DNA of 64,000 nt from Deefgea piscis (lineage in GTDB: Bacteria; Pseudomonadota; Gammaproteobacteria; Burkholderiales; Chitinibacteraceae): assembly GCF_019665785.1 (NCBI RefSeq), contig NZ_CP081149.1, forward strand, positions 1,302,001 to 1,366,000, read 5' to 3'. A model generated the notes under the pieces. That model ran no database searches, was not told the origin of the DNA, and worked only from the letters and a program-made list of their open reading frames with translations. The position numbers were made by a program, and so were the translations under genes. Position 1 is the stretch's first letter, and each line of letters begins with the position of its first letter. Below are positions 1 through 64,000 of the stretch, in pieces.

Positions 1-57
1 GATAAAAACTCGGCCGTCTTCTTGCCGTATTTTAATTTGTTGGTCTTGGCTATTCAT
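1..57 (-). CDS. Possible 5' end of a gene leaving the window
   Basis: An ATG at 57 on the minus strand opens a frame that stays open to the left edge and begins MNSQDQQIKIRQEDGRVFI. Only 19 codons are visible, so no family can be named. It is divergent from the HD-GYP gene on the right. The call rests only on the open frame and the start codon. Confidence 0.35.
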   Translation of the reverse strand, partial: MNSQDQQIKIRQEDGRVFI

Positions 58-331
58 GGTGGCTTTATAAGGGTATGACCATCCAGCGCATAATGGCTGT
101 GGTGTTGCTGATTATACTGTTGTCATGCGTATTCAGGTTGGGTGCTTGAGTTACTAATTGCACGAAATTAGGCAAGCAAAAAAACGCCGCTAATCGCCAT
201 TGCGCAGTGCAATATCGCTTGCTGATTGGTAAAGGTTTTTTTTTCGACTACAGTTCTATTTAACTTGCTGAGTCAGTTTTTTGGAAGGTTTTGTTGGTTT
301 ACCACTTAAGCATTGGGAGCACAGCGCCATC

Positions 332-1504
332 ATGCCTCAAGTCAATCATCATTATCATAACCCAGTGCTTGAGCACAGCGAAAAGCTCAATCAAAAATTA
401 GTGCAGCTGCATGATCAAATTTTAGTTCGTATTCCCAATATCGATCGAATTGCCTGCGCTATTTATGAAGAAAAAGAAGACCTACTAAAAACATTTATCA
501 ATAGTACCCGCAATGGCAAAGCCATTAATAATTATCAATGTAAATTATCCACCAGCTATGAATTAAATTTACTCGCTAAAAATTCAGAATATCGGGCATT
601 AAGTGAAATATCCGAAACAATTGGTACCGGTACCGCGCATTCTGATTGGCTATTAAAGCAGGGTTATCGTTCATCATTTACCGTACCAATGTATGACGAA
701 GGGGTTTTTTTAGGGTTTATCTTTTTTGATTCATTACAGCCATCGGCATTTACGACGGCAGTACAGCGCGATTTAATCTTGTATTGTAATTTGATCAATA
801 TGTTGATTTCAAATGAGCTGGCTATTGTGCGTATTACACTGGCATCGGCGCGTATGGCGCGCGATTTTGCTAATCTACGTGATTTTGAAACTGGTGCACA
901 TTTAGAAAGAATGGCGCGTTTCTCGCGAATGATAGCCAAAAAAATTGCCGAAAAACATCAATTAAGCGATGAAACCATCGAGCATATTTTTATATTTGCA
1001 CCGCTGCACGATATTGGCAAAATTGGTATTCCTGATCAGGTTTTACTTAAGCCTGGAAAATTGACTAGCGAAGAAAAGCTGATTATGCAAAGCCATGTGC
1101 AAAAAGGCGTTGCCGTGGTGCAAAAAATTATTGGTGATTTTGGTCTGCAGAAACTATCTGATTCGCAAGTACTATTAAATATCGTGCAATGTCATCATGA
1201 ATTTTTAGATGGTAGTGGCTATCCCCAGCAATTAACTGCAAGTGATATTCCAATTGAAGCGCGTATTGTCACGGTAGCGGATATTTTTGACGCTTTAATT
1301 AGCCCGCGCCCTTATAAAGTGGCATGGTCAATGGAAAAAGCATGTGATGAATTAAATCGGATGGTACAAGCAGGGCAACTCGATGCCGATTGCGTTGCGG
1401 CCTTAGTTGAATTAAGCCATGAGTTCAGCGAGATTGCGCTCAATTTTCAAGATGATGTGTTGGCCGATGCGGCGCCAACAATACCGCAATATTCAATGTT
1501 ATGA
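332..1504 (+). CDS. GAF-HD-GYP domain protein, probable cyclic-di-GMP phosphodiesterase
   Basis: About 390 residues. The N-terminal half (about 20-170) resembles a GAF-type sensory domain. The C-terminal half is an HD-GYP domain with the metal-binding HDIGK motif (LHDIGKIGIP) and the GYP signature (HHEFLDGSGYP), both intact, so hydrolysis of cyclic-di-GMP is the expected activity. No membrane segment or signal peptide is seen, so it should be cytoplasmic and sense a soluble cue through GAF. I chose the ATG at 332, which has GGGAG upstream at 315-319. A TTG at 281 would add 17 residues of unlikely character. It stands alone, with RNase PH convergent on its right. Function is by family; the ligand is unknown. 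Confidence 0.9.
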   Translation: MPQVNHHYHNPVLEHSEKLNQKLVQLHDQILVRIPNIDRIACAIYEEKEDLLKTFINSTRNGKAINNYQCKLSTSYELNLLAKNSEYRALSEISETIGTGTAHSDWLLKQGYRSSFTVPMYDEGVFLGFIFFDSLQPSAFTTAVQRDLILYCNLINMLISNELAIVRITLASARMARDFANLRDFETGAHLERMARFSRMIAKKIAEKHQLSDETIEHIFIFAPLHDIGKIGIPDQVLLKPGKLTSEEKLIMQSHVQKGVAVVQKIIGDFGLQKLSDSQVLLNIVQCHHEFLDGSGYPQQLTASDIPIEARIVTVADIFDALISPRPYKVAWSMEKACDELNRMVQAGQLDADCVAALVELSHEFSEIALNFQDDVLADAAPTIPQYSML

Positions 1505-1556
1505 TTTTATGCTGAGCCAGCCGGTTGCAGGGCCTGCAACAGGCTGGCGCTGCTAC

Positions 1557-2273
1557 TTAAACTGCGAGCGCTGCGTTTTGTTTTTCGATTAATTGCTGGA
1601 TGCCCAGTTCAGCCAAATCCAGTAATGCATTCATTTCTGCACGACTAAATGCCTCACCTTCGGCTGTGCCTTGGATTTCGATAAACTGGCCTGCTGCCGT
1701 CATCACCACATTCATGTCGGTCTCGCAGCCCGAATCTTCGATGTAATCCAAATCCAGTACTGGCGTCGTACCGACGATCCCCACTGAAATTGCTGCTACC
1801 GATTCACGGATCGGGCTTGAGGCCAGTTTACCCTCGGCTATTAAGCCATTGATCGCATCAGTTAGCGCGACAAATGCACCGGTAATACTCGCCGTGCGTG
1901 TGCCGCCATCGGCTTGAATTACATCGCAATCAATCGTAATTTGGCGCTCGCCCAAAGCTTTTAAGTCGACCACAGCGCGTAATGAACGGCCGATCAGGCG
2001 TTGGATTTCTTGAGTTCGACCACTTTGCTTGCCACTCGCGGCTTCACGGCGCATCCGGCTACCGGTCGAGCGCGGCAACATGCCGTATTCCGCCGTTACC
2101 CAGCCTTCGCCTTTGCCTTTTAAAAACGGCGGTACTTTTTCTTCAACGCTGGCGGTACACAGCACTTTGGTATTACCAAACTCAATCAATACACTGCCTT
2201 CAGCGTGGCAGGTGTAATTGCGGGTTAAAGTGACAGTGCGCAGCTCATTGGGCTGGCGTTGTGAAGGGCGCAT
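1557..2273 (-). CDS. rph: Ribonuclease PH
   Basis: 238 residues, the usual length of the family. It is a phosphate-dependent 3'-5' exoribonuclease that trims the 3' end of tRNA precursors in the cytoplasm. The sequence has the conserved start [19 protein letters not shown], the stretch [13 protein letters not shown] and the acidic-rich C-terminal half typical of RNase PH. The frame is open another 40 codons upstream of the ATG at 2273, but that extension matches nothing in the family. It is convergent with the HD-GYP gene and divergent from a small membrane protein gene at 2428. Confidence 0.97.
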
Positions 2274-2427
2274 GGGGATTTTTCCTAATGACAGATTAAA
2301 TTGCGCACCAGTATACCGCAGCGCGTAGCCTGGGCGCTGACGCATCGCGGGCATTTTGGCGCAGTATGACAGCGAACTAGATTGGGCTATCATGGCTTAC
2401 GATCATCAATCAATGGAGTGAGCCAAA

Positions 2428-2571
2428 ATGAAAAACGTCGTCGGTGGATTTAGTCTGGGCACCCTCATCGCCGTTGCGCTGTCATGGAGCGCCAATCATT
2501 CCATTTTATGGGCGATTATTCACGGCTTTTTGAGCTGGTTTTATGTGATTTATTATTTCTTGTTTCGCTGA
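2428..2571 (+). CDS. Small single-span membrane protein (47 aa)
   Basis: A short frame with an ATG at 2428 preceded by GGAG at 2415-2418, a good ribosome-binding site. The product is mostly hydrophobic: a glycine/alanine helix (FSLGTLIAVALSW) followed by an aromatic-rich segment (HGFLSWFYVIYYFLF), so one or two membrane passes. It is divergent from rph. I do not recognise a named family. The membrane character and good start signal make it likely to be real, but the function is unknown. Confidence 0.65.
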   Translation: MKNVVGGFSLGTLIAVALSWSANHSILWAIIHGFLSWFYVIYYFLFR

Positions 2572-2879
2572 TCGGGTGGTTGTGTAGGACAGGTTAGCCT
2601 GCGTAACCCGCCACTAGATGTTCAATGGATTAAATAATCATCAGCGCGGGTTGATAAAACTAAGTTGCCCTACAGGGCTAATGCGACTTAAGAGTTGTAT
2701 ATTGTGCAGTTTTATCTGTAGTTTGTAATGCTTTTGTTGTAAAAATGAAATTTTTAATTAAGATTTTGTAAATTAATATCTAATAAATATCAATATTAAT
2801 CAACGCTAATTCATTGTTTCGCTTGCCATATATTTACAATTTAATAAATAATGGCATTTTTGTTTATTGAGCCGTCATC

Positions 2880-3704
2880 TTGAAATCACTTCTGATACTT
2901 TTCACGCTCCTTATGGCTACAGCTTGCACCACGGTGCCGCCGCAATCGAATCTGCAAATGGAGGCGATGGTTGAGCAGCAATTGACGCAAATTCCAGCGG
3001 GTGTCGAAGGTAAGAAAGAAGCCTTTTTATTGGTGATCGCTGGGTTTGATCAGCCTGCAGTGTTTAGCAATGAAATGAAGTTGGCCGCCAAGCAGTTGGG
3101 CAAGGTTTTTAATGCGCAATCGCGGACTTTGCTGCTGAGTAATTCGACACAAGATGCCGAGCAAATATCGCAAGTAACGCCGTTTCGATTGCAGAAGGCA
3201 ATTGATAAATTTTCACAAAAAATGAATGGCGAGGAAGATTTATTGGTGGTCTACATCGTATCGCATGGTAGCCAAGATGGCGTGGCCTTAAAGCAGAGTG
3301 GCGTGCCATTGGTTTTGCTTTCTCCTTATCAGATGCAACTTGCTTTACTTGAAGCAGCGACACCGTGGAAAGCCGTCTTTATCTCGGCCTGCTATTCTGG
3401 TGTGTTTATGGACACCTTAAAAACCAGTAAATCGATGGTGATGACAGCGGCAGATGCCACGCACTCTTCATTTGGCTGTAATTTTGGTCAAAAATATACC
3501 TATTTTGGTAATGAATTACTCAATGGTCGCGATTTTGCTGCTCCAGTGGATTGGTATTCGATTTTTCAAGATACGGTTAAAAATGTGAAAGACAGGGAGC
3601 GAGGTCTGCACGTAGACCATTCGAATCCACAGTTTTGGATGGGGCCTGATTTTGCAAAGTATTTGGCGAGCTTTAATGCTGAGTCAATCATGCCTTCACA
3701 GTAA
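2880..3704 (+). CDS. Peptidase C13 (legumain-like) family lipoprotein
   Basis: 274 residues with a lipoprotein signal peptide ending in MATAC (Cys at about 16), so it should be anchored in the envelope. The mature part has a caspase-like fold pattern: a His motif (VVYIVSHGSQDG, about 120-132) and a Cys motif (VFISACYSGVF, about 163-173), which are the catalytic dyad positions of clan CD, family C13. Bacterial members are poorly characterised and no substrate is known. The start at 2880 is TTG; it is kept because it gives a complete lipoprotein signal. It is a single gene, followed by a rho-independent terminator. Confidence 0.8.
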   Translation: MKSLLILFTLLMATACTTVPPQSNLQMEAMVEQQLTQIPAGVEGKKEAFLLVIAGFDQPAVFSNEMKLAAKQLGKVFNAQSRTLLLSNSTQDAEQISQVTPFRLQKAIDKFSQKMNGEEDLLVVYIVSHGSQDGVALKQSGVPLVLLSPYQMQLALLEAATPWKAVFISACYSGVFMDTLKTSKSMVMTAADATHSSFGCNFGQKYTYFGNELLNGRDFAAPVDWYSIFQDTVKNVKDRERGLHVDHSNPQFWMGPDFAKYLASFNAESIMPSQ

Positions 3705-3797
3705 ACCCATAAAATAGTTTGAACTGCGTTGTGTAGCGATACCCATTGCCGATATTGGATGATATCGCTTCACCCATTCTAGATTTTCGCTTGATAC

Positions 3798-3829
3798 AAA
3801 AAACCACCCAAATTTAGGTGGTTTTTTTT
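3798..3829 (+). terminator. Rho-independent terminator
   Basis: Stem AACCACC / GGTGGTT with a short AT loop, A-rich on the left and eight T on the right. It ends the C13-type lipoprotein gene and could work in both directions. Confidence 0.85.
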
Positions 3830-4220
3830 GGTTTAAATTGAGCAATTCTTTGTCAAACCCCTGAGCTGAATATCGCTTACGCATAAACCTATCGGCGCTT
3901 AGAACTCAGGTAACAGTTTGCGCTTGCCATCGATTGTTATGACAAATAGAAGTAAATAGTTGCATTAAATTTGGTGAAAAGTATGAAAGTGTAAAAGTAC
4001 ACATTTGATAGAATTCGGCTTGTTGATTGGCATATTTAGCCTTTGATGTTGAGTTTAATTGGCAGCTAGCGCGGCTTTTAAAGCCCGTATCCCCTTAGAA
4101 AAGATTGGTTTTTCAGGGCGGTTTTGGCTGCTTTATACGCCTTACTGGTGTTTGAACATCCTGCTTGGGTGGTATCTCCAGTAAGTCATATCACTTTTTT
4201 TAAATATAAAGCTGAAATTG
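3830..4220. other. Intergenic stretch without a gene
   Basis: AT-rich sequence between the terminator at 3829 and the next lipoprotein gene. I see no conserved frame and no RNA signature. The promoter of the following gene presumably lies here, but I cannot place its boxes with confidence. Confidence 0.5.
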
Positions 4221-5066
4221 ATGAAAAACTTATCTTGTTCTAAATGGCAAGGTGTCACTGCCAGTATGGTCTTAGTCGCGCTATTGTCTGCTTGTGGTGG
4301 CGGTGGAGGGCTCGACTTGGTGATTAATCCTACGCCAACCCCTGCGCCACCATTAAAAGCTTGGACTGGTCCAAGCCAATTTATGCTTACTCAGCCCGAA
4401 ACCGGCAGTCGAACCACACAGTTATCTGTTGCAACTGCAGATGGTGCCGTTGACCTTGATGGCACTCGACGTAATTTCCAAGCCGCAGCAATGCCAGATG
4501 GCCAATTGGCCTTTAGTGCCGGACAACCATGGCAGGAAGACGCGAGCAAAATCGAGCGCGCGATGCAGGCAATCAACGGAAAAAAATTATTCACGGTGGA
4601 TTATCCAGACGATAAATCGGTAAGTTTGATCGGTGGCGGCTTGGCGACTCAGGCAACGGCGGTACGCGATTTTATTGCGCTATGCACGCCGGGTAAGCAA
4701 TATTTTCTACTGAATGCGGATGCACGAAGGATGTATTCAGACAGCTTGGCCCAGTTTAAAAACCAAATTTTGCAAGCCAAAAATTTTACCGCAAGTCAGT
4801 GTTCAGCATCATTGAGTGTTATGCAATTTGATGCCTCAGGCAATGTGACATTAAATAGCAATCAAAGTGGCAGCACGCCAGAAGTGATTAGCGCTAGCCA
4901 AATGCAATTGCTTGCAAATGGTGGTCATGTGCTTACTGCTGATGGTTTAGGTAAACGCAGCTTAATGTTTTACTCAATGACGGATACTGCTGGTGCTCGT
5001 ATATTGATTCAGGAATTTGTGGTTTTTCCAAATCAGCAACAGAATTACATTCGTATCTGGTATTGA
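4221..5066 (+). CDS. Hypothetical CGGGGG lipoprotein
   Basis: 281 residues. Signal peptide with lipobox LLSAC followed by a glycine run and a proline/threonine-rich linker (NPTPTPAPPLKAW), the layout of the neighbouring S41 lipoproteins. The mature domain (about 40-281) matches no family I recognise. It contains two cysteines that could pair (CTPGK and ASQCSA). A TTG lies just before the ATG at 4221; the ATG is preferred. It is a single gene ended by the terminator at 5158. Envelope location is inferred from the signal; the function is unknown. Confidence 0.75.
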   Translation: MKNLSCSKWQGVTASMVLVALLSACGGGGGLDLVINPTPTPAPPLKAWTGPSQFMLTQPETGSRTTQLSVATADGAVDLDGTRRNFQAAAMPDGQLAFSAGQPWQEDASKIERAMQAINGKKLFTVDYPDDKSVSLIGGGLATQATAVRDFIALCTPGKQYFLLNADARRMYSDSLAQFKNQILQAKNFTASQCSASLSVMQFDASGNVTLNSNQSGSTPEVISASQMQLLANGGHVLTADGLGKRSLMFYSMTDTAGARILIQEFVVFPNQQQNYIRIWY

Positions 5067-5157
5067 TTAAACCTCGCTACCTTGGGCCAAGTACAGAGGT
5101 ACCAAGCCCAATGTTGACCATGAGTTGGCTTATGCAAGCTCAGCACCAAAATAATAA

Positions 5158-5199
5158 AGCAAAAAAAACCGACCCTAAATAGGTCGGTTTTTTTTGCTT
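5158..5199. terminator. Bidirectional rho-independent terminator
   Basis: Stem AAACCGACC / GGTCGGTTT around the loop CTAAATA, with A-run and T-run on opposite sides. It lies between the convergent lipoprotein gene and yebC and can serve both. Confidence 0.9.
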
Positions 5200-5239
5200 T
5201 AACATGCTGCGTATTTTTAGTTGAAAATCAAAACTCAAA

Positions 5240-5968
5240 TCACTCTTCGTCAAACACTGCTGTTGTATATACCTCTTGCACATCATCCAAGCTTTCGAGT
5301 GCGTCGATCAATTTTTGCATTTTGATCGCATCATCGCCTTCAAGCTCAGTTTCAGCTTGTGGCTTCATCGTTGATTCGCCCATTTCGGCTTTAAAACCAG
5401 CCGCTTCGAGGGTTTCTTTGATGGTAACAAAATCGTAAGGAGGGGTGATCACTTCGATTGAGCCGTCATCATTGGTCGTTACATCGTCAGCACCGGCTTC
5501 GAGCGCGGCTTCCATTAACGCATCTTCATCCGTACCCGGTGCGAAAATTAAATAACCGCAATGTTTAAATTGGAACGATACGCAGCCGTCCGAACCCATA
5601 TTGCCGCCGTATTTGGCAAAAGCATGACGAACGTCAGCCACGGTGCGCACTTTATTGTCAGTCAGACAATCGACCATCACCGCCGCGCCATTCAAACCGT
5701 AGCCTTCGTAGCGTGTCTCTAAATAGTCCACACCGTCGAGCGCACCTGAGCCGCGTTTGACGGCGTTTTCGATATTGTCTTTTGGCATTGATTGCGCTTT
5801 GGCTTTATCAATCGCCAAACGCAAACGAGGATTCATCAAGACATCGCCGCCGCCCATTTTGGCGGCCACAGTGATTTCTTTGATCAATTTGGTGAAAACT
5901 TGGCCGCGCTTGGCGTCTTGACGGCCCTTGCGGTGTTGAATATTTGCCCACTTGCTATGACCTGCCAT
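5240..5968 (-). CDS. yebC: YebC/PmpR family regulatory protein
   Basis: 242 residues beginning with the invariant [14 protein letters not shown] motif, followed by the YebC core ([29 protein letters not shown], and [14 protein letters not shown]). The family is cytoplasmic. Members were described as DNA-binding regulators and more recently as translation factors acting on ribosomes stalled at proline runs. The frame is open 31 codons further upstream, but the M at 5968 is the conserved start. In many bacteria yebC lies next to ruvC; that is not so here. Confidence 0.96.
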
Positions 5969-6111
5969 GCTGCACCTGTATTTTTCATTGAGTCGATAGG
6001 ACGATATTCTAGCACGGTCGTCGATGGCAAAAAATATCCGCAGACTGTCATTGCTTGCCATTTGATTGGGCGCAGAGTTTATGGTGCTGTATTGCCTTGG
6101 AGGAAGTGGCA

Positions 6112-6213
6112 GTGTCGTCTTTATACGACGCGGAATATAGCGATGCTGTATTGGAAATTACCAACCGTTGTCGGCATTTAGTCGCGCAAAGTGGGTATTT
6201 GCCTTTGAATTAA
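6112..6213 (+). CDS. Possible small protein (33 aa)
   Basis: GTG start at 6112 with a strong GGAGGA Shine-Dalgarno at 6099-6104, spacing 7. The product reads like a soluble amphipathic peptide ([18 protein letters not shown]...). It lies in the 360-base gap between yebC and the first S41 gene. The only support is the ribosome-binding site and reasonable composition; no family is recognised. Confidence 0.35.
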
Positions 6214-6332
6214 CGCACTAGGGTTTTAATTTATATATCAGCGTTTTATTATTTATTTGTTTCATTGCATGTCAGCTTGATGTTTTGTAATTATATGTCT
6301 AGCATCTTCCAAAATTACATTTAAAAGTGAAT

Positions 6333-7868
6333 ATGATGCGAATGAATCAGGGGCAAAAATGGGCGTTGCGTTGTTCAGCAATGGGTTTGACGGCGTTATT
6401 AAGTGCTTGTGGTGGTGGCGGTGATGGCCCAGGGATTTTTGATGGTCCATCAGCCGATTTGGGCAATAAGCCAGCAGTCACACCTGCGCCAAGCACGGCG
6501 GTGGTGGCGCAAAAATGTTCAGTGAATAATCCTTACCGTTTTGACGATACGCCTTTGAGTACTAGCGGCACTTTGAATGATGAAAAAGCTTGGCTCAAAG
6601 ACAATATGAGCAAAAATTACCTTTGGTATAAAGACATGCCAACGGTGGATGCTGCCGCACCTGCATATAGTAATGAATCCCAAGTGTTTGGCTCTTTATC
6701 CGCTTATTTTCAAGCTCTTAAAACACCGCTGCTGACGAGTTCAGGAGCTAAAGTCGACAAATTTAGTTTTATTGCAAGTACGCTTGCTTGGAATGGTTAT
6801 GTCGACTCAGGTAAGGTGCTTGAATATGGTATTCAATGGCATGCCACCGGTGACAAAGCGCCGTTGGTGATTCGAGTGGCTTATGTTGAGCCCAATTCGC
6901 CAGCGGATCGTGCAGGCATTGTTCGTGGTGATATTTTAAAGTCTGTTGATGGCATAGCTGGCGATTTTAGCGTTGCGGGTTTGAATGCCTTGTTATATCC
7001 AAGCAATAGCGCGGCGCATCAATTTACTTTTGATCGCGCTGGTAACGTTAAGACGGCGACGCTGGCTGCAACTGACATCACGATTTCACCGGTGCCGATG
7101 AATAAAGTCATTGAGGTTGCCGGCAAAAAAACCGGGTATTTAATATTTAATAGCCACATTTCAACGGCAGAGCAGCCTTTAATTAATGCGGTGCAAAATT
7201 TCAAAGACAATAATGTCAGCGAGTTAATTTTGGATTTACGCTATAACGGCGGCGGTTATTTATATATTGCCAGCGAATTGGCCTATATGATTGCAGGGGA
7301 AAGAGCAACGCAAAATAAAGTATTTGAGCATTTGCAATACAATGATAAACGCCCTGTCGATACCGCCAATGGTGTGATACCGTTTTATAATTCCACTAGT
7401 AAAAGCCAATTCTTACCGACTTTAAATCTAAAACGGGTTTATATTTTGGCTTCAGGCAATACTTGCTCGGCGAGTGAATCGATTATTAATGGCTTGCGCG
7501 GTATTGATATTGATGTCCAAATTATTGGCAATACCACCTGCGGAAAACCTTATGGCTATATTGCTAAGTCCAATTGCGGTATTTCTTATTTCCCGATTGA
7601 ATTTAAAGGCGTAAATGACAAAGGCACGGGTGATTTTACCGATGGCTTTGCGCCGCAGTGCAGCGCCAATGATGATTTTACTAAACCATTGGGCGACACC
7701 AGCGAAGGTCTACTTGCCGCCGCAATTTATCGTCAAGCCAATCCAAATTTATGTAAACCCGCGGCAGCCATGGCTTATTCGGGTACGGCCCGAATCGGGC
7801 AGGGTGCTTCGCAAGGCTTGGTGATCAAGCCTGAAATGCAAAACAATAAATATTGGACTGTTCGTTAA
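6333..7868 (+). CDS. PDZ / S41 family peptidase lipoprotein (copy 1)
   Basis: About 511 residues. Lipoprotein signal with lipobox LLSAC and a glycine run, so it is envelope-anchored. A family-specific N-terminal region (CSVNNPYRFDDTPLS, EKAWLKDNMSKNYLWY) is followed by a PDZ-like segment (VEPNSPADRAGIVRGDILKSVDG, about 185-210) and an S41 (C-terminal-processing) protease domain with DLRYNGGGYLYIASELAYMI and the nucleophile region SGNTCSASESIINGLRG. It should cleave proteins in the periplasm or at the outer membrane; the substrate is unknown. Several in-frame starts (GTG 6327, ATG 6333, 6336, 6342) are possible and no clear ribosome-binding site decides. It is a close paralogue of the next gene and is ended by the terminator at 7882. 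Confidence 0.9.
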   Translation: MMRMNQGQKWALRCSAMGLTALLSACGGGGDGPGIFDGPSADLGNKPAVTPAPSTAVVAQKCSVNNPYRFDDTPLSTSGTLNDEKAWLKDNMSKNYLWYKDMPTVDAAAPAYSNESQVFGSLSAYFQALKTPLLTSSGAKVDKFSFIASTLAWNGYVDSGKVLEYGIQWHATGDKAPLVIRVAYVEPNSPADRAGIVRGDILKSVDGIAGDFSVAGLNALLYPSNSAAHQFTFDRAGNVKTATLAATDITISPVPMNKVIEVAGKKTGYLIFNSHISTAEQPLINAVQNFKDNNVSELILDLRYNGGGYLYIASELAYMIAGERATQNKVFEHLQYNDKRPVDTANGVIPFYNSTSKSQFLPTLNLKRVYILASGNTCSASESIINGLRGIDIDVQIIGNTTCGKPYGYIAKSNCGISYFPIEFKGVNDKGTGDFTDGFAPQCSANDDFTKPLGDTSEGLLAAAIYRQANPNLCKPAAAMAYSGTARIGQGASQGLVIKPEMQNNKYWTVR

Positions 7869-7881
7869 GCTAGCCAATACT

Positions 7882-7919
7882 AAAAAACGCCAAGACTGTG
7901 AAGTCTTGGCGTTTTTTTT
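7882..7919 (+). terminator. Rho-independent terminator
   Basis: Long stem AACGCCAAGACT / AGTCTTGGCGTT with a GTGA loop, followed by T7. It separates the two S41 genes, so they are transcribed independently. Confidence 0.93.
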
Positions 7920-8061
7920 ATGCGCGCTTTCTGCTTTGCCTCAGGCCAAAGTCCGCGTAAGCCCAACGTCAACAGATCCTAGGGGGATTTAAACTGACGT
8001 CGCTTGTTTTTTGTCGCTTGGCCACTAGCATGGAGTATGTATTTCCATTGGTGAAAGCTAA

Positions 8062-9597
8062 ATGAAATTAAAAAGTGTGTTTTCGTCTTGCGGGCTGGCT
8101 TTCTTGCTGGTTGCTTGTGGCGGCGGTGGTGGTGGTTCAACATCGGCAACACCGAGCCCAACGCCAAGTCCGGGTACGGCGATGGCGCAAAAATGTTCCC
8201 CCAATAATCCCTATCGGTTTGACGATACCGCTTTTAGCACCACCGGCACTTTGAATGACGAAAAAGCATGGCTAAAAGCCAATATGCAGGAAAAATATTT
8301 ATGGTATCTAGAAATACCGAATGTGAATCCGGCGTTGGCGCAATTTAGCCAAGAAGCTAATCCATATGCATCGCTGGATAATTATTTCAAGGCGCTAAAA
8401 TCGCCCAATTTAACCGCGTCGGGAGCAAAAAAAGATCAATTTAGTTTTACGGCTTTAACTCGCGATTGGCAGGGTTTTTTAGAAAGTGGCGCCGTTTTAA
8501 ATTACGGTATTGAATGGCATTACAGTCGCAGCAGCGCGCCGTGGCAAATGACGGTGGCGTATGTGTCACCCGGCTCGCAAGCCGCGCTAGTGGGCGTGTT
8601 ACGGGGGGATCAATTAAAAACCATTGATGGCTTGCCTGCCGACGGTACGGCCAGTAATCAAGCAGCGGTGAATGCTGCGTTGTACCCTAAAGCGGCGAGC
8701 TCACACACGATGGTATTTCAGCGCGGCGCGAATGTATTGAGTTTTAATGTTGTAGCCGATACGACTAAAACCATGCCGGTCTTGCCGGCACAGATTATTA
8801 ATACCGCCAGTGGGCCAGTGGGGTATTTGGTGTTTAATTCGCATATTAGCAGCGCTGAAAAACCATTAATTGATGCGATTAATTTATTTAAAAACAATAA
8901 TGTGCAATCGTTAATTTTAGATTTACGCTATAATAGCGGCGGTTATTTATATATTGCCAGTGAATTGGCGTATATGATTGCCGGGCCAAATCAAATTCAA
9001 AATCGGGTGTTTGATCGTTTGCAATTTAGTGATCAACGCCCCGCGCAAACGGCGTCAAATGTCATCCCATTTTATGCCACGGCACAATCCACACAATCGG
9101 GAATGGCGGGGCAGTTATTGCCCAATTTGAATTTAAAGCAGGTTTTTATTTTAGCTACAGAAAACACCTGTTCAGCGAGTGAAGCAATTATCAATGGTTT
9201 GCGTGGGATTGATGTTGATGTGCAAATCATTGGTAAAACCACCTGTGGCAAACCGTACGGCTTTATTGGTCAATCCAATTGCGGGATTTCTTATTTCCCG
9301 ATTGAGTTTATTGGCAGTAATGCCAAAGGGTTTAGTGATTTTACCGAAGGGTTTGCGCCGCAATGCAGCGCCAATGATGATTTTAGCCGGCCTTTGGGCG
9401 ATCTAAACGAAGGCCTGCTGGCGGCGGCTTTATTTCGGCGCAGCAACCCCAATTCGTGTAAGCCGCCGATTGCGCTTAATCGCTCTGTGGCGACGGGGGG
9501 CGCGCTCGGTGCCGCTGGTGCTGCGACTACCGACCCAACGGCGCATATTGCCAAACCAGAAATGCATAAAAATCAATACTTGGCATGGCCGAAATAA
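8062..9597 (+). CDS. PDZ / S41 family peptidase lipoprotein (copy 2)
   Basis: 511 residues with the same architecture as the preceding gene: lipobox VAC plus a glycine run, a CSPNNPYRFDDTAFS segment, a PDZ-like segment (VSPGSQAALVGVLRGDQLKTIDG), and an S41 domain with DLRYNSGGYLYIASELAYMI and ATENTCSASEAIINGLRG. The two proteins are alike along the whole mature length and differ mostly in the linker and the C-terminal tail (here alanine/glycine-rich, about 480-495). This is a tandem duplication that has since diverged. A conserved cysteine set shared by both copies (TTCGKPYG, SNCGISYFP, APQCSANDD) suggests disulfide bonds. The ATG at 8062 is the only sensible start. It is convergent with the GST gene. 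Confidence 0.9.
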   Translation: MKLKSVFSSCGLAFLLVACGGGGGGSTSATPSPTPSPGTAMAQKCSPNNPYRFDDTAFSTTGTLNDEKAWLKANMQEKYLWYLEIPNVNPALAQFSQEANPYASLDNYFKALKSPNLTASGAKKDQFSFTALTRDWQGFLESGAVLNYGIEWHYSRSSAPWQMTVAYVSPGSQAALVGVLRGDQLKTIDGLPADGTASNQAAVNAALYPKAASSHTMVFQRGANVLSFNVVADTTKTMPVLPAQIINTASGPVGYLVFNSHISSAEKPLIDAINLFKNNNVQSLILDLRYNSGGYLYIASELAYMIAGPNQIQNRVFDRLQFSDQRPAQTASNVIPFYATAQSTQSGMAGQLLPNLNLKQVFILATENTCSASEAIINGLRGIDVDVQIIGKTTCGKPYGFIGQSNCGISYFPIEFIGSNAKGFSDFTEGFAPQCSANDDFSRPLGDLNEGLLAAALFRRSNPNSCKPPIALNRSVATGGALGAAGAATTDPTAHIAKPEMHKNQYLAWPK

Positions 9598-9621
9598 GCG
9601 CAGCGCTTAGTCCAATGGCGC

Positions 9622-10269
9622 TTACAGCTGAGCGGGAAAATAGCTTGGAGTGTCGCCGGCTTGCCAGCGCGGGTATTTTTGCATCCCAGCGGCAAAAAAA
9701 TCATCCTGCAATACACGCGCTAACCACTGCTGTAGCAGTGGATTGGCGTGCTCTACAAACCACGCTCGATCCACCGCAGCAAATTGCCGAATAAACGGCG
9801 CAATGGCGGCGTCGCTCAGGTGAAACTCTGCGTCAATTAAGTAGGTATGTACCGCTAGCCTTTTACATAGATTGGTTTCCAGCCAATACATCGCATTTTC
9901 TTGATGCTGCTGGTGGCTCAATGCCAGATGCCGCTCGGGGTATTTGTAGGCGTCAAGCAAGGGCTTAAATTCGCTGTCGTGCTGCAAGATTAAAGCCATT
10001 TGCTCTGCAGCCAAGTCGCTGGGATGCCAAGCATGATCTTGGCCCAGCGCCCACAGCATAATCTCTAAGCTTTCGGTCATGACTTTGCCATCCGGCAGGC
10101 AGAGCGCCGGCACTGTGCCTTTGGGCGATACCGCCCACAATTCCTGTGGCTTATCGCGCAATACCACTTCACGGATTTCAACGCTGAGTTGGCAATGCCA
10201 AATCGCCCATCGGGCGCGCATTGCGTAGGGGCAGCGGCGAAATGAATACAAAATCGGTGAGTTCGACAT
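9622..10269 (-). CDS. Glutathione S-transferase family protein
   Basis: 215 residues. The N-terminal thioredoxin-like domain begins MSNSPILYSFRRCPYAMRAR and contains SPKGTVPALCLPDGKVMTESLEI, the cis-proline and Glu-Ser positions that bind glutathione. The C-terminal half is the all-helical GST domain. The RRCPYAMRAR segment places a Cys where glutaredoxin-like GSTs carry theirs. It is the last gene of a four-gene leftward operon (ubiC-ubiA-membrane protein-GST), 2 bases after the stop of the gene before it. The frame is open further upstream, but only the ATG at 10269 gives a family start. Substrate unknown. Confidence 0.9.
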   Translation of the reverse strand: MSNSPILYSFRRCPYAMRARWAIWHCQLSVEIREVVLRDKPQELWAVSPKGTVPALCLPDGKVMTESLEIMLWALGQDHAWHPSDLAAEQMALILQHDSEFKPLLDAYKYPERHLALSHQQHQENAMYWLETNLCKRLAVHTYLIDAEFHLSDAAIAPFIRQFAAVDRAWFVEHANPLLQQWLARVLQDDFFAAGMQKYPRWQAGDTPSYFPAQL

Positions 10270-10271
10270 GC

Positions 10272-11096
10272 TTAAATCCAGTGCGTGAGTTGCGCCAATA
10301 GGCCGCAGCTGAGCCAGCTCAAAGCCAATAAAGCCAGTGGTTTTACTGCGCGGTGCATGCACCATGCCACAATCAGTAGCAGCAATAACACACAGATGCC
10401 GCCCCACACCGGCGGCAATGCGCCGATGATGGCGCTACTGCTCGTACCGATGACTAGCCACGGCAAGGCACTGCAAGCGTATTGTTGCGCGCGGCTGGGC
10501 TCAGTTGCTGGAGCGAGATCGGGCAGGTTGATCAGTAACGGGGCTAAAAATTGTTGTGGTGCTTGAATCAGCCCTTTGATTAAAGCGCTCGATACCGTCG
10601 GCGTGACGCCGGCAGTGATGAGTAGGCCTTGCAAACCTAAGCTATCTTCCGCGCCGAGTGCTTCGCTGCTTGGCGCTGGTGCTGGGCTGCGATAAATACG
10701 AATGATTTGCCAAATTGCGCCGCCGATGGCCAAGCACCACGCGGCCAATTGCTGGCTGGCAGGGAGCCGATTAAAGCCGATAAGCAGGGCCAATACTCCG
10801 CCAATAATTAAGATCGCGTCATTGGTTTTGTGTTGCAACAAGCGCCAAAAAGCATCGCTCGCGGCTTGGTAGAGCGCCAAGCCTGTTAGACCTAATCTTT
10901 GCAGTATCGCTTGGCAGGCATTAATGCCAAAAACCTGCAGGGCAATACCTAAGATTTTTTCTTTTTTGCTGGCTGCATCGTGCGGGTAATTTTGCGCGAT
11001 TTCTAACCAATACCATTGCCGCGCTGAGCCCGATTCTAAATCTGAAATCCGCCGCATTAAACCGCCTTGCTCTGCTGCCGTCAGCGGGGTTTTCAT
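10272..11096 (-). CDS. Hypothetical multi-pass membrane protein
   Basis: 274 residues. A soluble N-terminus ([35 protein letters not shown]) is followed by hydrophobic stretches at about 85-105 ([16 protein letters not shown]), 110-130, 150-175, and three near the C-terminus ([51 protein letters not shown]). No named family is recognised. Its ATG overlaps the ubiA stop (ATGA), so it is translationally coupled to ubiA. An envelope role is likely; any link to quinone synthesis is only contextual. Confidence 0.75.
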
Positions 11097-11977
11097 AGTG
11101 CAATCGGCCAAGCGTAATCGAGCACTAAGGCGGCAAAAATCAGCGCACCGATGCGATTATTGGCCAAAAAAGCCGCAAAGCAGGCGTCGCGCTGCCGACC
11201 ACGAATCCGCCGATATTGATCAATAACGGCCAGCATCACCATGGCTAAACCGGCAAAATAAATCACTCCACGGCCAGTGGCATAACCAATACCCAACATA
11301 CACAGAATAAAAGCGCCAAAGCACAGCATTACCGCTGCAACGTCAAAGCGGCCAAAGGTAATGGCTGAGGTTTTGATGCCGATTTTGAGATCATCCGGCT
11401 TATCGACCATGGCGTATTCGGTATCGTAAGCCACAGTCCAAAGTAGATTGGCCGCGACCAGCGCCCAAGCGATCAAGGGCACGCTGCCCGTTTGCGCGGC
11501 AAACGCCATTGGAATGCCAAAACTAAACGCAATGCCTAAATACGCTTGCGGGATGGCTAAAAACCGTTTGGTAAAGGGGTAAGATCCCGCCAAAAAAACC
11601 GCAGGAATGGTGAGTAATAAAGCCAAATGATTTAGTGGCAGCGCCACCAATAAAGCCAGTAAAGCGAGGCCAGCGGCAAAATACAGTGCGGCTTTGGGCT
11701 TGATTTCGCCTGTGGCTAAAGGGCGATTTTGGGTGCGTTCAACATGGCCATCAAAATCGCGATCAGCCCAATCATTCATCACGCAGCCACTTGAGCGCAT
11801 CAGCCAAGTGCCAAGGCAAAAAATCAATAATAACGACCAATCGGGCCGACCTTGCGCGGCGATCCATAAGCCCCAGAGTGTGGGCCAGAGCAGTAATAAA
11901 GTGCCGATGGGCTTATCCATACGGGCTAAACGAATATACGCCGACCAGCGCTGCGGTTTGAAATAGGGCGTTGGCAT
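11093..11977 (-). CDS. ubiA: 4-hydroxybenzoate polyprenyltransferase
   Basis: 294 residues, the usual length. It attaches the polyprenyl tail to 4-hydroxybenzoate in the inner membrane, the second committed step of ubiquinone synthesis. Both aspartate-rich motifs are present: [15 protein letters not shown] (about 78-92) and [19 protein letters not shown] (about 200-218), with many hydrophobic helices between. The ATG at 11977 overlaps the last base of the ubiC stop, so the two genes are coupled. The long upstream in-frame extension lies over ubiC and is discarded. Confidence 0.97.
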
Positions 11978-12525
11978 TAAATGGGTTCGCAAGGTGAAGA
12001 CAAAAGAAAGTCGCTTAAAAAAACTTCGGTGACCAAAAGCTGCGCCGCGCCAGAATAAAACACCGAACGTCGCGCCCATAAAGTCGCGGCTTGCCCGCCG
12101 ACGGCGGCTTGGGCTTTTTGCCATAAAGGATGGCGCGGGCTGAGCTGACACCACGCGAGGGTCGAGCGACGAATGCACGGGTCGGCAAACAATAGCGCGC
12201 CTAAAGGGCGGCTGCCGGAGCGCTCAAATAAATGAAAGCCCGCGTGCAAATTGTCGCGGCAGGTAATGCTGTGGGCGAACACCAAGGGGCGGTCTTGGCT
12301 GCAGAGCAAGACTTCGCGTGTCGCGACGTGGCTAGCGCGCGGTAGCTTTAAAATTTGCGTTTCATCTGGGTGTGGGCGGCGAAAGCCTTGTTGTAAAACG
12401 CGCACGGTTAATTGCGGAAAATGCGCGATTAAACGTTGGGTTAATGAGCCGCGTTCGCTCAACCAAGGTCGCAACGGCCACGGCGCCAAGGCCAAGGGCG
12501 TATGCCAAAAAGCGGTATGCAGCAT
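11977..12525 (-). CDS. ubiC: Chorismate--pyruvate lyase
   Basis: About 182 residues. It converts chorismate to 4-hydroxybenzoate and pyruvate, the entry step to ubiquinone, and supplies the substrate for UbiA encoded next to it. Recognised by family features: [12 protein letters not shown] near the N-terminus, [20 protein letters not shown] in the middle, [10 protein letters not shown], and a C-terminal [19 protein letters not shown]. The ATG at 12525 is preferred over a TTG nine bases upstream; neither has a clear ribosome-binding site. It is the first gene of the operon. Confidence 0.92.
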
Positions 12526-12791
12526 AGGGCACAAAAGGGGTTCATCAAAACCGAGCCATTATGCCATAAAAGCCCAGTTAGCCTGTTGGGCTGGCATTGC
12601 GCCGCTGGATTTGTCCACTGCAGTACATTGACCGTAGATCGGGCGTAGATTGGAACCTGCCGTGCGATTAAGACAAATCGCCGGTTGATTGAGACATTTA
12701 ATCCATGTAAGCAAGTCCGTATGATCTGAGCAGAGTTTAAATTGCTGTATCGCTGATCGTAATGCCCCTTGTTAACCCTTCGAGCTTCATC

Positions 12792-13973
12792 ATGATGAAA
12801 TTACCGGTGTTATTTTTGAGTGCGCTGGCTTTAACTGCGCCAAGTTTTGCCGCAGAAAAATTAGTGTCTTATTTGCCGACTTGGCGTGATGCCAAGGTAG
12901 TGAGCCAAGCGGGCCAGCAACTGCCGGTGCTCGATTATGGCATTTTGTCATTTATCGAAGTGGACGCTGATGGCAAAGCGTTTCTTTCGCCAGCGGCTAA
13001 AGCTGGGGCGGATTTATGGCGTGCTGAGTTGGTTAAAGCCAAAAAGGTCAATCCCAAATTTAACTGTATGTGGGCTATTGGTGGCTGGACTGGATCGCGC
13101 AATATCGCCAAAACTGCGCAAACCGAAGCGGGACGCGAAAAACTGGTGCAATCGGCGATTGGCATTATGCGCGATTACCAATGCAGCGGTTTGGATTTGG
13201 ACTGGGAGCATCCAGTCACCGGTGGCGATTACGCTAAAGACGCATCACCAGCGGATGCGCAAAACTGGGTGAGTTTAATTCGTGATTTGCGCCAAGGCTT
13301 AGATGCTGCGGGTAAAAAAGATAAAAAAGCTTACGTGTTAAGCGTTGCCACCCCCGGCAATAATGGCGGTTGGGTGATGCAAGGGTATGACTTAAAAGCC
13401 GCATTGCCGATGCTCGATTGGGTGTTTTTAATGGCCTATGATCGCGCAGGCGGCTGGAGTAAAACCGCGACCTTGCAAGCGAGTTTACATGCCGTGCCGA
13501 GCGACCCAGATGGTGGGGTTTTCTCCAGCAGTAAAGCGATTGAATATTATCTGGCGCAAGGCGCTAAGCCATCGCAATTAATGCTCGGCGTACCGTTTTA
13601 TGCCCGTGGCTTAGGCAATGTTGCCGCAGGCCCCAATGGCGACGGTTTGGCACAAAGTATGTCGGGCCCGGGTTTGAATGATCAGGCGGAAGTCGGGGTG
13701 ATGACATGGGGCCAATTGCAGGCGGCGCAGTTGCCAAGTCAAGGCTGGCAAGTGCATCGCAATGCTGAATCAGGGCAAACGCCGTATCTCTACCATGCTG
13801 ACAAAAAAGAGCTGATCACTTTTGACGATCCAACTTCATTGGCCGAGAAGGTCAAATTTGTAAAAGACAAAAAACTCGGCGGAGTGATGATTTGGGAAAT
13901 CACGCAAGACGATGCGGATTTTACTTTGCTCAAAAGCTTGCGCCGAAGTTTAAACGCCAAACCATTTAGCTGA
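12792..13973 (+). CDS. Secreted glycoside hydrolase family 18 (chitinase-like)
   Basis: About 393 residues with a Sec signal peptide (MMKLPVLFLSALALTAPSFA, cleavage after AFA/SFA), so it is exported. The GH18 barrel signature is GLDLDWEHP (about 135-143): the catalytic Glu and two Asp are present, while the first position of the usual DxxDxDxE is Ser. Other family marks are WAIGGWTGS, VFLMAYDRAGGWS, GVPFYARGLG and GGVMIWEITQDD. It probably hydrolyses chitin or chito-oligosaccharides outside the cell. An ATG 10 codons upstream would spoil the signal peptide, so the MM at 12792/12795 is preferred. Transcription probably ends at 14052-14085. No separate chitin-binding module is visible. Confidence 0.92.
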   Translation: MMKLPVLFLSALALTAPSFAAEKLVSYLPTWRDAKVVSQAGQQLPVLDYGILSFIEVDADGKAFLSPAAKAGADLWRAELVKAKKVNPKFNCMWAIGGWTGSRNIAKTAQTEAGREKLVQSAIGIMRDYQCSGLDLDWEHPVTGGDYAKDASPADAQNWVSLIRDLRQGLDAAGKKDKKAYVLSVATPGNNGGWVMQGYDLKAALPMLDWVFLMAYDRAGGWSKTATLQASLHAVPSDPDGGVFSSSKAIEYYLAQGAKPSQLMLGVPFYARGLGNVAAGPNGDGLAQSMSGPGLNDQAEVGVMTWGQLQAAQLPSQGWQVHRNAESGQTPYLYHADKKELITFDDPTSLAEKVKFVKDKKLGGVMIWEITQDDADFTLLKSLRRSLNAKPFS

Positions 13974-13981
13974 GCGTTGTT

Positions 13982-14013
13982 GCTGATTGGCTGATTGGCT
14001 GATTGGCTGATTG
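13982..14013. repeat. Tandem 8-bp repeat
   Basis: Four perfect copies of GCTGATTG directly after the chitinase gene, followed by two imperfect CGGCTGGTT units. A simple-sequence tract between stop codon and terminator; likely variable in length. Confidence 0.9.
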
Positions 14014-14051
14014 GCTAGTTCGGCTGGTTCGGCTGGTTTGGATTAGGTTTG

Positions 14052-14085
14052 CGCCCCATTGTTTTCGATGGGGCGTTTTTTATTT
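14052..14085 (+). terminator. Rho-independent terminator
   Basis: Stem CGCCCCAT / ATGGGGCG with a TGTTTTCG loop, followed by T6. Downstream of the chitinase gene. Confidence 0.92.
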
Positions 14086-14193
14086 CTAAGCGAGATTGGC
14101 GAGGTGCATTACTGGCGCGCAATCGGCGGTTTTAGTGCTTGGATTGGGCTGATGGCTGTTGTCAGAAATATTAAATTGTCATAATATGTTGCG

Positions 14194-14877
14194 ATGCAAA
14201 ATTCAAAACCAGCTTTCAAAATCGGTGTGCTCGATACCTTGCCTTTACAAATGGGCGTGGCCCCGTTTGCGCTCATTTTTGGCACTTTGGCCGGGCCAGC
14301 CGGTTTGTCGCCATGGGCAACCATGGCGATGTCGGTGCTGGTTTATGCCGGATCTAGCCAGTTTTTGGCGCTGAGCTTACTGGCTGTCGGCGCGGCGCTG
14401 CCGGTGATTATTTTTACCACGCTGATTATCAATTTGCGCCATGCGCTGTATAGCGCCAGCTTGCAACTGCCATTTGCCCATCTGCCATTTTGGCGGCGAG
14501 CGCTGCTGGCTTATTTCTTAACCGACGAAACTTTTGCCGTAGTGCAAAGCGCGGCCAGCCGCAAAATACGGCCACTGGATTCGGTGATGCTGGGCTCAGG
14601 TTTGGTCAATTTCAGCACGTGGGTTGTATTTACCGGTATCGGTATTGTGCTGGGCAACAACATTCCGCAGTTGCAATATTGGGGACTTGAATTTGCAATG
14701 GTGGCGACTTTTACCGGCATTGTGGTGCCGATGTTGGTGTCGCGCGCGCAAGTGCTGTGCGCGGTGGTGGCTGGCACGACGGCGCTATTGGCGCATGGTT
14801 TGCCGTATAAATTAGGCCTGCTGTTGGCAGTATTGCTTGGGGTATGGGCAGCAATGCGATTTAAGGAAAAGGCTTGA
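14194..14877 (+). CDS. azlC: AzlC family amino-acid exporter, large subunit
   Basis: 227 residues, mostly hydrophobic with seven or so membrane spans. Family marks: PLQMGVAPFALIFGTLAGPAGLSPW near the N-terminus, VYAGSSQFLALSLL, and LRHALYSASLQLP. AzlC with AzlD forms a branched-chain amino-acid exporter (also seen in azaleucine resistance). It is translationally coupled to azlD: the last A of its TGA stop is the first base of the azlD ATG. Substrate is by family only. Confidence 0.92.
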   Translation: MQNSKPAFKIGVLDTLPLQMGVAPFALIFGTLAGPAGLSPWATMAMSVLVYAGSSQFLALSLLAVGAALPVIIFTTLIINLRHALYSASLQLPFAHLPFWRRALLAYFLTDETFAVVQSAASRKIRPLDSVMLGSGLVNFSTWVVFTGIGIVLGNNIPQLQYWGLEFAMVATFTGIVVPMLVSRAQVLCAVVAGTTALLAHGLPYKLGLLLAVLLGVWAAMRFKEKA

Positions 14878-15191
14878 TGGATATACTCACTACAATCGGT
14901 TTGCTGCTGGGCATGGCCTTGGTCACTTATGGATTGCGGGTGTCTTTTTTTCTACCCGGCGTCGGCGAGCGCTTTCCGCCGGTGCTACGCCAAGCGGCAA
15001 GCTATGTGCCGGTGGCGGTATTAACGGCGATTATTACCCCAGAAATTTTTGTGATTCAAGGGCATTGGCAAGCATTGAGCCCACAATTGGGCGGATGTAT
15101 TGCCACCGGTTTGGTCGTCTGGCGCAGCAAAAAACTCATGTTGGGGATTGTGCTGGGTATGGCGGTGTATTACGCCTTGCGATTACTTTAG
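14877..15191 (+). CDS. azlD: AzlD family amino-acid exporter, small subunit
   Basis: 104 residues, three to four membrane spans, with the family stretch TYGLRVSFFLPGVGERFPPVLRQAASYVPVAVLTAIITPE. It is the partner of AzlC, whose stop overlaps its start (TGATG). A TTG one codon upstream is possible but the ATG is better. Its stop codon runs into a hexamer repeat tract. Confidence 0.92.
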   Translation: MDILTTIGLLLGMALVTYGLRVSFFLPGVGERFPPVLRQAASYVPVAVLTAIITPEIFVIQGHWQALSPQLGGCIATGLVVWRSKKLMLGIVLGMAVYYALRLL

Positions 15192-15253
15192 CGTTGGCGT
15201 TGGCGTTGGCGTACGGGTAGGCGTTGGCGTTGGCGTAGGCGTTTGCGTTTGCG
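15191..15253. repeat. Imperfect GCGTTG hexamer tract
   Basis: About ten copies of GCGTTG with GCGTAC, GCGTAG and GCGTTT variants, starting at the last base of the azlD stop codon. A simple-sequence tract in the gap before the convergent GspF-like gene. Confidence 0.85.
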
Positions 15254-15322
15254 GATAGCGCTAAGTCGCAGCTCGATGCGTGCGCCATTAAGCCTTAATC
15301 TGAAAAATTGCAGTCATCGTAT

Positions 15323-16303
15323 TTATAAATCCGCCGGTACTTGCGGCAGCATTGCGCCGCTGGTCAAAATCCCCCAAGCCATCCAGCCGGCGATCAGCAC
15401 ATAAATGAGGCGCGGCAGCCAGGCCGCTAATTGCGTGGCGCTGTGGGCTAGATCGGCACTCTGTTGATTGGCAACGCGTTGCAGCATGTCGGGCAGTGTG
15501 CCGCTGGCTTCACCGGTTTCTACCATCGCGACCAACCGTGGATCGGCCAACCATGGCACGGCGCTTAAAGCCGCGGTGAGCGTTTGGCCGCGCTTTAATT
15601 GCCGTAATAATGGCTGAGTTTGCTGTTGCAAATACGCGCAGTTCAGCGTCGATTGTGCAATGGGTATGGCTGCAAACATCGACACGCCAGCGTGCAGTAG
15701 TAGCGCCAAACTGGCGATAAAATCATGTTGCTTGCTGCGTAAATACCAAGCGCCCAATAGCGGTGTTTGCAGCAGGGCTTTTACCAGCGTTGCTGAGGTA
15801 TTGCGCTCAAACGATTGCAGTACCAATCTTCCAAGCCTATACATCAAGTAAATCAACAGCAGCGGCGTAATAACCCCCAGAGCATAGCCGGATAAACTGA
15901 GCGATCCCATTATCAAAGCGGGTAGTGGATTAATCAGTAGCGCCAGCAACAGGGTGAGGGCGGGCATGGCTAATTTGGCGCGAACTTGTTGGGTTAAACG
16001 GGCGATGAGTGCCGATTGCTCGGCTAGACGGCTATAGAGCAGGGCAGGGCTGCCGGCATGGCAAGACGCTGCGATGAGTGCCGCGTCCAGTGGATTAAAT
16101 AGACCTGCCTGCACGCCCGCTTGGGCAATGGTTTTGCCACGTGCTAAGGCTTTACGCATCGCGGCTAACTGCGGCTGATAGCGCGGCGCTAGATTTAGGC
16201 TGGCTAAAGCATGGTCCGTCGGCAAGCCGGCGCGCTCGAGCACGGCCAATTGGCTGAATAAATCAGCACGAACTGCATGCGGTAGTGGCGAAAATGAGCT
16301 CAT
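15323..16303 (-). CDS. Stand-alone GspF/PilC-like inner-membrane protein
   Basis: 326 residues with two T2SF-type repeats: a first soluble four-helix part (about 10-110, FSQLAVLERAGLPTDHALASL) followed by a membrane span, then a second repeat (about 195-300, FIASLALLLHAGVSMFAAIPIAQSTL and MVETGEASGTLPDMLQRVA) and a C-terminal span (LIYVLIAGWMAWGILTSGAM). The motif ETGEASG is typical of GspF/PilC platform proteins of type II secretion and type IV pili. No other secretion genes lie nearby and it is shorter than usual (about 400), so its machine is unclear. Confidence 0.8.
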   Translation of the reverse strand: MSSFSPLPHAVRADLFSQLAVLERAGLPTDHALASLNLAPRYQPQLAAMRKALARGKTIAQAGVQAGLFNPLDAALIAASCHAGSPALLYSRLAEQSALIARLTQQVRAKLAMPALTLLLALLINPLPALIMGSLSLSGYALGVITPLLLIYLMYRLGRLVLQSFERNTSATLVKALLQTPLLGAWYLRSKQHDFIASLALLLHAGVSMFAAIPIAQSTLNCAYLQQQTQPLLRQLKRGQTLTAALSAVPWLADPRLVAMVETGEASGTLPDMLQRVANQQSADLAHSATQLAAWLPRLIYVLIAGWMAWGILTSGAMLPQVPADL

Positions 16304-16347
16304 AGGCAGGAGTATTGCTGATTGAGCTTAAAAAGGCGAGTGTGGGG

Positions 16348-16375
16348 CCTGTCAGGTGGTTGACAATCTGACAGG
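16348..16375. promoter_or_regulatory. Perfect inverted repeat upstream of the riboswitch
   Basis: CCTGTCAG (16348-16355) and CTGACAGG (16368-16375) form an 8-bp hairpin. The right arm is also complementary to CTGTCAG at the 3' side of the lysine riboswitch (16585-16591). It may be an operator, part of the promoter of the divergent gene, or an alternative pairing partner; this is inference. Confidence 0.4.
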
Positions 16376-16396
16376 CTTGAGTTGCAATAGACGCTC

Positions 16397-16598
16397 TTGA
16401 ACGACAAGAGAGGCGCCTTGCCCAGGTCGTACTACCGCAGAGATCAAGCTCTGTGTGCGCTAGGCGCAGTTGGCTTACCCCAATTGAACCACGCTGCACC
16501 ATCGGTGGTATTAGGGGGAGCAAGGCCGAAGCGATTGGGGACTTGACTCCTCAGTTGCTGGTTACAGAGGCTGAATCCTCTGGACTGTCAGTGATCAA
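16397..16598 (+). ncRNA. Lysine riboswitch (L box)
   Basis: The stretch shares several conserved blocks with the E. coli lysC leader: AGAGGCGCCTTGCCCA near the 5' side, GGGGGAGCAAGGCCGAAGCG in the middle, GTTGCTGG, and AGAGGCTGAATCCTCTGGACTGTCA as the last hairpin and junction. TTGA/GACA at 16397-16406 can pair with TGTC/TCAA at 16586-16598 as helix P1. It lies in the leader of dapA, the first enzyme of the lysine branch, which fits feedback control by lysine. No protein is encoded here although one frame stays open through it. Confidence 0.93.
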
Positions 16599-16684
16599 AG
16601 CATCGATTGCTGGAGTGCTCTTGGTGATGATTTCATTGTCAGCTGGCGCGTTGCCAGCGCATCATTGCCGCACTTTTCCTCTCT

Positions 16685-16704
16685 CCAATCGTCTTTTATT
16701 GGAG
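16685..16704 (+). promoter_or_regulatory. Hairpin holding the dapA ribosome-binding site
   Basis: CCAAT (16685-16689) pairs with ATTGG (16698-16702), which contains part of the Shine-Dalgarno GGAG (16701-16704) of dapA. A second hairpin, GCTGGC/GCCAGC, sits just upstream (about 16640-16658). With no clear T-run terminator, lysine control probably acts at translation. This is inferred from the sequence. Confidence 0.5.
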
Positions 16705-16710
16705 ATCACC

Positions 16711-17574
16711 ATGACTGTTACCCAGACCCCACTTTGGACCGCACTGATTACGCCGATGCAAGCCGACGGCTGCGTTGATTTTGCGGCGTTAACGCGCTTA
16801 TTGCATGAGCAAGCTGCAGCCGGCAATGGCATTACGCTGCTCGGCTCAACCGGCGAAGGCGCGAATTTAAGTTTGGCCGAGCGCCAAGCGATTATCGAGC
16901 ATGCGGCTCGTTTGCAACTGAATGTGCCGCTCATGGTTGGCGTAGGTGGTTTGGATTTGGCGAGTCAATTGGAATGGTTGGCTTTTTGCGAAACGCAGCC
17001 GGTGTCGGCATATTTATTGGTCACGCCAATTTATGCCAAGCCCGGCGCTCAAGGTCAGCAGCGCTGGTTTAAAGCCTTACTCGATGCGGTGAGCAAACCA
17101 TGCATGTTGTATAACATTCCATCGCGCTCGGGCGTGGCTTTGGCCGAAGCTGCGATTGCGGCCTTAATTGGCCATCCGAATTTTTGGGCGGTAAAAGAGT
17201 CTGGTGGCAATCCACTGCGCTTTGCTGAGCTTAAATCGGCGTTTCCGCAAATTGCCTGGTACTCGGGTGACGATGTGTGGTTTGCCGAACATGCCTTATT
17301 GGGTGCGGCCGGTTTAGTCTCGGTAGCCAGTAATGTTTGGCCGCAGCAAGTGGCCGATATCGTGGCGAAAGGCTTGGCGGGCGAAGCCATTGGTGCGGTA
17401 TTGCGCGAGACGGCGGAGAGCTTATTTGTAGCGCCAAGCCCGATTCCGACTAAAGCTTTAATGCATTATCAGCAGCGCATTGCCAGTAATGTATTGCGCT
17501 TGCCATTGTGCGCCGAGGATTTAGCCTCGCTGGCGCCTTTATTGGCGGCGGATTTGCAATGGGCGGCGGCTTAA
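16711..17574 (+). CDS. dapA: 4-hydroxy-tetrahydrodipicolinate synthase
   Basis: 287 residues. It condenses pyruvate with aspartate semialdehyde, the first step of the diaminopimelate/lysine branch. Family marks: LLGSTGEGANLSLAERQ (substrate loop), YNIPSRSGVAL (catalytic Tyr), and FWAVKESGG (Schiff-base Lys). The ATG at 16711 has GGAG at spacing 6 and the normal family N-terminus; the in-frame extension to the left crosses the riboswitch and is not coding. It is expressed as a single gene under the lysine riboswitch and ended by the terminator at 17601. Confidence 0.96.
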   Translation: MTVTQTPLWTALITPMQADGCVDFAALTRLLHEQAAAGNGITLLGSTGEGANLSLAERQAIIEHAARLQLNVPLMVGVGGLDLASQLEWLAFCETQPVSAYLLVTPIYAKPGAQGQQRWFKALLDAVSKPCMLYNIPSRSGVALAEAAIAALIGHPNFWAVKESGGNPLRFAELKSAFPQIAWYSGDDVWFAEHALLGAAGLVSVASNVWPQQVADIVAKGLAGEAIGAVLRETAESLFVAPSPIPTKALMHYQQRIASNVLRLPLCAEDLASLAPLLAADLQWAAA

Positions 17575-17600
17575 ACGCGAACGATTCATCGATAGTAATA

Positions 17601-17633
17601 AAAAAAACCGCCAGCAAAAAGGGCGGTTTTTTT
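17601..17633. terminator. Bidirectional rho-independent terminator
   Basis: Stem AAACCGCC / GGCGGTTT with an A-rich loop and A7/T7 flanks, between the convergent dapA and nitronate monooxygenase genes. Confidence 0.93.
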
Positions 17634-17649
17634 GTGCTTGCTGCTTAAC

Positions 17650-18924
17650 TTAGACCGCAGACTCATCCAACTCGGGCAGGGCGACTTGGTTGTCGGTGCT
17701 AAATTGGTAGTCTTTAAACACGTGCTCAGCAGTGAGCAATTGATAACGACCATCGGCCAATTGATTGGTGGTGTCTTTAAGGCGGTAGGTAAAGTGCCCA
17801 CAAGTCCAGCAATCAAAGTTACGCATGTGCGTGCATAAGCAAGTTTTTTCATAAACGTGAATTTCAGAAATCTTTTTCGCGTTTGGATTTTCTTCGATGA
17901 CTTTGTTATACGCTTGAATGTAAGAGCAGTTGCCGCTGGCATCGAGCAAATAACCATAGGCTTCACAATTTGGGCGAATACCAGAACCAATGGCGGGGGT
18001 GTTTTTCAACATCCGCATTGGGTAGCCTGTTGGTGAAATCTGATTCACTTCGATCAGTTCTTCGTCGGCTTTAAAGTATTCTTGCTTCACATCGTCCGGC
18101 AGGCCGCATTCTTTGGTCACGGTAAAGCGCGTTGCCACTTGTACGCCGCCAGCACCCATTTCTAAGAATTTAACCGCGTCGGAACCGGTGAAAATGCCAC
18201 CGGCTGGAATCACCGGCATATTCTCGTAGCCTTCTTTTTGTACCCAAGCGAGCACTTCGGCGACGATGTCTTCAAGCTTAAAATCAGCCCAATCCATACC
18301 AAAGCCTAAATGGCCTCCAGCTAATGGGCCTTCAACCACGACAAAATCGGGTAAACGGCCGGTACGTGCTGATTTTTTGATAAACAGCTGCAGTGCCCGT
18401 ACCGACGAAACAATAATCCCCAGCTTGGCAGTATGAAAGCGCGGATGGTTTTCAATCAGCGCAAAAGAGCCTAAATGCAAACCGGCGGCTAAGGTAATGC
18501 CGTCGATGCCGGCATCAAGCGCAGCATTCATTCGCACGCGCAAGGTTTCTTTTGGGCCGTTCATCGTCAACTTTTCCATACAGTTGATGAAGATCATGCC
18601 ATTGCCCTGCTTACGCGCCATGGTGGCTTCAACGTGCAAACGGGTGGCGTTGGCCAACTGTTCTAAATCGAATTGCACCACGGCTTTGTCGCTATTGGCT
18701 ACATTGAACTTGTATTGCTTGAGTTTGTCTTTGACGTATTTTGTGTTGTAGCGACGATCGGTGACGGTATTAATCATCGCGTCGGAGATATGCCCGATGC
18801 CGCCAAGACGGCAGGCTTCTAGTGCTAAATCGGCAGTGGAGATATCCACACCCATGCCACCGATCATAATCGGCACATACTCTTCTTTACCAAATTTCAG
18901 ACGAAAATCATCAACACGCTTCAT
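17650..18924 (-). CDS. Nitronate monooxygenase / NAD(P)H-dependent flavin oxidoreductase family
   Basis: 424 residues, an FMN-dependent TIM barrel. Marks: PIMIGGMGVDIS near the N-terminus, GPLAGGHLGFGMDW in the middle (the AGGH glycine-His motif of the family), VIPAGGIFTGSDAVKFLEMGAGGVQVATRF (phosphate-binding GG loop). The C-terminal tail (about 340-400) is unusually cysteine-rich (CEAYG, NCSYI, KTCLCTHMRNFDCWTCGHF) and could bind a metal or iron-sulfur centre; it is longer than in typical family members. Physiological substrate not predictable. It is a single gene. Confidence 0.85.
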   Translation of the reverse strand: MKRVDDFRLKFGKEEYVPIMIGGMGVDISTADLALEACRLGGIGHISDAMINTVTDRRYNTKYVKDKLKQYKFNVANSDKAVVQFDLEQLANATRLHVEATMARKQGNGMIFINCMEKLTMNGPKETLRVRMNAALDAGIDGITLAAGLHLGSFALIENHPRFHTAKLGIIVSSVRALQLFIKKSARTGRLPDFVVVEGPLAGGHLGFGMDWADFKLEDIVAEVLAWVQKEGYENMPVIPAGGIFTGSDAVKFLEMGAGGVQVATRFTVTKECGLPDDVKQEYFKADEELIEVNQISPTGYPMRMLKNTPAIGSGIRPNCEAYGYLLDASGNCSYIQAYNKVIEENPNAKKISEIHVYEKTCLCTHMRNFDCWTCGHFTYRLKDTTNQLADGRYQLLTAEHVFKDYQFSTDNQVALPELDESAV

Positions 18925-19206
18925 TAGATCGTTCCATTCTTAAGCTGGTTTTAAGGCCAGCTCAATGATGAGTAAAATTTTTCAATGGCGAATGATAACG
19001 TGTAAAAGGGGTTTTTGGCTTGTGTCAATGATGACAATACGCAAGATTTTGCCAAAGGCGACATTGTGTAACACTTTTTTCTTTCAAGATTTAATTGTTT
19101 TTGTCTTGGGTATTTCTTCGTTTGTCAGTAATTGGCTTGGTGGATGTAAAGAGAATTTCAAATCTAAATCATTTAGAATGCCCTATTCGCAAAAAAAGGA
19201 CCTGCT

Positions 19207-20406
19207 ATGTCGCAGTTGCACTGGTTTTCACAACTTGCTGCCGAACTCGCCGAGCGAAAATCAGCGCATTTATATCGATCGCGCCGGGTGCTGACTTCGC
19301 CACAAGGCGCACATGTCACGGTGGCGGATCGAGTGTTGTGTAATTTTTGCAGTAATGATTATTTAGGCTTGGCCAACCACCCGCAATTGATCGCTGCCGC
19401 CCAAGTGGGCGCGACGCGATGGGGTGTTGGTAGTGGCGCTTCGCATTTGGTGGCCGGGCATTTTGCCGTGGAGCAGCAGCTTGAAGAGCGCTTGGCGGCG
19501 TGGGCGAATAAACCGGCGGCGATCACCTTGTCGACTGGTTATCTGGCCAATTTGGCGGTGATTACTGGCTTGATGTCGCGTGGCGATGCGATTTTTGCCG
19601 ATAAGCTCAATCACGCCTCGCTCAATGATGCGATGGTGTTGTCGCGCGCTGACGTAAAACGTTTTGCGCATGGCGATCTGAGCGCTTTAGCGCGGCAACT
19701 AGCTGCATCCAAAGCTGCACGCAAAATGATTGTGGTCGATGCGGTATTTAGTATGGATGGCGATATTGCGCCGTTGGCCGAAATGCTTAAATTGGCCGAG
19801 CAATACGACGCGCTACTGTATGTCGATGACGCGCATGGTTTTGGCGTATTAGGGAATGGGCGCGGTACTTTAGCCGAGTTGGGTTTATCGTCGCCACGAA
19901 TTATTTATATGGCGACTTTGGGTAAGGCTGCTGGTGTTGCTGGGGCGTATATTGCGGCAGAGCAGGTGGTGATTGATTATCTGGTCAATACCGCCAAGCC
20001 GTATATCTATACCACGGCTGCGCCGCCTTTAATCGCGGCGGCGATGCATGCCAGTTTGGATTTGATTGAGCACGATGTGGCGCGGCGTGAGCGTTTGCAG
20101 CAGCATATTGCGTATTTCCGCCAACGTCTGGCGAATGCTTGTACTTTATTGCCATCCAGCACGGCGATTCAGCCGATTATTTTGCCAAGCAGTGAAATTG
20201 CGGTACAAGTGTCTGCGGCTTTATTTACCGCTGGATTTTGGGTGGCGGCAATTCGCCCACCAACGGTGGCCACGCCGCGTTTGCGGGTGGTGCTCAGTGC
20301 TGCGCATACGCACGAAGAAGTCGCTGCATTGTGTGAGCAGTTGTTGCTGATTTTGGCGGCGTTGCCTGCGGCCGATTTAACGCCTGCGGCGGGTTCAATA
20401 GATTAA
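19207..20406 (+). CDS. bioF: 8-amino-7-oxononanoate synthase
   Basis: 399 residues, a PLP enzyme that joins pimeloyl-ACP and alanine in biotin synthesis. Marks: NDYLGLANHP, SHLVAGH, VDAVFSMDGD, YVDDAHGFGVLG (Asp and His at the cofactor) and TLGKAAGVAGAY (Schiff-base Lys). AAAGGA lies a few bases before the ATG. It is the first of three rightward genes with bioH third. Biotin synthesis is the role; other bio genes are not in the window. Confidence 0.94.
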   Translation: MSQLHWFSQLAAELAERKSAHLYRSRRVLTSPQGAHVTVADRVLCNFCSNDYLGLANHPQLIAAAQVGATRWGVGSGASHLVAGHFAVEQQLEERLAAWANKPAAITLSTGYLANLAVITGLMSRGDAIFADKLNHASLNDAMVLSRADVKRFAHGDLSALARQLAASKAARKMIVVDAVFSMDGDIAPLAEMLKLAEQYDALLYVDDAHGFGVLGNGRGTLAELGLSSPRIIYMATLGKAAGVAGAYIAAEQVVIDYLVNTAKPYIYTTAAPPLIAAAMHASLDLIEHDVARRERLQQHIAYFRQRLANACTLLPSSTAIQPIILPSSEIAVQVSAALFTAGFWVAAIRPPTVATPRLRVVLSAAHTHEEVAALCEQLLLILAALPAADLTPAAGSID

Positions 20407-20415
20407 GGCGTTTTT

Positions 20416-21270
20416 ATGCTCAAACTCAATCTCATCGGCCCTGGTCGTTTGGGGCAAGCTATGGCGCGCTTGGCGCAATTGTCGGGGCAATATCAGATTG
20501 CTGGCGTGTTGGCGCGAACGCCCGCAGCGCAAAAGGCGCTGGATTTTATCGGCGCAGGGCAGGCGGTAGCCACGCTATCGGCCTTGCCCGCCGCCGATTT
20601 ATGGCTGATTGCCGTACCTGATTCGGCGATTGCTGCGGTGGCCAGTGAGCTGGCTCAGGCAGGTGTGATTGCTGCGGGCAATGTCGTTTTTCATGCCAGC
20701 GGCGCATTAGACGCGCAGCAGCTGGCGCCACTTCGCGCGCAAGGCGCGGCGCTGGCGAGCGTGCATCCGGCGTTTTCTTTTGCCGATCCAGCGCGAGCGG
20801 TGGCGACTTTTGCCGGCACGCTGTGCGCGATTGAAGGCGATGCGCTCGCGTCTGAGCGCTTGCAAGCGTGGGTCAGTGATTTGGGCGGGGTGCCTTTTGC
20901 GCTACAAGCTGGCGGTAAAACGGCGTATCACGCCGCGTTAACGATAGCTGCTAATTATCTGGTGACTTTGGCCGAGGTGTCACTGCAAACGGCTAATCAA
21001 GCGGGTATAGCGCCAGAGATGGCGCAGCGCTTGGTGTTGGGGCTGATGCAGCAAACTTTAAATAATATCGTCGCCATTGGGCCTGCTGCAGCACTGACTG
21101 GGCCGATTGCTCGCGGCGATGCGGCGACCGTGGCGCAGCACTTGGCGGTTTTACCAAGCCAGTACCGGCCCTTGTACCAAGTTTTGGGGCAACACACGCT
21201 ATGCCTCGCCGGTGAGCGTTTAAGCCCGCAACAGCAGCAAGCGTTGGCGCAATATTTACATAAGCAATGA
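20416..21270 (+). CDS. Rossmann-fold DUF2520 family protein
   Basis: 284 residues. N-terminal Rossmann domain with GPGRLGQAMARLAQ (dinucleotide-binding glycines, about 8-21) and a C-terminal helical domain of DUF2520 type (AGGKTAYHAALTIAANYLVTLAEVSLQ). The layout resembles 6-phosphogluconate-dehydrogenase-like or ketopantoate-reductase-like oxidoreductases; no substrate is established. It starts 9 bases after bioF and is followed by bioH after about 100 bases. The position between two biotin genes is suggestive but not proof of a biotin role. Confidence 0.85.
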   Translation: MLKLNLIGPGRLGQAMARLAQLSGQYQIAGVLARTPAAQKALDFIGAGQAVATLSALPAADLWLIAVPDSAIAAVASELAQAGVIAAGNVVFHASGALDAQQLAPLRAQGAALASVHPAFSFADPARAVATFAGTLCAIEGDALASERLQAWVSDLGGVPFALQAGGKTAYHAALTIAANYLVTLAEVSLQTANQAGIAPEMAQRLVLGLMQQTLNNIVAIGPAAALTGPIARGDAATVAQHLAVLPSQYRPLYQVLGQHTLCLAGERLSPQQQQALAQYLHKQ

Positions 21271-21373
21271 AGTGTTGGATGGGTATATGATTGTAGGCTA
21301 TAAAATTAAAGCACTACATAGATATACCCAATTATGGGTGATATGTCAGTCCTAATTGACTTGGAATAATTGA

Positions 21374-22135
21374 ATGTGGATTGAAACGCGGGGCCAAGGG
21401 CCTGATGTGGTTTTGTTGCATGGATGGGCGATGAATAGCACGGTATGGAATTCGATAGCCGATGCTTTGGCGCAAGATTATTGCGTGCATTTAGTCGATT
21501 TACCCGGCCATGGTGCGTCGCCGGCCGAAGTGGCATTAAGCTTGCCAGCGATGGTGGCTGCAGTGGATGCGGCGTTTCCTTGGCCGGTGCAAGTGATCGG
21601 CTGGTCTTTGGGCGGCGCGGTGGCGGCCGCTTGGGCGATGAGTCAGCCGCAAAAAGTGAAGTCCTTGAGCCTCATCGCATCCAGTCCGTGCTTTATGCAA
21701 CAAGCCGATTGGGCCAGCGCGATGCCAGCCACGGTCTTGGCGCAGTTTGCCGAGCAATTGCAACAAGATTGGCAAGGTACACTCAAGCGTTTTATTAGCT
21801 TACAAGCAATGGGAGACGCCAGCGCCCGCGCGGTGACGAAGGAATTACTTGCCGATTTATTTAAGCACGGTGAGCCCAGCTTAACCGCGCTGAGTGAAGG
21901 CTTGGCTATTTTGCGCGATACCGATTTACGCGCGCAAATTAGCCAAATTGATTGCCCGGTGCTGCTGCAATATGGTGATCGAGATACTTTAACGCCTGTC
22001 GCCGTCGCCCATTGGCTGGCCAGTCAATTGAGTGATGTGACGTTAACAATTCATCAAGGCGCAGCACATGCTCCGTTTTTATCGCATCGCGACGCATTTT
22101 TGGCGACGCAGTTGGCGTTTCTGGCTAAAAACTAA
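21374..22135 (+). CDS. bioH: Pimeloyl-[acyl-carrier-protein] methyl ester esterase
   Basis: 253 residues, an alpha/beta hydrolase. It removes the methyl group from pimeloyl-ACP methyl ester, making the BioF substrate. Marks: LLHGWAMNSTVWN (oxyanion region), VIGWSLGGAVAAAWA (nucleophile Ser), QYGDRDTLTPV (Asp) and IHQGAAHAPFLSH (His), which complete the triad. The start lies in an AT-rich stretch with no strong ribosome-binding site. Convergent with the chemoreceptor gene. Confidence 0.92.
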   Translation: MWIETRGQGPDVVLLHGWAMNSTVWNSIADALAQDYCVHLVDLPGHGASPAEVALSLPAMVAAVDAAFPWPVQVIGWSLGGAVAAAWAMSQPQKVKSLSLIASSPCFMQQADWASAMPATVLAQFAEQLQQDWQGTLKRFISLQAMGDASARAVTKELLADLFKHGEPSLTALSEGLAILRDTDLRAQISQIDCPVLLQYGDRDTLTPVAVAHWLASQLSDVTLTIHQGAAHAPFLSHRDAFLATQLAFLAKN

Positions 22136-22181
22136 TCGTGGTGCTCGCGCCATGACGGTGTCAACGGCGCGAGCGGGCTTT

Positions 22182-24176
22182 TTAAAGCTTGAACTGGGTA
22201 ACGAGCTCATCTAATTGGACGGCGCTGCGTTTCAGGTCGAGCGATAAACCGGCATTGGCATCCGCACTCTGGCTATTGTCCTCGGCCAGCCGCGCAATGC
22301 GCTCAACACTTTGTGCAATGGCGTGGCTGGCGAGCTTTTGTTCGGCCATGGCTGTATTGATTTCAGCAATGGCATTCAGCTCTTCGCGGCTGCTGCTATT
22401 GATATTACTGAGCGCCTTGCTGGCATCGCTTACGCGTTCGCTACCGCGTGCCATTTCTTCGCGGGCGATGACCATGCCTTTGACCGCTTCGTCGGTGTCT
22501 TTACGAATAGTGGTCACGAGCTTGGTGATTTCGGTGGTCGATGCGCTGGTGCGCTCGGCTAGTTTACGCACTTCATCGGCCACTACGGCAAATCCTCGGC
22601 CTTGCTCACCAGCACGCGCGGCTTCAATGGCGGCATTGAGCGCCAATAAATTGGTTTGATCGGCGATTTCTTTAATGACTTGCACGATGCTGCCAATTTC
22701 AGTGGAATGCACTTGCATATTGTCGACTTTACCGCCCAAGTCTTGCAGATTGTCAGAGAGGTCGGTGATCTCATGCAACACCGATTGCATCAGTGTTTGA
22801 CCTTGCTGTACATCATTTTGCGCGGCTTGCGCTTGCAGTTCTGATGAGGCCGCGTGCTCAGAAACCGTGGCAATGCTCACGCTCATTTGCTCCATGGCCG
22901 CCGCCATTTCACTGGATACATTGGCTTGATGGTGCGAGGCTTGCACTACTTGGTCTGAGTTTTGATTGAGTCGATCCGCAGAGTTGGAAACGGCATTGGC
23001 ATTTTGGCGAATCTGGCCGATTAAATGTCGTAAGCTGATCGCCATAATGTTAAAACTTTCGCCGACATCGGCGAGTTCATCTTTGATATTTAGATGAATC
23101 GTTCGGCTTAAATCGCCACTGGCTAGCAACTCAGCTTCTAAGCGCAATTGATTGACCGAACCATGAATAGATAAATACGCCCCCACCAAGAGATAGGCAC
23201 CTAAAGCCAGCATGATAAGTGCAAGGCTCAGCACAAAATTGCGCTGTCCCATAATTCGATGTTCTCTGGCGGTTAAGGCGGCCTCTATTTCGGCAATCAC
23301 CTGAACAGAAAATTGATTGAGTGCATCGATATTGCGAGTGAGCATTGTAAAATGGGCGGCAGGGTCGACATTAATCTCGGTGTTGGCAAAGCGGGTTTGT
23401 AGATATTGGGCATTTTGATGAAGTTGCTCTCCGGATATTTTTCCTGCTGTTTTGAGTTTTTCAACCGAGGTGCGATTCAGTTTGCTATTGATCTGCTCAG
23501 CAGCCTGTTGCGCTAAGACTGCCAGCGTACTCATTTGAATGGCGTCTTCTGGCGTAGCGGTTTTTGCGGTGGCCAGCCGAGTACCAATGCCGCGTGCTTT
23601 GGCTAGGGTTTCTGTTACAGGAATTAAATCAGCAAAATAGATATCTTGCAGATAGTAGCTATCGCTTTCGGGGTCTAAGGACAGGCTGGAGTTGTGTGCG
23701 ATATCGCCCAGTAGAGCGATGCTGCGCGCAATTGCGCGACTGTGTTGCTGGAAATTATCACTCGATTGCTGCCACTGTGTGAGCAAAGGGGTGATCTCGG
23801 CTTCAAGTATTTGCCATTTTTCGGGGATATCTGCTAGCGGTGTGGCTACGAGCTGTGTTTTGACTTGATCGATGGCTGTTTTTAGTTTTTGCTCTGACTC
23901 GGTAATGGCCGGTGCAAAATCAGTTTTCCCTTGCAAAAAAGCCGTAGTCAACCCGCGGTGGCGCTGCAATTGATTGACGACATCGCGCATTACATTGGCG
24001 TACTGTAAGCCGACGCGTTCGTTTTCAATCGTACTGAGCTCATTATTAAAATTCACCACAATTCGATTCAGCATAAACACGGTTGGAATCGCCAAAATGC
24101 AGGCAATCAGAATAAATTTTTGAGCAAAGCGTAATTTTGAGACTAAGGCAATCGCCGGTGAAAATAGTATGTGCAT
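22182..24176 (-). CDS. Methyl-accepting chemotaxis protein with NIT-like sensor
   Basis: 664 residues. First membrane span at about 20-42 ([21 protein letters not shown]), a long periplasmic helical sensor (about 45-310) with [13 protein letters not shown], as in nitrate/nitrite-sensing NIT-type domains, a second span at about 318-340, a HAMP domain (about 340-392), and the cytoplasmic signalling domain with the highly conserved tip ([34 protein letters not shown], given here as part of the hairpin). It should signal through CheA/CheW. The NIT assignment is by pattern; the ligand is not known. It is a single gene. Confidence 0.9.
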
Positions 24177-24311
24177 GACTGATATCTCGATACAATCGAC
24201 AGTCCACTATAAGAAGTAATTTTCAAGAAGGATAGGTGAAATTATTTTGTCGAATTTAGCTAAAGCTATGGTTTGAATGAATTAATTACGATCATTTTGA
24301 GTGATGAGCCA

Positions 24312-24352
24312 AATAAAAAGCCTCGTCCTTCCATTTGGAAAAACGAGGCTTG
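24312..24352 (-). terminator. Rho-independent terminator for dsbC
   Basis: Stem AGCCTCGT / ACGAGGCT; on the minus strand it is followed by TTTTTATT. It lies just downstream of the dsbC stop. Confidence 0.88.
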
Positions 24353-24377
24353 TTGGCTAGCGAATTGAGCGTGGAGT

Positions 24378-25106
24378 TTATTTTTGTGTGGCGAGGATTT
24401 TTTCGATTTCGTCTTTTGGAATCGCACCCGAAACGATTTGGCCATCAGCAAAAATTAACGCTGGTGTGCCGTTAATGCCGAGTGATTCACCGAGTTTCAC
24501 GCTGCGCGCAATAGGGTTGTCGCAGGTGGTTTTGCCGCCGGTTGGCAGATTGCCATTGTGCATGAATTCACTCCAGGCTTTTTGCGGGTTTTCACTGCAC
24601 CAGATGAGTTCCGATTTACGCGCAGCATCCGGATGCAAGCCAGCGAGTGGCATCAAGAAAGTGTAAATCGTGATGTTATCAATCCCTGCCAAGCTTTGCG
24701 TTTCAAGGCGTTTGCAAAATGGGCAATCTGGATCAGAGAACACTACTAATTTGCGGCTACCGTTGCCGCGCACGTCTTTGATGGCATCAGCCAGTGGCAA
24801 TTTGGCAAAGTCCACTTTATTGAGTTCAGCCATACGCGCTTCGGTTAGGCTTTTTTTAGTCGCCACATTGACCATATCGCCAACGACAACAAATTCACCT
24901 TTGGCATCGGAATACACAATATGGCGCTTGTTTAAGACCACTTCATACAGGCCTTTGATTGGCGTTTCACGTACAGAATCAACTGGCTGGCCAATTTTTT
25001 TAGCCAAATTGGCTTTTAATTCTTTGGGTGGTGCATCGGCTTGGGCGCTGCATGCAGTGAGTGCGATCATGCCTGCGGCAATCAGAGTACGGCTTAGGTG
25101 TTTCAT
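24378..25106 (-). CDS. dsbC: DsbC-type thiol:disulfide isomerase
   Basis: 242 residues. The export signal (MKHLSRTLIAAGMIALTACSAQA) contains TAC, so it may be a lipoprotein or a normal Sec substrate. The N-terminal dimerisation part (about 30-95) is followed by a thioredoxin-fold domain with FSDPDCPFCKRLE (active-site CPFC instead of the common CGYC) and the cis-Pro loop GINGTPALIFADG. It should rearrange wrong disulfides in the periplasm. The cysteine-rich S41 lipoproteins of this window are plausible clients, which is inference only. Confidence 0.9.
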   Translation of the reverse strand: MKHLSRTLIAAGMIALTACSAQADAPPKELKANLAKKIGQPVDSVRETPIKGLYEVVLNKRHIVYSDAKGEFVVVGDMVNVATKKSLTEARMAELNKVDFAKLPLADAIKDVRGNGSRKLVVFSDPDCPFCKRLETQSLAGIDNITIYTFLMPLAGLHPDAARKSELIWCSENPQKAWSEFMHNGNLPTGGKTTCDNPIARSVKLGESLGINGTPALIFADGQIVSGAIPKDEIEKILATQK

Positions 25107-25156
25107 GAGTCATCCTTCAGTCAGGTGAGTTGCTGCAAAGCAGCGATCAGCAGTGT

Positions 25157-26332
25157 TTATGAATCCATGGCATGGCGAATTAATTGCCGTTTTAGCCATG
25201 GTAAAGCATTAGTAAAGCCCAGCCCGAAATTACGTAAACGCATTAAAACGGGATGTTGATTATTAAAGAGCTGCTGCAAGCCATCACAAACGGTTTGCAT
25301 TAATCGTACCGGCTCGCGGCGGGCGCGCTCATAGCGCCTTAGGACTAAATAATCGCCGATTCGTTCCGGGTGTGTTGTTGTTAATAAGTCCGCCAGTTCG
25401 GCGACATCACCAAAGCCTAAATTAACGCCTTGCCCAGCTAAAGGGTGCACCGTATGCGCCGCATCGCCAACCAAAGCTAAACGCGGTTTGACGCACTGAT
25501 CAATCTGATTGAGTTTTAGCTCAAATGCCGCGGGTGGGGTAATTAAAGTCAGCTCGCCCAGTGAGGCATTGCCCGCTTGTGCCACTTTGGCGGCCAGTTG
25601 GTTGGGGCTTAAATTGAGTAATTCATTTTTCAGCTCAGCATCGCACGACCAAACCATAGACATTTTTTGCTCGGCGAGCGGCAGCCAAGCCAAAATTCCG
25701 TCGGTTTTAAACCATTGTTGTGCGCAGCCGTAGTGGGGTTTTTCAATGGCAAAATTGGCAACAACGCCAAATTGCGCATAGGGCTTGGTGTTGGCTTGAA
25801 TGCCCGCTTGCCCGCGTACCCAAGATTGCGCGCCATCGGCGCCAACGACTAAACGCGCGCGTAATTGACGCTGGTCGGCCAAGGTGAGCGTGGCGGCATC
25901 CAGATCGATCGATAGCGCTTGCGCGCTGGCGGGGGTGATGATGTCAACATGGCTGCAGTCAGCGAGGGCCAACCACAGCGCGCGTTGTAATTCGCGGTTT
26001 TCAACGATAAAGGCCAGCTCGTCAACGCCACTTTCTAAGGCGTTAAATTCCAACACGGCATCGACGGCGTCACCGCGGATTTTCATGGCTGAAATCGGCG
26101 ATAAACGTTCTGGGCGAATGCGCTGCCAAGCCCCAATCTGCGTTAAGAGCTGACGACTCGCACGGCTAATGGCATAGACTCTTTGGTCCCATGTGGAGAG
26201 GTCAAAATCTAGGCAAGGCGCGCGGCCTTCGAGCAAGATCACCGAGAGCGAGGTTTTTTTGAGGGCCAGCGCCAAAGCAGCACCGACTAAACCACCACCC
26301 ACGATAATGATATCGGCATCGAAATTTTTCAT
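25157..26332 (-). CDS. UbiH/UbiF family FAD-dependent monooxygenase
   Basis: About 391 residues. FAD-binding N-terminus DADIIIVGGGLVGAALALAL and the second FAD motif LALVGDAAHTVHPLAGQGVNLGFGDV, both typical of ubiquinone-ring hydroxylases (UbiH, UbiF, UbiI, VisC). Which ring position it hydroxylates cannot be told from sequence alone. The start is uncertain between ATG 26332 and 26338; the earlier frame extension is not conserved-looking. It is divergent from comEC. Confidence 0.88.
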   Translation of the reverse strand: MKNFDADIIIVGGGLVGAALALALKKTSLSVILLEGRAPCLDFDLSTWDQRVYAISRASRQLLTQIGAWQRIRPERLSPISAMKIRGDAVDAVLEFNALESGVDELAFIVENRELQRALWLALADCSHVDIITPASAQALSIDLDAATLTLADQRQLRARLVVGADGAQSWVRGQAGIQANTKPYAQFGVVANFAIEKPHYGCAQQWFKTDGILAWLPLAEQKMSMVWSCDAELKNELLNLSPNQLAAKVAQAGNASLGELTLITPPAAFELKLNQIDQCVKPRLALVGDAAHTVHPLAGQGVNLGFGDVAELADLLTTTHPERIGDYLVLRRYERARREPVRLMQTVCDGLQQLFNNQHPVLMRLRNFGLGFTNALPWLKRQLIRHAMDS

Positions 26333-26413
26333 GCGCATGAGTTTAACATTGTGAATGATTCGTGCAAGGTGATTTCTTGGGCTAGTCAGCACTCGATTGC
26401 CTAAGCTAGATGG

Positions 26414-27112
26414 ATGTTAAGTCGCTATTTATTATTTATTTTTGCTTGGGTGCTTGGCGTGATTACGCTGCAATGGCAAGCGACTTTGCCTGCTGTTACT
26501 TGGCCGCTGGCGACAGCTTGCTTGGCGCTGGGGCTACATTTTTGTTTGCAACGCTTTAATCAAAACCGGATTTTGCAATGGCTGGTGCTGATGCTCTTGG
26601 CGTTCAGTTTGGGTTTTGCTTGGGCCACATGGCGGGCGCAAATTCGGATGGCGCAGCGTATTCCAGTCGATTTAGTCGGTCAAACGCTGTGGATGTCGGG
26701 TTTTATTGCCGATTTACCGCAAGAATCACGCTATGGGCCGCGCTTTATTTTTACGCCAGATGCTGACCCCAAGCGAGCCTGGCAGTTCGATCGCATTCAA
26801 GTCAACGCCAAAGGCGGGCCTTTTGGCGCTGGCGAGCGTTGGCGCTTGCAGCTCAAACTCAAGCCAGTTCATGGCGTCGTCAATTCAGCGGGCTTTGATT
26901 TAGAAGCGTGGTTTTTACAGCAAAATATTGCCGCGATTGCCAGCATGAAGTCGGCTGAGCGTTTAGCGGGCTTTTCGCCTCAAGCTGCAGTGTTGCGAGT
27001 TCGCGCCGCGCTGCGCGAACGCATTGAGCACGCTTTACAGGATGCACCGTATCAAGGCGTGATTATTGCGCTAACGATTGGCGATCAAGCTGGGATCCCC
27101 AATGGAAAGTGA
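26414..27112 (+). pseudogene. comEC: comEC/rec2, 5' part only, cut by the transposon
   Basis: The frame gives the N-terminal part of ComEC, the inner-membrane DNA-uptake channel of natural transformation: two or three membrane spans (about 1-65), then the DUF4131-type region (about 85-195) and the start of the competence domain (GVIIALTIGDQAGIPN). Intact ComEC proteins continue for another 500 or so residues. Here the similarity stops at about 27102 and a stop codon follows at 27110. The break coincides with the left end of a Tn7-like element. Natural transformation through ComEC should be lost unless another copy exists. Confidence 0.9.
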
Positions 27113-27253
27113 TAAATGAAAGCTGAGGTGATAGAAAGAAAATCTACTGCTATTCTCAGCTAATATTTTTTTGCCCGATAAACTGAGTGATAAATTAGTT
27201 TTGAGCTAGCTAGGCACAAATTAACACATGTCAAACAAATGAAATTTGAGCTC
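27109..27253. repeat. Three TnsB-type binding sites at the transposon left end
   Basis: Three degenerate 22-bp direct copies at 27109-27130, 27187-27208 and 27232-27253, sharing AAATKARNTTTGAGCT. Copies 1 and 2 share GTGATAAAT exactly; copies 2 and 3 share TTTGAGCT exactly. Three spaced sites match the Tn7 left-end plan. The 27254-27444 remainder is gene-free. Confidence 0.6.
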
Positions 27254-28045
27254 AAGTTTTTAACTTCAAAAAAGCCCTCCAAATACATGGTGTATTCGAC
27301 ACCACGAAACTTTCTAGCAGAAACTCGTAGCTAAACTAATTCATCATATGCGGCAGTGTTAATCACAGTGCTTGTCCACTTTGATTATGCTGCAAAGTAA
27401 GGTTGCAAACTCAGTCACGAATACAATCTTAGTGGATAGGTGGCTTAAGGAAATAAATCACGTACCTGTGCAAAAGGTTGTCCTGTTTCTCCTGCTCGGC
27501 GAATTTTGCGTTCCAACACATGGTTTAAAGGTATCTCGCGTGTCAGCATTTCAGATAGGTCTAAACCATCCATGCAGATAATTCGCTTCCCTCTACCAAA
27601 TGCGTGTAGTCCATCAGTTGTGAATGAGCTATGACTTATGAATAATCCTCGGGTCCAAGCAGCTTTTTGGTCAATTTTCCCATGAAATGTATGTAAGTCT
27701 GCTGCTCCAATTGGGGAGTTATGCCATTTAGCTTCCAGTAGATAAATTTCTGAGTTAAGTGCAAAACTACCATCAATTTGTTCGCCTTGAATGCGAAAAG
27801 CTTCCCGTGCAGATAGCCCATAAGCATCAAATAGATTCTTCAAGAATTTTTCGAATGCGAAACCTCGTGCATGGGCATTGAGGCTTACTAACTCAAGTAA
27901 TTCAAAGTGCAATTGAGCCAAACGGCGACGGTCAAAGGCAACTATTGGTGGGGTGGCCACGTTGGAAAATGGAGGCGTAGAAGGTTGAGTCTTGCTGAAT
28001 CGCACCGGGTTTCGCGGAGGCACTAACTCTTGAGAGAATAGTGCC

Positions 28046-28366
28046 ATGAAAAAATCTACCCCATTTTCCCCTGAAGTCCGCGAGCGGGCCGTTCGCATGG
28101 TCATTGAGCACCTTGCCGAATATCCATCTGAATGGGCAACCCTCGTTTCCATCGCCAGCAAAATAGGCTGCACACCCGAAACGCTGCGCACCTGGTGTCG
28201 TCGACAAGGTGGCGATAGCGTTCAAGCCAACAAAAACTCCGCAGAGAGCGAACGCATCAAAGCCTTAGAGCGCGAAGTGCGCGAGCTTAAAAAGGCCAAT
28301 GAAATTCTGCGCCTGGCCAGCGCGTATTTCGCACAGGCGGAGCTCGACCGCCGCTTGAAATCGTAA
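28046..28366 (+). CDS. IS3-family transposase OrfA
   Basis: 106 residues with an IS3/IS911-type helix-turn-helix ([15 protein letters not shown] ... [14 protein letters not shown]) and a C-terminal leucine zipper ([23 protein letters not shown]). It binds the IS ends. A TTAAAAAGG stretch near 28287-28295 is a plausible slippery site for the -1 frameshift that joins it to OrfB. Confidence 0.93.
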
Positions 28367-29265
28367 GAGGATTCATCGATACCCACCGTGAGCAGCACGG
28401 GGTCGAGCCGATCTGCAAGCTATTACAGGTCGCTCCGTCTGCTTATCGACGGTATGCCGCTCGGTTGCGTAATCCCGCATTGCGTTGCCAGCGCGCCATT
28501 CGTGACGAGCAACTGAGCGGTGAAGTTACGCGCGTCTGGCAAGAGAATCACCAGGTGTATGGTGCCGTCAAAGCCTGGCGGCAACTCAAGCGCGATGGGC
28601 ATCTTGTCGCGCGGTGTACCGTTGAGCGTTTGATGCGCAGCCTCGGTTTGCGCGGCATATCGCGTGGTAAAACGGTGCGCACCACACGTCCAGACCCTGC
28701 TGTTGCGTGCCCGCTTGACCATGTAAACCGACAATTCGTGGCTGAACGACCAAACCAGCTCTGGGTGTCGGATTTTACCTATGTGTCGACTTGGCAGGGC
28801 TTTGTGTATGTGGCGTTTGTGATTGATGTCTTCGCTCGTTATATCGTGGGCTGGCGAGTTAGTCGCAACATGCAAACCGAGTTTGTGCTGGATGCATTGG
28901 AGCAAGCCCTTTGGGCGCGCCAGCCAGAGCGCGAAGCATTGATTCATCACAGCGACCGTGGCTCGCAATACGTTTCGATTCGCTATACCGAGCGATTAAC
29001 CGAAGCGGGTATCGAGCCATCAGTGGGCACGACTGGTGATAGCTACGACAATGCGCTGGCCGAGACGATTAACGGACTCTACAAAACTGAAGTGATTCAT
29101 CGTTTGGGTCCTTGGAAAAGTTTAGAATCTGTGGAGATAGCGACATTAGAATGGGTTTCGTGGTTCAATCAGCATCGTTTGCTTGGGTCGATTGGCCACA
29201 TTCCACCTGCGGAAGCAGAAGCAAATTATTATCGTAATCAAAGCGAGCAGGCCATGTTGGTCTGA
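28360..29265 (+). CDS. IS3-family transposase OrfB (DDE catalytic part)
   Basis: Reads in the -1 frame relative to orfA and has no good start of its own, so it is expected to be made as the OrfAB fusion. The frame runs from [18 protein letters not shown] through the rve integrase core with D (WVSDFTY), D (HHSDRGSQY) and E ([16 protein letters not shown]), all intact. A TTG at 28465 is a possible independent start. Active transposase expected. Confidence 0.92.
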
Positions 29266-29650
29266 CTCAAACCAAACAGCCTCCGCGAAACCCGGTGCGA
29301 TTCATGCCATTCAATCGATTAATTAGTTCTAAAAAACGCCCCGTGGCATTTGTGACCCGCTCGTCTTGATTGCTCTGTTGGCGGATTGCTTCCCTGTAAA
29401 TCCACAATGCATTTAGCGTGCGCACTACAGTCGGTTTGTCGACTGTATTTAGAAAACATCTAAGCCGTTTAGCTTTGGACGTACCGTTTACTTTATAGCG
29501 AATATTATCAATATCTATGTTGAGTTCTTCTGAGAAAAATTGTGCCATCGTTCGGTCAGAAAAATTCAACACATAACCGCTGCCCATTTCGAACAGCTCA
29601 TCAAGTAGCAACATATCAATCGTACGAATATTGGGTGAATTCAAATTCAC

Positions 29651-30401
29651 AGTACCCCTCGCTAGCTATTTTTTCTTAGTCACTAAAACTTGATTGTCAC
29701 ACCTTGGACCAGTCTAAACAATACAAGTGTGGTTGCGTAAACAACGACATACTGACTCCTCGGGCTTATTTGTGATTCCATCTCCGCGTCATGTTTGCAC
29801 TGAGTCTAAGTCCATGGCAATCGCGATTGCTCCTGCTATTCATCATAGTTGTCGTCACCATAGTAATCTGAGGTGTTGACGGGCAAGATGTCTTTATCCG
29901 ATATGAACTGTTGGCGAAATAACAAACAATAAGCACTTTTTCAGACAAATATGCAGAGAATCGACACTTTTTCAGACATTCTTATTGTGAAAAGCCATCG
30001 ATTAACACAAAAAACAGACTTCGCCCCCTCTAGCTACTCAGCAGTTCAATTTGCAGTGGTCTAGCAACAACCGGCGCTATTGTGCCTTTTATAGGCAATT
30101 TCAATCTTAATAGGCATAAATAATCCTTTTACTGCAAAGAGGCTTTATGTGAGGAATGTGGCAAAAACAGCTATCATTTTTTAGAAAAACTGAGAGTCTT
30201 TACACATCAATAGCGCAACAACTCAATTTGAAAAAGCACACGAAACTGTTGAAAGCACTATCAACTTGATGCGATTTATAAGAACATCCTTTGTAATAAT
30301 CGGCAACATTATTCCGTTTGTAGAGAATGTTGTACACAATAGGCATAATTACGCCCGTTATTACAGGTAACTTCGTCGAGATGTTTTGGAGGTAAATGCA
30401 A
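29651..30401. other. Gene-poor AT-rich stretch
   Basis: No convincing frame over 750 bases. It holds the promoter region of the split nuclease gene, a pair of 14-bp direct repeats (29934-29978) and the leader of the orphan regulator with its GGAGG site at 30388-30392. Confidence 0.6.
29934..29978. repeat. Two direct 14-bp repeats 31 bp apart
   Basis: CACTTTTTCAGACA occurs at 29934-29947 and 29965-29978, exactly 31 bp apart (three helical turns). On the minus strand each reads TGTCTGAAAAAGTG, beginning with TGT like transposon ends. It may be a remnant end of another Tn7- or Tn402-like element, or a two-site operator. Confidence 0.6.
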
Positions 30402-30731
30402 ATGAATCTAACACCCGAAGAAATGGAAAGTGAATTAGGTGAACGATTGAAACGTCTTCGCGTAAATCGCAATCTAGAACAAGCAACAGTAGCAGAGCGA
30501 GCAGGAATTAGCGTTCGTGCACTAAGGAACTTAGAGTCAGGCAATGGTTCGTCATTAAATACCCTCGTGCGTGTGTTAAGAGCCTTGGGAAAAGAACAAT
30601 GGCTAGAAACCATTGCCCCAATAGCAACGATTGACCCGCTAATGCTCACGCGTGCAGCAATACCGCGGCAACGCGCGAGCAAGCCGAGAACGAAGACGAA
30701 AGAAAATAACGGTAAATCTTCGGAGAAATAG
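30402..30731 (+). CDS. Orphan XRE-family (HipB-like) regulator
   Basis: 109 residues. Helix-turn-helix at about 8-65 (LGERLKRLRVNRNLEQATVAERAGISVRALRNLESG) and a basic C-terminal tail (RQRASKPRTKTKENNGKSS). It is like the HipB-type gene at 37785, which has the same ELG start and a similar tail, but here no hipA follows. The ATG at 30402 has GGAGG at spacing 9; an ATG six bases earlier would be too close. It may have become the regulator of the TerB operon downstream, whose leader holds repeated motifs. That link is inference. Confidence 0.8.
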   Translation: MNLTPEEMESELGERLKRLRVNRNLEQATVAERAGISVRALRNLESGNGSSLNTLVRVLRALGKEQWLETIAPIATIDPLMLTRAAIPRQRASKPRTKTKENNGKSSEK

Positions 30732-30763
30732 CTCCCGGAATTACTCTGCTTTTGCTTGTTGTA

Positions 30764-31145
30764 TTACTCTAGTATTGCCCTGAGCAGTTACTCTAGTATT
30801 GCCCTCAAAAATAGCTCTAAGATGTTGTATTTATTGAATTAAAATCAAGAAAAATTTTTGAATTTTTCGTTGAAAATTGCTCAAAAAAAGTTTTGAAATT
30901 TGATTTTATATTGCATGTTGCTTATCAGTTTAGGCTACAGCTCATTTGCCTAAGCAGAACGAAAATCCTGAATTGCATTCAGGGCACTACAGTCAGCTTG
31001 GGCCGCATCACCAAAACGGTTTCTAGCCCCAAACGAATTCAAACGTAAGTATTGGCTTGGCTATTACGATGTTGCCAAAATTGATTGACCACTACAGCTT
31101 GTATTACTCTGGTATTGCCATCTTGCATTACTCTGGTATTGCCCT
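30764..31145. repeat. Four copies of an 18-bp motif in two pairs
   Basis: TTACTCTAGTATTGCCCT at 30764-30781 and 30788-30805, and TTACTCTGGTATTGCC(CT) at 31104-31119 and 31128-31145. Within pairs the step is 24 bp. The bases after each pair (about 100) are also alike (ATGTTGTATTT, AGAAAAATTTTT, GCTCAAAAAA), so a whole block was duplicated. Looks like a tandem operator array in front of the TerB operon. Confidence 0.75.
31070..31094 (+). repeat. 25-bp inverted repeat, left copy
   Basis: Its reverse complement begins TAGTGGTCAATCAATTTT and matches 37424-37448 at 23 of 25 positions. The two copies bracket the TerB operon. Confidence 0.75.
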
Positions 31146-31475
31146 GAAAAAACGCCATAATATGTTGTATTTGTTGGGTTTTATGCTAGAAAAATTTTTT
31201 AATTTTTCTCTAAAAATCGCTCAAAAAATGTTTTTTAAAACAAGTTTTTTTGGCATTTTTCTTAGTCTTTGACAGAACTGAGCACAAATTCTGTACGTTC
31301 AAGAGTAAAATGTTTACTTACATGATTTATTGGTTAGGCTTCAGTACTCAGAAGCCAATATTATTAGCGTGTATTGAATTGTCTTTTTTGGATAGTAATG
31401 CCATCTAGACATGACTACTGCTAAAAAAATCTAATGCTGCAACTTATAAAAGCATGCAATCTAAGGATAAATCAC

Positions 31476-33887
31476 ATGGCAAGGCAGAAAAAATCTAGCG
31501 CCGGTAACGTCGTAGTCATAGTTATTGCTTGCATTGTGGCCTTGGTCGCATCAGTACCAAAGGAAATTTGGATAGGTTTGGGAATTATTGGCTTGATTTG
31601 GGCTGTATCAAAACTCACCAAAAAAAGCAGCTCAGGTAATGATATCCAAGCGGTGATTGCACGCGATAAACAACCATTAACAACAGCAAAAGTAAGTACG
31701 AATACTATTTCGAGCCATTCCATAAAATCACCAACTCGAGAGCACGCAATTACAAACGAAGACATTCCCATTCAAGTAAGAGTTAATACCGCACAGACTG
31801 ATGCATCTGAGTATCGAATTCCTGCCCCACCTTCTGGGTCGGGTTCACAAAAATGGATTCCAATAGGTCAGTATATCGAGGTTGCAGGAACCACGATTAC
31901 TGGTGGAATGGTTTACGTAGGGACCACTACTCATTTTGGGAATACCCCTGACCCTTCATTAATAGTGACCAATAAACCCGTTGCAAAATATGGTGACTAC
32001 ACTGAGCGACAATTTAGTTATTGGCCAAGTTATTCAGAGATTTCGGATTCTGCGCGTCGAGCTTATCTGAATTGGCTAGCTGGTGGCAGAAAGGACCCTG
32101 AAGCTGAAATTGGATTTGTATTTTTATTTTTCTACGGTCTTGAACGCCGAGTATTGGTTGATTCTCAGACAGACCCTATTGCAAAAGCCGAATTACCATT
32201 AATAGCACAAGAGCTGCAGCGTTTATTAAAGATTTATGGCCCAGCCTCGGGCTCATTCCGTAGTTATGCCGGCCAGTTATATGACTGGATATCCATGAGC
32301 GATTGTGCTGATTCTCTGTATCTGAAGCCAGTACCAACATTTCCAAAATCATATGATGTGCCAGTGTATATTCGCCTTGCTCTTGGGCAGGCGGCGATAG
32401 ATAGTGCTCCCGTACCTGCAACTCTTGCACTTGCATGGATTAAGCATGCGCCCAACATTTCATTAAGGACCCCAGCAACTCGTTGCGAGAGTGAGTTCAG
32501 CAGACTGTTTACATTACGCTATCACGAGAAATTTGTTGAAGGACTTCAGTTACCTCGCAACAAAACCAAACTGAAATTTCAATACCGCCCAGCGTCAGCC
32601 GGTTTGCTGCGCAATGGTGAGACAAAACTGAGCTTTGGTGATATTCCTGATGTAACTGTACTTACTGGGCCATTGAAAAAGTTGCAGGAAATAGTCGAAT
32701 CAACGACAAAAGAGTTGGAGTCATATAGCCGTTACTTATCAAAGAATTTGGAAGGTAGCACTGAGCTTGAAGGTGTATTGCTCTTGCCACCATTGTTGTG
32801 GCCTGACAATTTAACTTTAGCGTTGAAGAGCATTCAATCAGGAATGGAGGATGGCGAGATAGTAATGCCATATCAAAAACTACTTTCCGTATTAAATGCC
32901 AAATCAGTGCTAACAAAAGATAAAGCAATTACGTTAGCCAAAGCTTTAGAGTCGATGGGCATCGGCATAGAACCAAATCTACTTGGTGGCGCAAAACTAC
33001 CTAAACCAGAAGACACAGTCGTTTTATTTGATATTCCGGCTGGGGAAATTGTTTCTCCAATAACACCAGCTTATCAGATAGCCGTATTGACTCTTCAGCT
33101 TGCCTCATCGATTGCAGCAGCGGATGGAGATTTCGATGCAAAAGAATCCGCACTTTTGCGTGAGCAAATTCAAAGCTGGACACATCTAACTCCGTATCAC
33201 ATCCGCCGTTTATTGGCGCTGCTTCGCTTGCTCGTTATTTCCCCTGCATCCCTGACATCACTAAAAAAACAACTCGAGCCGTTGGATACAGAGACAAAAG
33301 AAGTTCTTGGCTCATTTATGGCAACAGTTGCTCAAACAGATGAAAAGGTTACGGTTGAAGAAATCAAGATGCTTGAGAAGGTGTACAAAGTCCTTGGCAT
33401 TGATAGCAAAAAAGTATTTAGTGATATTCATGCGGCAAGTCCCGATACTCCTTCAACGACACCAACCACAAAAAAAACAGACATTTCAACTTTCAAACTC
33501 GACCCTGCACGCATTGCGGTCTTGCAACAAGACACCGCCAAAGTTTCAGCCTTACTAGCCAATATTTTCAATGAAGAAGCTCAAATTTCAACGCCTAGTT
33601 CATCTTCTGAAGTTGCTATCGAGCAGGATGATTCCGAAACAATAGCAAAACAGAGCTATTTGCTTGGCCTTGATGAGTCGCATGACGCACTAGCTCGTAT
33701 GCTACTTTCAAGACCACAATGGAATCGTGAAGAGTTACTTGATGTCGCGTCAGACCTTGATTTGATGCTTGACGGTGCGCTTGAGCGCATCAATGAAGCA
33801 GCATACGACGTTCATGACATCCCATTCACCGAAGGTGAAGACCCAATTGAAGTTAACGCTGAAGTTCTGGAGAAAATTGAAGCATGA
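31476..33887 (+). CDS. TerB_N / TerB / TerB_C multidomain membrane-anchored protein
   Basis: About 803 residues. Two membrane segments at about 10-45 (NVVVIVIACIVALVASV, IWIGLGIIGLIWAV), then a linker, a TerB_N domain (about 170-290: YWPSYSEISDSARRAYLNWLAGGRKDP, FVFLFFYGLERRVL), a TerB-like helical domain (about 530-650: LASSIAAADGDFDAKESALL), and a TerB_C-type tail (about 690-803: LARMLLSRPQWNREELLDVASDLDLMLDGALERINE). Such proteins were linked by comparative genomics to ATPase-helicase partners in predicted DNA-processing or stress systems. The ATG at 31476 with AAGGA is preferred over an upstream start at 31434. Its stop overlaps the start of the ATPase (ATGA). Confidence 0.85.
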   Translation: MARQKKSSAGNVVVIVIACIVALVASVPKEIWIGLGIIGLIWAVSKLTKKSSSGNDIQAVIARDKQPLTTAKVSTNTISSHSIKSPTREHAITNEDIPIQVRVNTAQTDASEYRIPAPPSGSGSQKWIPIGQYIEVAGTTITGGMVYVGTTTHFGNTPDPSLIVTNKPVAKYGDYTERQFSYWPSYSEISDSARRAYLNWLAGGRKDPEAEIGFVFLFFYGLERRVLVDSQTDPIAKAELPLIAQELQRLLKIYGPASGSFRSYAGQLYDWISMSDCADSLYLKPVPTFPKSYDVPVYIRLALGQAAIDSAPVPATLALAWIKHAPNISLRTPATRCESEFSRLFTLRYHEKFVEGLQLPRNKTKLKFQYRPASAGLLRNGETKLSFGDIPDVTVLTGPLKKLQEIVESTTKELESYSRYLSKNLEGSTELEGVLLLPPLLWPDNLTLALKSIQSGMEDGEIVMPYQKLLSVLNAKSVLTKDKAITLAKALESMGIGIEPNLLGGAKLPKPEDTVVLFDIPAGEIVSPITPAYQIAVLTLQLASSIAAADGDFDAKESALLREQIQSWTHLTPYHIRRLLALLRLLVISPASLTSLKKQLEPLDTETKEVLGSFMATVAQTDEKVTVEEIKMLEKVYKVLGIDSKKVFSDIHAASPDTPSTTPTTKKTDISTFKLDPARIAVLQQDTAKVSALLANIFNEEAQISTPSSSSEVAIEQDDSETIAKQSYLLGLDESHDALARMLLSRPQWNREELLDVASDLDLMLDGALERINEAAYDVHDIPFTEGEDPIEVNAEVLEKIEA

Positions 33888-35188
33888 CCATCACTATTCG
33901 CCCTAAAGACCGAGATGCAGTCATTCAATCACTACGTGCCGGTGTAGTTCCTCGCACTGGCCAACATTTAATTCAAGTTGGACGTACGAATGAAATCGAA
34001 ACTCTAATTGGTGATATAGACCGTATTGCAGACGGCGGGTCTGCATTCCGTATCGTTACTGGTGAATATGGTGCCGGCAAAACTTTTTTCCTTAATTTAG
34101 TACGCACAGTCGCGCTCGAAAAAAAACTAGTCGTAGCAAGTGCAGACTTAAACCCTGACCGCAGACTTCACGCCAGTGGTGGCCAAGCTCGGTCGCTCTA
34201 TGCCGAGTTGATGCGCAACATCTCGACCAGAACCAAACCAGATGGTGGCGCGCTAGCTGGAATTGTCGAAAAATTCATTTCCACCGCAAAATTGGAAGCC
34301 AAAGCAAATGGACTTTCAACCGAAACAGTCATTAGAGAAAAGCTAAATCATCTAACAGAATTAGTGAATGGCTATGACTTCGCCGATGTCATTGCAGCAT
34401 ATTGCCGTGGTGTTGAAGAGGGCCTCGAGCAACTAAAAGCCGATGCAATCCGCTGGCTACGTGGCGAATTCACTACCAAAACAGATGCTAAGCAGGCCTT
34501 AGGTGTGCGTAGCATTGTTGATGATTCAGCTGTTTACGACCAATTGAAGTTGCTTGCTCGCTTTGTTCGGTTAGCTGGATTCTCGGGCTTGCTCGTGAGT
34601 CTCGATGAGCTAGTAAATTTGTACAAGCTTTCAAATACGCAAGCAAGAAATGCCAATTATGAGCAAATCTTACGCATTTTGAATGACTCGCTGCAAGGGT
34701 CCGCAGACGGCCTTGGTTTTGTTCTTGGAGGAACGCCAGAGTTCTTACTTGATACAAGGCGAGGGTTATACAGCTATCCAGCACTTCAAAGTCGCTTGGC
34801 TCAAAACACATTTGCTGTGGGTGGCTTAGTGGACTTCACTGGCCCAGTCGTACGACTTTCAAGTCTGACACCTGAAGACTTTTATGTGTTACTTCAAAAT
34901 ATTCGACATGTTTATGCTGCTGGTGACCAAGCAAAGCATTTGATTCCAGACCAAGGAATTTTTAGCTTTATGGAACACTGCTCAAGCCGTATCGGAGATA
35001 GCTATTTCCGAACACCACGAACCACCATAACTTCGTTTATAAATCTTCTGGCAGTTTTAGAACAAAACACTGGAGCTGCTTGGCAAGATTTACTTGGAGG
35101 AATCGAAGTAATAGCAGATACAGATGGTTTAGCTGATGCGCACGTCGATTCAGACGATGTAGACGAGTTTGCTTCATTCAAAATGTAA
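33884..35188 (+). CDS. BrxD-like (DUF2791) P-loop ATPase
   Basis: 434 residues. Walker A VTGEYGAGKTFFLNLVR (about 60-76), a family region RSLYAELMRNIS, Walker B GLLVSLDELVNLYKL (about 233-247), and sensor-like GGTPEFLLDTRRGLYSYPALQSRL. These fit the ATP-binding protein family found as BrxD in type 2 BREX and next to Lhr-like helicases. It is translationally coupled to the TerB-type protein and followed by the helicase after 15 bases, so the three form one machine. No BREX methylase or PglZ is present, so it is not a BREX locus. Confidence 0.88.
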   Translation: MTITIRPKDRDAVIQSLRAGVVPRTGQHLIQVGRTNEIETLIGDIDRIADGGSAFRIVTGEYGAGKTFFLNLVRTVALEKKLVVASADLNPDRRLHASGGQARSLYAELMRNISTRTKPDGGALAGIVEKFISTAKLEAKANGLSTETVIREKLNHLTELVNGYDFADVIAAYCRGVEEGLEQLKADAIRWLRGEFTTKTDAKQALGVRSIVDDSAVYDQLKLLARFVRLAGFSGLLVSLDELVNLYKLSNTQARNANYEQILRILNDSLQGSADGLGFVLGGTPEFLLDTRRGLYSYPALQSRLAQNTFAVGGLVDFTGPVVRLSSLTPEDFYVLLQNIRHVYAAGDQAKHLIPDQGIFSFMEHCSSRIGDSYFRTPRTTITSFINLLAVLEQNTGAAWQDLLGGIEVIADTDGLADAHVDSDDVDEFASFKM

Positions 35189-35203
35189 CTGAGTTATTAG
35201 TTT

Positions 35204-37426
35204 ATGGCAGCTTCATCGTCTTACTATTTACTGGATGAGCGGATTCAGCACTTTCTCTGGTCAGAGGGTTGGGAGTCGCTACGCCAAGCCCAAGAAGAAG
35301 CAATTCCCATTATTGTCGCTGGAGACTGTGATGTAATCGTTGCCGCTGCAACAGCTACTGGTAAAACTGAAGCTGCTTTTCTACCCGCATTAACGTATCT
35401 GCTCCAGAGTGAGAATCACGGCTTAATTGTTTATGTAAGCCCACTTAAAGCGCTCATCAATGACCAGTTTGGTCGACTTGACCGTCTCTGTGAACAATTA
35501 GAAATACCCGTCTGGCCTTGGCATGGCGATATATCGGCCTCAACAAAAACGCGGTTTATGGCTAAACGGCAAGGGGTGCTTCTTATCACCCCAGAGTCCC
35601 TTGAAGCACTGTTATGTAATCGTGGTACATCTATCAACGCGATTTTTGAAAACGCGGCTTACTTTGTTATCGACGAGCTTCATGCGTTTATTGGTTCTGA
35701 GCGGGGCAAACAACTTCAATCGCTCATGCATCGTATAGAAAATAGTATTGGTCGAAATATTCCCCGAATAGGTTTGTCGGCAACTCTAGGTGATATGAGC
35801 TTGGCGGCTGATTTTTTGCGACCAGGTAAAGGGGCTTCGGTCGCCATGATTGTCTCTAAGGATGCAAATACCGAACTGCGTATTTTAGTAAAAGGATATG
35901 AAGAACCGCTGGTAATTCGACAAAATTCCAGTAACTCCGATGAAGATGAGCCACCTCAGCCTACGATGCCAACCACGATTGCGGGACATCTTTTCAAGAA
36001 TCTTCGTGGCTCAAACAACCTAATTTTTCCTAATTCTCGGCGTGAAGTAGAACGTTATACCCATTTGCTAAACCAATTTTGCTCTACGCAAAATGTTCCC
36101 AATGAGTTTTGGCCGCATCACGGCAGTCTATCTAAGGAAATTCGCTCTGAAACTGAAGCGGCTCTAAAACAAAAAGAGCGGCCCGCAACGGCTATCTGCA
36201 CAAATACCCTTGAGCTCGGCATCGACATCGGAGCTGTTAAAAGCGTAGCTCAAATTGGCCCTCCACCGTCTGTCGCTAGTTTGCGTCAACGTCTTGGGCG
36301 TTCCGGGCGTCGCAAGGGAGAACCGGCGATTTTGCGAGGTTACTGCATTGAACAAATGATTGGCCCTCATGTTTCTTTGTCGATAGAGCTTCGACTAGAC
36401 ATGCTGCAAATGACCGCCATGATTTCATTGCTGTTAGAGAATTGGTTTGAGCCTCCAATGTCCAGTGGCGCTCATTTTTCCACGCTTATCCAGCAGATAC
36501 TCTCAATTGTTGCTCAGCGTGGGGGAGCAACTATCGGACAGCTTTATAGTTTGCTTTGCGGCCCAACCACCCCCTTTACTGGCGTAACAAAAGAAGAGTT
36601 TGCCATGCTGTTGCGCCATCTGGGCAAACTAGACCTACTGATGCAAGAGTCATCTGGATTGTTACTTCATGGACAGACAGGTGAGAAATTTGTTAATCAT
36701 TACACCTTCTACGCTGCTTTTGCTTCCGAAGAAGAGTTCCGACTCGTATGCGCAGGAAGAGCTTTAGGCACAATTCCTGTTACACAAATGCTGACGGTGG
36801 GTCAGCGAATTTTGTTTGCCGGAAAAACATGGTGTGTCGATGAAATTGATGAGAAGCAAAAAACAATTGTTGTCTCGAGAACCCGTGGCGGTGTGCCCCC
36901 ATTATTTTCGGGGGGAGCAGGCCGCACGCATACTAAAATACGACAACGGATACGTGAGCTATTAGAGTCCGATGAGACTCCAGTTTATCTAGATGACGTT
37001 GCAAAACGTTTTCTTACTGAAGCTCGACATAACTATGCGGCTAGAAACTTGAAGGAAACTATATTACTTGACCAAGGCAGCGAAGCACTCATTCTTACTT
37101 GGATGGGCGATGCAGCAAACGAAGCGCTAGCATGTCTGTTATTGAGACGAGGGTTTAAAGCCACAGCTGCGGGGCCAGGTATTGAAGTCCACAAATCTGG
37201 ACATAGTGGAACTGATATTTTAGATGCCCTCAGAGATACGTCGTTCGATGTGGCTCCATCACTAGATGAACTACTAATCGACGTAAAGAATCTTCAGAGA
37301 CAAAAATGGGACTGGGCTCTACCAGATGGATTACTGCGGAAAGCCTACGCAAGCCTCTACCTTGACCTCGATGAAGCTCAAATGTGGATAAAATCGCTTG
37401 ATACCCAGTCTGAAATTGCGCATTAG
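35204..37426 (+). CDS. Lhr-like DEAD/DEAH-box helicase
   Basis: 740 residues of superfamily 2. Motif I AAATATGKTEAAF, Ia YVSPLKALINDQ, Ib ITPESLEALL, II VIDELHAF (DELH), III GLSATLGD, and motif VI LRQRLGRSGRRKGEP, preceded by ICTNTLELGIDIG. The C-terminal half (about 400-740) is a long Lhr/BrxHI-type region without recognised motifs. It probably unwinds or translocates DNA for the system formed with the two genes before it. No strong ribosome-binding site; it probably depends on coupling. Its TAG stop lies inside the right copy of the 25-bp inverted repeat. Confidence 0.9.
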   Translation: MAASSSYYLLDERIQHFLWSEGWESLRQAQEEAIPIIVAGDCDVIVAAATATGKTEAAFLPALTYLLQSENHGLIVYVSPLKALINDQFGRLDRLCEQLEIPVWPWHGDISASTKTRFMAKRQGVLLITPESLEALLCNRGTSINAIFENAAYFVIDELHAFIGSERGKQLQSLMHRIENSIGRNIPRIGLSATLGDMSLAADFLRPGKGASVAMIVSKDANTELRILVKGYEEPLVIRQNSSNSDEDEPPQPTMPTTIAGHLFKNLRGSNNLIFPNSRREVERYTHLLNQFCSTQNVPNEFWPHHGSLSKEIRSETEAALKQKERPATAICTNTLELGIDIGAVKSVAQIGPPPSVASLRQRLGRSGRRKGEPAILRGYCIEQMIGPHVSLSIELRLDMLQMTAMISLLLENWFEPPMSSGAHFSTLIQQILSIVAQRGGATIGQLYSLLCGPTTPFTGVTKEEFAMLLRHLGKLDLLMQESSGLLLHGQTGEKFVNHYTFYAAFASEEEFRLVCAGRALGTIPVTQMLTVGQRILFAGKTWCVDEIDEKQKTIVVSRTRGGVPPLFSGGAGRTHTKIRQRIRELLESDETPVYLDDVAKRFLTEARHNYAARNLKETILLDQGSEALILTWMGDAANEALACLLLRRGFKATAAGPGIEVHKSGHSGTDILDALRDTSFDVAPSLDELLIDVKNLQRQKWDWALPDGLLRKAYASLYLDLDEAQMWIKSLDTQSEIAH

Positions 37427-37448
37427 TGGTCAATTAATTTTGGTAACA
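37424..37448 (+). repeat. 25-bp inverted repeat, right copy
   Basis: Begins TAGTGGTCAATTAATTTT and is the inverted match (23/25) of 31070-31094. The first three bases are the helicase stop codon. Confidence 0.75.
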
Positions 37449-37535
37449 GCCCAAGGCCAGTAATAGCTAACTTGCTTGGGCTGCTCACCTTTATTTGCTT
37501 GGCCATAATTATGTGGCACAAATCCAGTGTGCCAC
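37447..37535. repeat. Two hairpins after the helicase gene
   Basis: CAGCCCAAG (37447-37455) pairs with CTTGGGCTG (37472-37480); GTGGCACA (37513-37520) pairs with TGTGCCAC (37528-37535). The second is followed by CACTACA, as is the hairpin in the operon leader (30967-30991). Neither has a T-run, so they are not typical terminators. The rest of the gap to 37784 shows no gene. Confidence 0.7.
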
Positions 37536-37784
37536 TACAACTTGGTGTACGCGCGATGAGCGTTGGGCGCTCGCTGCTTGGTAACAGGAGTATGTACATG
37601 ACCAAAAATATCTGGCAACGCCTGTTGTCGGATTTTTTATAGTGCTTTCAAATGAAATCATTAGCTGTATAAATACGATTTAGTGATTTTAATTGGAATC
37701 GTTGAAGCTGAAGCTCTTTCAGTCTATAAGCATAATGGTTATAATTAGAAGCATTGATACACCAAACAAAGGGTAGTGATTTCA

Positions 37785-38129
37785 ATGGCAATCTTTATGC
37801 TGATGACGCCTGCCGAAATTCAGCGGGAACTAGGTCAACGGATACAGGCTTTGCGCCTTGCAGAGAACATTACTCAAGAAGAGTTTGGGGCTCGGGTCGG
37901 CCTATCTCGTAGCACGATTCGTAAGTTGGAAACGACCGGTCAAGTCACGCTCGATGCCTTTGTGCGGGTGCTTAGTGTGCTAGGGCGAGCTGAAGACCTG
38001 GAGGGCATCTTGCTACCCCAGGTGCCACTATCGATAGCTGACTTGGAAAAACAAACTGAGACCCGCCAACGGGCTAAAAAGGCAAAAACCAATGAAGCGA
38101 CTTTCCGTTATATACCAAGGGTGGGGTGA
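37785..38129 (+). CDS. HipB-like antitoxin / XRE-family repressor
   Basis: 114 residues. Helix-turn-helix at about 12-68 (QRIQALRLAENITQEEFGARVGLSRSTIRKLETTG). The tail is basic and overlaps the hipA gene by 38 bases in another frame. In HipBA modules the antitoxin binds HipA and represses the operon. A GTG at 37776 is an alternative start. It resembles the orphan regulator at 30402. Confidence 0.88.
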   Translation: MAIFMLMTPAEIQRELGQRIQALRLAENITQEEFGARVGLSRSTIRKLETTGQVTLDAFVRVLSVLGRAEDLEGILLPQVPLSIADLEKQTETRQRAKKAKTNEATFRYIPRVG

Positions 38130-39318
38130 GCAGTTTCATCTTGGCGAGCTGGCCGAAACCGATAGCACCCTCATGTTTCAATACACACCGGCGGCGTTGC
38201 AGCGCAAGCTGCAAATTTCACCCATAAAACTCCCATTACGGGTTGATGGCTACCAAAACTTCCCCATTACACAGCACCGCCTTCCGGGGGCTATTGCCGA
38301 TGCCTTGCCTGACGGTTGGGGGATGCTGCTGATTGACCGCTTATTCCGAAAAAATAACAAATCATCGCTGGGAGCACTAGACCGCCTCGCGTTCATACAA
38401 GATAGGGCCATGGGAGCGCTTACGTTTGAACCAGGTGAAAATGAAACTCTAACTCAGCAGGATGTCGACCTACTACACCTCGCAGAAAAGGCCCGGCTGG
38501 TGCTGGCCGATAGGGAATCCACTGAGGCTTTACGCGAACTTGCATTAATGGGAGGCTCCCCGCACGGTGCGAGGCCAAAGGTCCTTCTCAATTACAACCC
38601 GCTTACTTCTCGAGTGTATGGTTCGGAGCATGCCCCCGGCTTGCCTTGGTTGTTCAAGTTTCCAGCTCAAGATGAGCATAAAGAAGTCGTGCAGATTGAA
38701 GCCCTTTATGCGGAGATGGCTCGCGCGGCAGGGCTGGATATGCCTGATGTGGTGACCTGTGACCTTTCGCCGACCTTGTCCGCATTCGGAATTCGCCGAT
38801 TTGACCGCGAACAAGGCATGCGCGTGCCCATGCTCACCGTGGCCGGGGCAATGGACCTTAATTTTCGCGAAATAGGTGTACTCGACTACAACAACTTACT
38901 GCGCATTACTCGCGCAATATCCCGTGACGAACGCGAAGTTAACATCATGTTCGAACGCTGCGTGTTCAATGTTGTCTTCAACAACCGCGACGACCATGCA
39001 AAGAACTTCTCTTTCCGACTGGGGGCCGATGGCCATTGGCGCGTAGCACCCTGTTATGACCTGACGTTTAATCGGGGCCCTAATCACTACCATCAAATGG
39101 ATATAGCTGGGGAAGCGAAAACGCCTCGGCTCAGGGATTTGATGGCTCTCGCAACGCAAGCGGGCGTAACTAAAAGCTTCGCTACGGCTACGATAGACCG
39201 TATTGCCGCACTTGCAAGTCAATTCAAGGCGACCGCAAGCAACTACCAAATTCGAAGCGGAACTATCGATGAAATCGCGACTCTCATAGCCAGAAACCAA
39301 AAAAATATGCTGTCATAA
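38092..39318 (+). CDS. HipA-family serine/threonine kinase toxin
   Basis: 408 residues. HipA N-terminal couple (about 1-110) and the C-terminal kinase domain with the catalytic stretch NNRDDHAKNFSF (about 297-308) and the Mg-binding APCYDLTFN (about 320-328). HPxx-type ATP-loop region: MGGSPHGARPKVLL. E. coli HipA phosphorylates glutamyl-tRNA synthetase; the target here is unknown. Starts inside the HipB gene, so the pair is coupled. All key residues are intact. Confidence 0.92.
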   Translation: MKRLSVIYQGWGEQFHLGELAETDSTLMFQYTPAALQRKLQISPIKLPLRVDGYQNFPITQHRLPGAIADALPDGWGMLLIDRLFRKNNKSSLGALDRLAFIQDRAMGALTFEPGENETLTQQDVDLLHLAEKARLVLADRESTEALRELALMGGSPHGARPKVLLNYNPLTSRVYGSEHAPGLPWLFKFPAQDEHKEVVQIEALYAEMARAAGLDMPDVVTCDLSPTLSAFGIRRFDREQGMRVPMLTVAGAMDLNFREIGVLDYNNLLRITRAISRDEREVNIMFERCVFNVVFNNRDDHAKNFSFRLGADGHWRVAPCYDLTFNRGPNHYHQMDIAGEAKTPRLRDLMALATQAGVTKSFATATIDRIAALASQFKATASNYQIRSGTIDEIATLIARNQKNMLS

Positions 39319-39592
39319 TCCAGCGCGACCGATACGCTGTTGAGAATATGTCGCGCTCGGTGGGCAGCTAATCTGGCATAACTGAGCACTGGGACCTATG
39401 GTCTAGCTCGCTCCTGGAGTTAATCAGCTTAGCTGTCGAAAGTGTACTCATGCCCCAAAGCACTTCTTGTACTTCAGCCCTGTAGTTGCACACTGAATCT
39501 GGCCATCGAACAAAAAGTCTTACGCACCCCGATAGTACATTTCAAAAATATAAACATTGGGGATTAATATTTTAATAAAATATTTTAATTGA
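39319..39592. other. Gap between convergent modules
   Basis: No gene seen. Near the right side AATATTTT-AATA-AAATATT (about 39566-39586) could form an AT hairpin at the end of the leftward operon. Confidence 0.4.
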
Positions 39593-41104
39593 TTAAAAAC
39601 GCAATGCTTCCTTGCTTTGTAGATGTAACCTCAAAGACTGTGTGCTTTCAAATGCTAATTCTTTTCCAAAAGCATTTGCAACTCCCGCCAGTCCTTCATG
39701 GATACTCTCTCCATTAGCAGATGCATCTGCAATTTTATCAAAGGCCCATTTCAACTGTGCCTGCTTTTCTTGGAAAAACTCATCAAAAAGTAAATGCATA
39801 TCATGCCGATATGCAATATGCATCATAATTAACTTGGCACAAGCAGCTTCAACATTTTTTCGGTTTTCATCGGACAGCTGCATATCTTGCACGGATTTTT
39901 GTAGAGCAGCATACATGCTACCGCTCAAAAGAGATGCTGCCATACCCCCAATAAACGACCCCACTACAGTCCCCACACCCGGTAGGGCTGCAGTACCTAT
40001 TAATGCACCAAGATTTGCTCCAGTAAGAGAAGTCGCCAATGTAACTCCATTTCGGCTAATTTGACCTACAAATTCTTCAGAAGTAATTTTACCTCTTACA
40101 AGGTCGACGACTGCGACGGCAAGAATAGTGCTTGTCTGAACAATAACTGCGGGTGTCCCACCTTTACCTAAATTTTGTAAAACCTGCGAATTAGCCGTTT
40201 TAAGTGCACCTCCAACCGCTGAGGTAGTCGCGCCCGCAACATATGCCTTTGCTGCAGCAGAACCTGCATCCTTCAAAACAGCTTGTGTGGCATCTGCAGC
40301 CGATTTTTCGCCTGAGACAACTTTACAACCTTGAGTCGCAAGACCAACAATACCGGTTATAACAACTGCCGATTTAGCAGCATTTACTCCCGCACGATGC
40401 GCAACTTTTGTACCATCTTTAAATGCGCTTATTTCTGGGCTTTTGCGTGCATCCATAGCATCTGTGGTTGTAATTTTAGATTTAGTTGCTCTTTTCCTAA
40501 CGTCTCGTAATTGTTCCAATTCATTTTGCTTCTGCGCCGCTTGAGCGGTATCCCCAAGTTCTTGGAGTTTCCGTAGTTGAGTTTCCAACTTCACTTCTTG
40601 CTCGGCCCAATCTTGCAGAATGGCGTCAAACTGGTCCGCTGGAAATCTCAGCTCTGCAGTGCGATATTTTTCGTAACTTTTCTTATAGAGATATCGGTAT
40701 TTTTCTGTGTCTTGGTGGACTTTCATCTGCCCCCCAGGTAGAAAATCACCATTTATGTCTCTAAGCGGCAAACCCGTTTCAGGGTCAATGCTTACGAAAT
40801 CATATACAGGATGGTTTACAGCTCCAACATTATCTGTTCTTGCGCGTAAATCACCTTTACCATCAATCCAATATTCTGCATTCCCTCGAGCAATATCTTT
40901 TACTTCAGCTGAAAAGCCTGACTGTTGGAACAGATTGTTTTGTTCGAAATCTGGATTTAATTTGTACTTTGAAATTTTAGCTAATTCATCATAAGAATTT
41001 ATATGCTCGGCCACTCCTTGGCTGTATTTCTCCAACACAGAAGTAGCTGCATATATAGCTTCCCTTTCAAAATTCTGGGCTCTATCTTCTTTTTTTTGTT
41101 CCAT
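39593..41104 (-). CDS. Unrecognised protein with glycine-rich hydrophobic hairpin
   Basis: 503 residues from the ATG at 41104, which has GAGGA about 13 bases upstream. The frame is open 31 codons further, overlapping the gene before it. N-terminal half: a distinctive region with GFSAEVKDIARGNAEYWIDG and RTDNVGAVNHPVYDFVSID, then a charged coiled coil (about 145-205: ILQDWAEQEVKLETQLRKLQ). C-terminal half: alanine/glycine-rich hydrophobic segments (SAVVITGIVGLATQG; LGALIGTAALPGVGTVVGSFIGGMAASLLSG) like membrane-inserting hairpins, followed by amphipathic helices. No family named. Third gene of a leftward operon. Confidence 0.8.
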   Translation of the reverse strand: MEQKKEDRAQNFEREAIYAATSVLEKYSQGVAEHINSYDELAKISKYKLNPDFEQNNLFQQSGFSAEVKDIARGNAEYWIDGKGDLRARTDNVGAVNHPVYDFVSIDPETGLPLRDINGDFLPGGQMKVHQDTEKYRYLYKKSYEKYRTAELRFPADQFDAILQDWAEQEVKLETQLRKLQELGDTAQAAQKQNELEQLRDVRKRATKSKITTTDAMDARKSPEISAFKDGTKVAHRAGVNAAKSAVVITGIVGLATQGCKVVSGEKSAADATQAVLKDAGSAAAKAYVAGATTSAVGGALKTANSQVLQNLGKGGTPAVIVQTSTILAVAVVDLVRGKITSEEFVGQISRNGVTLATSLTGANLGALIGTAALPGVGTVVGSFIGGMAASLLSGSMYAALQKSVQDMQLSDENRKNVEAACAKLIMMHIAYRHDMHLLFDEFFQEKQAQLKWAFDKIADASANGESIHEGLAGVANAFGKELAFESTQSLRLHLQSKEALRF

Positions 41105-41126
41105 TGTATACGCTACATCCTCAGCG

Positions 41127-41993
41127 CTATTGCAATTCGATGTGAAGCTTGGCTGCATAATCAGTAACATCAGATTTTTGTTTATGTAATTGTTCAATTA
41201 TTCCTTCGAGTAATGCGCCTTCCCCATTAAGCAGAGACGTATTCAAAATATCTTTAAGCAATCGGGCTGCATTTGTAGCATCGACAACAAGTTCATGTAG
41301 TTTATTTGTTGATTGGTCAACATGCCTCTCTTGCTGACAAATCACTGGACTTAATTTTTTTATTGCTTCTTGTATTTCGAGCATTTCATTTGAGGATAGT
41401 TGTATATCTTTCATTAATAATTGCGCGTGTCCATGATATTTTTTTGTATCGTGAAGAGCCTTCACTCCGCCAATCACACCGGTGAGTAGTGCACCTAATA
41501 ATGTAGCAAACACAATGAAAATTAACTCTAAACCAGGGGCTGAGAATGTAGTGACTCCACTAGAATTAACGATTAAAAAGCTAAGGCCTGCGCTTAACAC
41601 GCCACCACCAATAATTCCTGGCATTCCATTTATAGGTTTAGGTACTTGAGGCTCCGTTGGATAAGTAGGGATTTTTTGGGTTTCACACACAAGCTCAGGA
41701 GTTATACGTTTTGAAGCACCCAGCAATATATATGCGTTTGACAGTGGCTGAATTTTTTGCGAAAAAATATCGGTTTTAAGTGAATCAAAAACGTGTACTA
41801 CTGACTTGGTTTGCTGCTGAATTGTATGAAAATGTTTCCGTCCTTGCTCTATAACAGTATTGACCGTTTGTACAACTCGTGTAGCTGCTTTACGGTCGAG
41901 TTCTCCTGCACTAAAAAAATTAGCCAGCTTATACGTTAGAGTAGTTGGGCGAGGTTCAATTAGAATCTCATAATGAAATACTGGATTGTTCAT
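41127..41993 (-). CDS. Unrecognised coiled-coil protein with two membrane segments
   Basis: 288 residues. N-terminal helical part, two adjacent hydrophobic segments at about 123-180 (GIIGGGVLSAGLSFLIV; LELIFIVFATLLGALLTGVIGGV) and a C-terminal coiled coil (about 195-285). A GGAG ribosome-binding site lies close to the ATG. It sits 9 bases after the first gene and 22 before the third. The helix-hairpin-helix plan repeats that of its neighbours although the sequences differ. Function unknown. Confidence 0.8.
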   Translation of the reverse strand: MNNPVFHYEILIEPRPTTLTYKLANFFSAGELDRKAATRVVQTVNTVIEQGRKHFHTIQQQTKSVVHVFDSLKTDIFSQKIQPLSNAYILLGASKRITPELVCETQKIPTYPTEPQVPKPINGMPGIIGGGVLSAGLSFLIVNSSGVTTFSAPGLELIFIVFATLLGALLTGVIGGVKALHDTKKYHGHAQLLMKDIQLSSNEMLEIQEAIKKLSPVICQQERHVDQSTNKLHELVVDATNAARLLKDILNTSLLNGEGALLEGIIEQLHKQKSDVTDYAAKLHIELQ

Positions 41994-42002
41994 GATTACT
42001 CC

Positions 42003-42938
42003 TTACGCATTCGCACATTGATTCGAAAGATAGTTTTTACATTGGGTGGTAATAGTCCCATCTTGTGAGATTATTTGAATCTCTAAAGTATCTTGTAGTG
42101 CGAGCGCGCAACTTGCTGCGACCTCTAGGGCATTACGCATTTTTGAGTTTTGCGCTTTAACTATCTCATTTAGGGCAGTAATGGTAGCCAACATTAAGTC
42201 TGCACCTTTGGCAATCATTTCAAGTTGCTCTATACCTGTTTTAATTTCTTCGACCACCACTTCTATTTCATCGCGTATGTTTCTAGCTTCGTTTAGCTTT
42301 TGCTTAGCTTTATTTTGACCAAAGTACATTGCGACTAATGCCACAGGAAGTACAGCAATGCCACCCAGTACAGCCGTTCCGCCTGCGACTCCTAATCCTC
42401 CGGCAGAGGCCGCCCCACCGCCAAGCCAAGCCAATGTTGCATTACTTGCTGCGACTCCAGATAGTGTACTAATTGCTGTTCCTGTGGATGCAGTACCAAC
42501 AATCCCAGCTAAACCATATGCACCAAGTGCAAGTGTGGCGCCACCCAATGCGCCAGAGCCAGCACCAATAAGCATTTGATTAACATGCGCAGAATCAATT
42601 TTTAACTGGCCAATCGCATTTTTAACTTGAATTGGACTTAATCCTTCTTGAAATTCACCACACCCTGTGTTGTTCAATTTTCCAATCATTTCAAAAAGTT
42701 GAACAAATTCCGTCACTGATGTCCGATAAACTTCTGTTTTTAACTGGCCAAGCTCAGCAAGCTTCTCGCAGGTACTTTCTCTAACTTCCTCAAGCCTTTC
42801 TCTTACTTCTTCCTCTTCCTCCTTAGCCCACCGAACAATATTTTCACTTTTTTTTCGGTCGTTACCGCCACCTGTAACAAAATTACCAACTCTCTCAGCG
42901 GTATCTTGAACCGCCCATTTAAACGATAACCAGCCCAT
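42003..42938 (-). CDS. Unrecognised coiled-coil protein with large glycine-rich hydrophobic core
   Basis: 311 residues from the ATG at 42938, with AAAGGA at a good distance; the 14 codons before it are not counted. A charged coiled coil at about 33-90 (KEEEEEVRERLEEVRE), a long hydrophobic Gly/Ala/Thr core at about 122-206 (GAGSGALGGATLALGA, GGTAVLGGIAVLPVALVAMYF) and a second coiled coil at about 208-285. The plan recalls helical pore-forming proteins, but I recognise no family. It is the first gene of the operon. Confidence 0.8.
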   Translation of the reverse strand: MGWLSFKWAVQDTAERVGNFVTGGGNDRKKSENIVRWAKEEEEEVRERLEEVRESTCEKLAELGQLKTEVYRTSVTEFVQLFEMIGKLNNTGCGEFQEGLSPIQVKNAIGQLKIDSAHVNQMLIGAGSGALGGATLALGAYGLAGIVGTASTGTAISTLSGVAASNATLAWLGGGAASAGGLGVAGGTAVLGGIAVLPVALVAMYFGQNKAKQKLNEARNIRDEIEVVVEEIKTGIEQLEMIAKGADLMLATITALNEIVKAQNSKMRNALEVAASCALALQDTLEIQIISQDGTITTQCKNYLSNQCANA

Positions 42939-43598
42939 TTTGTTTCCTTTAGAAAGTTTTTTTATTGCACTTCGGTGCATAAATGATATTTACAAACGTG
43001 GGAGTTTGTAGATAACTTATGCTAGCTTGTTAATAATTAAACGCTAATATTGCAATGAAAATCATGATGTATGTCATGCAAATTCATCTTTTATCCATAC
43101 ACACTCTGTAATTATTTAGATTGGTAAGATAGATTGAAACTGTCTGCCTCGCTAGTATGTTCAACCGTGAATCATTTTCATTTGTTTCAGCAGCAAATAA
43201 AAAACTGCTCATGGCAGATGTGTTTATGCAGGTATGTAGGGCGTAGGTTTAACTAAACTTTGCTCGAGTATATGGACTGGCAATCGTTGAGTTTATCCGG
43301 CGGTGGTCATGGATTTATTTGCAAGAAAACCAAGCGACTGGGCAATATCACTCTCTCCAGGCTGTGATTTAACCTGACTAGGCTCTAAGATACCTTAGAA
43401 TCCAAAAGCAAAAACTTACATGTCTAGAAGTATCTCTGGTAGACATTTTCGATGTGCCCCATGGTATTTTAGAATCGATGTTTCTCATATAAATGAAGCT
43501 AGAAGCTAGTTATTAATGGCCGCATGAACATGTAAAAATTTCCATCTTCGTCAATAATAGAGCCTGAATGTTTCCCTTTTTACTGAGCAATATTTAAA
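42939..43598. other. Divergent intergenic region
   Basis: 660 bases with no convincing gene between the leftward coiled-coil operon and the rightward deaminase gene. Both promoters should be here. No repeat or palindrome stands out. Confidence 0.5.
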
Positions 43599-44312
43599 AT
43601 GAAAAAAAATAAAATAATTAGCACAAAGAATTTGAATTTTCGTTTGCTTCTCGGTGCCCATGCTCATTCCCAGCTGTTTGAAGCTTTATATTCTGATTGT
43701 AAAATTAAATATGTTATTGATAATTTGTTAGCTAACCCACTCGTAGATTCATGCTTCTCCAAAGTAGACATTTTTAGGGGGATATTAGAAAACTCCCTTG
43801 GCCAAGTAACTCAAAATAGCAGTGCGCTCCAGCTTAATGGTGGTAACTTAGGATTGCTCGCAGTAAAAATTAGAGGTCAAGGTGATTATTTCTACTCTAA
43901 AATTGGAGCAAGTTATAATATATACAAGCATGTGAACAGTAATAGTGAAAAGAGCAAATTTCTGTCTGATGCTTTAATAGTACCAGACTCTACTAAGGAA
44001 AATCCGTATAAAGCAAAAACAATAAATAATGAAAAATATCCGCGTTATTCTGATTCAGAATATTTGCTACTCAATGCTTTTGCTAGCATGAATAGTGACA
44101 AGGAGATTTCTGGTGCACTGGCTCTTTTTACCGAGCGAATTCCTTGCGAGTCATGCAAGGGAGTGATTATTAATTTTAGCCGTGACTATCCTAAATTATT
44201 AATTTATGTTTGCTTTTCAAGTCTAGGCACTAAAAAAGATGAATACCTTCAAGAGATTGATAGGGATTTTCAATCGTGTGGAAGAATTAAATTGATTAGA
44301 GTTGAATTTTAA
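43599..44312 (+). CDS. Predicted nucleic-acid deaminase, toxin-like, single domain
   Basis: 237 residues, AT-rich, not membrane-bound. The C-terminal half shows a deaminase pattern: YSDSEYLLLNAFA (Asp152, Glu154), a strand/turn, then LFTERIPCESCKGVIINFSRDYP (Cys183, Cys186). The PCxxC and the upstream D/H-x-E are the zinc ligands and proton donor; an Asp in place of His is known in some toxin deaminase families. The N-terminal part (1-145) is unrecognised. Toxin deaminases act on bases in DNA or RNA. No immunity gene is obvious next to it. Confidence in the fold is moderate. Confidence 0.6.
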   Translation: MKKNKIISTKNLNFRLLLGAHAHSQLFEALYSDCKIKYVIDNLLANPLVDSCFSKVDIFRGILENSLGQVTQNSSALQLNGGNLGLLAVKIRGQGDYFYSKIGASYNIYKHVNSNSEKSKFLSDALIVPDSTKENPYKAKTINNEKYPRYSDSEYLLLNAFASMNSDKEISGALALFTERIPCESCKGVIINFSRDYPKLLIYVCFSSLGTKKDEYLQEIDRDFQSCGRIKLIRVEF

Positions 44313-44453
44313 TGCGACTAATATTTGCTTACCCCAGTTTACTGATAAATTTGAACTTAAAATTAAGTTAGCGATATTTTAATTTTTGATTGAGCAATCG
44401 GATATGTCACGAAAACCTTCAATACTCATTAAAAAGAGGCGTTTACATAAGAA

Positions 44454-44787
44454 CTAATTCTCGTCAATAAATTCATATTTCCCCTGCGCCTGCCATGCAT
44501 GCGCAGTAGATTGATATGCCGCTGAATAACTCCAATTTGCGACATGCAGTATGGTCATCAAATCCGAACCTATGCCTGCGTTCACTCCAATTTCTTGAAG
44601 GTCATCGGACATTTTTTCTATTCGCAGTAACCACTGCTCGAGATGCAACCGAGCTGCTAAACTATTTGATTTACTTCGATTGCATTTTGGGTGAGCCAGC
44701 ACGAAATTATGGGCAAGGTCTCTCGGATATGCCGAAAATGGTAGACTCACTCGGAAGATTGCAAAATGGACAATTGCTGTTGTTCAT
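44454..44787 (-). pseudogene. Remnant of an HNH endonuclease
   Basis: Two frames together give the end of an HNH nuclease. From 44787 one frame has NNSNCPFCNLPSEST (a CxxC zinc pair). Shifted frame below 44750 gives LPFSAYPRDLAHNFVLAHPKCNRSKSNSLAARLHLEQW, the usual C-terminal HNH part. The central DH motif between them is missing and the upstream part is gone, so the gene is dead. Confidence 0.65.
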
Positions 44788-44820
44788 CGAAAAATTACCC
44801 CATTAATCTCCACTGATTGT

Positions 44821-45270
44821 TTAGGTGCCCAAAAAGCCCATAACTTCTTCATCAAATTCATAGTTTGACATTGGATGTATTACTAACCGCCAGATTGTTT
44901 GGTTTAAATGATTATGTCGCTTTACTTAGTAGCAGAAGTCTCTGACCAATAACAAAGATACAGGCCATCGCCATTGAGTGAACTGTACCGAGGATGCTGC
45001 CATCATCGACTCGAATCCAATTTTGACCGTCAGTGGTTATCCACGTAACGCATCAATGCCAATAACTTGTGCGATATCGATACTCCAAAGCAATGACAGC
45101 CACTGTTGGGAAGAAGTTAGTTCCCCTTCGTCGAGTGGTAGTTCTGGCACCGCAGGGAAATTTAGATGGTGTGGAGGAGTATTAATTTCCGTGTCGAAAG
45201 CCATACACTGCTGTTCAAGCTTTTCAACGCAGGAACTCTCCTGATGCGTTCTTCTTTTTCTGTTACTCAA
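44821..45270 (-). pseudogene. Decayed gene remnant, frameshifted
   Basis: The minus-strand frame from 45270 (INTPPHHLNFPAVPELPLDEGELTSSQQW ..., ending IGIDALRG) continues in another frame as TTDGQNWIRVDDGSILGTVHSMAMACIF, and a third piece ends YEFDEEVMGFLGT before a stop at 44821. Each piece reads like protein, so a broken gene is more likely than chance. No family named. It lies downstream of the nuclease/repeat pair and may once have belonged to it. Confidence 0.4.
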
Positions 45271-45386
45271 TCAGCAGTTCTCACATTTGATTTAACGTAT
45301 ATGAATGCAAATTCAGAAATTTCCTTCTGCATTAAATTAAGTAATAATATTTTCAATTACTCGAGACTATCAAGTTGCTACATTAT

Positions 45387-47132
45387 TTAATCTTCATTTA
45401 AGGTATCTACAGGCCACAACTTACCGGTTAATTCTGAACTGGCGACCGCAATAGTTTGCTTAACAAGCATCTCTCTAGGGAGCTGTAATTGCCAATACAG
45501 ACCGGCTAAAAGTGGGATAAATTGAGCACGCAATTGGTACCAAGTCGTAGTTTCAATACCTTCTATACCTAGCAGCCCCGTCGACATGGTTTGCAAGAAT
45601 TCATGTGGGTCTTCTGGAAATTGTTTTACCGATTCTCCGATGCCATGCTCGAACAAGGCACGCTCATCTCCTACAACATCGTCATAACCACTCTCTGAAC
45701 TCCAAAAATTTGGAGTAATTCCCTTAAAGTTAGGTACAACGTTTAATCGTAAAGCATCGTAGGCTTCTCTCATTTCAAGTGCAGCGACCCAAATGAACAT
45801 AATTGGTAAGAGCGTTGATGTATTGCAGAACTCTTCAGGCATTTCTTCTTCACCATCGCGCACGGCTAACGCATCTTCAAATGTTCCAGACATCGGCATG
45901 AATTTACGCCACCTTGTCGCATACTGCATACGAATACAAAGTCTTGATAGCCAATTTTTAGCAATCTCACGCTCTCCACTAACAACCAAGAGAAGTAAGG
46001 CGATATGGATATTGACTGAGTGATGGTCAAAAGCTGGTAAATCGCAACATGCATGACTATTCAACAGTTTTTTTATACGTCTTACATAGTGACGTACACC
46101 ATCGTTTGTGGATGGATGGCTAGATGAGTCAGGCTGAAACGCGAATAAGCATCCGATTAACCCAAGTTTCCCAAGTTCATCGAATACAGTCATTGATACC
46201 AATAAACTATGTGGACGAACGTTAACAAAGGCATCTTGCATGCCGTAATATGGGTCCATCTTCTGGTGGTAGGTTTCGGCAACCATCAGCAAACTATCTA
46301 ATAAATGACATAACTCCTGTCTCAGATTTTTGTCATTTTCGTGGAGTTTATTATGTAGCCGAGACCAAGTTGCAAGCACTGCATATTGATGTAACGAGTA
46401 TGCGGCAAGCAGGTTATCTTCGTTAACGGACCAAATGAAAAGTACCTGAAGCGCAGTTCTCATACCTCTAAGTCCTGTCAGTTGTTTCTTCGTCGCAGCA
46501 GGTTTAGACTTCGTTGGAGAAATTGCTCCATCAACTATTTGGTTTATTAAATCACGTCCAACGTTGATGCAGAGGTCTGGTGAAGCGACATTGGCAAGCA
46601 TCCTGCGCAACAGTATGCGGCTGTCGAGTGGCAGAATATATTCGTCCAACAGATGACTTTCAGTCCATGTCGCAAGTTTAGAACCATTAATTTGCTCAGC
46701 ATCAGCCTTTTGTTCGGAGCACCAACGCTCTAAAAATGCGGCGATGGTTTCGTTAAGACTGGCATTAAAGTCCCCGTTGGTAACTATAAGAAGTTTTTTC
46801 TTTAGTTTCTGATGTGCAGGGGAAACATGACTACGCAAATACACGTCGCTCACATCATTAATGGACTGGCGTATAGATTGTGGACCGGAGTCCCAATCTG
46901 TTCTACCAATATCCCCACATTTGACCAGCCATAAGAACAGCGTTCTTATCCCGTCAACATCATCCCCAATAGAAACAATGTCTACCCCATATTGCCTTGT
47001 CCCTTTTTGCGCACGGTAGACCACCTCATGCCCCATTGCAGACATCAGAAGAGGCAAAAAAACATCCAGCTCACCTTCCTCACGCATCAATCCAAGAAAA
47101 TCTTCAAGTAGAAGTCGTAGACTACCAATCAT
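45387..47132 (-). CDS. Unrecognised protein with PD-(D/E)xK-like nuclease N-terminus
   Basis: 581 residues. The first 100 resemble a restriction-endonuclease-like fold: LLMSAMGHEVVYRAQKGTRQYGVDIVSIG (Asp) and LFLWLVKCGDIGRTDWDSGPQSIR (the ExK-like strand, with Val instead of the usual acidic or Gln residue before Lys). The remainder (about 150-581) is mainly helical with no motif I recognise. Its ATG overlaps the stop of the gene before it (ATGA), so the two products are made together. Nuclease function is inferred from the pattern. Confidence 0.75.
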   Translation of the reverse strand: MIGSLRLLLEDFLGLMREEGELDVFLPLLMSAMGHEVVYRAQKGTRQYGVDIVSIGDDVDGIRTLFLWLVKCGDIGRTDWDSGPQSIRQSINDVSDVYLRSHVSPAHQKLKKKLLIVTNGDFNASLNETIAAFLERWCSEQKADAEQINGSKLATWTESHLLDEYILPLDSRILLRRMLANVASPDLCINVGRDLINQIVDGAISPTKSKPAATKKQLTGLRGMRTALQVLFIWSVNEDNLLAAYSLHQYAVLATWSRLHNKLHENDKNLRQELCHLLDSLLMVAETYHQKMDPYYGMQDAFVNVRPHSLLVSMTVFDELGKLGLIGCLFAFQPDSSSHPSTNDGVRHYVRRIKKLLNSHACCDLPAFDHHSVNIHIALLLLVVSGEREIAKNWLSRLCIRMQYATRWRKFMPMSGTFEDALAVRDGEEEMPEEFCNTSTLLPIMFIWVAALEMREAYDALRLNVVPNFKGITPNFWSSESGYDDVVGDERALFEHGIGESVKQFPEDPHEFLQTMSTGLLGIEGIETTTWYQLRAQFIPLLAGLYWQLQLPREMLVKQTIAVASSELTGKLWPVDTLNED

Positions 47133-48835
47133 CGTGCATTCCGACGCATAGAGTAGCGCTCAATTTCGCCACCCATAGGGTCTGCAAGTTCGCTGAATGG
47201 CAATTCAATACTGTGACTATATGCAGCCATTTGCATAATTTGTGGCCCGCTATGGGATGAGTGAGTTGTAAATCGACGCCCTTGAACTAAGTGCTCAGTG
47301 GAGCAAATACTTGCAAAAATAGATTTTTCTTTAGCCATTTTGTTAATCTCCCTGTTGAATCGTCTCTTTCTAGCTTGTAAAACTTGGAGTTCAGTATCGC
47401 TTGGTCTTAGTTCTTTCCTATATGGAAGCTGTTCAAAGATTTTTCGCCATTCAACGGCATGTGCAAGTGTTTTTTGAAAAATAATGGCTTCAGGAGTAAC
47501 TAGCGGGAGTGAGGCCAATTTCTCAGTTAGAAAAGCCTCTGTTGTTGCCGGAAATTCTAAAAATGCATTCTCCAGCATCAGTTTTAACAAATTAAGTCGC
47601 TCTTCCCCAATTTTCGTCATTTTTGCAATGAGGAGGCAAAAGTCACATACTGTTGGGCCGTCATGCGTGAGTGAAAGTATTCGAAGCGCGGCATTTTCAC
47701 GCCGCTCAGTTGTTTGAGCCGAAAAAACATCTTCATCAAAAATAGCTAATTCTCTATTATTTGTGCATATAGATAATAGAGACGACAAAGAATTGAAGTT
47801 AACAGTCGGACTAAGTAGCCACTCGGTTAAAATTTGAGAAAATTCGGTGGGATGGTTTGAAAGTGCTTCAAACATATTTGGAAAAGCATTTACAACATCA
47901 ATTTCTGCTGTATCAAGTTCTACAATTGGCTGAAGTGAAATTTGACGAGTGTCTTTCTGATATATAACCCGCTCAATTGCAACGTCTATGTGTGGGCGAA
48001 GATTATTGTAATGAAGAGAAATAGTAAGTAGCCTTCGTATTAATTCCTCAATAGTATCTCCAGTTACCCCAGTATTAGAAAGTTTGCTTTGATGCAATGA
48101 GTTTGTTATTTCAATAATAGCTTCAGGAATGACGGCATCTAACGCCGCCTTTAATGCAAGTGTCGCGCTAGATGAATAACGTGCGAGGTAGCATAGGGCA
48201 GCCCACGCAGTTTTTCCAAGTTGCGCGGTTTTAGCGCATAAAGCTTCGATGCTTGTTGGTTCAAGGTTGGTAAAGACACATTGAACTTCCTCATTATTTG
48301 TAGGAAGATGAATGCACAAAATGGATGCCATACGCATTTCCGTCTCAACTGCTCCTGCCAATAACTTCGCAACATACTCTGCAGCATCTTTTGGTGCTCC
48401 TGCAGCAAACGCAGCAGCCCATATGAAAATTGATTGTTCTTGTTGTTTATTTTCAGAATGTAAATGGCTTCCAAGCTCCAGTCCAAGTTTAGGCTCTGCC
48501 AGAATATGTGGAGTCAATTGGTCAGCCACCATATAGCGATAGCTGGGGTCTAGGCGCTCAGAAAAATCAAGGAGTTGCTTTGCCTCTGTGACTTGAAATT
48601 GTGTCAGATGACCAATAATGGGAAGCAGCCAACGACAAACGATATTTATATCGGAGCCGGATAGGTTAGTTAAAGCAGTGATGATGTTTACGGGCTCTGG
48701 ATGCTTTTTTGCCATTTGCGCCCAAACTTCATCTTCATATATCTGGTAGGACGCTTTCACCTGAGATAAATATGTACTCCAATTACCAGCTTGCAGGGAA
48801 CAAGCTGCTTGATGTATTGCATTTGACTGTGCCAA
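47129..48835 (-). CDS. Unrecognised helical-repeat protein, partner of the nuclease-like gene
   Basis: 568 residues, almost all helix-forming, with repeating alanine/leucine-rich helices (SIFIWAAAFAAGAPKDAAEYVAKLLAG; LGKTAWAALCYLARYSSSATLALKAALD) like a HEAT- or TPR-type scaffold. The C-terminus is basic (KRRFNREINKMAKEKS). No catalytic motif is seen. The start is a TTG at 48835 with GGGG seven bases upstream; no ATG near the beginning fits. First gene of a two-gene leftward operon. Confidence 0.75.
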   Translation of the reverse strand: MAQSNAIHQAACSLQAGNWSTYLSQVKASYQIYEDEVWAQMAKKHPEPVNIITALTNLSGSDINIVCRWLLPIIGHLTQFQVTEAKQLLDFSERLDPSYRYMVADQLTPHILAEPKLGLELGSHLHSENKQQEQSIFIWAAAFAAGAPKDAAEYVAKLLAGAVETEMRMASILCIHLPTNNEEVQCVFTNLEPTSIEALCAKTAQLGKTAWAALCYLARYSSSATLALKAALDAVIPEAIIEITNSLHQSKLSNTGVTGDTIEELIRRLLTISLHYNNLRPHIDVAIERVIYQKDTRQISLQPIVELDTAEIDVVNAFPNMFEALSNHPTEFSQILTEWLLSPTVNFNSLSSLLSICTNNRELAIFDEDVFSAQTTERRENAALRILSLTHDGPTVCDFCLLIAKMTKIGEERLNLLKLMLENAFLEFPATTEAFLTEKLASLPLVTPEAIIFQKTLAHAVEWRKIFEQLPYRKELRPSDTELQVLQARKRRFNREINKMAKEKSIFASICSTEHLVQGRRFTTHSSHSGPQIMQMAAYSHSIELPFSELADPMGGEIERYSMRRNAR

Positions 48836-49001
48836 TTGATAACCCCATAAACAAACTTGAATACACCAAACATCATCAAAACTTCATTTTAATTCTTTAT
48901 TTCTATTAATAATTTCGGTTCAATTTCAGTAAAGTTTATGAATAAAAGAGTTCTGACTTCTATTCAATACATCTACAGAGATTAACCTTAGTCATATTTA
49001 T

Positions 49002-49895
49002 TTATGTAAGGTAAGTTGTAACTTCATCCTCATTTTTTAAAATAATTTGTTGAGCTTGTGGTGTAGCGGCTTCTCGGCCAGAAAAACCGAGGTGTTTAAG
49101 TAAATAGAAAAGTAAGGCCTGCCGGCAATCCAGACGCACCTCACTGTTTTGCATACCATAATCGAGCTCAATGACTTTGCGTTGTTCTATTGGTAAGTCT
49201 GGGTGGGGAGCAATTACCAGTGACACTTGAGTATGCCATGCGACGTCATCTTGGATAGTTACAGTAGATAGAGCTCCCGCCTCAATGCTGATAATTCGTG
49301 AAATGACAAAATCACGGAAAGACTGTCGTAAATGACAGAAGGCTCTCACATGCCAGCGAAAACCATCAAATACTAGAGAATGTGGAGACAGGGTCCTTGT
49401 TTCCGCATCTACCGATGAAAGTGACTGGTACTTCACAACAACTGTTTCTCGATTTCTAATTGCATGCAACAAACAGCCTAGGGTCTCTGCAGAAACCATT
49501 CGGACTGGAATGGGTATTAAGCCTACAGGTGGGGTCCACCCCAAAAATACTCCACCCTCAGAAGAAAGGCCTGATGCATCAATGAGTAGGTCATTCAAAT
49601 ATCTTTGTGGATTATCTATGTTGTAAAGAGCTTCAAATTGAGGTCCCGTTAAATATGTACGGGCACTTGAATCATATTGGATATTGCCTGGAGCAAGTTC
49701 AGTATATCTGGCTATGTCTAGCGAAGCTTGAGGCACGGAAATGCCAAAAAAATCTATGAGGTCTGACCGGTTCAGGTGCCCATCCCACCTCAGGCGGTAA
49801 TCGATAAATTCAAGTCGCCTCTCCTGACTCCAACGCGCAGAAACCCGTGAAGCACTGCTTGATGAACTGTTTTGTGTAGTTGTCTTTGATTTCAT
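49002..49895 (-). CDS. WYL-domain repressor of BrxR/CapW type
   Basis: 297 residues. N-terminal winged helix (about 22-90: RRLEFIDYRLRWDGHLNRSDLIDFFGISVPQASLDIARY), a WYL domain in the middle (about 140-210: VVVKYQSLSS, LSPHSLVFDGFRWHVRAFCHLRQSFRDFVISRI) and a C-terminal WCX-like part. This architecture is that of BrxR/CapW regulators, which hold anti-phage operons silent and are thought to respond to an infection signal. It is divergent from the Wadjet operon with a perfect palindrome between, so it most likely represses both. Confidence 0.9.
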   Translation of the reverse strand: MKSKTTTQNSSSSSASRVSARWSQERRLEFIDYRLRWDGHLNRSDLIDFFGISVPQASLDIARYTELAPGNIQYDSSARTYLTGPQFEALYNIDNPQRYLNDLLIDASGLSSEGGVFLGWTPPVGLIPIPVRMVSAETLGCLLHAIRNRETVVVKYQSLSSVDAETRTLSPHSLVFDGFRWHVRAFCHLRQSFRDFVISRIISIEAGALSTVTIQDDVAWHTQVSLVIAPHPDLPIEQRKVIELDYGMQNSEVRLDCRQALLFYLLKHLGFSGREAATPQAQQIILKNEDEVTTYLT

Positions 49896-49915
49896 ATTCG
49901 CAGTTTAACTTGAAT

Positions 49916-49943
49916 ATAAAAACTATACGAGTATAGTTTTTAT
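49916..49943. promoter_or_regulatory. Perfect palindromic operator between the WYL gene and the Wadjet operon
   Basis: Arms ATAAAAACTATAC (49916-49928) and GTATAGTTTTTAT (49931-49943) around GA: 13-bp perfect arms. It lies 20 bases from the WYL start and 61 from jetA. The symmetric site and position fit a dimeric BrxR/CapW repressor. Binding is inferred. Confidence 0.85.
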
Positions 49944-50004
49944 ACGTACAATGCAATGGTGATGTTTTTTACAACCACTCGCGAATAAGATTTCAATACT
50001 TGAA

Positions 50005-51483
50005 ATGGAACAATCCTCTGATTTGCCACATCAAGCAATGATAGATTCCACTGACTCTATCATCGAACTGCTGGACCTCTCCAAGCAGCAACGCAACTTG
50101 CTCCTGTTGCGTCCACTTTTCCAGCTTGAACTCAATAAACACAGTATCGGAACGGAAAGTGACGGGCCTCAGCCACTGTTTAAGCACATTGATACACATT
50201 ATTTGGTTCTCACTGCGTTAGACGTGATGATGGAAGGTACAACTATTCAGATGGGAAGCACTTCGAAGGAGCTTCTCGATAGATTGAAGCAAGTGGCTAA
50301 AGCGATGAAGCCAAGTCTCAACGAGCTGCAGGCGCATCGAGTAGCTGAAGTTATCCTCGATACTTTAGATAATAAGAGCAACTCTTACCGAGTATTTGTC
50401 TTTGATTATTTCCACGGAGCGGCTCGAGAAACAAAAACAATCAATTTCAGATTGGTAAGTTACGAACCTGACCTAGAAGATGTGTATCGCTATCGCCCAA
50501 CTGCGGAGGGTTATCTCGTCTATCTAGGCATGCTCGACCTAGCGCCCGAAGACGCTCAAGAAATGATGGAGAAGATGCTTGACCTACTTGTTCAACGAGG
50601 ACGTTTCGACGCAGCACTAGAATTTGCAAAGCGGGCACGCACACTTTCACTTGAATACCGACAATTCATTCGTGACCGATTAATGCAAGCCTTTCGTGCC
50701 CCGGGTTCAGTTAATTGGACGAAAGAAGTTGCTCCTAAACTCCAAGATGCACGTACTCATGTTGTTGCCCGTCAGGTGGAAGACCAGCGAATGACGGAAG
50801 CCGTACGTGGAGCCTTGTTGTCCGCAGAAGAGTCAAAAACTCGGCAGGACCTAGCACAGTTGCTGAAGACTTTGGAGGGGGCAAGTTTAATTCGCTCAAA
50901 CCTTGTTAGTGACATTACTGTAGCACCAGACAAGTTTCTGCATGCGCAGCGGGCTCTCTTCCGCGCACGTCGTCCATCTGGTCTGCCAGACTTAGAAACC
51001 CGACTTCTACCGGACCTGCTTAAACTCAATAACTCTGTATTAACTGAGCGAGCAGATGATGCAATTTGTGGAATGTATCCAGCCAAATGGCCCAAGGTAT
51101 ACGGGTTAAATGCCATTTTTGGGCTGTTATTAGAACGCAGAATCGAAGTAGTAGAGTCAGATGATGATGGAGGTGAAATTGAGCCTTTCGTTCCTCCTCT
51201 CGAACAGTTTGCGCCTGCACTTATCAATGATGTGCAGGCTTGGGTGACAAATAAATTCAAGGTGCCGTGCACATACAGTGTCGATGAGTTGTTGGTCATT
51301 GCAGAAGCTGAAGGTTTTAACCGCATCAAACAACGCTGCCTCGTATTAATGATGTTCAGAAGTTTCTCTCAAGCAGAAACACTCTTTCCCTATATGCGCG
51401 CCGAAGCAGAGGGACGATTTGAGCGGGACATCGCTGAAGGTTCAAATTTACATTTTTCCCCAATTGAAGGGAACAAACTATGA
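50005..51483 (+). CDS. jetA: Wadjet JetA-like (kleisin-type subunit)
   Basis: 492 residues, mostly helical, with charged stretches. Its role as the kleisin-like subunit (MukF/MksF-like) bridging the SMC dimer is assigned from position and size in a four-gene cassette that ends with an SMC-like ATPase and a Toprim nuclease. No sequence motif alone proves it. Wadjet complexes extrude and cut closed circular DNA such as plasmids. An ATG 11 codons later is an alternative start. Its stop overlaps the jetB start (ATGA). Confidence 0.85.
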   Translation: MEQSSDLPHQAMIDSTDSIIELLDLSKQQRNLLLLRPLFQLELNKHSIGTESDGPQPLFKHIDTHYLVLTALDVMMEGTTIQMGSTSKELLDRLKQVAKAMKPSLNELQAHRVAEVILDTLDNKSNSYRVFVFDYFHGAARETKTINFRLVSYEPDLEDVYRYRPTAEGYLVYLGMLDLAPEDAQEMMEKMLDLLVQRGRFDAALEFAKRARTLSLEYRQFIRDRLMQAFRAPGSVNWTKEVAPKLQDARTHVVARQVEDQRMTEAVRGALLSAEESKTRQDLAQLLKTLEGASLIRSNLVSDITVAPDKFLHAQRALFRARRPSGLPDLETRLLPDLLKLNNSVLTERADDAICGMYPAKWPKVYGLNAIFGLLLERRIEVVESDDDGGEIEPFVPPLEQFAPALINDVQAWVTNKFKVPCTYSVDELLVIAEAEGFNRIKQRCLVLMMFRSFSQAETLFPYMRAEAEGRFERDIAEGSNLHFSPIEGNKL

Positions 51484-52214
51484 CAGCACTAGGCTTAACG
51501 CCACGCAATGCTTCGAGACTCGTCTATAAGGCTATACAGCCAGGTCTATCGCCAGTTAACGACTCACAATACCGTGAACTTCTTGACCTTTATAGGGCGG
51601 AGCCTAGCTTTTCAACTATGGTTGCTGATATTGCTGAAGGCCTTGAACTGACTGTTCTCGATTTCAGCGAGCGAGGCCTAGTGATTGTGCCATCATCACG
51701 CGATAGTAAGTTTGCGATGCGAATTGGCGACTTACGAGCCAACCTTAAGCCCGAACAAAAAGCGGGACTCGTCCTTGCTCACGTAGCAATAGCTGCGGTG
51801 TTTTATCCGACTACTAGTGGTTTGGAGGATGACCGTTTCATAGCACCTCCCTCAAGCCTTGCACAGTTTCGCGATACATTACTAATGCTTGCTCGACGCT
51901 TGAAAGATGCCGAGCTTGAGGGCGACCAAAAAGATATTCCAGAAGAACTATCTCACGGCTGGCAACTTATTTGCGCTTTGCCCCTAATGTTACCTGGCGC
52001 TCAACGTGCGTCACCTGCATCGATAACAGGCCTTATTAATATCGCGCTCACTCATATGGAGACAGGCGGTTTAGTGCGAATTGATAGAGAATCTGCAGAT
52101 GAATCTATGGCGACTTACACACCAACTCACCGCTTACAGGTGCAGCTCCGTGAGCTGACCCTCCGGCGTCTTTTCGAAATTGCTCAAGATGGTAACTCGG
52201 GAGTCAGGGGCTAA
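51480..52214 (+). CDS. jetB: Wadjet JetB-like (MksE/KITE-type subunit)
   Basis: 244 residues with a winged-helix-like composition (LSHGWQLICALPLMLPGAQRASPASITGLINIALTHMETGGLVRI). Assigned as the MukE/MksE-like subunit by size and by its place between jetA and jetC. Translationally coupled to jetA and only 2 bases from jetC. It should pair with JetA on the SMC heads. Confidence 0.82.
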   Translation: MTALGLTPRNASRLVYKAIQPGLSPVNDSQYRELLDLYRAEPSFSTMVADIAEGLELTVLDFSERGLVIVPSSRDSKFAMRIGDLRANLKPEQKAGLVLAHVAIAAVFYPTTSGLEDDRFIAPPSSLAQFRDTLLMLARRLKDAELEGDQKDIPEELSHGWQLICALPLMLPGAQRASPASITGLINIALTHMETGGLVRIDRESADESMATYTPTHRLQVQLRELTLRRLFEIAQDGNSGVRG

Positions 52215-52216
52215 TC

Positions 52217-55200
52217 ATGCAAAAAATCTCACGCATTTACGTAGGTGGCTATGGTATCGATATGGCTTGGTATGATGGCGTAACTTTCGACCTGACTGAC
52301 CCTGCAACAGGTGAACCAACAGACACGATTCTAAACCTCGAAAATGGAGGAGGTAAAACAACGCTGTTGAGTTTTGTGTTCTCATGCTTTGACACACCAG
52401 TTGAACGATTCTTAAAACATATCCAAAATAAAAACCATCGTTTCAGTCAGTATTTTTCTCGCGATGGTCAGCCCGGCATCATTCTCATCGAGTGGGTAAT
52501 GCCACCCCGTATGGCAGGAGGAAAACCATATTATCTAGTTATTGGTCAGGCAGTTGCAGTCAAGACTGGAATAGAACGAGACGAAGTTGAGCGAATCTTC
52601 TTTAGTTTTGAAGCCAACAGTGCTCTTGGTTTTCAATCGGTGCCAGCACCAAAACTGAATTATGCCCCAGTTAGCAACATGCTTGAACTTTCGCGCTGGA
52701 TTCACGATGCGCACAAGCTATCTTCTGATTTTTTTCAAACGCGTGTTCAGCATGATTGGCAGCAACACTTGCGTGAAGAGCGCCTCATCGACATTGATAT
52801 GTTGAAGTTGCAGGTCAACTTCTCAGCACAGGAAGGAGGGATTGATACTGGCTTCCTTAATTTCAATTCGGAACCAGAATTTATCCGGAAGTTTTTTGGC
52901 TTAACTCTTGATGATGGCATGGCGGCATCAGTACGCCAAAGCGTAGTCGATGTCTGCGACAAACTTCGGCGTAAACCGCATTTGCAGAAGTGCCTGACCG
53001 AACTCTCCCGATTACGTACAACATTACTTGCATTTAAGGATGCTGCTTTGTTGTACAGCATAGCTAGCGACGAACAAGACAAGACAAGGCATCTAGGAGC
53101 CAGGGTCAAAAAAGGGCTTGATGTGCTCGCTAACAAATTTCGCTTAGAAGAGAAAGAGGCATTAGTTAAACAGGAAGAGAAATCTGAGCTGGCCATCGAG
53201 CAAACTAATCTGTCTAAGAAATATACTGCCGAGATAACTACATTAAAGTTGCAGCAACTTACTAGAACATTAGATGCCATTATTGAGCGCAAATACGCCG
53301 CAGAAATTGCAGCAGATACTGCAAGAGATACCCTATTTAGAGTAAATGCGGCCAAGGCACACTCGGAAATTTCAGCTTTAGAAAAACGTTTGGTAGAGCT
53401 AGGTAATAATTCAATTGCCGCTCGTGAGCAACTTGAACCTTGGAAAGATAAGGTTGAAGTTCAAGGAATGCTGCTGCGAAATGCGCTGCTACTTGCGGAA
53501 AATGAGTTACATACCCAACTAAATAATGTCTTAACGACAGAGAATCAGGCTGAGGCAAGTCTCAAAAATATTGAACAACAGCTTAAAGACCTTGAAACTG
53601 CTGCACGAAGCCTCAGCTCAGAAGAAGCAGCACTTACAAACGCCGAAGAGGCATATTGGTCCTCACTGAATCAGCTTATTAATGAGAATATTATTAAAGA
53701 GGGCGAATCCACCTCGGAAGCCTTAGCGCGTTATGAAAATATCGCAATAGAGCAGCTTAAACTCGAGAAAAAGTATAACTTAGATGCGATAACACTTAAG
53801 ACCCAGGGGCAGGAAGCCAGAAGCAACGCTTATAAAGCGCAAGTTCATGCAGTTACAATAGCAGCTGATTTACCTCAACTCCAAAAATTCGTTGCAGAAG
53901 GAGAGAGTGAGCGAGAGAAATTTGAACAAAACTCTATTCTGCGACAGGTTGCTGATGCTGATACAGCAAACCCCGATTCACCGATACTGCTACCTGAGCT
54001 TGAGCGATTCATATTGGCAGAAGAGCGTTCTGTCGCGCAATACGAAGTGCAGTTATCGACCCTTCATGCAAGCCGAAGTGCTATTACGCAAACTGGTGTT
54101 GCAGGTGATTCCTGTGATGTTAATAAAGTTGTTGCTAGCCTTCATGCCAAGGGGGTGAAATCCGCTAAGCCCTATAACATTTATCTAGCCGATGCGATTC
54201 CAGATGCATCTACAGCACGAGCCATAGTCCTTAGTAATCCGTCGCGTTTTTTAGGTGTTTCTGTTGCATCAAGCGAATTGGAATCCGCACGTGAGATTGC
54301 CGCCCAAAATTTGCAGCTAGATACGCCAGTAATGGTCTCAGTGAACTCACTTGAACCCGATACGTTGGAAGCTAACCGTTTTGTATTGTCAGCGGACAAT
54401 GACGCCGCATTCAACCAAGAAGCTGCTCAAGAATTACTGCAACAACTTGATGAGCGGATAGCTAGCATTGATAGTCTCAGGAATGCACATGCATCTCGGT
54501 TGAAAGAAGCATTGGGGATAAAGGAACAATTACTAGCATACGAAAAGCGTTTTGGTGGTGAAATACTAGCCCGCGCTCGAATGGACATTGAGCGTCTTCA
54601 GCAAGAGTCAGAAGCGGAACTTATACAATCTGCGATTTATGAAGAACAGGCCAAGGAGTATGAGCAGCAAGCTGAGAATGCTATGCGGGCTAAAAATAGT
54701 TGCAGCCAAGCTGCACATACAGCCGACATGCATCAAAAAACTATAAGTCGGTTCAGCGCACAGCACGATGCAAGCAGGCCCGCTAGGCTCATGCGTTTAC
54801 GGTGTATTCCTAATGTTCGCCTGGAACAGGATATGCAGCGGGTAGAGCTAACAACAGAACAAACCAATGTTACTGAGACGAAGCAAGTGGCTTTCAAACT
54901 CAAGGTTGAGTTAGAAGCCAAAGCAAAGGAACGGCAAAATGAGCGTCTGGCAGTAAACTATTGGAGAGAGGATATACAGTCAGCTGGGCTGCAGTTAGCG
55001 CAACACCAAACATTGGAAGAGTTGCGAGTCTTTTATGCAGATGCTGAAAAAGTTTATTCCACTGAGGCAAATCAACGTCTTGGATTGCTGCAATATAAAG
55101 AAGAAGAAGCGAAGACTAACCTTACACAGCTGCTACAGAATTTTGCGATAAAATTTTCCGATTTAAATCTGGATGATTTTGCACCTTATCTTTCCGTACT

Positions 55201-56548
55201 GGATTTTTCAACGAAAATTCAAGAATGCACTGAGGCGCATGAGAGCGCAGAAAAGATAAAGAATAAAATTGCTCATGAAGAGACCGCGGCAAGTACGGCA
55301 TGCCAAATTTTCCAAAAGGAAAATCGCCCAGTTGAGCCACCTACAATCGAAATGCTATCTCTTGACGAAGTAGAACTAGAAAGCTGCTTAGCCACCACAA
55401 ACAGGAAACAAACTGAAGCTGCTCAGGCTGCAGTAGATGCACTAACTGCACTAGAAAGTTATAAATTAGCTAGTCAAAATGCAAAAGATAAGGCGCGCAA
55501 TGCAGAACAAGCGGCAGAAAGCCTTCAGGCGGCGCTTGACCTATCTGAGTATCTTGACGTTGATGCTGAAACTCCAGACGAAGCGTTTGTAAAGCAAACA
55601 ACCGAGCTAATCGCCGACTATCAACAAAAGAACAAAAAAACTGTGAGCACACAAACGGCAGCTTTAAAAGCTTTCGATTTCCTCAAGTCTGAAGCATCTA
55701 CCCCAGCACTACAGGAAGTTGAACCGGACATTGCTAGCCAGCTTTTACAGAATGAGTTTGAAGCTGCATGCATGGATAGCACACGCCATCTTGAAGGACT
55801 TGATGACCGCATTGGCACAACACAATCGAGCCTAGATGGTATGCAGGGAGATTTTGACGCATGTCTGGGTGAGCTTCTTAATCTTTCAAGTTCGGCCATT
55901 GCAATGCTTAGCTCGGCATGTGCGAACAAGCGCATACCTGCTAATGCGCCTTACGTGGGTGGAAAACTTATCCTAAAAATGCGTGCACGCTTCAATGAGC
56001 TTGGCAACGACCTGCGGAGACAGCATCTTGGTAACTATCTTGATAGTCTAATTGATTCGAAAATTGTTCCAGCAAAAGGAGCTGAGCTTATCGCTGATGC
56101 TGTGCTACGCATTCACGGCAAGCCATTGGGCTTACAAATGCTAAAAATGGTTCCAGACGAAGCGCTTCAATATGTCGCAGTGGATAAAATCCAAAATTCT
56201 GGCGGTGAAGGTGTTGTAATGGCTATGTTCCTCTATATGCTAATTAATCAGTTACGAGCTGAGACACAAGCGAAACTCAAGAAAGTCGGTGGTGGGCCAC
56301 TCATATTAGATAACCCGTTTGCCAAAGCGACAACACCAACCCTGTGGCAAGCTCAAAGATTGCTAGCTCAGGCCATGGATGTTCAGCTTATTTTCGCTAC
56401 GGCGCTTCCTGACTACAACACTGTGGGCGAATTCAGTCGTTTTGTTCGGTTGAGAAAAGCTGGCAAGAATACTAAAACTGGGCGTTGGCACCTTGAAGCC
56501 GTCGACTTCAAACTCAAAGAACAACTTGTAATCGAGGCCACAGCATGA
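52217..56548 (+). CDS. jetC: Wadjet JetC-like SMC-type ATPase
   Basis: 1443 residues. Head lobe with Walker A LNLENGGGKTTLLSF (about 39-53), long coiled coils in between (about 270-520 and 730-1200) around a hinge-like region (about 580-720), and a C-terminal head lobe with the ABC signature NSGGEGVVMAM (about 1327) and Walker B PLILDNPFAKA (about 1362). The residue after the Walker B Asp is Asn, where many SMC ATPases have Glu. The protein is longer than the JetC of the well-studied type I systems (about 1100), so I think of type III, unverified. It is the motor that extrudes DNA loops. Confidence 0.92.
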   Translation: MQKISRIYVGGYGIDMAWYDGVTFDLTDPATGEPTDTILNLENGGGKTTLLSFVFSCFDTPVERFLKHIQNKNHRFSQYFSRDGQPGIILIEWVMPPRMAGGKPYYLVIGQAVAVKTGIERDEVERIFFSFEANSALGFQSVPAPKLNYAPVSNMLELSRWIHDAHKLSSDFFQTRVQHDWQQHLREERLIDIDMLKLQVNFSAQEGGIDTGFLNFNSEPEFIRKFFGLTLDDGMAASVRQSVVDVCDKLRRKPHLQKCLTELSRLRTTLLAFKDAALLYSIASDEQDKTRHLGARVKKGLDVLANKFRLEEKEALVKQEEKSELAIEQTNLSKKYTAEITTLKLQQLTRTLDAIIERKYAAEIAADTARDTLFRVNAAKAHSEISALEKRLVELGNNSIAAREQLEPWKDKVEVQGMLLRNALLLAENELHTQLNNVLTTENQAEASLKNIEQQLKDLETAARSLSSEEAALTNAEEAYWSSLNQLINENIIKEGESTSEALARYENIAIEQLKLEKKYNLDAITLKTQGQEARSNAYKAQVHAVTIAADLPQLQKFVAEGESEREKFEQNSILRQVADADTANPDSPILLPELERFILAEERSVAQYEVQLSTLHASRSAITQTGVAGDSCDVNKVVASLHAKGVKSAKPYNIYLADAIPDASTARAIVLSNPSRFLGVSVASSELESAREIAAQNLQLDTPVMVSVNSLEPDTLEANRFVLSADNDAAFNQEAAQELLQQLDERIASIDSLRNAHASRLKEALGIKEQLLAYEKRFGGEILARARMDIERLQQESEAELIQSAIYEEQAKEYEQQAENAMRAKNSCSQAAHTADMHQKTISRFSAQHDASRPARLMRLRCIPNVRLEQDMQRVELTTEQTNVTETKQVAFKLKVELEAKAKERQNERLAVNYWREDIQSAGLQLAQHQTLEELRVFYADAEKVYSTEANQRLGLLQYKEEEAKTNLTQLLQNFAIKFSDLNLDDFAPYLSVLDFSTKIQECTEAHESAEKIKNKIAHEETAASTACQIFQKENRPVEPPTIEMLSLDEVELESCLATTNRKQTEAAQAAVDALTALESYKLASQNAKDKARNAEQAAESLQAALDLSEYLDVDAETPDEAFVKQTTELIADYQQKNKKTVSTQTAALKAFDFLKSEASTPALQEVEPDIASQLLQNEFEAACMDSTRHLEGLDDRIGTTQSSLDGMQGDFDACLGELLNLSSSAIAMLSSACANKRIPANAPYVGGKLILKMRARFNELGNDLRRQHLGNYLDSLIDSKIVPAKGAELIADAVLRIHGKPLGLQMLKMVPDEALQYVAVDKIQNSGGEGVVMAMFLYMLINQLRAETQAKLKKVGGGPLILDNPFAKATTPTLWQAQRLLAQAMDVQLIFATALPDYNTVGEFSRFVRLRKAGKNTKTGRWHLEAVDFKLKEQLVIEATA

Positions 56549-57561
56549 GTGACTCGTTTTTATCAGTCCTAGAGAATGCCTCTCGAAAGCGGATTGTGCT
56601 TGACGATGTTCGGCGCGCGTTCTTTGTCGCTCATCCAGAAACAATTACTGCGCCAAATCGCAACGCTCTTTTACTTGAACGTCTAAGAGAACTTGAAAAA
56701 GCATGCTGTATCAAGCTCCCTGCGGCAGGTAGTTGGGAAAAAGTTGGAAACCCTCCTTTGCCAAAGTGGGTACAAGTAACTGGCATGGAGACTTCAACTC
56801 CTAATTTTGAAGACTATGCCTCGGTCGCATGGGTCCCCGAACTTGGTTTTTGGCCAGAATTGAAACTTCCTGCACTAGAAACCGCACGGTTAATAAATGA
56901 CTACCTACTTAGCCATCGCAATAAATTAAGATTAGTCCCAATTAAAGAGCGCTCGCTAGAGATATTCGGTGATGAAAAACGCCTTGATTCGTTACGTACC
57001 AGCGGTAGTGCTACCCTTTTTGGAGGTCGCCTTCCTTTATCTGTCTTGGGCGCCTTTGTCGTACCATCACCATTACCATACCGCATGAGCAACGTAGTCG
57101 GAGCACCTGTATTAATCGTCGAAAATCACAACAGCTTTTGGAGTTTCGGTGAATGGAACCAACATGCTAAGCGCTATTCAGCTGTAGTTTATGGTTCAGG
57201 CAAAGCTTTTCAGGGAAGTGGTAATGCACTTGAGCAGGTGCTTATTGAAGTTGGCGGTGTAAGTGCTCAGTATCTAGGGGACCTAGACCCTGCTGGAGTT
57301 CGTATACCAATAGAATTTAATCGCACTCGTTCATCCGTTAGCTCCATGGTTGCACCTGCAATTGAACTTTATCGCTGGCTACTTGAAAACGGACACAAAC
57401 GCGTATTATGCGAACAGCATAACGGGCTGAGGTCCTTAGCAGAAGAATGGTTAGGGAATGAGCTTGGCGCAGAGCTTAGCGAATTATGGATATCTGGACA
57501 TTGGATTCCTCAGGAAGCCCTCGGATTTGAAAGATTAATGGCGACACCAATGCAATTTTAA
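56545..57561 (+). CDS. jetD: Wadjet JetD-like Toprim nuclease
   Basis: 338 residues. The C-terminal half is a Toprim-like domain of the JetD/MksG family (DUF2220): VLIVENHNSFWSFG (Glu, about 190) and AQYLGDLDPAGVRI (Asp-x-Asp, about 245). In studied systems JetD, related to topoisomerase VI A subunits, cuts the plasmid held by the SMC motor. The N-terminal half (about 1-150) should dock on the complex. Its start overlaps the jetC stop (ATGA), completing a fully coupled four-gene operon. Confidence 0.92.
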   Translation: MSDSFLSVLENASRKRIVLDDVRRAFFVAHPETITAPNRNALLLERLRELEKACCIKLPAAGSWEKVGNPPLPKWVQVTGMETSTPNFEDYASVAWVPELGFWPELKLPALETARLINDYLLSHRNKLRLVPIKERSLEIFGDEKRLDSLRTSGSATLFGGRLPLSVLGAFVVPSPLPYRMSNVVGAPVLIVENHNSFWSFGEWNQHAKRYSAVVYGSGKAFQGSGNALEQVLIEVGGVSAQYLGDLDPAGVRIPIEFNRTRSSVSSMVAPAIELYRWLLENGHKRVLCEQHNGLRSLAEEWLGNELGAELSELWISGHWIPQEALGFERLMATPMQF

Positions 57562-57712
57562 CGCAGAGGCTGAATTGCAATTGACCCAAGCTACTGAAAA
57601 TGATGGTTTGTACTTCAGATGTATATATCTGAGCGTCGGTATTGAGGTCAATTACACATCGGTGACAACAGCTATTGCTTTATTGGTGATTCGTTTTCCA
57701 ATAAATATTCAT

Positions 57713-58888
57713 TCACGTGTTAATTTTCTGTGCTTTTCGAGGACGCCCTCCAACTTGCCGAGCTGAAAATTCGGAGCGTCGAAAAAACTCAAGCTGCTTG
57801 TGCGTTTCAGGAAGTGATGCACGATGGTGTCGAACGGTTTCTAAGATTTTTAGGTCGATGAGCAGTTGCTTTACAGTCAATCTGTTGCCTGGCTTCAGTT
57901 GAAGCTGATATTTTTTGATAGCTTCAGCAAACTGACTGTCAATTGCCGGAAAATTTAATTCCTTTGGTCCTGGAGGCTTAGTATGGACAATGGCGGGAGT
58001 TGGGCCGTATTTTAGAAAAACATTCATCAAAATATGCTTTGCAGTCACATCAGATGTCTCACTTTGTCGCAACAAACAAGCAACCCACGACTGACTTTCA
58101 CTTCTCAATGGCAGTTTTAATGATGCTAAAACGCTTGAGCCATAGAATCTTTCAAACTCTCGTGATAGGGCACATGCAGCAAGTCCAGAACCCTGAACAG
58201 GAAAGCCTCTCTCGATAGCTCGCGCACGATAATAGCTTTGCCATTCTTGAGGCGACTTTCGTACTTCAGAGTCAAAAATTTTGAGTGAAAAATTCTCTAC
58301 TATTTGTTGGAGATATTCGGGAAAGATAGCTTTCATATATTCTCCATCAAATTGTGATGGCAACTGCGAAGTTGATATTCCCGACCGTTTTAATGAAACA
58401 AATTTTAATAATTGTTGATGCTTAGCACACACTGTGATGAACGGAATATTGTGCTTACGATGCCAGAAGTCTTCGCCAAATTCATGCTTATCTTCTTTGA
58501 TGCATTCTTCGCAGTAGCGAAGCATTACACCACCAATAGCTGCTGAGTGTGACAATGCAGATGCCATCTGTTGATTGCTAATCAGACCCAAAGCTAGCCG
58601 TTTTATAGTTTCGGGAGAGTCGAAAGCTGTGACATATGAAAAAGGAGTATGTCGGTATAGTAGTATTTCTGAAGGTATGGATAAGGCATTTGCGAGCGGC
58701 GCGAGCGGGGAGTGAAAGAAAAGTGGCCATTTGCTTTTTGGCAAATAGCTGAGCATGCTATGAAGCTTTTTGACGGACACCCCTAAATGATGGCCAATCC
58801 GAATAAATAGACTTCCGATAAGCTCATCGGGATAAGGACCAGGTAAGTAATAGAATTTCGTTGGAAACTCAGCATCACAACGAATCAT
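57713..58888 (-). CDS. tniQ: TniQ/TnsD-type target-site protein
   Basis: 391 residues. TniQ-type N-terminus (LPGPYPDELIGSLFIRIGHHLG, about 15-36) and a zinc finger at about 126-157: Cys126, Cys129, His146, Cys154, His157 (RYCEECIKED ... HRKHNIPFITVCAKHQ). The C-terminal half contains a helical part and ends in a basic tail (RRSEFSARQVGGRPRKAQKI). In Tn7, TnsD binds the attachment site and recruits TnsC. It is the most distal gene of the leftward tns operon and the border to the cargo. It may be responsible for the comEC target, which is inference. Confidence 0.9.
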   Translation of the reverse strand: MIRCDAEFPTKFYYLPGPYPDELIGSLFIRIGHHLGVSVKKLHSMLSYLPKSKWPLFFHSPLAPLANALSIPSEILLYRHTPFSYVTAFDSPETIKRLALGLISNQQMASALSHSAAIGGVMLRYCEECIKEDKHEFGEDFWHRKHNIPFITVCAKHQQLLKFVSLKRSGISTSQLPSQFDGEYMKAIFPEYLQQIVENFSLKIFDSEVRKSPQEWQSYYRARAIERGFPVQGSGLAACALSREFERFYGSSVLASLKLPLRSESQSWVACLLRQSETSDVTAKHILMNVFLKYGPTPAIVHTKPPGPKELNFPAIDSQFAEAIKKYQLQLKPGNRLTVKQLLIDLKILETVRHHRASLPETHKQLEFFRRSEFSARQVGGRPRKAQKINT

Positions 58889-58967
58889 ACTAACCCCCTT
58901 GCTTACAAGCTAAAACCTTATATTCAATAGATTTATAGCATCTGAGCAATGAGGGTAAAAAATAAAA

Positions 58968-59987
58968 TCATGGAGCAGAACGCAACAGCCGTAACTCCTG
59001 AAGTAATTCGTGCCAACGGCCATCCTCTTCCATGCGACGTGATGTTCTGATTACAATCGGAAAACTGAGTCCGTCATTAAAATCTAATTTTCTCCAAGAA
59101 ATTCCAGTACCGCGTTTTGTTAAAATTAGGTCAATAATTTTACGCTGACTATGTTTCGAGTAATTACGCTTTTCACATATTCCCCTCACAATTTCCCACT
59201 CTGCATCTGAAAGCTTCCAAATTCCATTACGACTTGGGACTGATGTGTCTGATGCGGAGAATTTTTTCCAGTTAGAAGCCAGGCTCTCATGAAGCACTAT
59301 GCTTGCTGGATGAGCCGAAGCAAACTCAAAAGGGGGTTCAGTAGCTGTAAGTGACATCACTGTCATGTCAGTAACGATGCAACTGTTTTCGTATTCGACA
59401 TAGTGCAAGATTGAAGTCACCGATGCCGCTGGTAGCTTCAAGTCAAGACGACCGACACACGCAAATTGATAAATGCTGTGCCACATTGCGCGTGCACTAG
59501 GGAAACAATGCATCCAACAAAATGCGGCCAAAATACCCGGACTGATTCCACGCAGACTTCCAAAAAGTCGCTGAAGTGGAATAAAAAAACCTGAGCTAGG
59601 TCTGTCTTCTTCTAGCAGTGGTAATGATATTTGGTCCAACCCTGCCGGCTGGAATACATATGAGTTCAAATGCTTTATTGGTCGGATAAGTGCTTTTATT
59701 AGCACTTGAGCAGGAATTAGGAATATTTGCTCATCAATCGTGCATTCGTAAACTTGGTGTTGGTCAGCAGGGTGAAAGTCGATGAGACCTAACACATTCC
59801 AAGTGTTGATGCCGGTGACGGGTTGCCAATCTTGAAAATGTGTATTAATCCGTGTTCTTTTGGTTTTTCCTTCAAAAAATCCATTCGATAAATTACTCAT
59901 CGACTCTTGATATTTTCGTCCATCTTTATTTATTTTGTTTAAAACAAATCCGTCAGCACTTCTGGAAATACTATCAATCCAATTCAT
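58968..59987 (-). CDS. Tn7-like accessory protein with IS5-type (DUF4096-like) C-terminus
   Basis: 339 residues, not TnsE-sized. The N-terminal 240 residues match no family I know. The C-terminal 75 residues (about 255-330: WKLSDAEWEIVRGICEKR ... RKIIDLILTKRGTGISWRKL ... RRMEEDGRWHELLQEL) follow the helix-turn-helix domain at the front of IS4/IS5-type transposases (LTDEQW, RTGxxWRDLP, W-x-RLL). There is no DDE core, so only DNA binding is kept. It lies between tniQ and tnsC genes, so a role in target or end recognition is likely. The start at 59987 is ATG. Confidence 0.7.
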   Translation of the reverse strand: MNWIDSISRSADGFVLNKINKDGRKYQESMSNLSNGFFEGKTKRTRINTHFQDWQPVTGINTWNVLGLIDFHPADQHQVYECTIDEQIFLIPAQVLIKALIRPIKHLNSYVFQPAGLDQISLPLLEEDRPSSGFFIPLQRLFGSLRGISPGILAAFCWMHCFPSARAMWHSIYQFACVGRLDLKLPAASVTSILHYVEYENSCIVTDMTVMSLTATEPPFEFASAHPASIVLHESLASNWKKFSASDTSVPSRNGIWKLSDAEWEIVRGICEKRNYSKHSQRKIIDLILTKRGTGISWRKLDFNDGLSFPIVIRTSRRMEEDGRWHELLQELRLLRSAP

Positions 59988-60252
59988 GGCAAAGAAATAA
60001 CACTTAAGTAGATGTTATCGTATAGTGTTATTTCAGTTGCATGATGAATGGTTGTACCAATTAATCCGTAGCTAACTAGTTAATTTCGAATCATCAGGTA
60101 GTTAGACATGATTGTTCAAAACATAGTCTTATGCCTGCACAGTTGATTGCACTTGATTGACAGCAGATTCTTGATGGTTGAATACTAAAATTGCATGGAG
60201 TTAGGGCGTATGCATGTGGAAATAGAAACCCATGAGCCGTTGCTTTGGCTAA
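59988..60252. other. Gap in the tns region
   Basis: No gene seen. It probably holds the promoter for the two genes to its left. Confidence 0.4.
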
Positions 60253-60897
60253 CTAGCGGCACAGTTTATCGCACGGTATGCCGTCACCATCGCCATCTAT
60301 TGTTCTGACGCCGCATTGCTGCAAATAAAACTTTGCTTCGTCACAAGAAGCCATTTCTTTGCAGTAGCGTTTAGACCCACAATTCCCTGCGTTCGCCGAA
60401 TTTGTTTGGTTAACGTTAACCGACTGGCCCGTTTTTTTGCCGTGCCTAAATTCCCAAGGTGGAGTTGCTACCATATCTGCCCATAGACCCGTCCGTGAGG
60501 TTTTGGCGCGAAGCTCTGCGTCTCTGTAAGTCGAGTCACGTCCGTATTGGACATAGAACCACGCCATTCCACGTTTTATTTGTTCTAGGTTGGCGTCAAT
60601 TCCATTGACGATGATTTTGCCAACAGTGCGCCCATAGCGGTCTTTGGTTTCTACTTCAACGCTCACGGCCTTGCCGTATATTAAATCAGAAAGGGATTGT
60701 TTGGACTTTGCCCCAAATGCTTGCGCTTTTTCTGGTGCGTCGATTTGTGCCAAGCGAATTTTAACTGACTTGTTCGCGGTGGTGAGTAGTGTGGCTGTAT
60801 CACCATCACTTACACCTACAATGCGACCAGACAGTGTTTCAGCAAATGACTGAGTGAAACATAGGGATAGAACTAAAACTAGGACAAGTTTTGACAT
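60253..60897 (-). CDS. Secreted thermonuclease with Excalibur calcium-binding tail
   Basis: 214 residues. Signal peptide MSKLVLVLVLSLCFTQSFA, so exported. Staphylococcal-nuclease-like domain at about 20-145: VSDGDTATLL (Asp pair), IRLAQIDAPE (Arg, Asp), KDRYGRTVGKI (Arg) and TGLWAD. C-terminal Excalibur domain (about 170-214) with four cysteines and the calcium-loop-like DGDGDGIPCDKLC. It degrades DNA/RNA outside the cytoplasm. The ATG at 60897 gives the signal peptide; the frame extends 58 codons upstream without sense. Its place inside the transposition operon is unusual. Confidence 0.92.
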   Translation of the reverse strand: MSKLVLVLVLSLCFTQSFAETLSGRIVGVSDGDTATLLTTANKSVKIRLAQIDAPEKAQAFGAKSKQSLSDLIYGKAVSVEVETKDRYGRTVGKIIVNGIDANLEQIKRGMAWFYVQYGRDSTYRDAELRAKTSRTGLWADMVATPPWEFRHGKKTGQSVNVNQTNSANAGNCGSKRYCKEMASCDEAKFYLQQCGVRTIDGDGDGIPCDKLCR

Positions 60898-61094
60898 ATT
60901 TATCATTCTTAAGATATGAGGCGATGCTAAATTTGAACACTGAAGCTTGGGGCATAAAACTTCAGACAAGTGTTGCTTGGGCAGAGCGCTTTCGATAAGT
61001 TTGGGTTGCTCAATTGAATAAGAATTTGCAGTAGGCGATTTTTTCACGAGAAGAGGTAAATAATGGGGCATAGCCCCATTATTTACTTTGGTAC

Positions 61095-62702
61095 TTAGAT
61101 ATTCAGAATATTATCTAAATCGGGCAATATTCTCAGCGTCTTCAAACGTTCAAAATGATTGGTACCTGCGACATCAGGATTATGCGCATTTCTGAAATCG
61201 CCGATTGGATATGACTTAATGAGCTCAGGCGCATCCTTTGTATTTTTGCGTCGGCTTATGGCACGCCCGGAGCTGCCGCGCGTAACCGCTTTGCTAACAG
61301 CTTCAAGAACGTTGGTTGAGTTAGCAACTTCATTAGAACTGGCAATAATTTCAGCATTTTTAGCATCAAAGCCAAGTCCCATTAGAGTATCACTAACTTC
61401 AGTTTGAAAAGATTCATCTGCTGGAGTAATCGTAGCTGCACGAATCGTGTGGCCCGAAAATGTAGACCCGATATCTGACATCATCGAATTTAAGCTTAAT
61501 GGCGCAATGTCTTGACAACGTTCTAGTGCCCGACGGTCTTTGCTACGCAAAGCTTCAATCATAGGCTGAATCATCGACATATCTTTGCACGCAACGTCAT
61601 CAATTAGCACTGAACTCAACGTTTCTGAGCCATCTTGAATCGCCCGCGCTTGGCTCAATGCGAAGAGCTTAATCGCGACATCGATAATGCCTTGCGAGTG
61701 AAAATACATCAGGTCGGCTAGCTGCGAGGTGATTTGAAGGGGTTCTTTAACCCATTGATAGCGCCATAGAATTCGAATAAAGTCTTCCCATTCAGATGGT
61801 GTTTCATGCCCCCCACGAACAAGTGAATCCCAGAATACAGAGCCCATTCCAGTTGAACGACGCGCCTGCCGAAAATCCAGGCTGAGAAGATTTTTAGCTT
61901 TATTCGTACCGACAAAAATAATTGGTACTCCAAGTTCGTTGCTTGCAGAAACTAATAACGTCATTAATGCTTGTCGATTTTTCGGGGAATTTTCTAAGTT
62001 CTGAATTTCATCGACAATCAGAACGCCGACGCCATGCATGTGAATTAAACGTGCAGCGTGATTCATTAGTGTCTCAGCGCCAGAGCGCGTATTGCCTCCG
62101 TAAGTTTTTCCATAATTTGCATCGGGAAACAGGTTGTCGAGTTTCCGAAAAATTGACTCAGCCAAACCTTTTACACTCGCTCCATCATATGGCGTTTCGA
62201 CCATCAAATATGGCACTTGATAAAAATTGAGCTCGGGATGAAAAATAACTTCAGGATAACGAGCCAATATACGCTTAATTGTTGTGGTTTTCCCCATGCC
62301 GGGCATTCCCAAAAACGCAGCAGAAAGTTGAGCAGTTATTTGTCCCGCACTTTGACTGAAGCTTTGACCAGCTTGTTGCAAATCATATATCTTTCGTAGT
62401 TTTGCATTAAATTCAGCCGTTCGTGGTGCCCTGCCAACGTATCCTTGTTTTATTAGCATTTCTATGGCCTGTGCCAGTTGAACATGGCGATTGAGCGGCA
62501 TCATAAAGCTACCTAATTGCCCCAGCATCTGCATACGTTCTGCAATCGTCCATTCGCGTTGTTGAACGTCAAATTCTGGAACACATAGTAGTGATTTGAG
62601 AAACTCACGTTCATCTATTGTGGGGGGCAATGCTTCAATTAAAGGATTACCTCGGTATTGCGGAATGCGTTGTTCTAAATATTGTGCCGTTACGTATCGC
62701 AT
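61095..62702 (-). CDS. tnsC: TnsC-type AAA+ transposition regulator
   Basis: 535 residues. Walker A AFLGMPGMGKTTTIKRIL (about 130-146) and Walker B VGVLIVDEIQNLEN (about 225-238), followed by a VGTNKAKNLL sensor region. The long N-terminus (about 1-115) and C-terminus (about 380-535) are of Tn7 TnsC type rather than the shorter TniB. It forms filaments on target DNA and links TniQ to the transposase. One base separates its ATG from the tnsB stop. Confidence 0.93.
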   Translation of the reverse strand: MRYVTAQYLEQRIPQYRGNPLIEALPPTIDEREFLKSLLCVPEFDVQQREWTIAERMQMLGQLGSFMMPLNRHVQLAQAIEMLIKQGYVGRAPRTAEFNAKLRKIYDLQQAGQSFSQSAGQITAQLSAAFLGMPGMGKTTTIKRILARYPEVIFHPELNFYQVPYLMVETPYDGASVKGLAESIFRKLDNLFPDANYGKTYGGNTRSGAETLMNHAARLIHMHGVGVLIVDEIQNLENSPKNRQALMTLLVSASNELGVPIIFVGTNKAKNLLSLDFRQARRSTGMGSVFWDSLVRGGHETPSEWEDFIRILWRYQWVKEPLQITSQLADLMYFHSQGIIDVAIKLFALSQARAIQDGSETLSSVLIDDVACKDMSMIQPMIEALRSKDRRALERCQDIAPLSLNSMMSDIGSTFSGHTIRAATITPADESFQTEVSDTLMGLGFDAKNAEIIASSNEVANSTNVLEAVSKAVTRGSSGRAISRRKNTKDAPELIKSYPIGDFRNAHNPDVAGTNHFERLKTLRILPDLDNILNI

Positions 62703-62703
62703 A

Positions 62704-64000
62704 TTATTTTCCGTTAATCATATCGTCTAGTAATGAACTTACTGACTTAGGGGCTTGCTTCTGAATTGATTGGCTGGACAAGCTTTTTTCGACCTCAGAA
62801 CTGACTCTGAGTGTGTCCTCTCTATCTAGATTTGCTTCTGTCTGGCGCTGAGTGTGGCGCTCATCTTTGCGCGCTTCTACTGTATCTTTTTTCCGAGATT
62901 TTCTGTTTAACCCTTTTGTCGCTTTTTTTGTTTCTGCTATGGCATTTTTAATCATATCTTCGGTATTACTTAAAAAGTCGCCGGCCAATTGTTTTTTAAT
63001 TGGCTTACTAATATGTGCGGCTAGATTAATTTCATCTTCAATAACTTTAACCTCTTCAAAACTTAATCCACGATACTTATCACACTTGTCCAATAAACTT
63101 GCAATGAAGTAACCATTTTCACTTTTTATATCGTGAACGTAAATTTTGTCAGCCAAACGCTTATCAAATGATATTGTGACTTTGGATATTCCATTTCTTG
63201 CCAATGAAAACCACCCCCGCGCCTCAGCCTCAGGTGAAGAGTAATAACATTTACCTTTCTTTATGCCCTCTGGCGTAACAGAAACAACTTCTTTTTCAAG
63301 TAAAGCAAACAAAACTTGATTTTCTGAGAAGCGAGTCAATTGTCCTGCACGGTCTCTAACTTCGAGATTCCAAATATTGATTGGCGTTGGCAATATATCA
63401 TTTAGTACATATTCAGGTGAAAGCGGACTATTAGTAAGTGGTGTTTTATTTGATTTAATTATATGCTCAATAACTAAGGTCGTGAATTCATGCAATGTTA
63501 ACGCTGCATCTTGCGCTGGGTCACTTATTTGTCGTTTTCCAAAATTTTCAGGAGGACTATACCCAGGAACTGAATTTGCATTTGGACGTAGTAATTTTTT
63601 AAACCCACTCTCAATATATGGTTTTTTATCTGCGCGTCGAGCAGGTAGATTAGTTACTTTAATTTTAAGTTCTTCAGCAAAATTTGAACTATTCTTGCCT
63701 AACATTTCGCTTCCTCGGTCTGCAAAAATACTCTGGGGAAATATTTTATCTGCGGGCCAGTCTCGTGCGTCATAATGAACACCATATCTTTGACACAACT
63801 TCTCTTTGTCTTCTGAAATAGATTTGAATGCATGCATTGCTGCAGACCAACAAGGGCTCTCAATTCCTACATAAAACCCGACAATTAAATTACTTTTTCT
63901 ATCGCAAATCATGTAAACAGTTGGTTTTCCAATAATTTTTGCTCGGTTACTAGAGTGAACAAGATACACATCAGCAATGGTTGCATCGACTTCATATACC
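62704..64000 (-). CDS. tnsB: TnsB-type DDE transposase, 5' part outside the window
   Basis: The frame stays open to the right edge, so the true start lies beyond 64000; a GTG at 63969 is not the start. The visible 432 codons begin inside the catalytic core: EVDATIADVYLV (first Asp, about 63985), SIFADRGSEMLG (second Asp) and KKPYIESGFKKL (Glu), so the DDE triad is complete. The C-terminal part (about 300-430 of the visible piece) is a basic, charged tail that in Tn7 contacts TnsC. It joins transposon 3' ends to the target. Confidence 0.93.
   Translation of the reverse strand, partial: VYEVDATIADVYLVHSSNRAKIIGKPTVYMICDRKSNLIVGFYVGIESPCWSAAMHAFKSISEDKEKLCQRYGVHYDARDWPADKIFPQSIFADRGSEMLGKNSSNFAEELKIKVTNLPARRADKKPYIESGFKKLLRPNANSVPGYSPPENFGKRQISDPAQDAALTLHEFTTLVIEHIIKSNKTPLTNSPLSPEYVLNDILPTPINIWNLEVRDRAGQLTRFSENQVLFALLEKEVVSVTPEGIKKGKCYYSSPEAEARGWFSLARNGISKVTISFDKRLADKIYVHDIKSENGYFIASLLDKCDKYRGLSFEEVKVIEDEINLAAHISKPIKKQLAGDFLSNTEDMIKNAIAETKKATKGLNRKSRKKDTVEARKDERHTQRQTEANLDREDTLRVSSEVEKSLSSQSIQKQAPKSVSSLLDDMINGK

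Follow-up and report, generated by a model that had tools for sequence, protein, structure and literature searches.

A large Tn7-like element splits comEC of Deefgea piscis at what looks like the landing site of a transposon family

The reading frame of comEC in Deefgea piscis (26414-27112, 232 aa) breaks off in foreign DNA, which raises the question of what has entered this DNA-uptake gene and whether it came there by chance or by homing. We analyzed a stretch of 64,000 nucleotides (hereafter the window; G000:C1:1302001-1366000) of the 3,575,158-bp genome, which is a single contig. From the sequence of the window it had been predicted that a Tn7-like transposon lies within comEC and breaks it, and failure to find the remainder of the gene beyond the right end had been named beforehand as grounds for rejection. 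Both halves were located. The foreign DNA starts at 27103, inside the comEC frame, whose last 10 nt, up to the stop codon ending at 27112, belong to the element. The 3' part of comEC stands directly behind the right end, 10.7 kb past the window, where the single match to PF03772 (Competence) in the whole genome starts at 1376746 and at profile position 11 of 270. With one CCAA counted, four codons (12 nt) separate the Ile of GDQAGI from the Trp of WQRF, just as in whole congener genes, e.g. GDQAGIPKPQWQRF, and comEC is untruncated in all six same-genus genomes of the comparison set, as the prediction would have it for relatives without the element. The whole element spans genome positions 1329103-1376743 (47,641 bp) and has a G+C content of 0.433 compared with 0.49-0.50 in its flanks. 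We conclude that comEC of D. piscis is cut in two by a large Tn7-like element. The gene and the left end are laid out as follows:

26414..27102, plus strand: 5' part of comEC (DUF4131 part; DUF4131 E 3.3e-24), broken after ...GDQAGIP
27099..27102, no strand: left copy of the target-site duplication CCAA; right copy at genome 1376744-1376747 (L002:10744-10747)
27103..64000, no strand: window part of the Tn7-like element, which continues to genome 1376743 (L002:10743)
27103..27132, no strand: left terminal inverted repeat, 22/30 identical to the inverted right end
27109..27128, plus strand: terminal TnsB-like site, strong, matched at the other end
27187..27206, plus strand: second TnsB-like site, 14/20 identity, moderate support
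27232..27251, plus strand: third TnsB-like site, 13/20 identity, moderate support

The left end reads TGGAAAGTGATAAATGAAAGCTGAGGTG and the right end, inverted, TGGTAATTTACAAATGAAACCTGATGTG; 22 of the first 30 positions are equal, so that the terminus predicted from the left end, TGGAAAGT from 27103, is correct. The predicted duplication CCCAA needs amending to CCAA, 4 bp, because the fifth base differs. Three TnsB-type sites had also been proposed. The terminal one is strong, and the inner two have moderate support, 3 of 1000 letter shuffles of the left end attaining both of their scores together; the same test fails at the right end (102 of 1000). The TG...CA termini match between the ends, TG and CA being imposed by our scripts, and the inner sites are backed at the left end only.

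The transposition genes, every one of them on the minus strand, lie from the right end inward in the order tnsA, tnsB, tnsC, a nuclease-type gene, ORF339, and tniQ:

L002:812-1726 (outside the window), minus strand: tnsA, 304 aa, Tn7 TnsA 4.8e-41
62704..64000 in the window (start at L002:809), minus strand: tnsB, 701 aa in all, Tn7 TnsB 3.5e-67
61095..62702, minus strand: tnsC, 535 aa, Tn7 TnsC 6.3e-71
60253..61071, minus strand: staphylococcal-nuclease-type protein between tnsC and ORF339 (family match)
58968..59987, minus strand: ORF339, conserved tniQ companion with a predicted OB-fold part and a C-terminal DUF4096-like domain, candidate target selector
57713..58888, minus strand: tniQ, 391 aa, TnsD-like (TniQ 1e-18, TnsD 1.2e-12), proposed comEC target selector or adaptor

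For TnsA, TnsB, TnsC, and TniQ the closest solved proteins are those of Tn7, the nearest structure to TniQ being Tn7 TnsD (3.3e-7). The element thus encodes the proteins by which Tn7-like transposons are recognized, TnsA, TnsB, and TnsC from one operon together with a TniQ/TnsD-family protein, and no TnsE family match was found among the genes scanned. ORF339 was found by sequence and profile search in 33 of 49 sequences searched, and all 22 aligned members have the DNA-binding-type C-terminal domain (E up to 1). We found no sequence match of ORF339 to a solved protein below E 0.1, no TnsE among the best 50 matches listed in a fold search, and no match in a plasmid search, and TniQ gave only distant matches on plasmids (best listed, 28% identity). 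When aligned ORF339 sequences were compared with proteins, scoring being confined to the 8000 candidates with the most words in common, at least four matches resulted; one ORF339 relative is labelled 'transposase' in its source record.

Judged from sequence matches, the cargo includes phage- and plasmid-defence genes:

27445..28191, minus strand: Mrr-type restriction endonuclease at the left end of the element (Mrr_cat 1.9e-12; defence-model match weak, 4e-4)
28046..29265, plus strand: nested insertion sequence, frames 28046-28366 and 28465-29265 (HTH_Tnp_1; rve), presumably of IS3 type
31434..37426, plus strand: Shango sngA-sngB-sngC (8.4e-105, 1.4e-179, 4.4e-270)
37776..39318, plus strand: HipB/HipA-like pair (family match)
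43599..44312, plus strand: BURPS668_1122-type deaminase domain protein (family match)
45387..48835, minus strand: Olokun-like pair (OloB 45387-47132, 8.5e-93; partner 47129-48835 inferred by position)
49002..49895, minus strand: WYL-domain protein (family match)
50005..57561, plus strand: Wadjet type III jetA-jetB-jetC-jetD (jetB match weak, 1.6e-4)

Three defence systems, Shango, Olokun-like, and Wadjet III, thus lie within 31434-57561 of the window. Wadjet acts against plasmids. Ten cargo and core proteins gave no match in an NCBIfam search. Between HipA and the deaminase-domain gene, 39593-42980 on the minus strand holds three frames (534, 288, and 325 aa) without Pfam or NCBIfam matches, possibly unknown defence genes. 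In the right part of the element, L002:4279-6719 presumably encodes a UmuDC-like pair and an SRAP-like frame, and we take transposase frames to be present in the part beyond the window as well. A 382-aa protein at L002:3032-4180, for which NCBIfam gave no match, has a 47% identical relative in the comEC element of L076, Azoarcus.

Interruption of comEC at this place recurs. Among 61 genomes (D. piscis and 60 relatives), 56 have a PF03772 match, and in exactly 3 of these 56 the match starts at profile position 10-11: D. piscis, G017 (Chitinolyticbacter meiyuanensis, Chitinibacteraceae), and G027, each from a different genus of the same family. In every one of them TniQ lies 5 to 16 kb from the comEC 3' half (<17 kb), and the 5' halves lie ~40 kb (G017) and ~22 kb (G027) from the 3' halves. 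The core proteins of G017 and G027 are 75-81% identical, while those of either are only 28-46% identical to those of D. piscis, so that a single recent spread does not account for them. The tniQ of G027 (L034:7029-7673) has lost its middle part and changed frame; because of this damage, the element may be stranded in comEC.

A genome scan with the D. piscis TniQ as single query found no relative. When 22 TniQs were aligned and the alignment was run against 84,980 species, each represented by one genome, relatives were found encoded at 155 places. We kept the best 80 and searched for comEC in the genomes of the 23 closest loci (L058-L080) and of 7 more distant ones. The gene is split in 18 of the 23 closest, with the match starting at profile position 9-13 (24 in one); L064 and L067 have a broken comEC 5' half less than 6 kb from tniQ, and a 3' half was not found in them; and L069, L073, and L080 have a whole comEC. 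In all seven genomes with a more distant TniQ, comEC is whole and in one frame. Together, 23 species-level genomes have elements in comEC, 21 with both halves (on different contig numbers in 6 of the 21 pairs) and 2 in which a 5' half near tniQ is all that was found. The presence of TniQ in the 20 scan cases is by construction, because all of them were found through TniQ. By genome name, we take 17 of these 20 to be beta-proteobacteria (including Derxia, Malikia, Duganella, Rhodoferax, Curvibacter, Hydrogenophaga, Aquabacterium, Acidovorax, Dechloromonas, Azoarcus, and Pusillimonas), two to be only 'Proteobacteria', and one to be a bin labelled Rhizobium, although bin names may be wrong. In an order-wide census, 338 of 399 genomes have a comEC-type match; the further split case seen among about 150 best of these 338 rows, G388 (Dechloromonas hortensis), is the same as L072/G437 and was counted once, and rows taken in this way give no frequency of split comEC. 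Recurrence at the same comEC site looks like the work of a transposon family landing in a DNA-uptake gene.

The junctions bear on how precise this landing is. A first script, in which TG...CA ends were required, found a 4-bp duplication in 15 of 21 pairs, of which 13 have identical copies and 2 differ at one letter. Once one copy is taken out, the GDQxxI and W codons stand 12 nt apart in 15 of 15, as in whole genes. A second script presupposed the 12-nt spacing, picked the ends whose inverted repeats agree best, and resolved 20 of the 21 pairs. In all 20, comEC is interrupted 0-6 nt behind the last GDQxxI codon (the last residue being Val or Leu in two), so that the insertion point falls between the GDQxxI codons and the W of W..F..TG[IV].HL.SISGLH. 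The duplication is 4 bp long in 17 of the 20; it is perfect in 15, and three of four letters agree in G431 and G435. The three exceptions are G423 (no duplication), G424 (3 bp), and G439 (either 7 bp, six of them matching, or 5 bp if the ends are shifted out of register). G423 and G424 come from two Derxia species (L160/L187 and L161/L186) with near-identical ends and duplications of 0 bp and 3 bp, for which a subsequent deletion or an exchange of ends may account. Erosion of the right end in G442 has reached into comEC. Most family members have the ends TGG...CCA. A 5-bp duplication is stated for Tn7 and all its relatives in the part of PMC11406308 available to us; because 4 bp departs from this, we claim Tn7-like membership by proteins only and regard the element as a variant.

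Orientation is equally constrained. All 11 loci with tniQ and a 5' half have comEC and tniQ in antisense orientation, as do D. piscis, G017, and G027, and the remaining same-contig cases agree by coordinates; insertion is thus orientation-controlled at a fixed site. The same site and orientation in many genera rule out chance insertion. Selection could in principle mimic targeting, if insertions were random and only those that abolish comEC were retained and seen, and the excerpt of PMC12955456 describes comEC of Piscirickettsia salmonis as broken by many different elements; however, the positions given there are non-identical, whereas here 20 of 20 breaks lie within 6 nt of one codon, and the comEC elements have one orientation wherever it was checked. 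We regard random insertion followed by selection as very improbable. The result is stronger than what was first claimed for a single genome: comEC is a recurrent site- and orientation-specific target in 23 species-level genomes, rather than a stray insertion.

We consider it very probable that the best explanation is a Tn7-like transposon with TnsA, TnsB, TnsC, and a TnsD-like TniQ that is site-specific, inserts in one orientation, and uses comEC as its attachment site. We propose that TniQ, alone or with or through ORF339, reads conserved comEC DNA and would then recruit TnsC and TnsAB about 10 bp ahead of the DNA read. If attTn7 is a guide, this DNA would be that on the side of the transposase-gene end, encoding TG[IV].HL.SISGLHIT. 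For Tn7, the portion of PMC2918618 at hand places the binding of TnsD within glmS, at +23 to +58 relative to the insertion point, and the same interval on the transposase-gene side of comEC covers the DNA for TG[IV].HL.SISGLHIT. Across 19 insertion-bearing comECs, 10 of 36 positions on the transposase-gene side are at least 90% conserved compared with 5 of 36 on the other side (means 0.71 and 0.71); within 60 nt of the insertion point, the mean is higher on the other side (0.73 versus 0.71), which has fewer 90% positions (13 versus 19). Because mean conservation is alike, the transposase-gene side as the binding side is a lean and no proof.

A guide RNA could direct the element instead, as in CRISPR-associated transposons, and the available text of PMC11406308 has several Tn7 relatives homing in this way. 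Among the window genes scanned, however, no cas gene exceeded the Pfam cut-off (the SngC helicase of Shango cross-matches Cas3-type models), and the longest exact matches between the element and 200 bp of comEC on either side are 12 and 11 bp, no longer than in shuffles. Guide-RNA homing is thus disfavoured, and we give it hardly any weight.

Which protein reads comEC is less settled. We think it fairly probable that TniQ does so alone; that it acts with or through ORF339 is a possibility we hold below even chances. In one form of the latter, ORF339 would recognize comEC and TniQ would be a mere adaptor; at comM, TnsF and TniQ of Tn6022 have been proposed to divide the work in this way. ORF339 is found in 22 of the 23 closest TniQ loci (L058-L080) and in D. 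piscis, G017, and G027, and the one locus without it, L078, has tniQ and gave no tnsA, tnsB, or tnsC matches in the flank searched. ORF339 has the DNA-binding-type C-terminal domain, and TniQ of the comEC elements, at 380-440 aa, is near in length to the 369-aa TniQ of Tn6022; in the part of PMC10293859 that we could consult, selectors over 400 aa are described as direct. Against this, ORF339 does not track the target, because it is also present where comEC is whole (L069, L073, L080, L084, L085, L086, L090, and L103) and often lies kilobases from tniQ, and the TnsD match of TniQ extends past the TniQ domain. We therefore view recognition by ORF339 as plausible and somewhat doubtful.

In a TniQ tree, the 22 comEC-associated rows fall into one clade of 34 rows (support 100/99), whose remaining members are 8 rows of hosts in which comEC is whole and 4 further rows. 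Six label changes are needed within the clade, a number as low being reached in 11 of 500 shuffles, and targets have therefore switched within it. The comEC target is not fixed in the clade, because 3 of the 23 close genomes and the 8 clade rows have whole comEC. In two hosts with whole comEC the element has other neighbors, an FAA-hydrolase gene next to L073 and a sigma-54 regulator at no great distance from L080; these are probable target switches. The TniQ of D. piscis has its nearest neighbor in a Dechloromonas bin, at 49% identity. The sequences thus point to a Tn7-like clade, mostly of beta-proteobacteria, of which many members appear to use the interior of comEC as their chromosomal attachment site.

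As in Tn7, to whose proteins TnsA, TnsB, TnsC, and TniQ are the nearest among those solved, insertion is oriented and beside conserved coding DNA, and the tnsA side of the transposase genes is placed toward the conserved motif. The comEC elements differ in that they land inside and break their target, whereas Tn7 uses the glmS attachment site; in their 4-bp rather than 5-bp duplication and mostly TGG...CCA ends; and in having a shorter TniQ/TnsD of about 390 aa and ORF339, with TnsE not found among the genes scanned. Tn6022/AbaR and Tsy likewise insert inside a competence gene, and Tn6022 has a tniQ with a conserved companion gene, but the target of Tn6022 and Tsy is comM and their selector is TnsF, a tyrosine-recombinase relative (PMC10293859, as far as its text was available). 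In D. piscis the target is comEC, the comM-type gene is in an open frame, and no TnsF-type tyrosine-recombinase Pfam match was found among the window genes scanned. Loss of comM lowers transformation, according to the accessible section of PMC11472951, whereas loss of comEC should abolish it. P. salmonis, in which mobile elements also interrupt comEC, differs in that various elements do so and in that no Tn7-like family is named in the available part of PMC12955456. Tn6230 (yhiN) and the parE- and tRNA-directed Tn7-like elements home to conserved genes in the same way, using other genes; the targets named in the consulted part of PMC11406308 are glmS, yhiN, comM, plasmid resolution sites, parE, and tRNA genes, and the word comEC has 0 occurrences there. 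No report of a Tn7-like element in comEC appeared among the titles and abstract openings of open-access papers listed, and the matches listed for TnsD and comEC together concerned only Chlamydia and the genetics of intracellular bacteria. The element is Tn7-like by its proteins; what is new, within the literature searched, is the comEC target, and, unexpectedly, the 4-bp duplication.

For the host, the insertion likely means loss of the DNA-uptake channel and hence of natural transformation, as far as gene content can tell. No second comEC was found genome-wide (one PF03772 match and one DUF4131 match), so that no copy can serve as a replacement, while dprA-type and comM-type genes are still present, the ComM-type Mg_chelatase_C family having one match in the genome, in an open frame of 504 aa. 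In the part of PMC11472951 available, comEC inactivation drops strains below the transformability threshold of its assay. We compared D. piscis with four of its six congeners by dN/dS. The 5' part gave 0.13-0.22 for D. piscis and 0.12-0.18 among the congeners, and the 3' part gave 0.07-0.14 and 0.07-0.15. Both halves evolve about like whole genes, and the insertion is therefore recent, young compared with the species. The low dN/dS of both halves rules out an old, decaying pseudogene.

That breaking comEC benefits the island has, in our judgment, about even odds. Loss of transformation may in addition shield the element against curing by DNA from outside, and removal of mobile elements by recombination is discussed as a reason for hits in comM in the same excerpt of PMC11472951. 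It is just as easy to hold that the targeting is real and the breakage a mere side effect, the element having settled on a near-universal, dispensable gene with a conserved stretch of DNA and drawing no benefit from the block to transformation. Such an element would find the conserved TG[IV].HL.SISGLH stretch directly behind its insertion point and comEC-type matches in 338 of the 399 genomes of the order. Tn7 uses conserved glmS coding DNA likewise (PMC2918618, in the part at hand), but lands behind its gene, whereas this element lands inside comEC; and a second competence gene, comM, is the target of Tn6022 and Tsy (PMC10293859, in part). The cargo may speak against a mere side effect as well, as it includes Wadjet, an anti-plasmid system.

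These considerations can be joined into a wider reading, which we put forward tentatively and think rather unlikely as a whole: that a widespread clade has made comEC, which encodes the inner-membrane channel for DNA uptake, its landing site, switching transformation off, barring curing and rival DNA, carrying Wadjet and phage-defence cargo, generating a 4-bp duplication, and using with TniQ a new selector, ORF339, as the comEC counterpart of TnsF at comM. ORF339 would in that case combine a single-strand-binding-like OB-fold with an IS5-type DNA-binding domain. If confirmed in an assay, the 4-bp duplication would contradict the 5 bp stated for all Tn7 relatives and provide a new TnsAB pair to study. 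Because one clade has comEC-homing elements as well as relatives that leave comEC whole, the idea that elements disable transformation to avoid curing is directly testable. If true, comEC would be the second competence gene, after comM, to serve as a chromosomal homing site of Tn7-like elements, and here DNA uptake should be lost outright.
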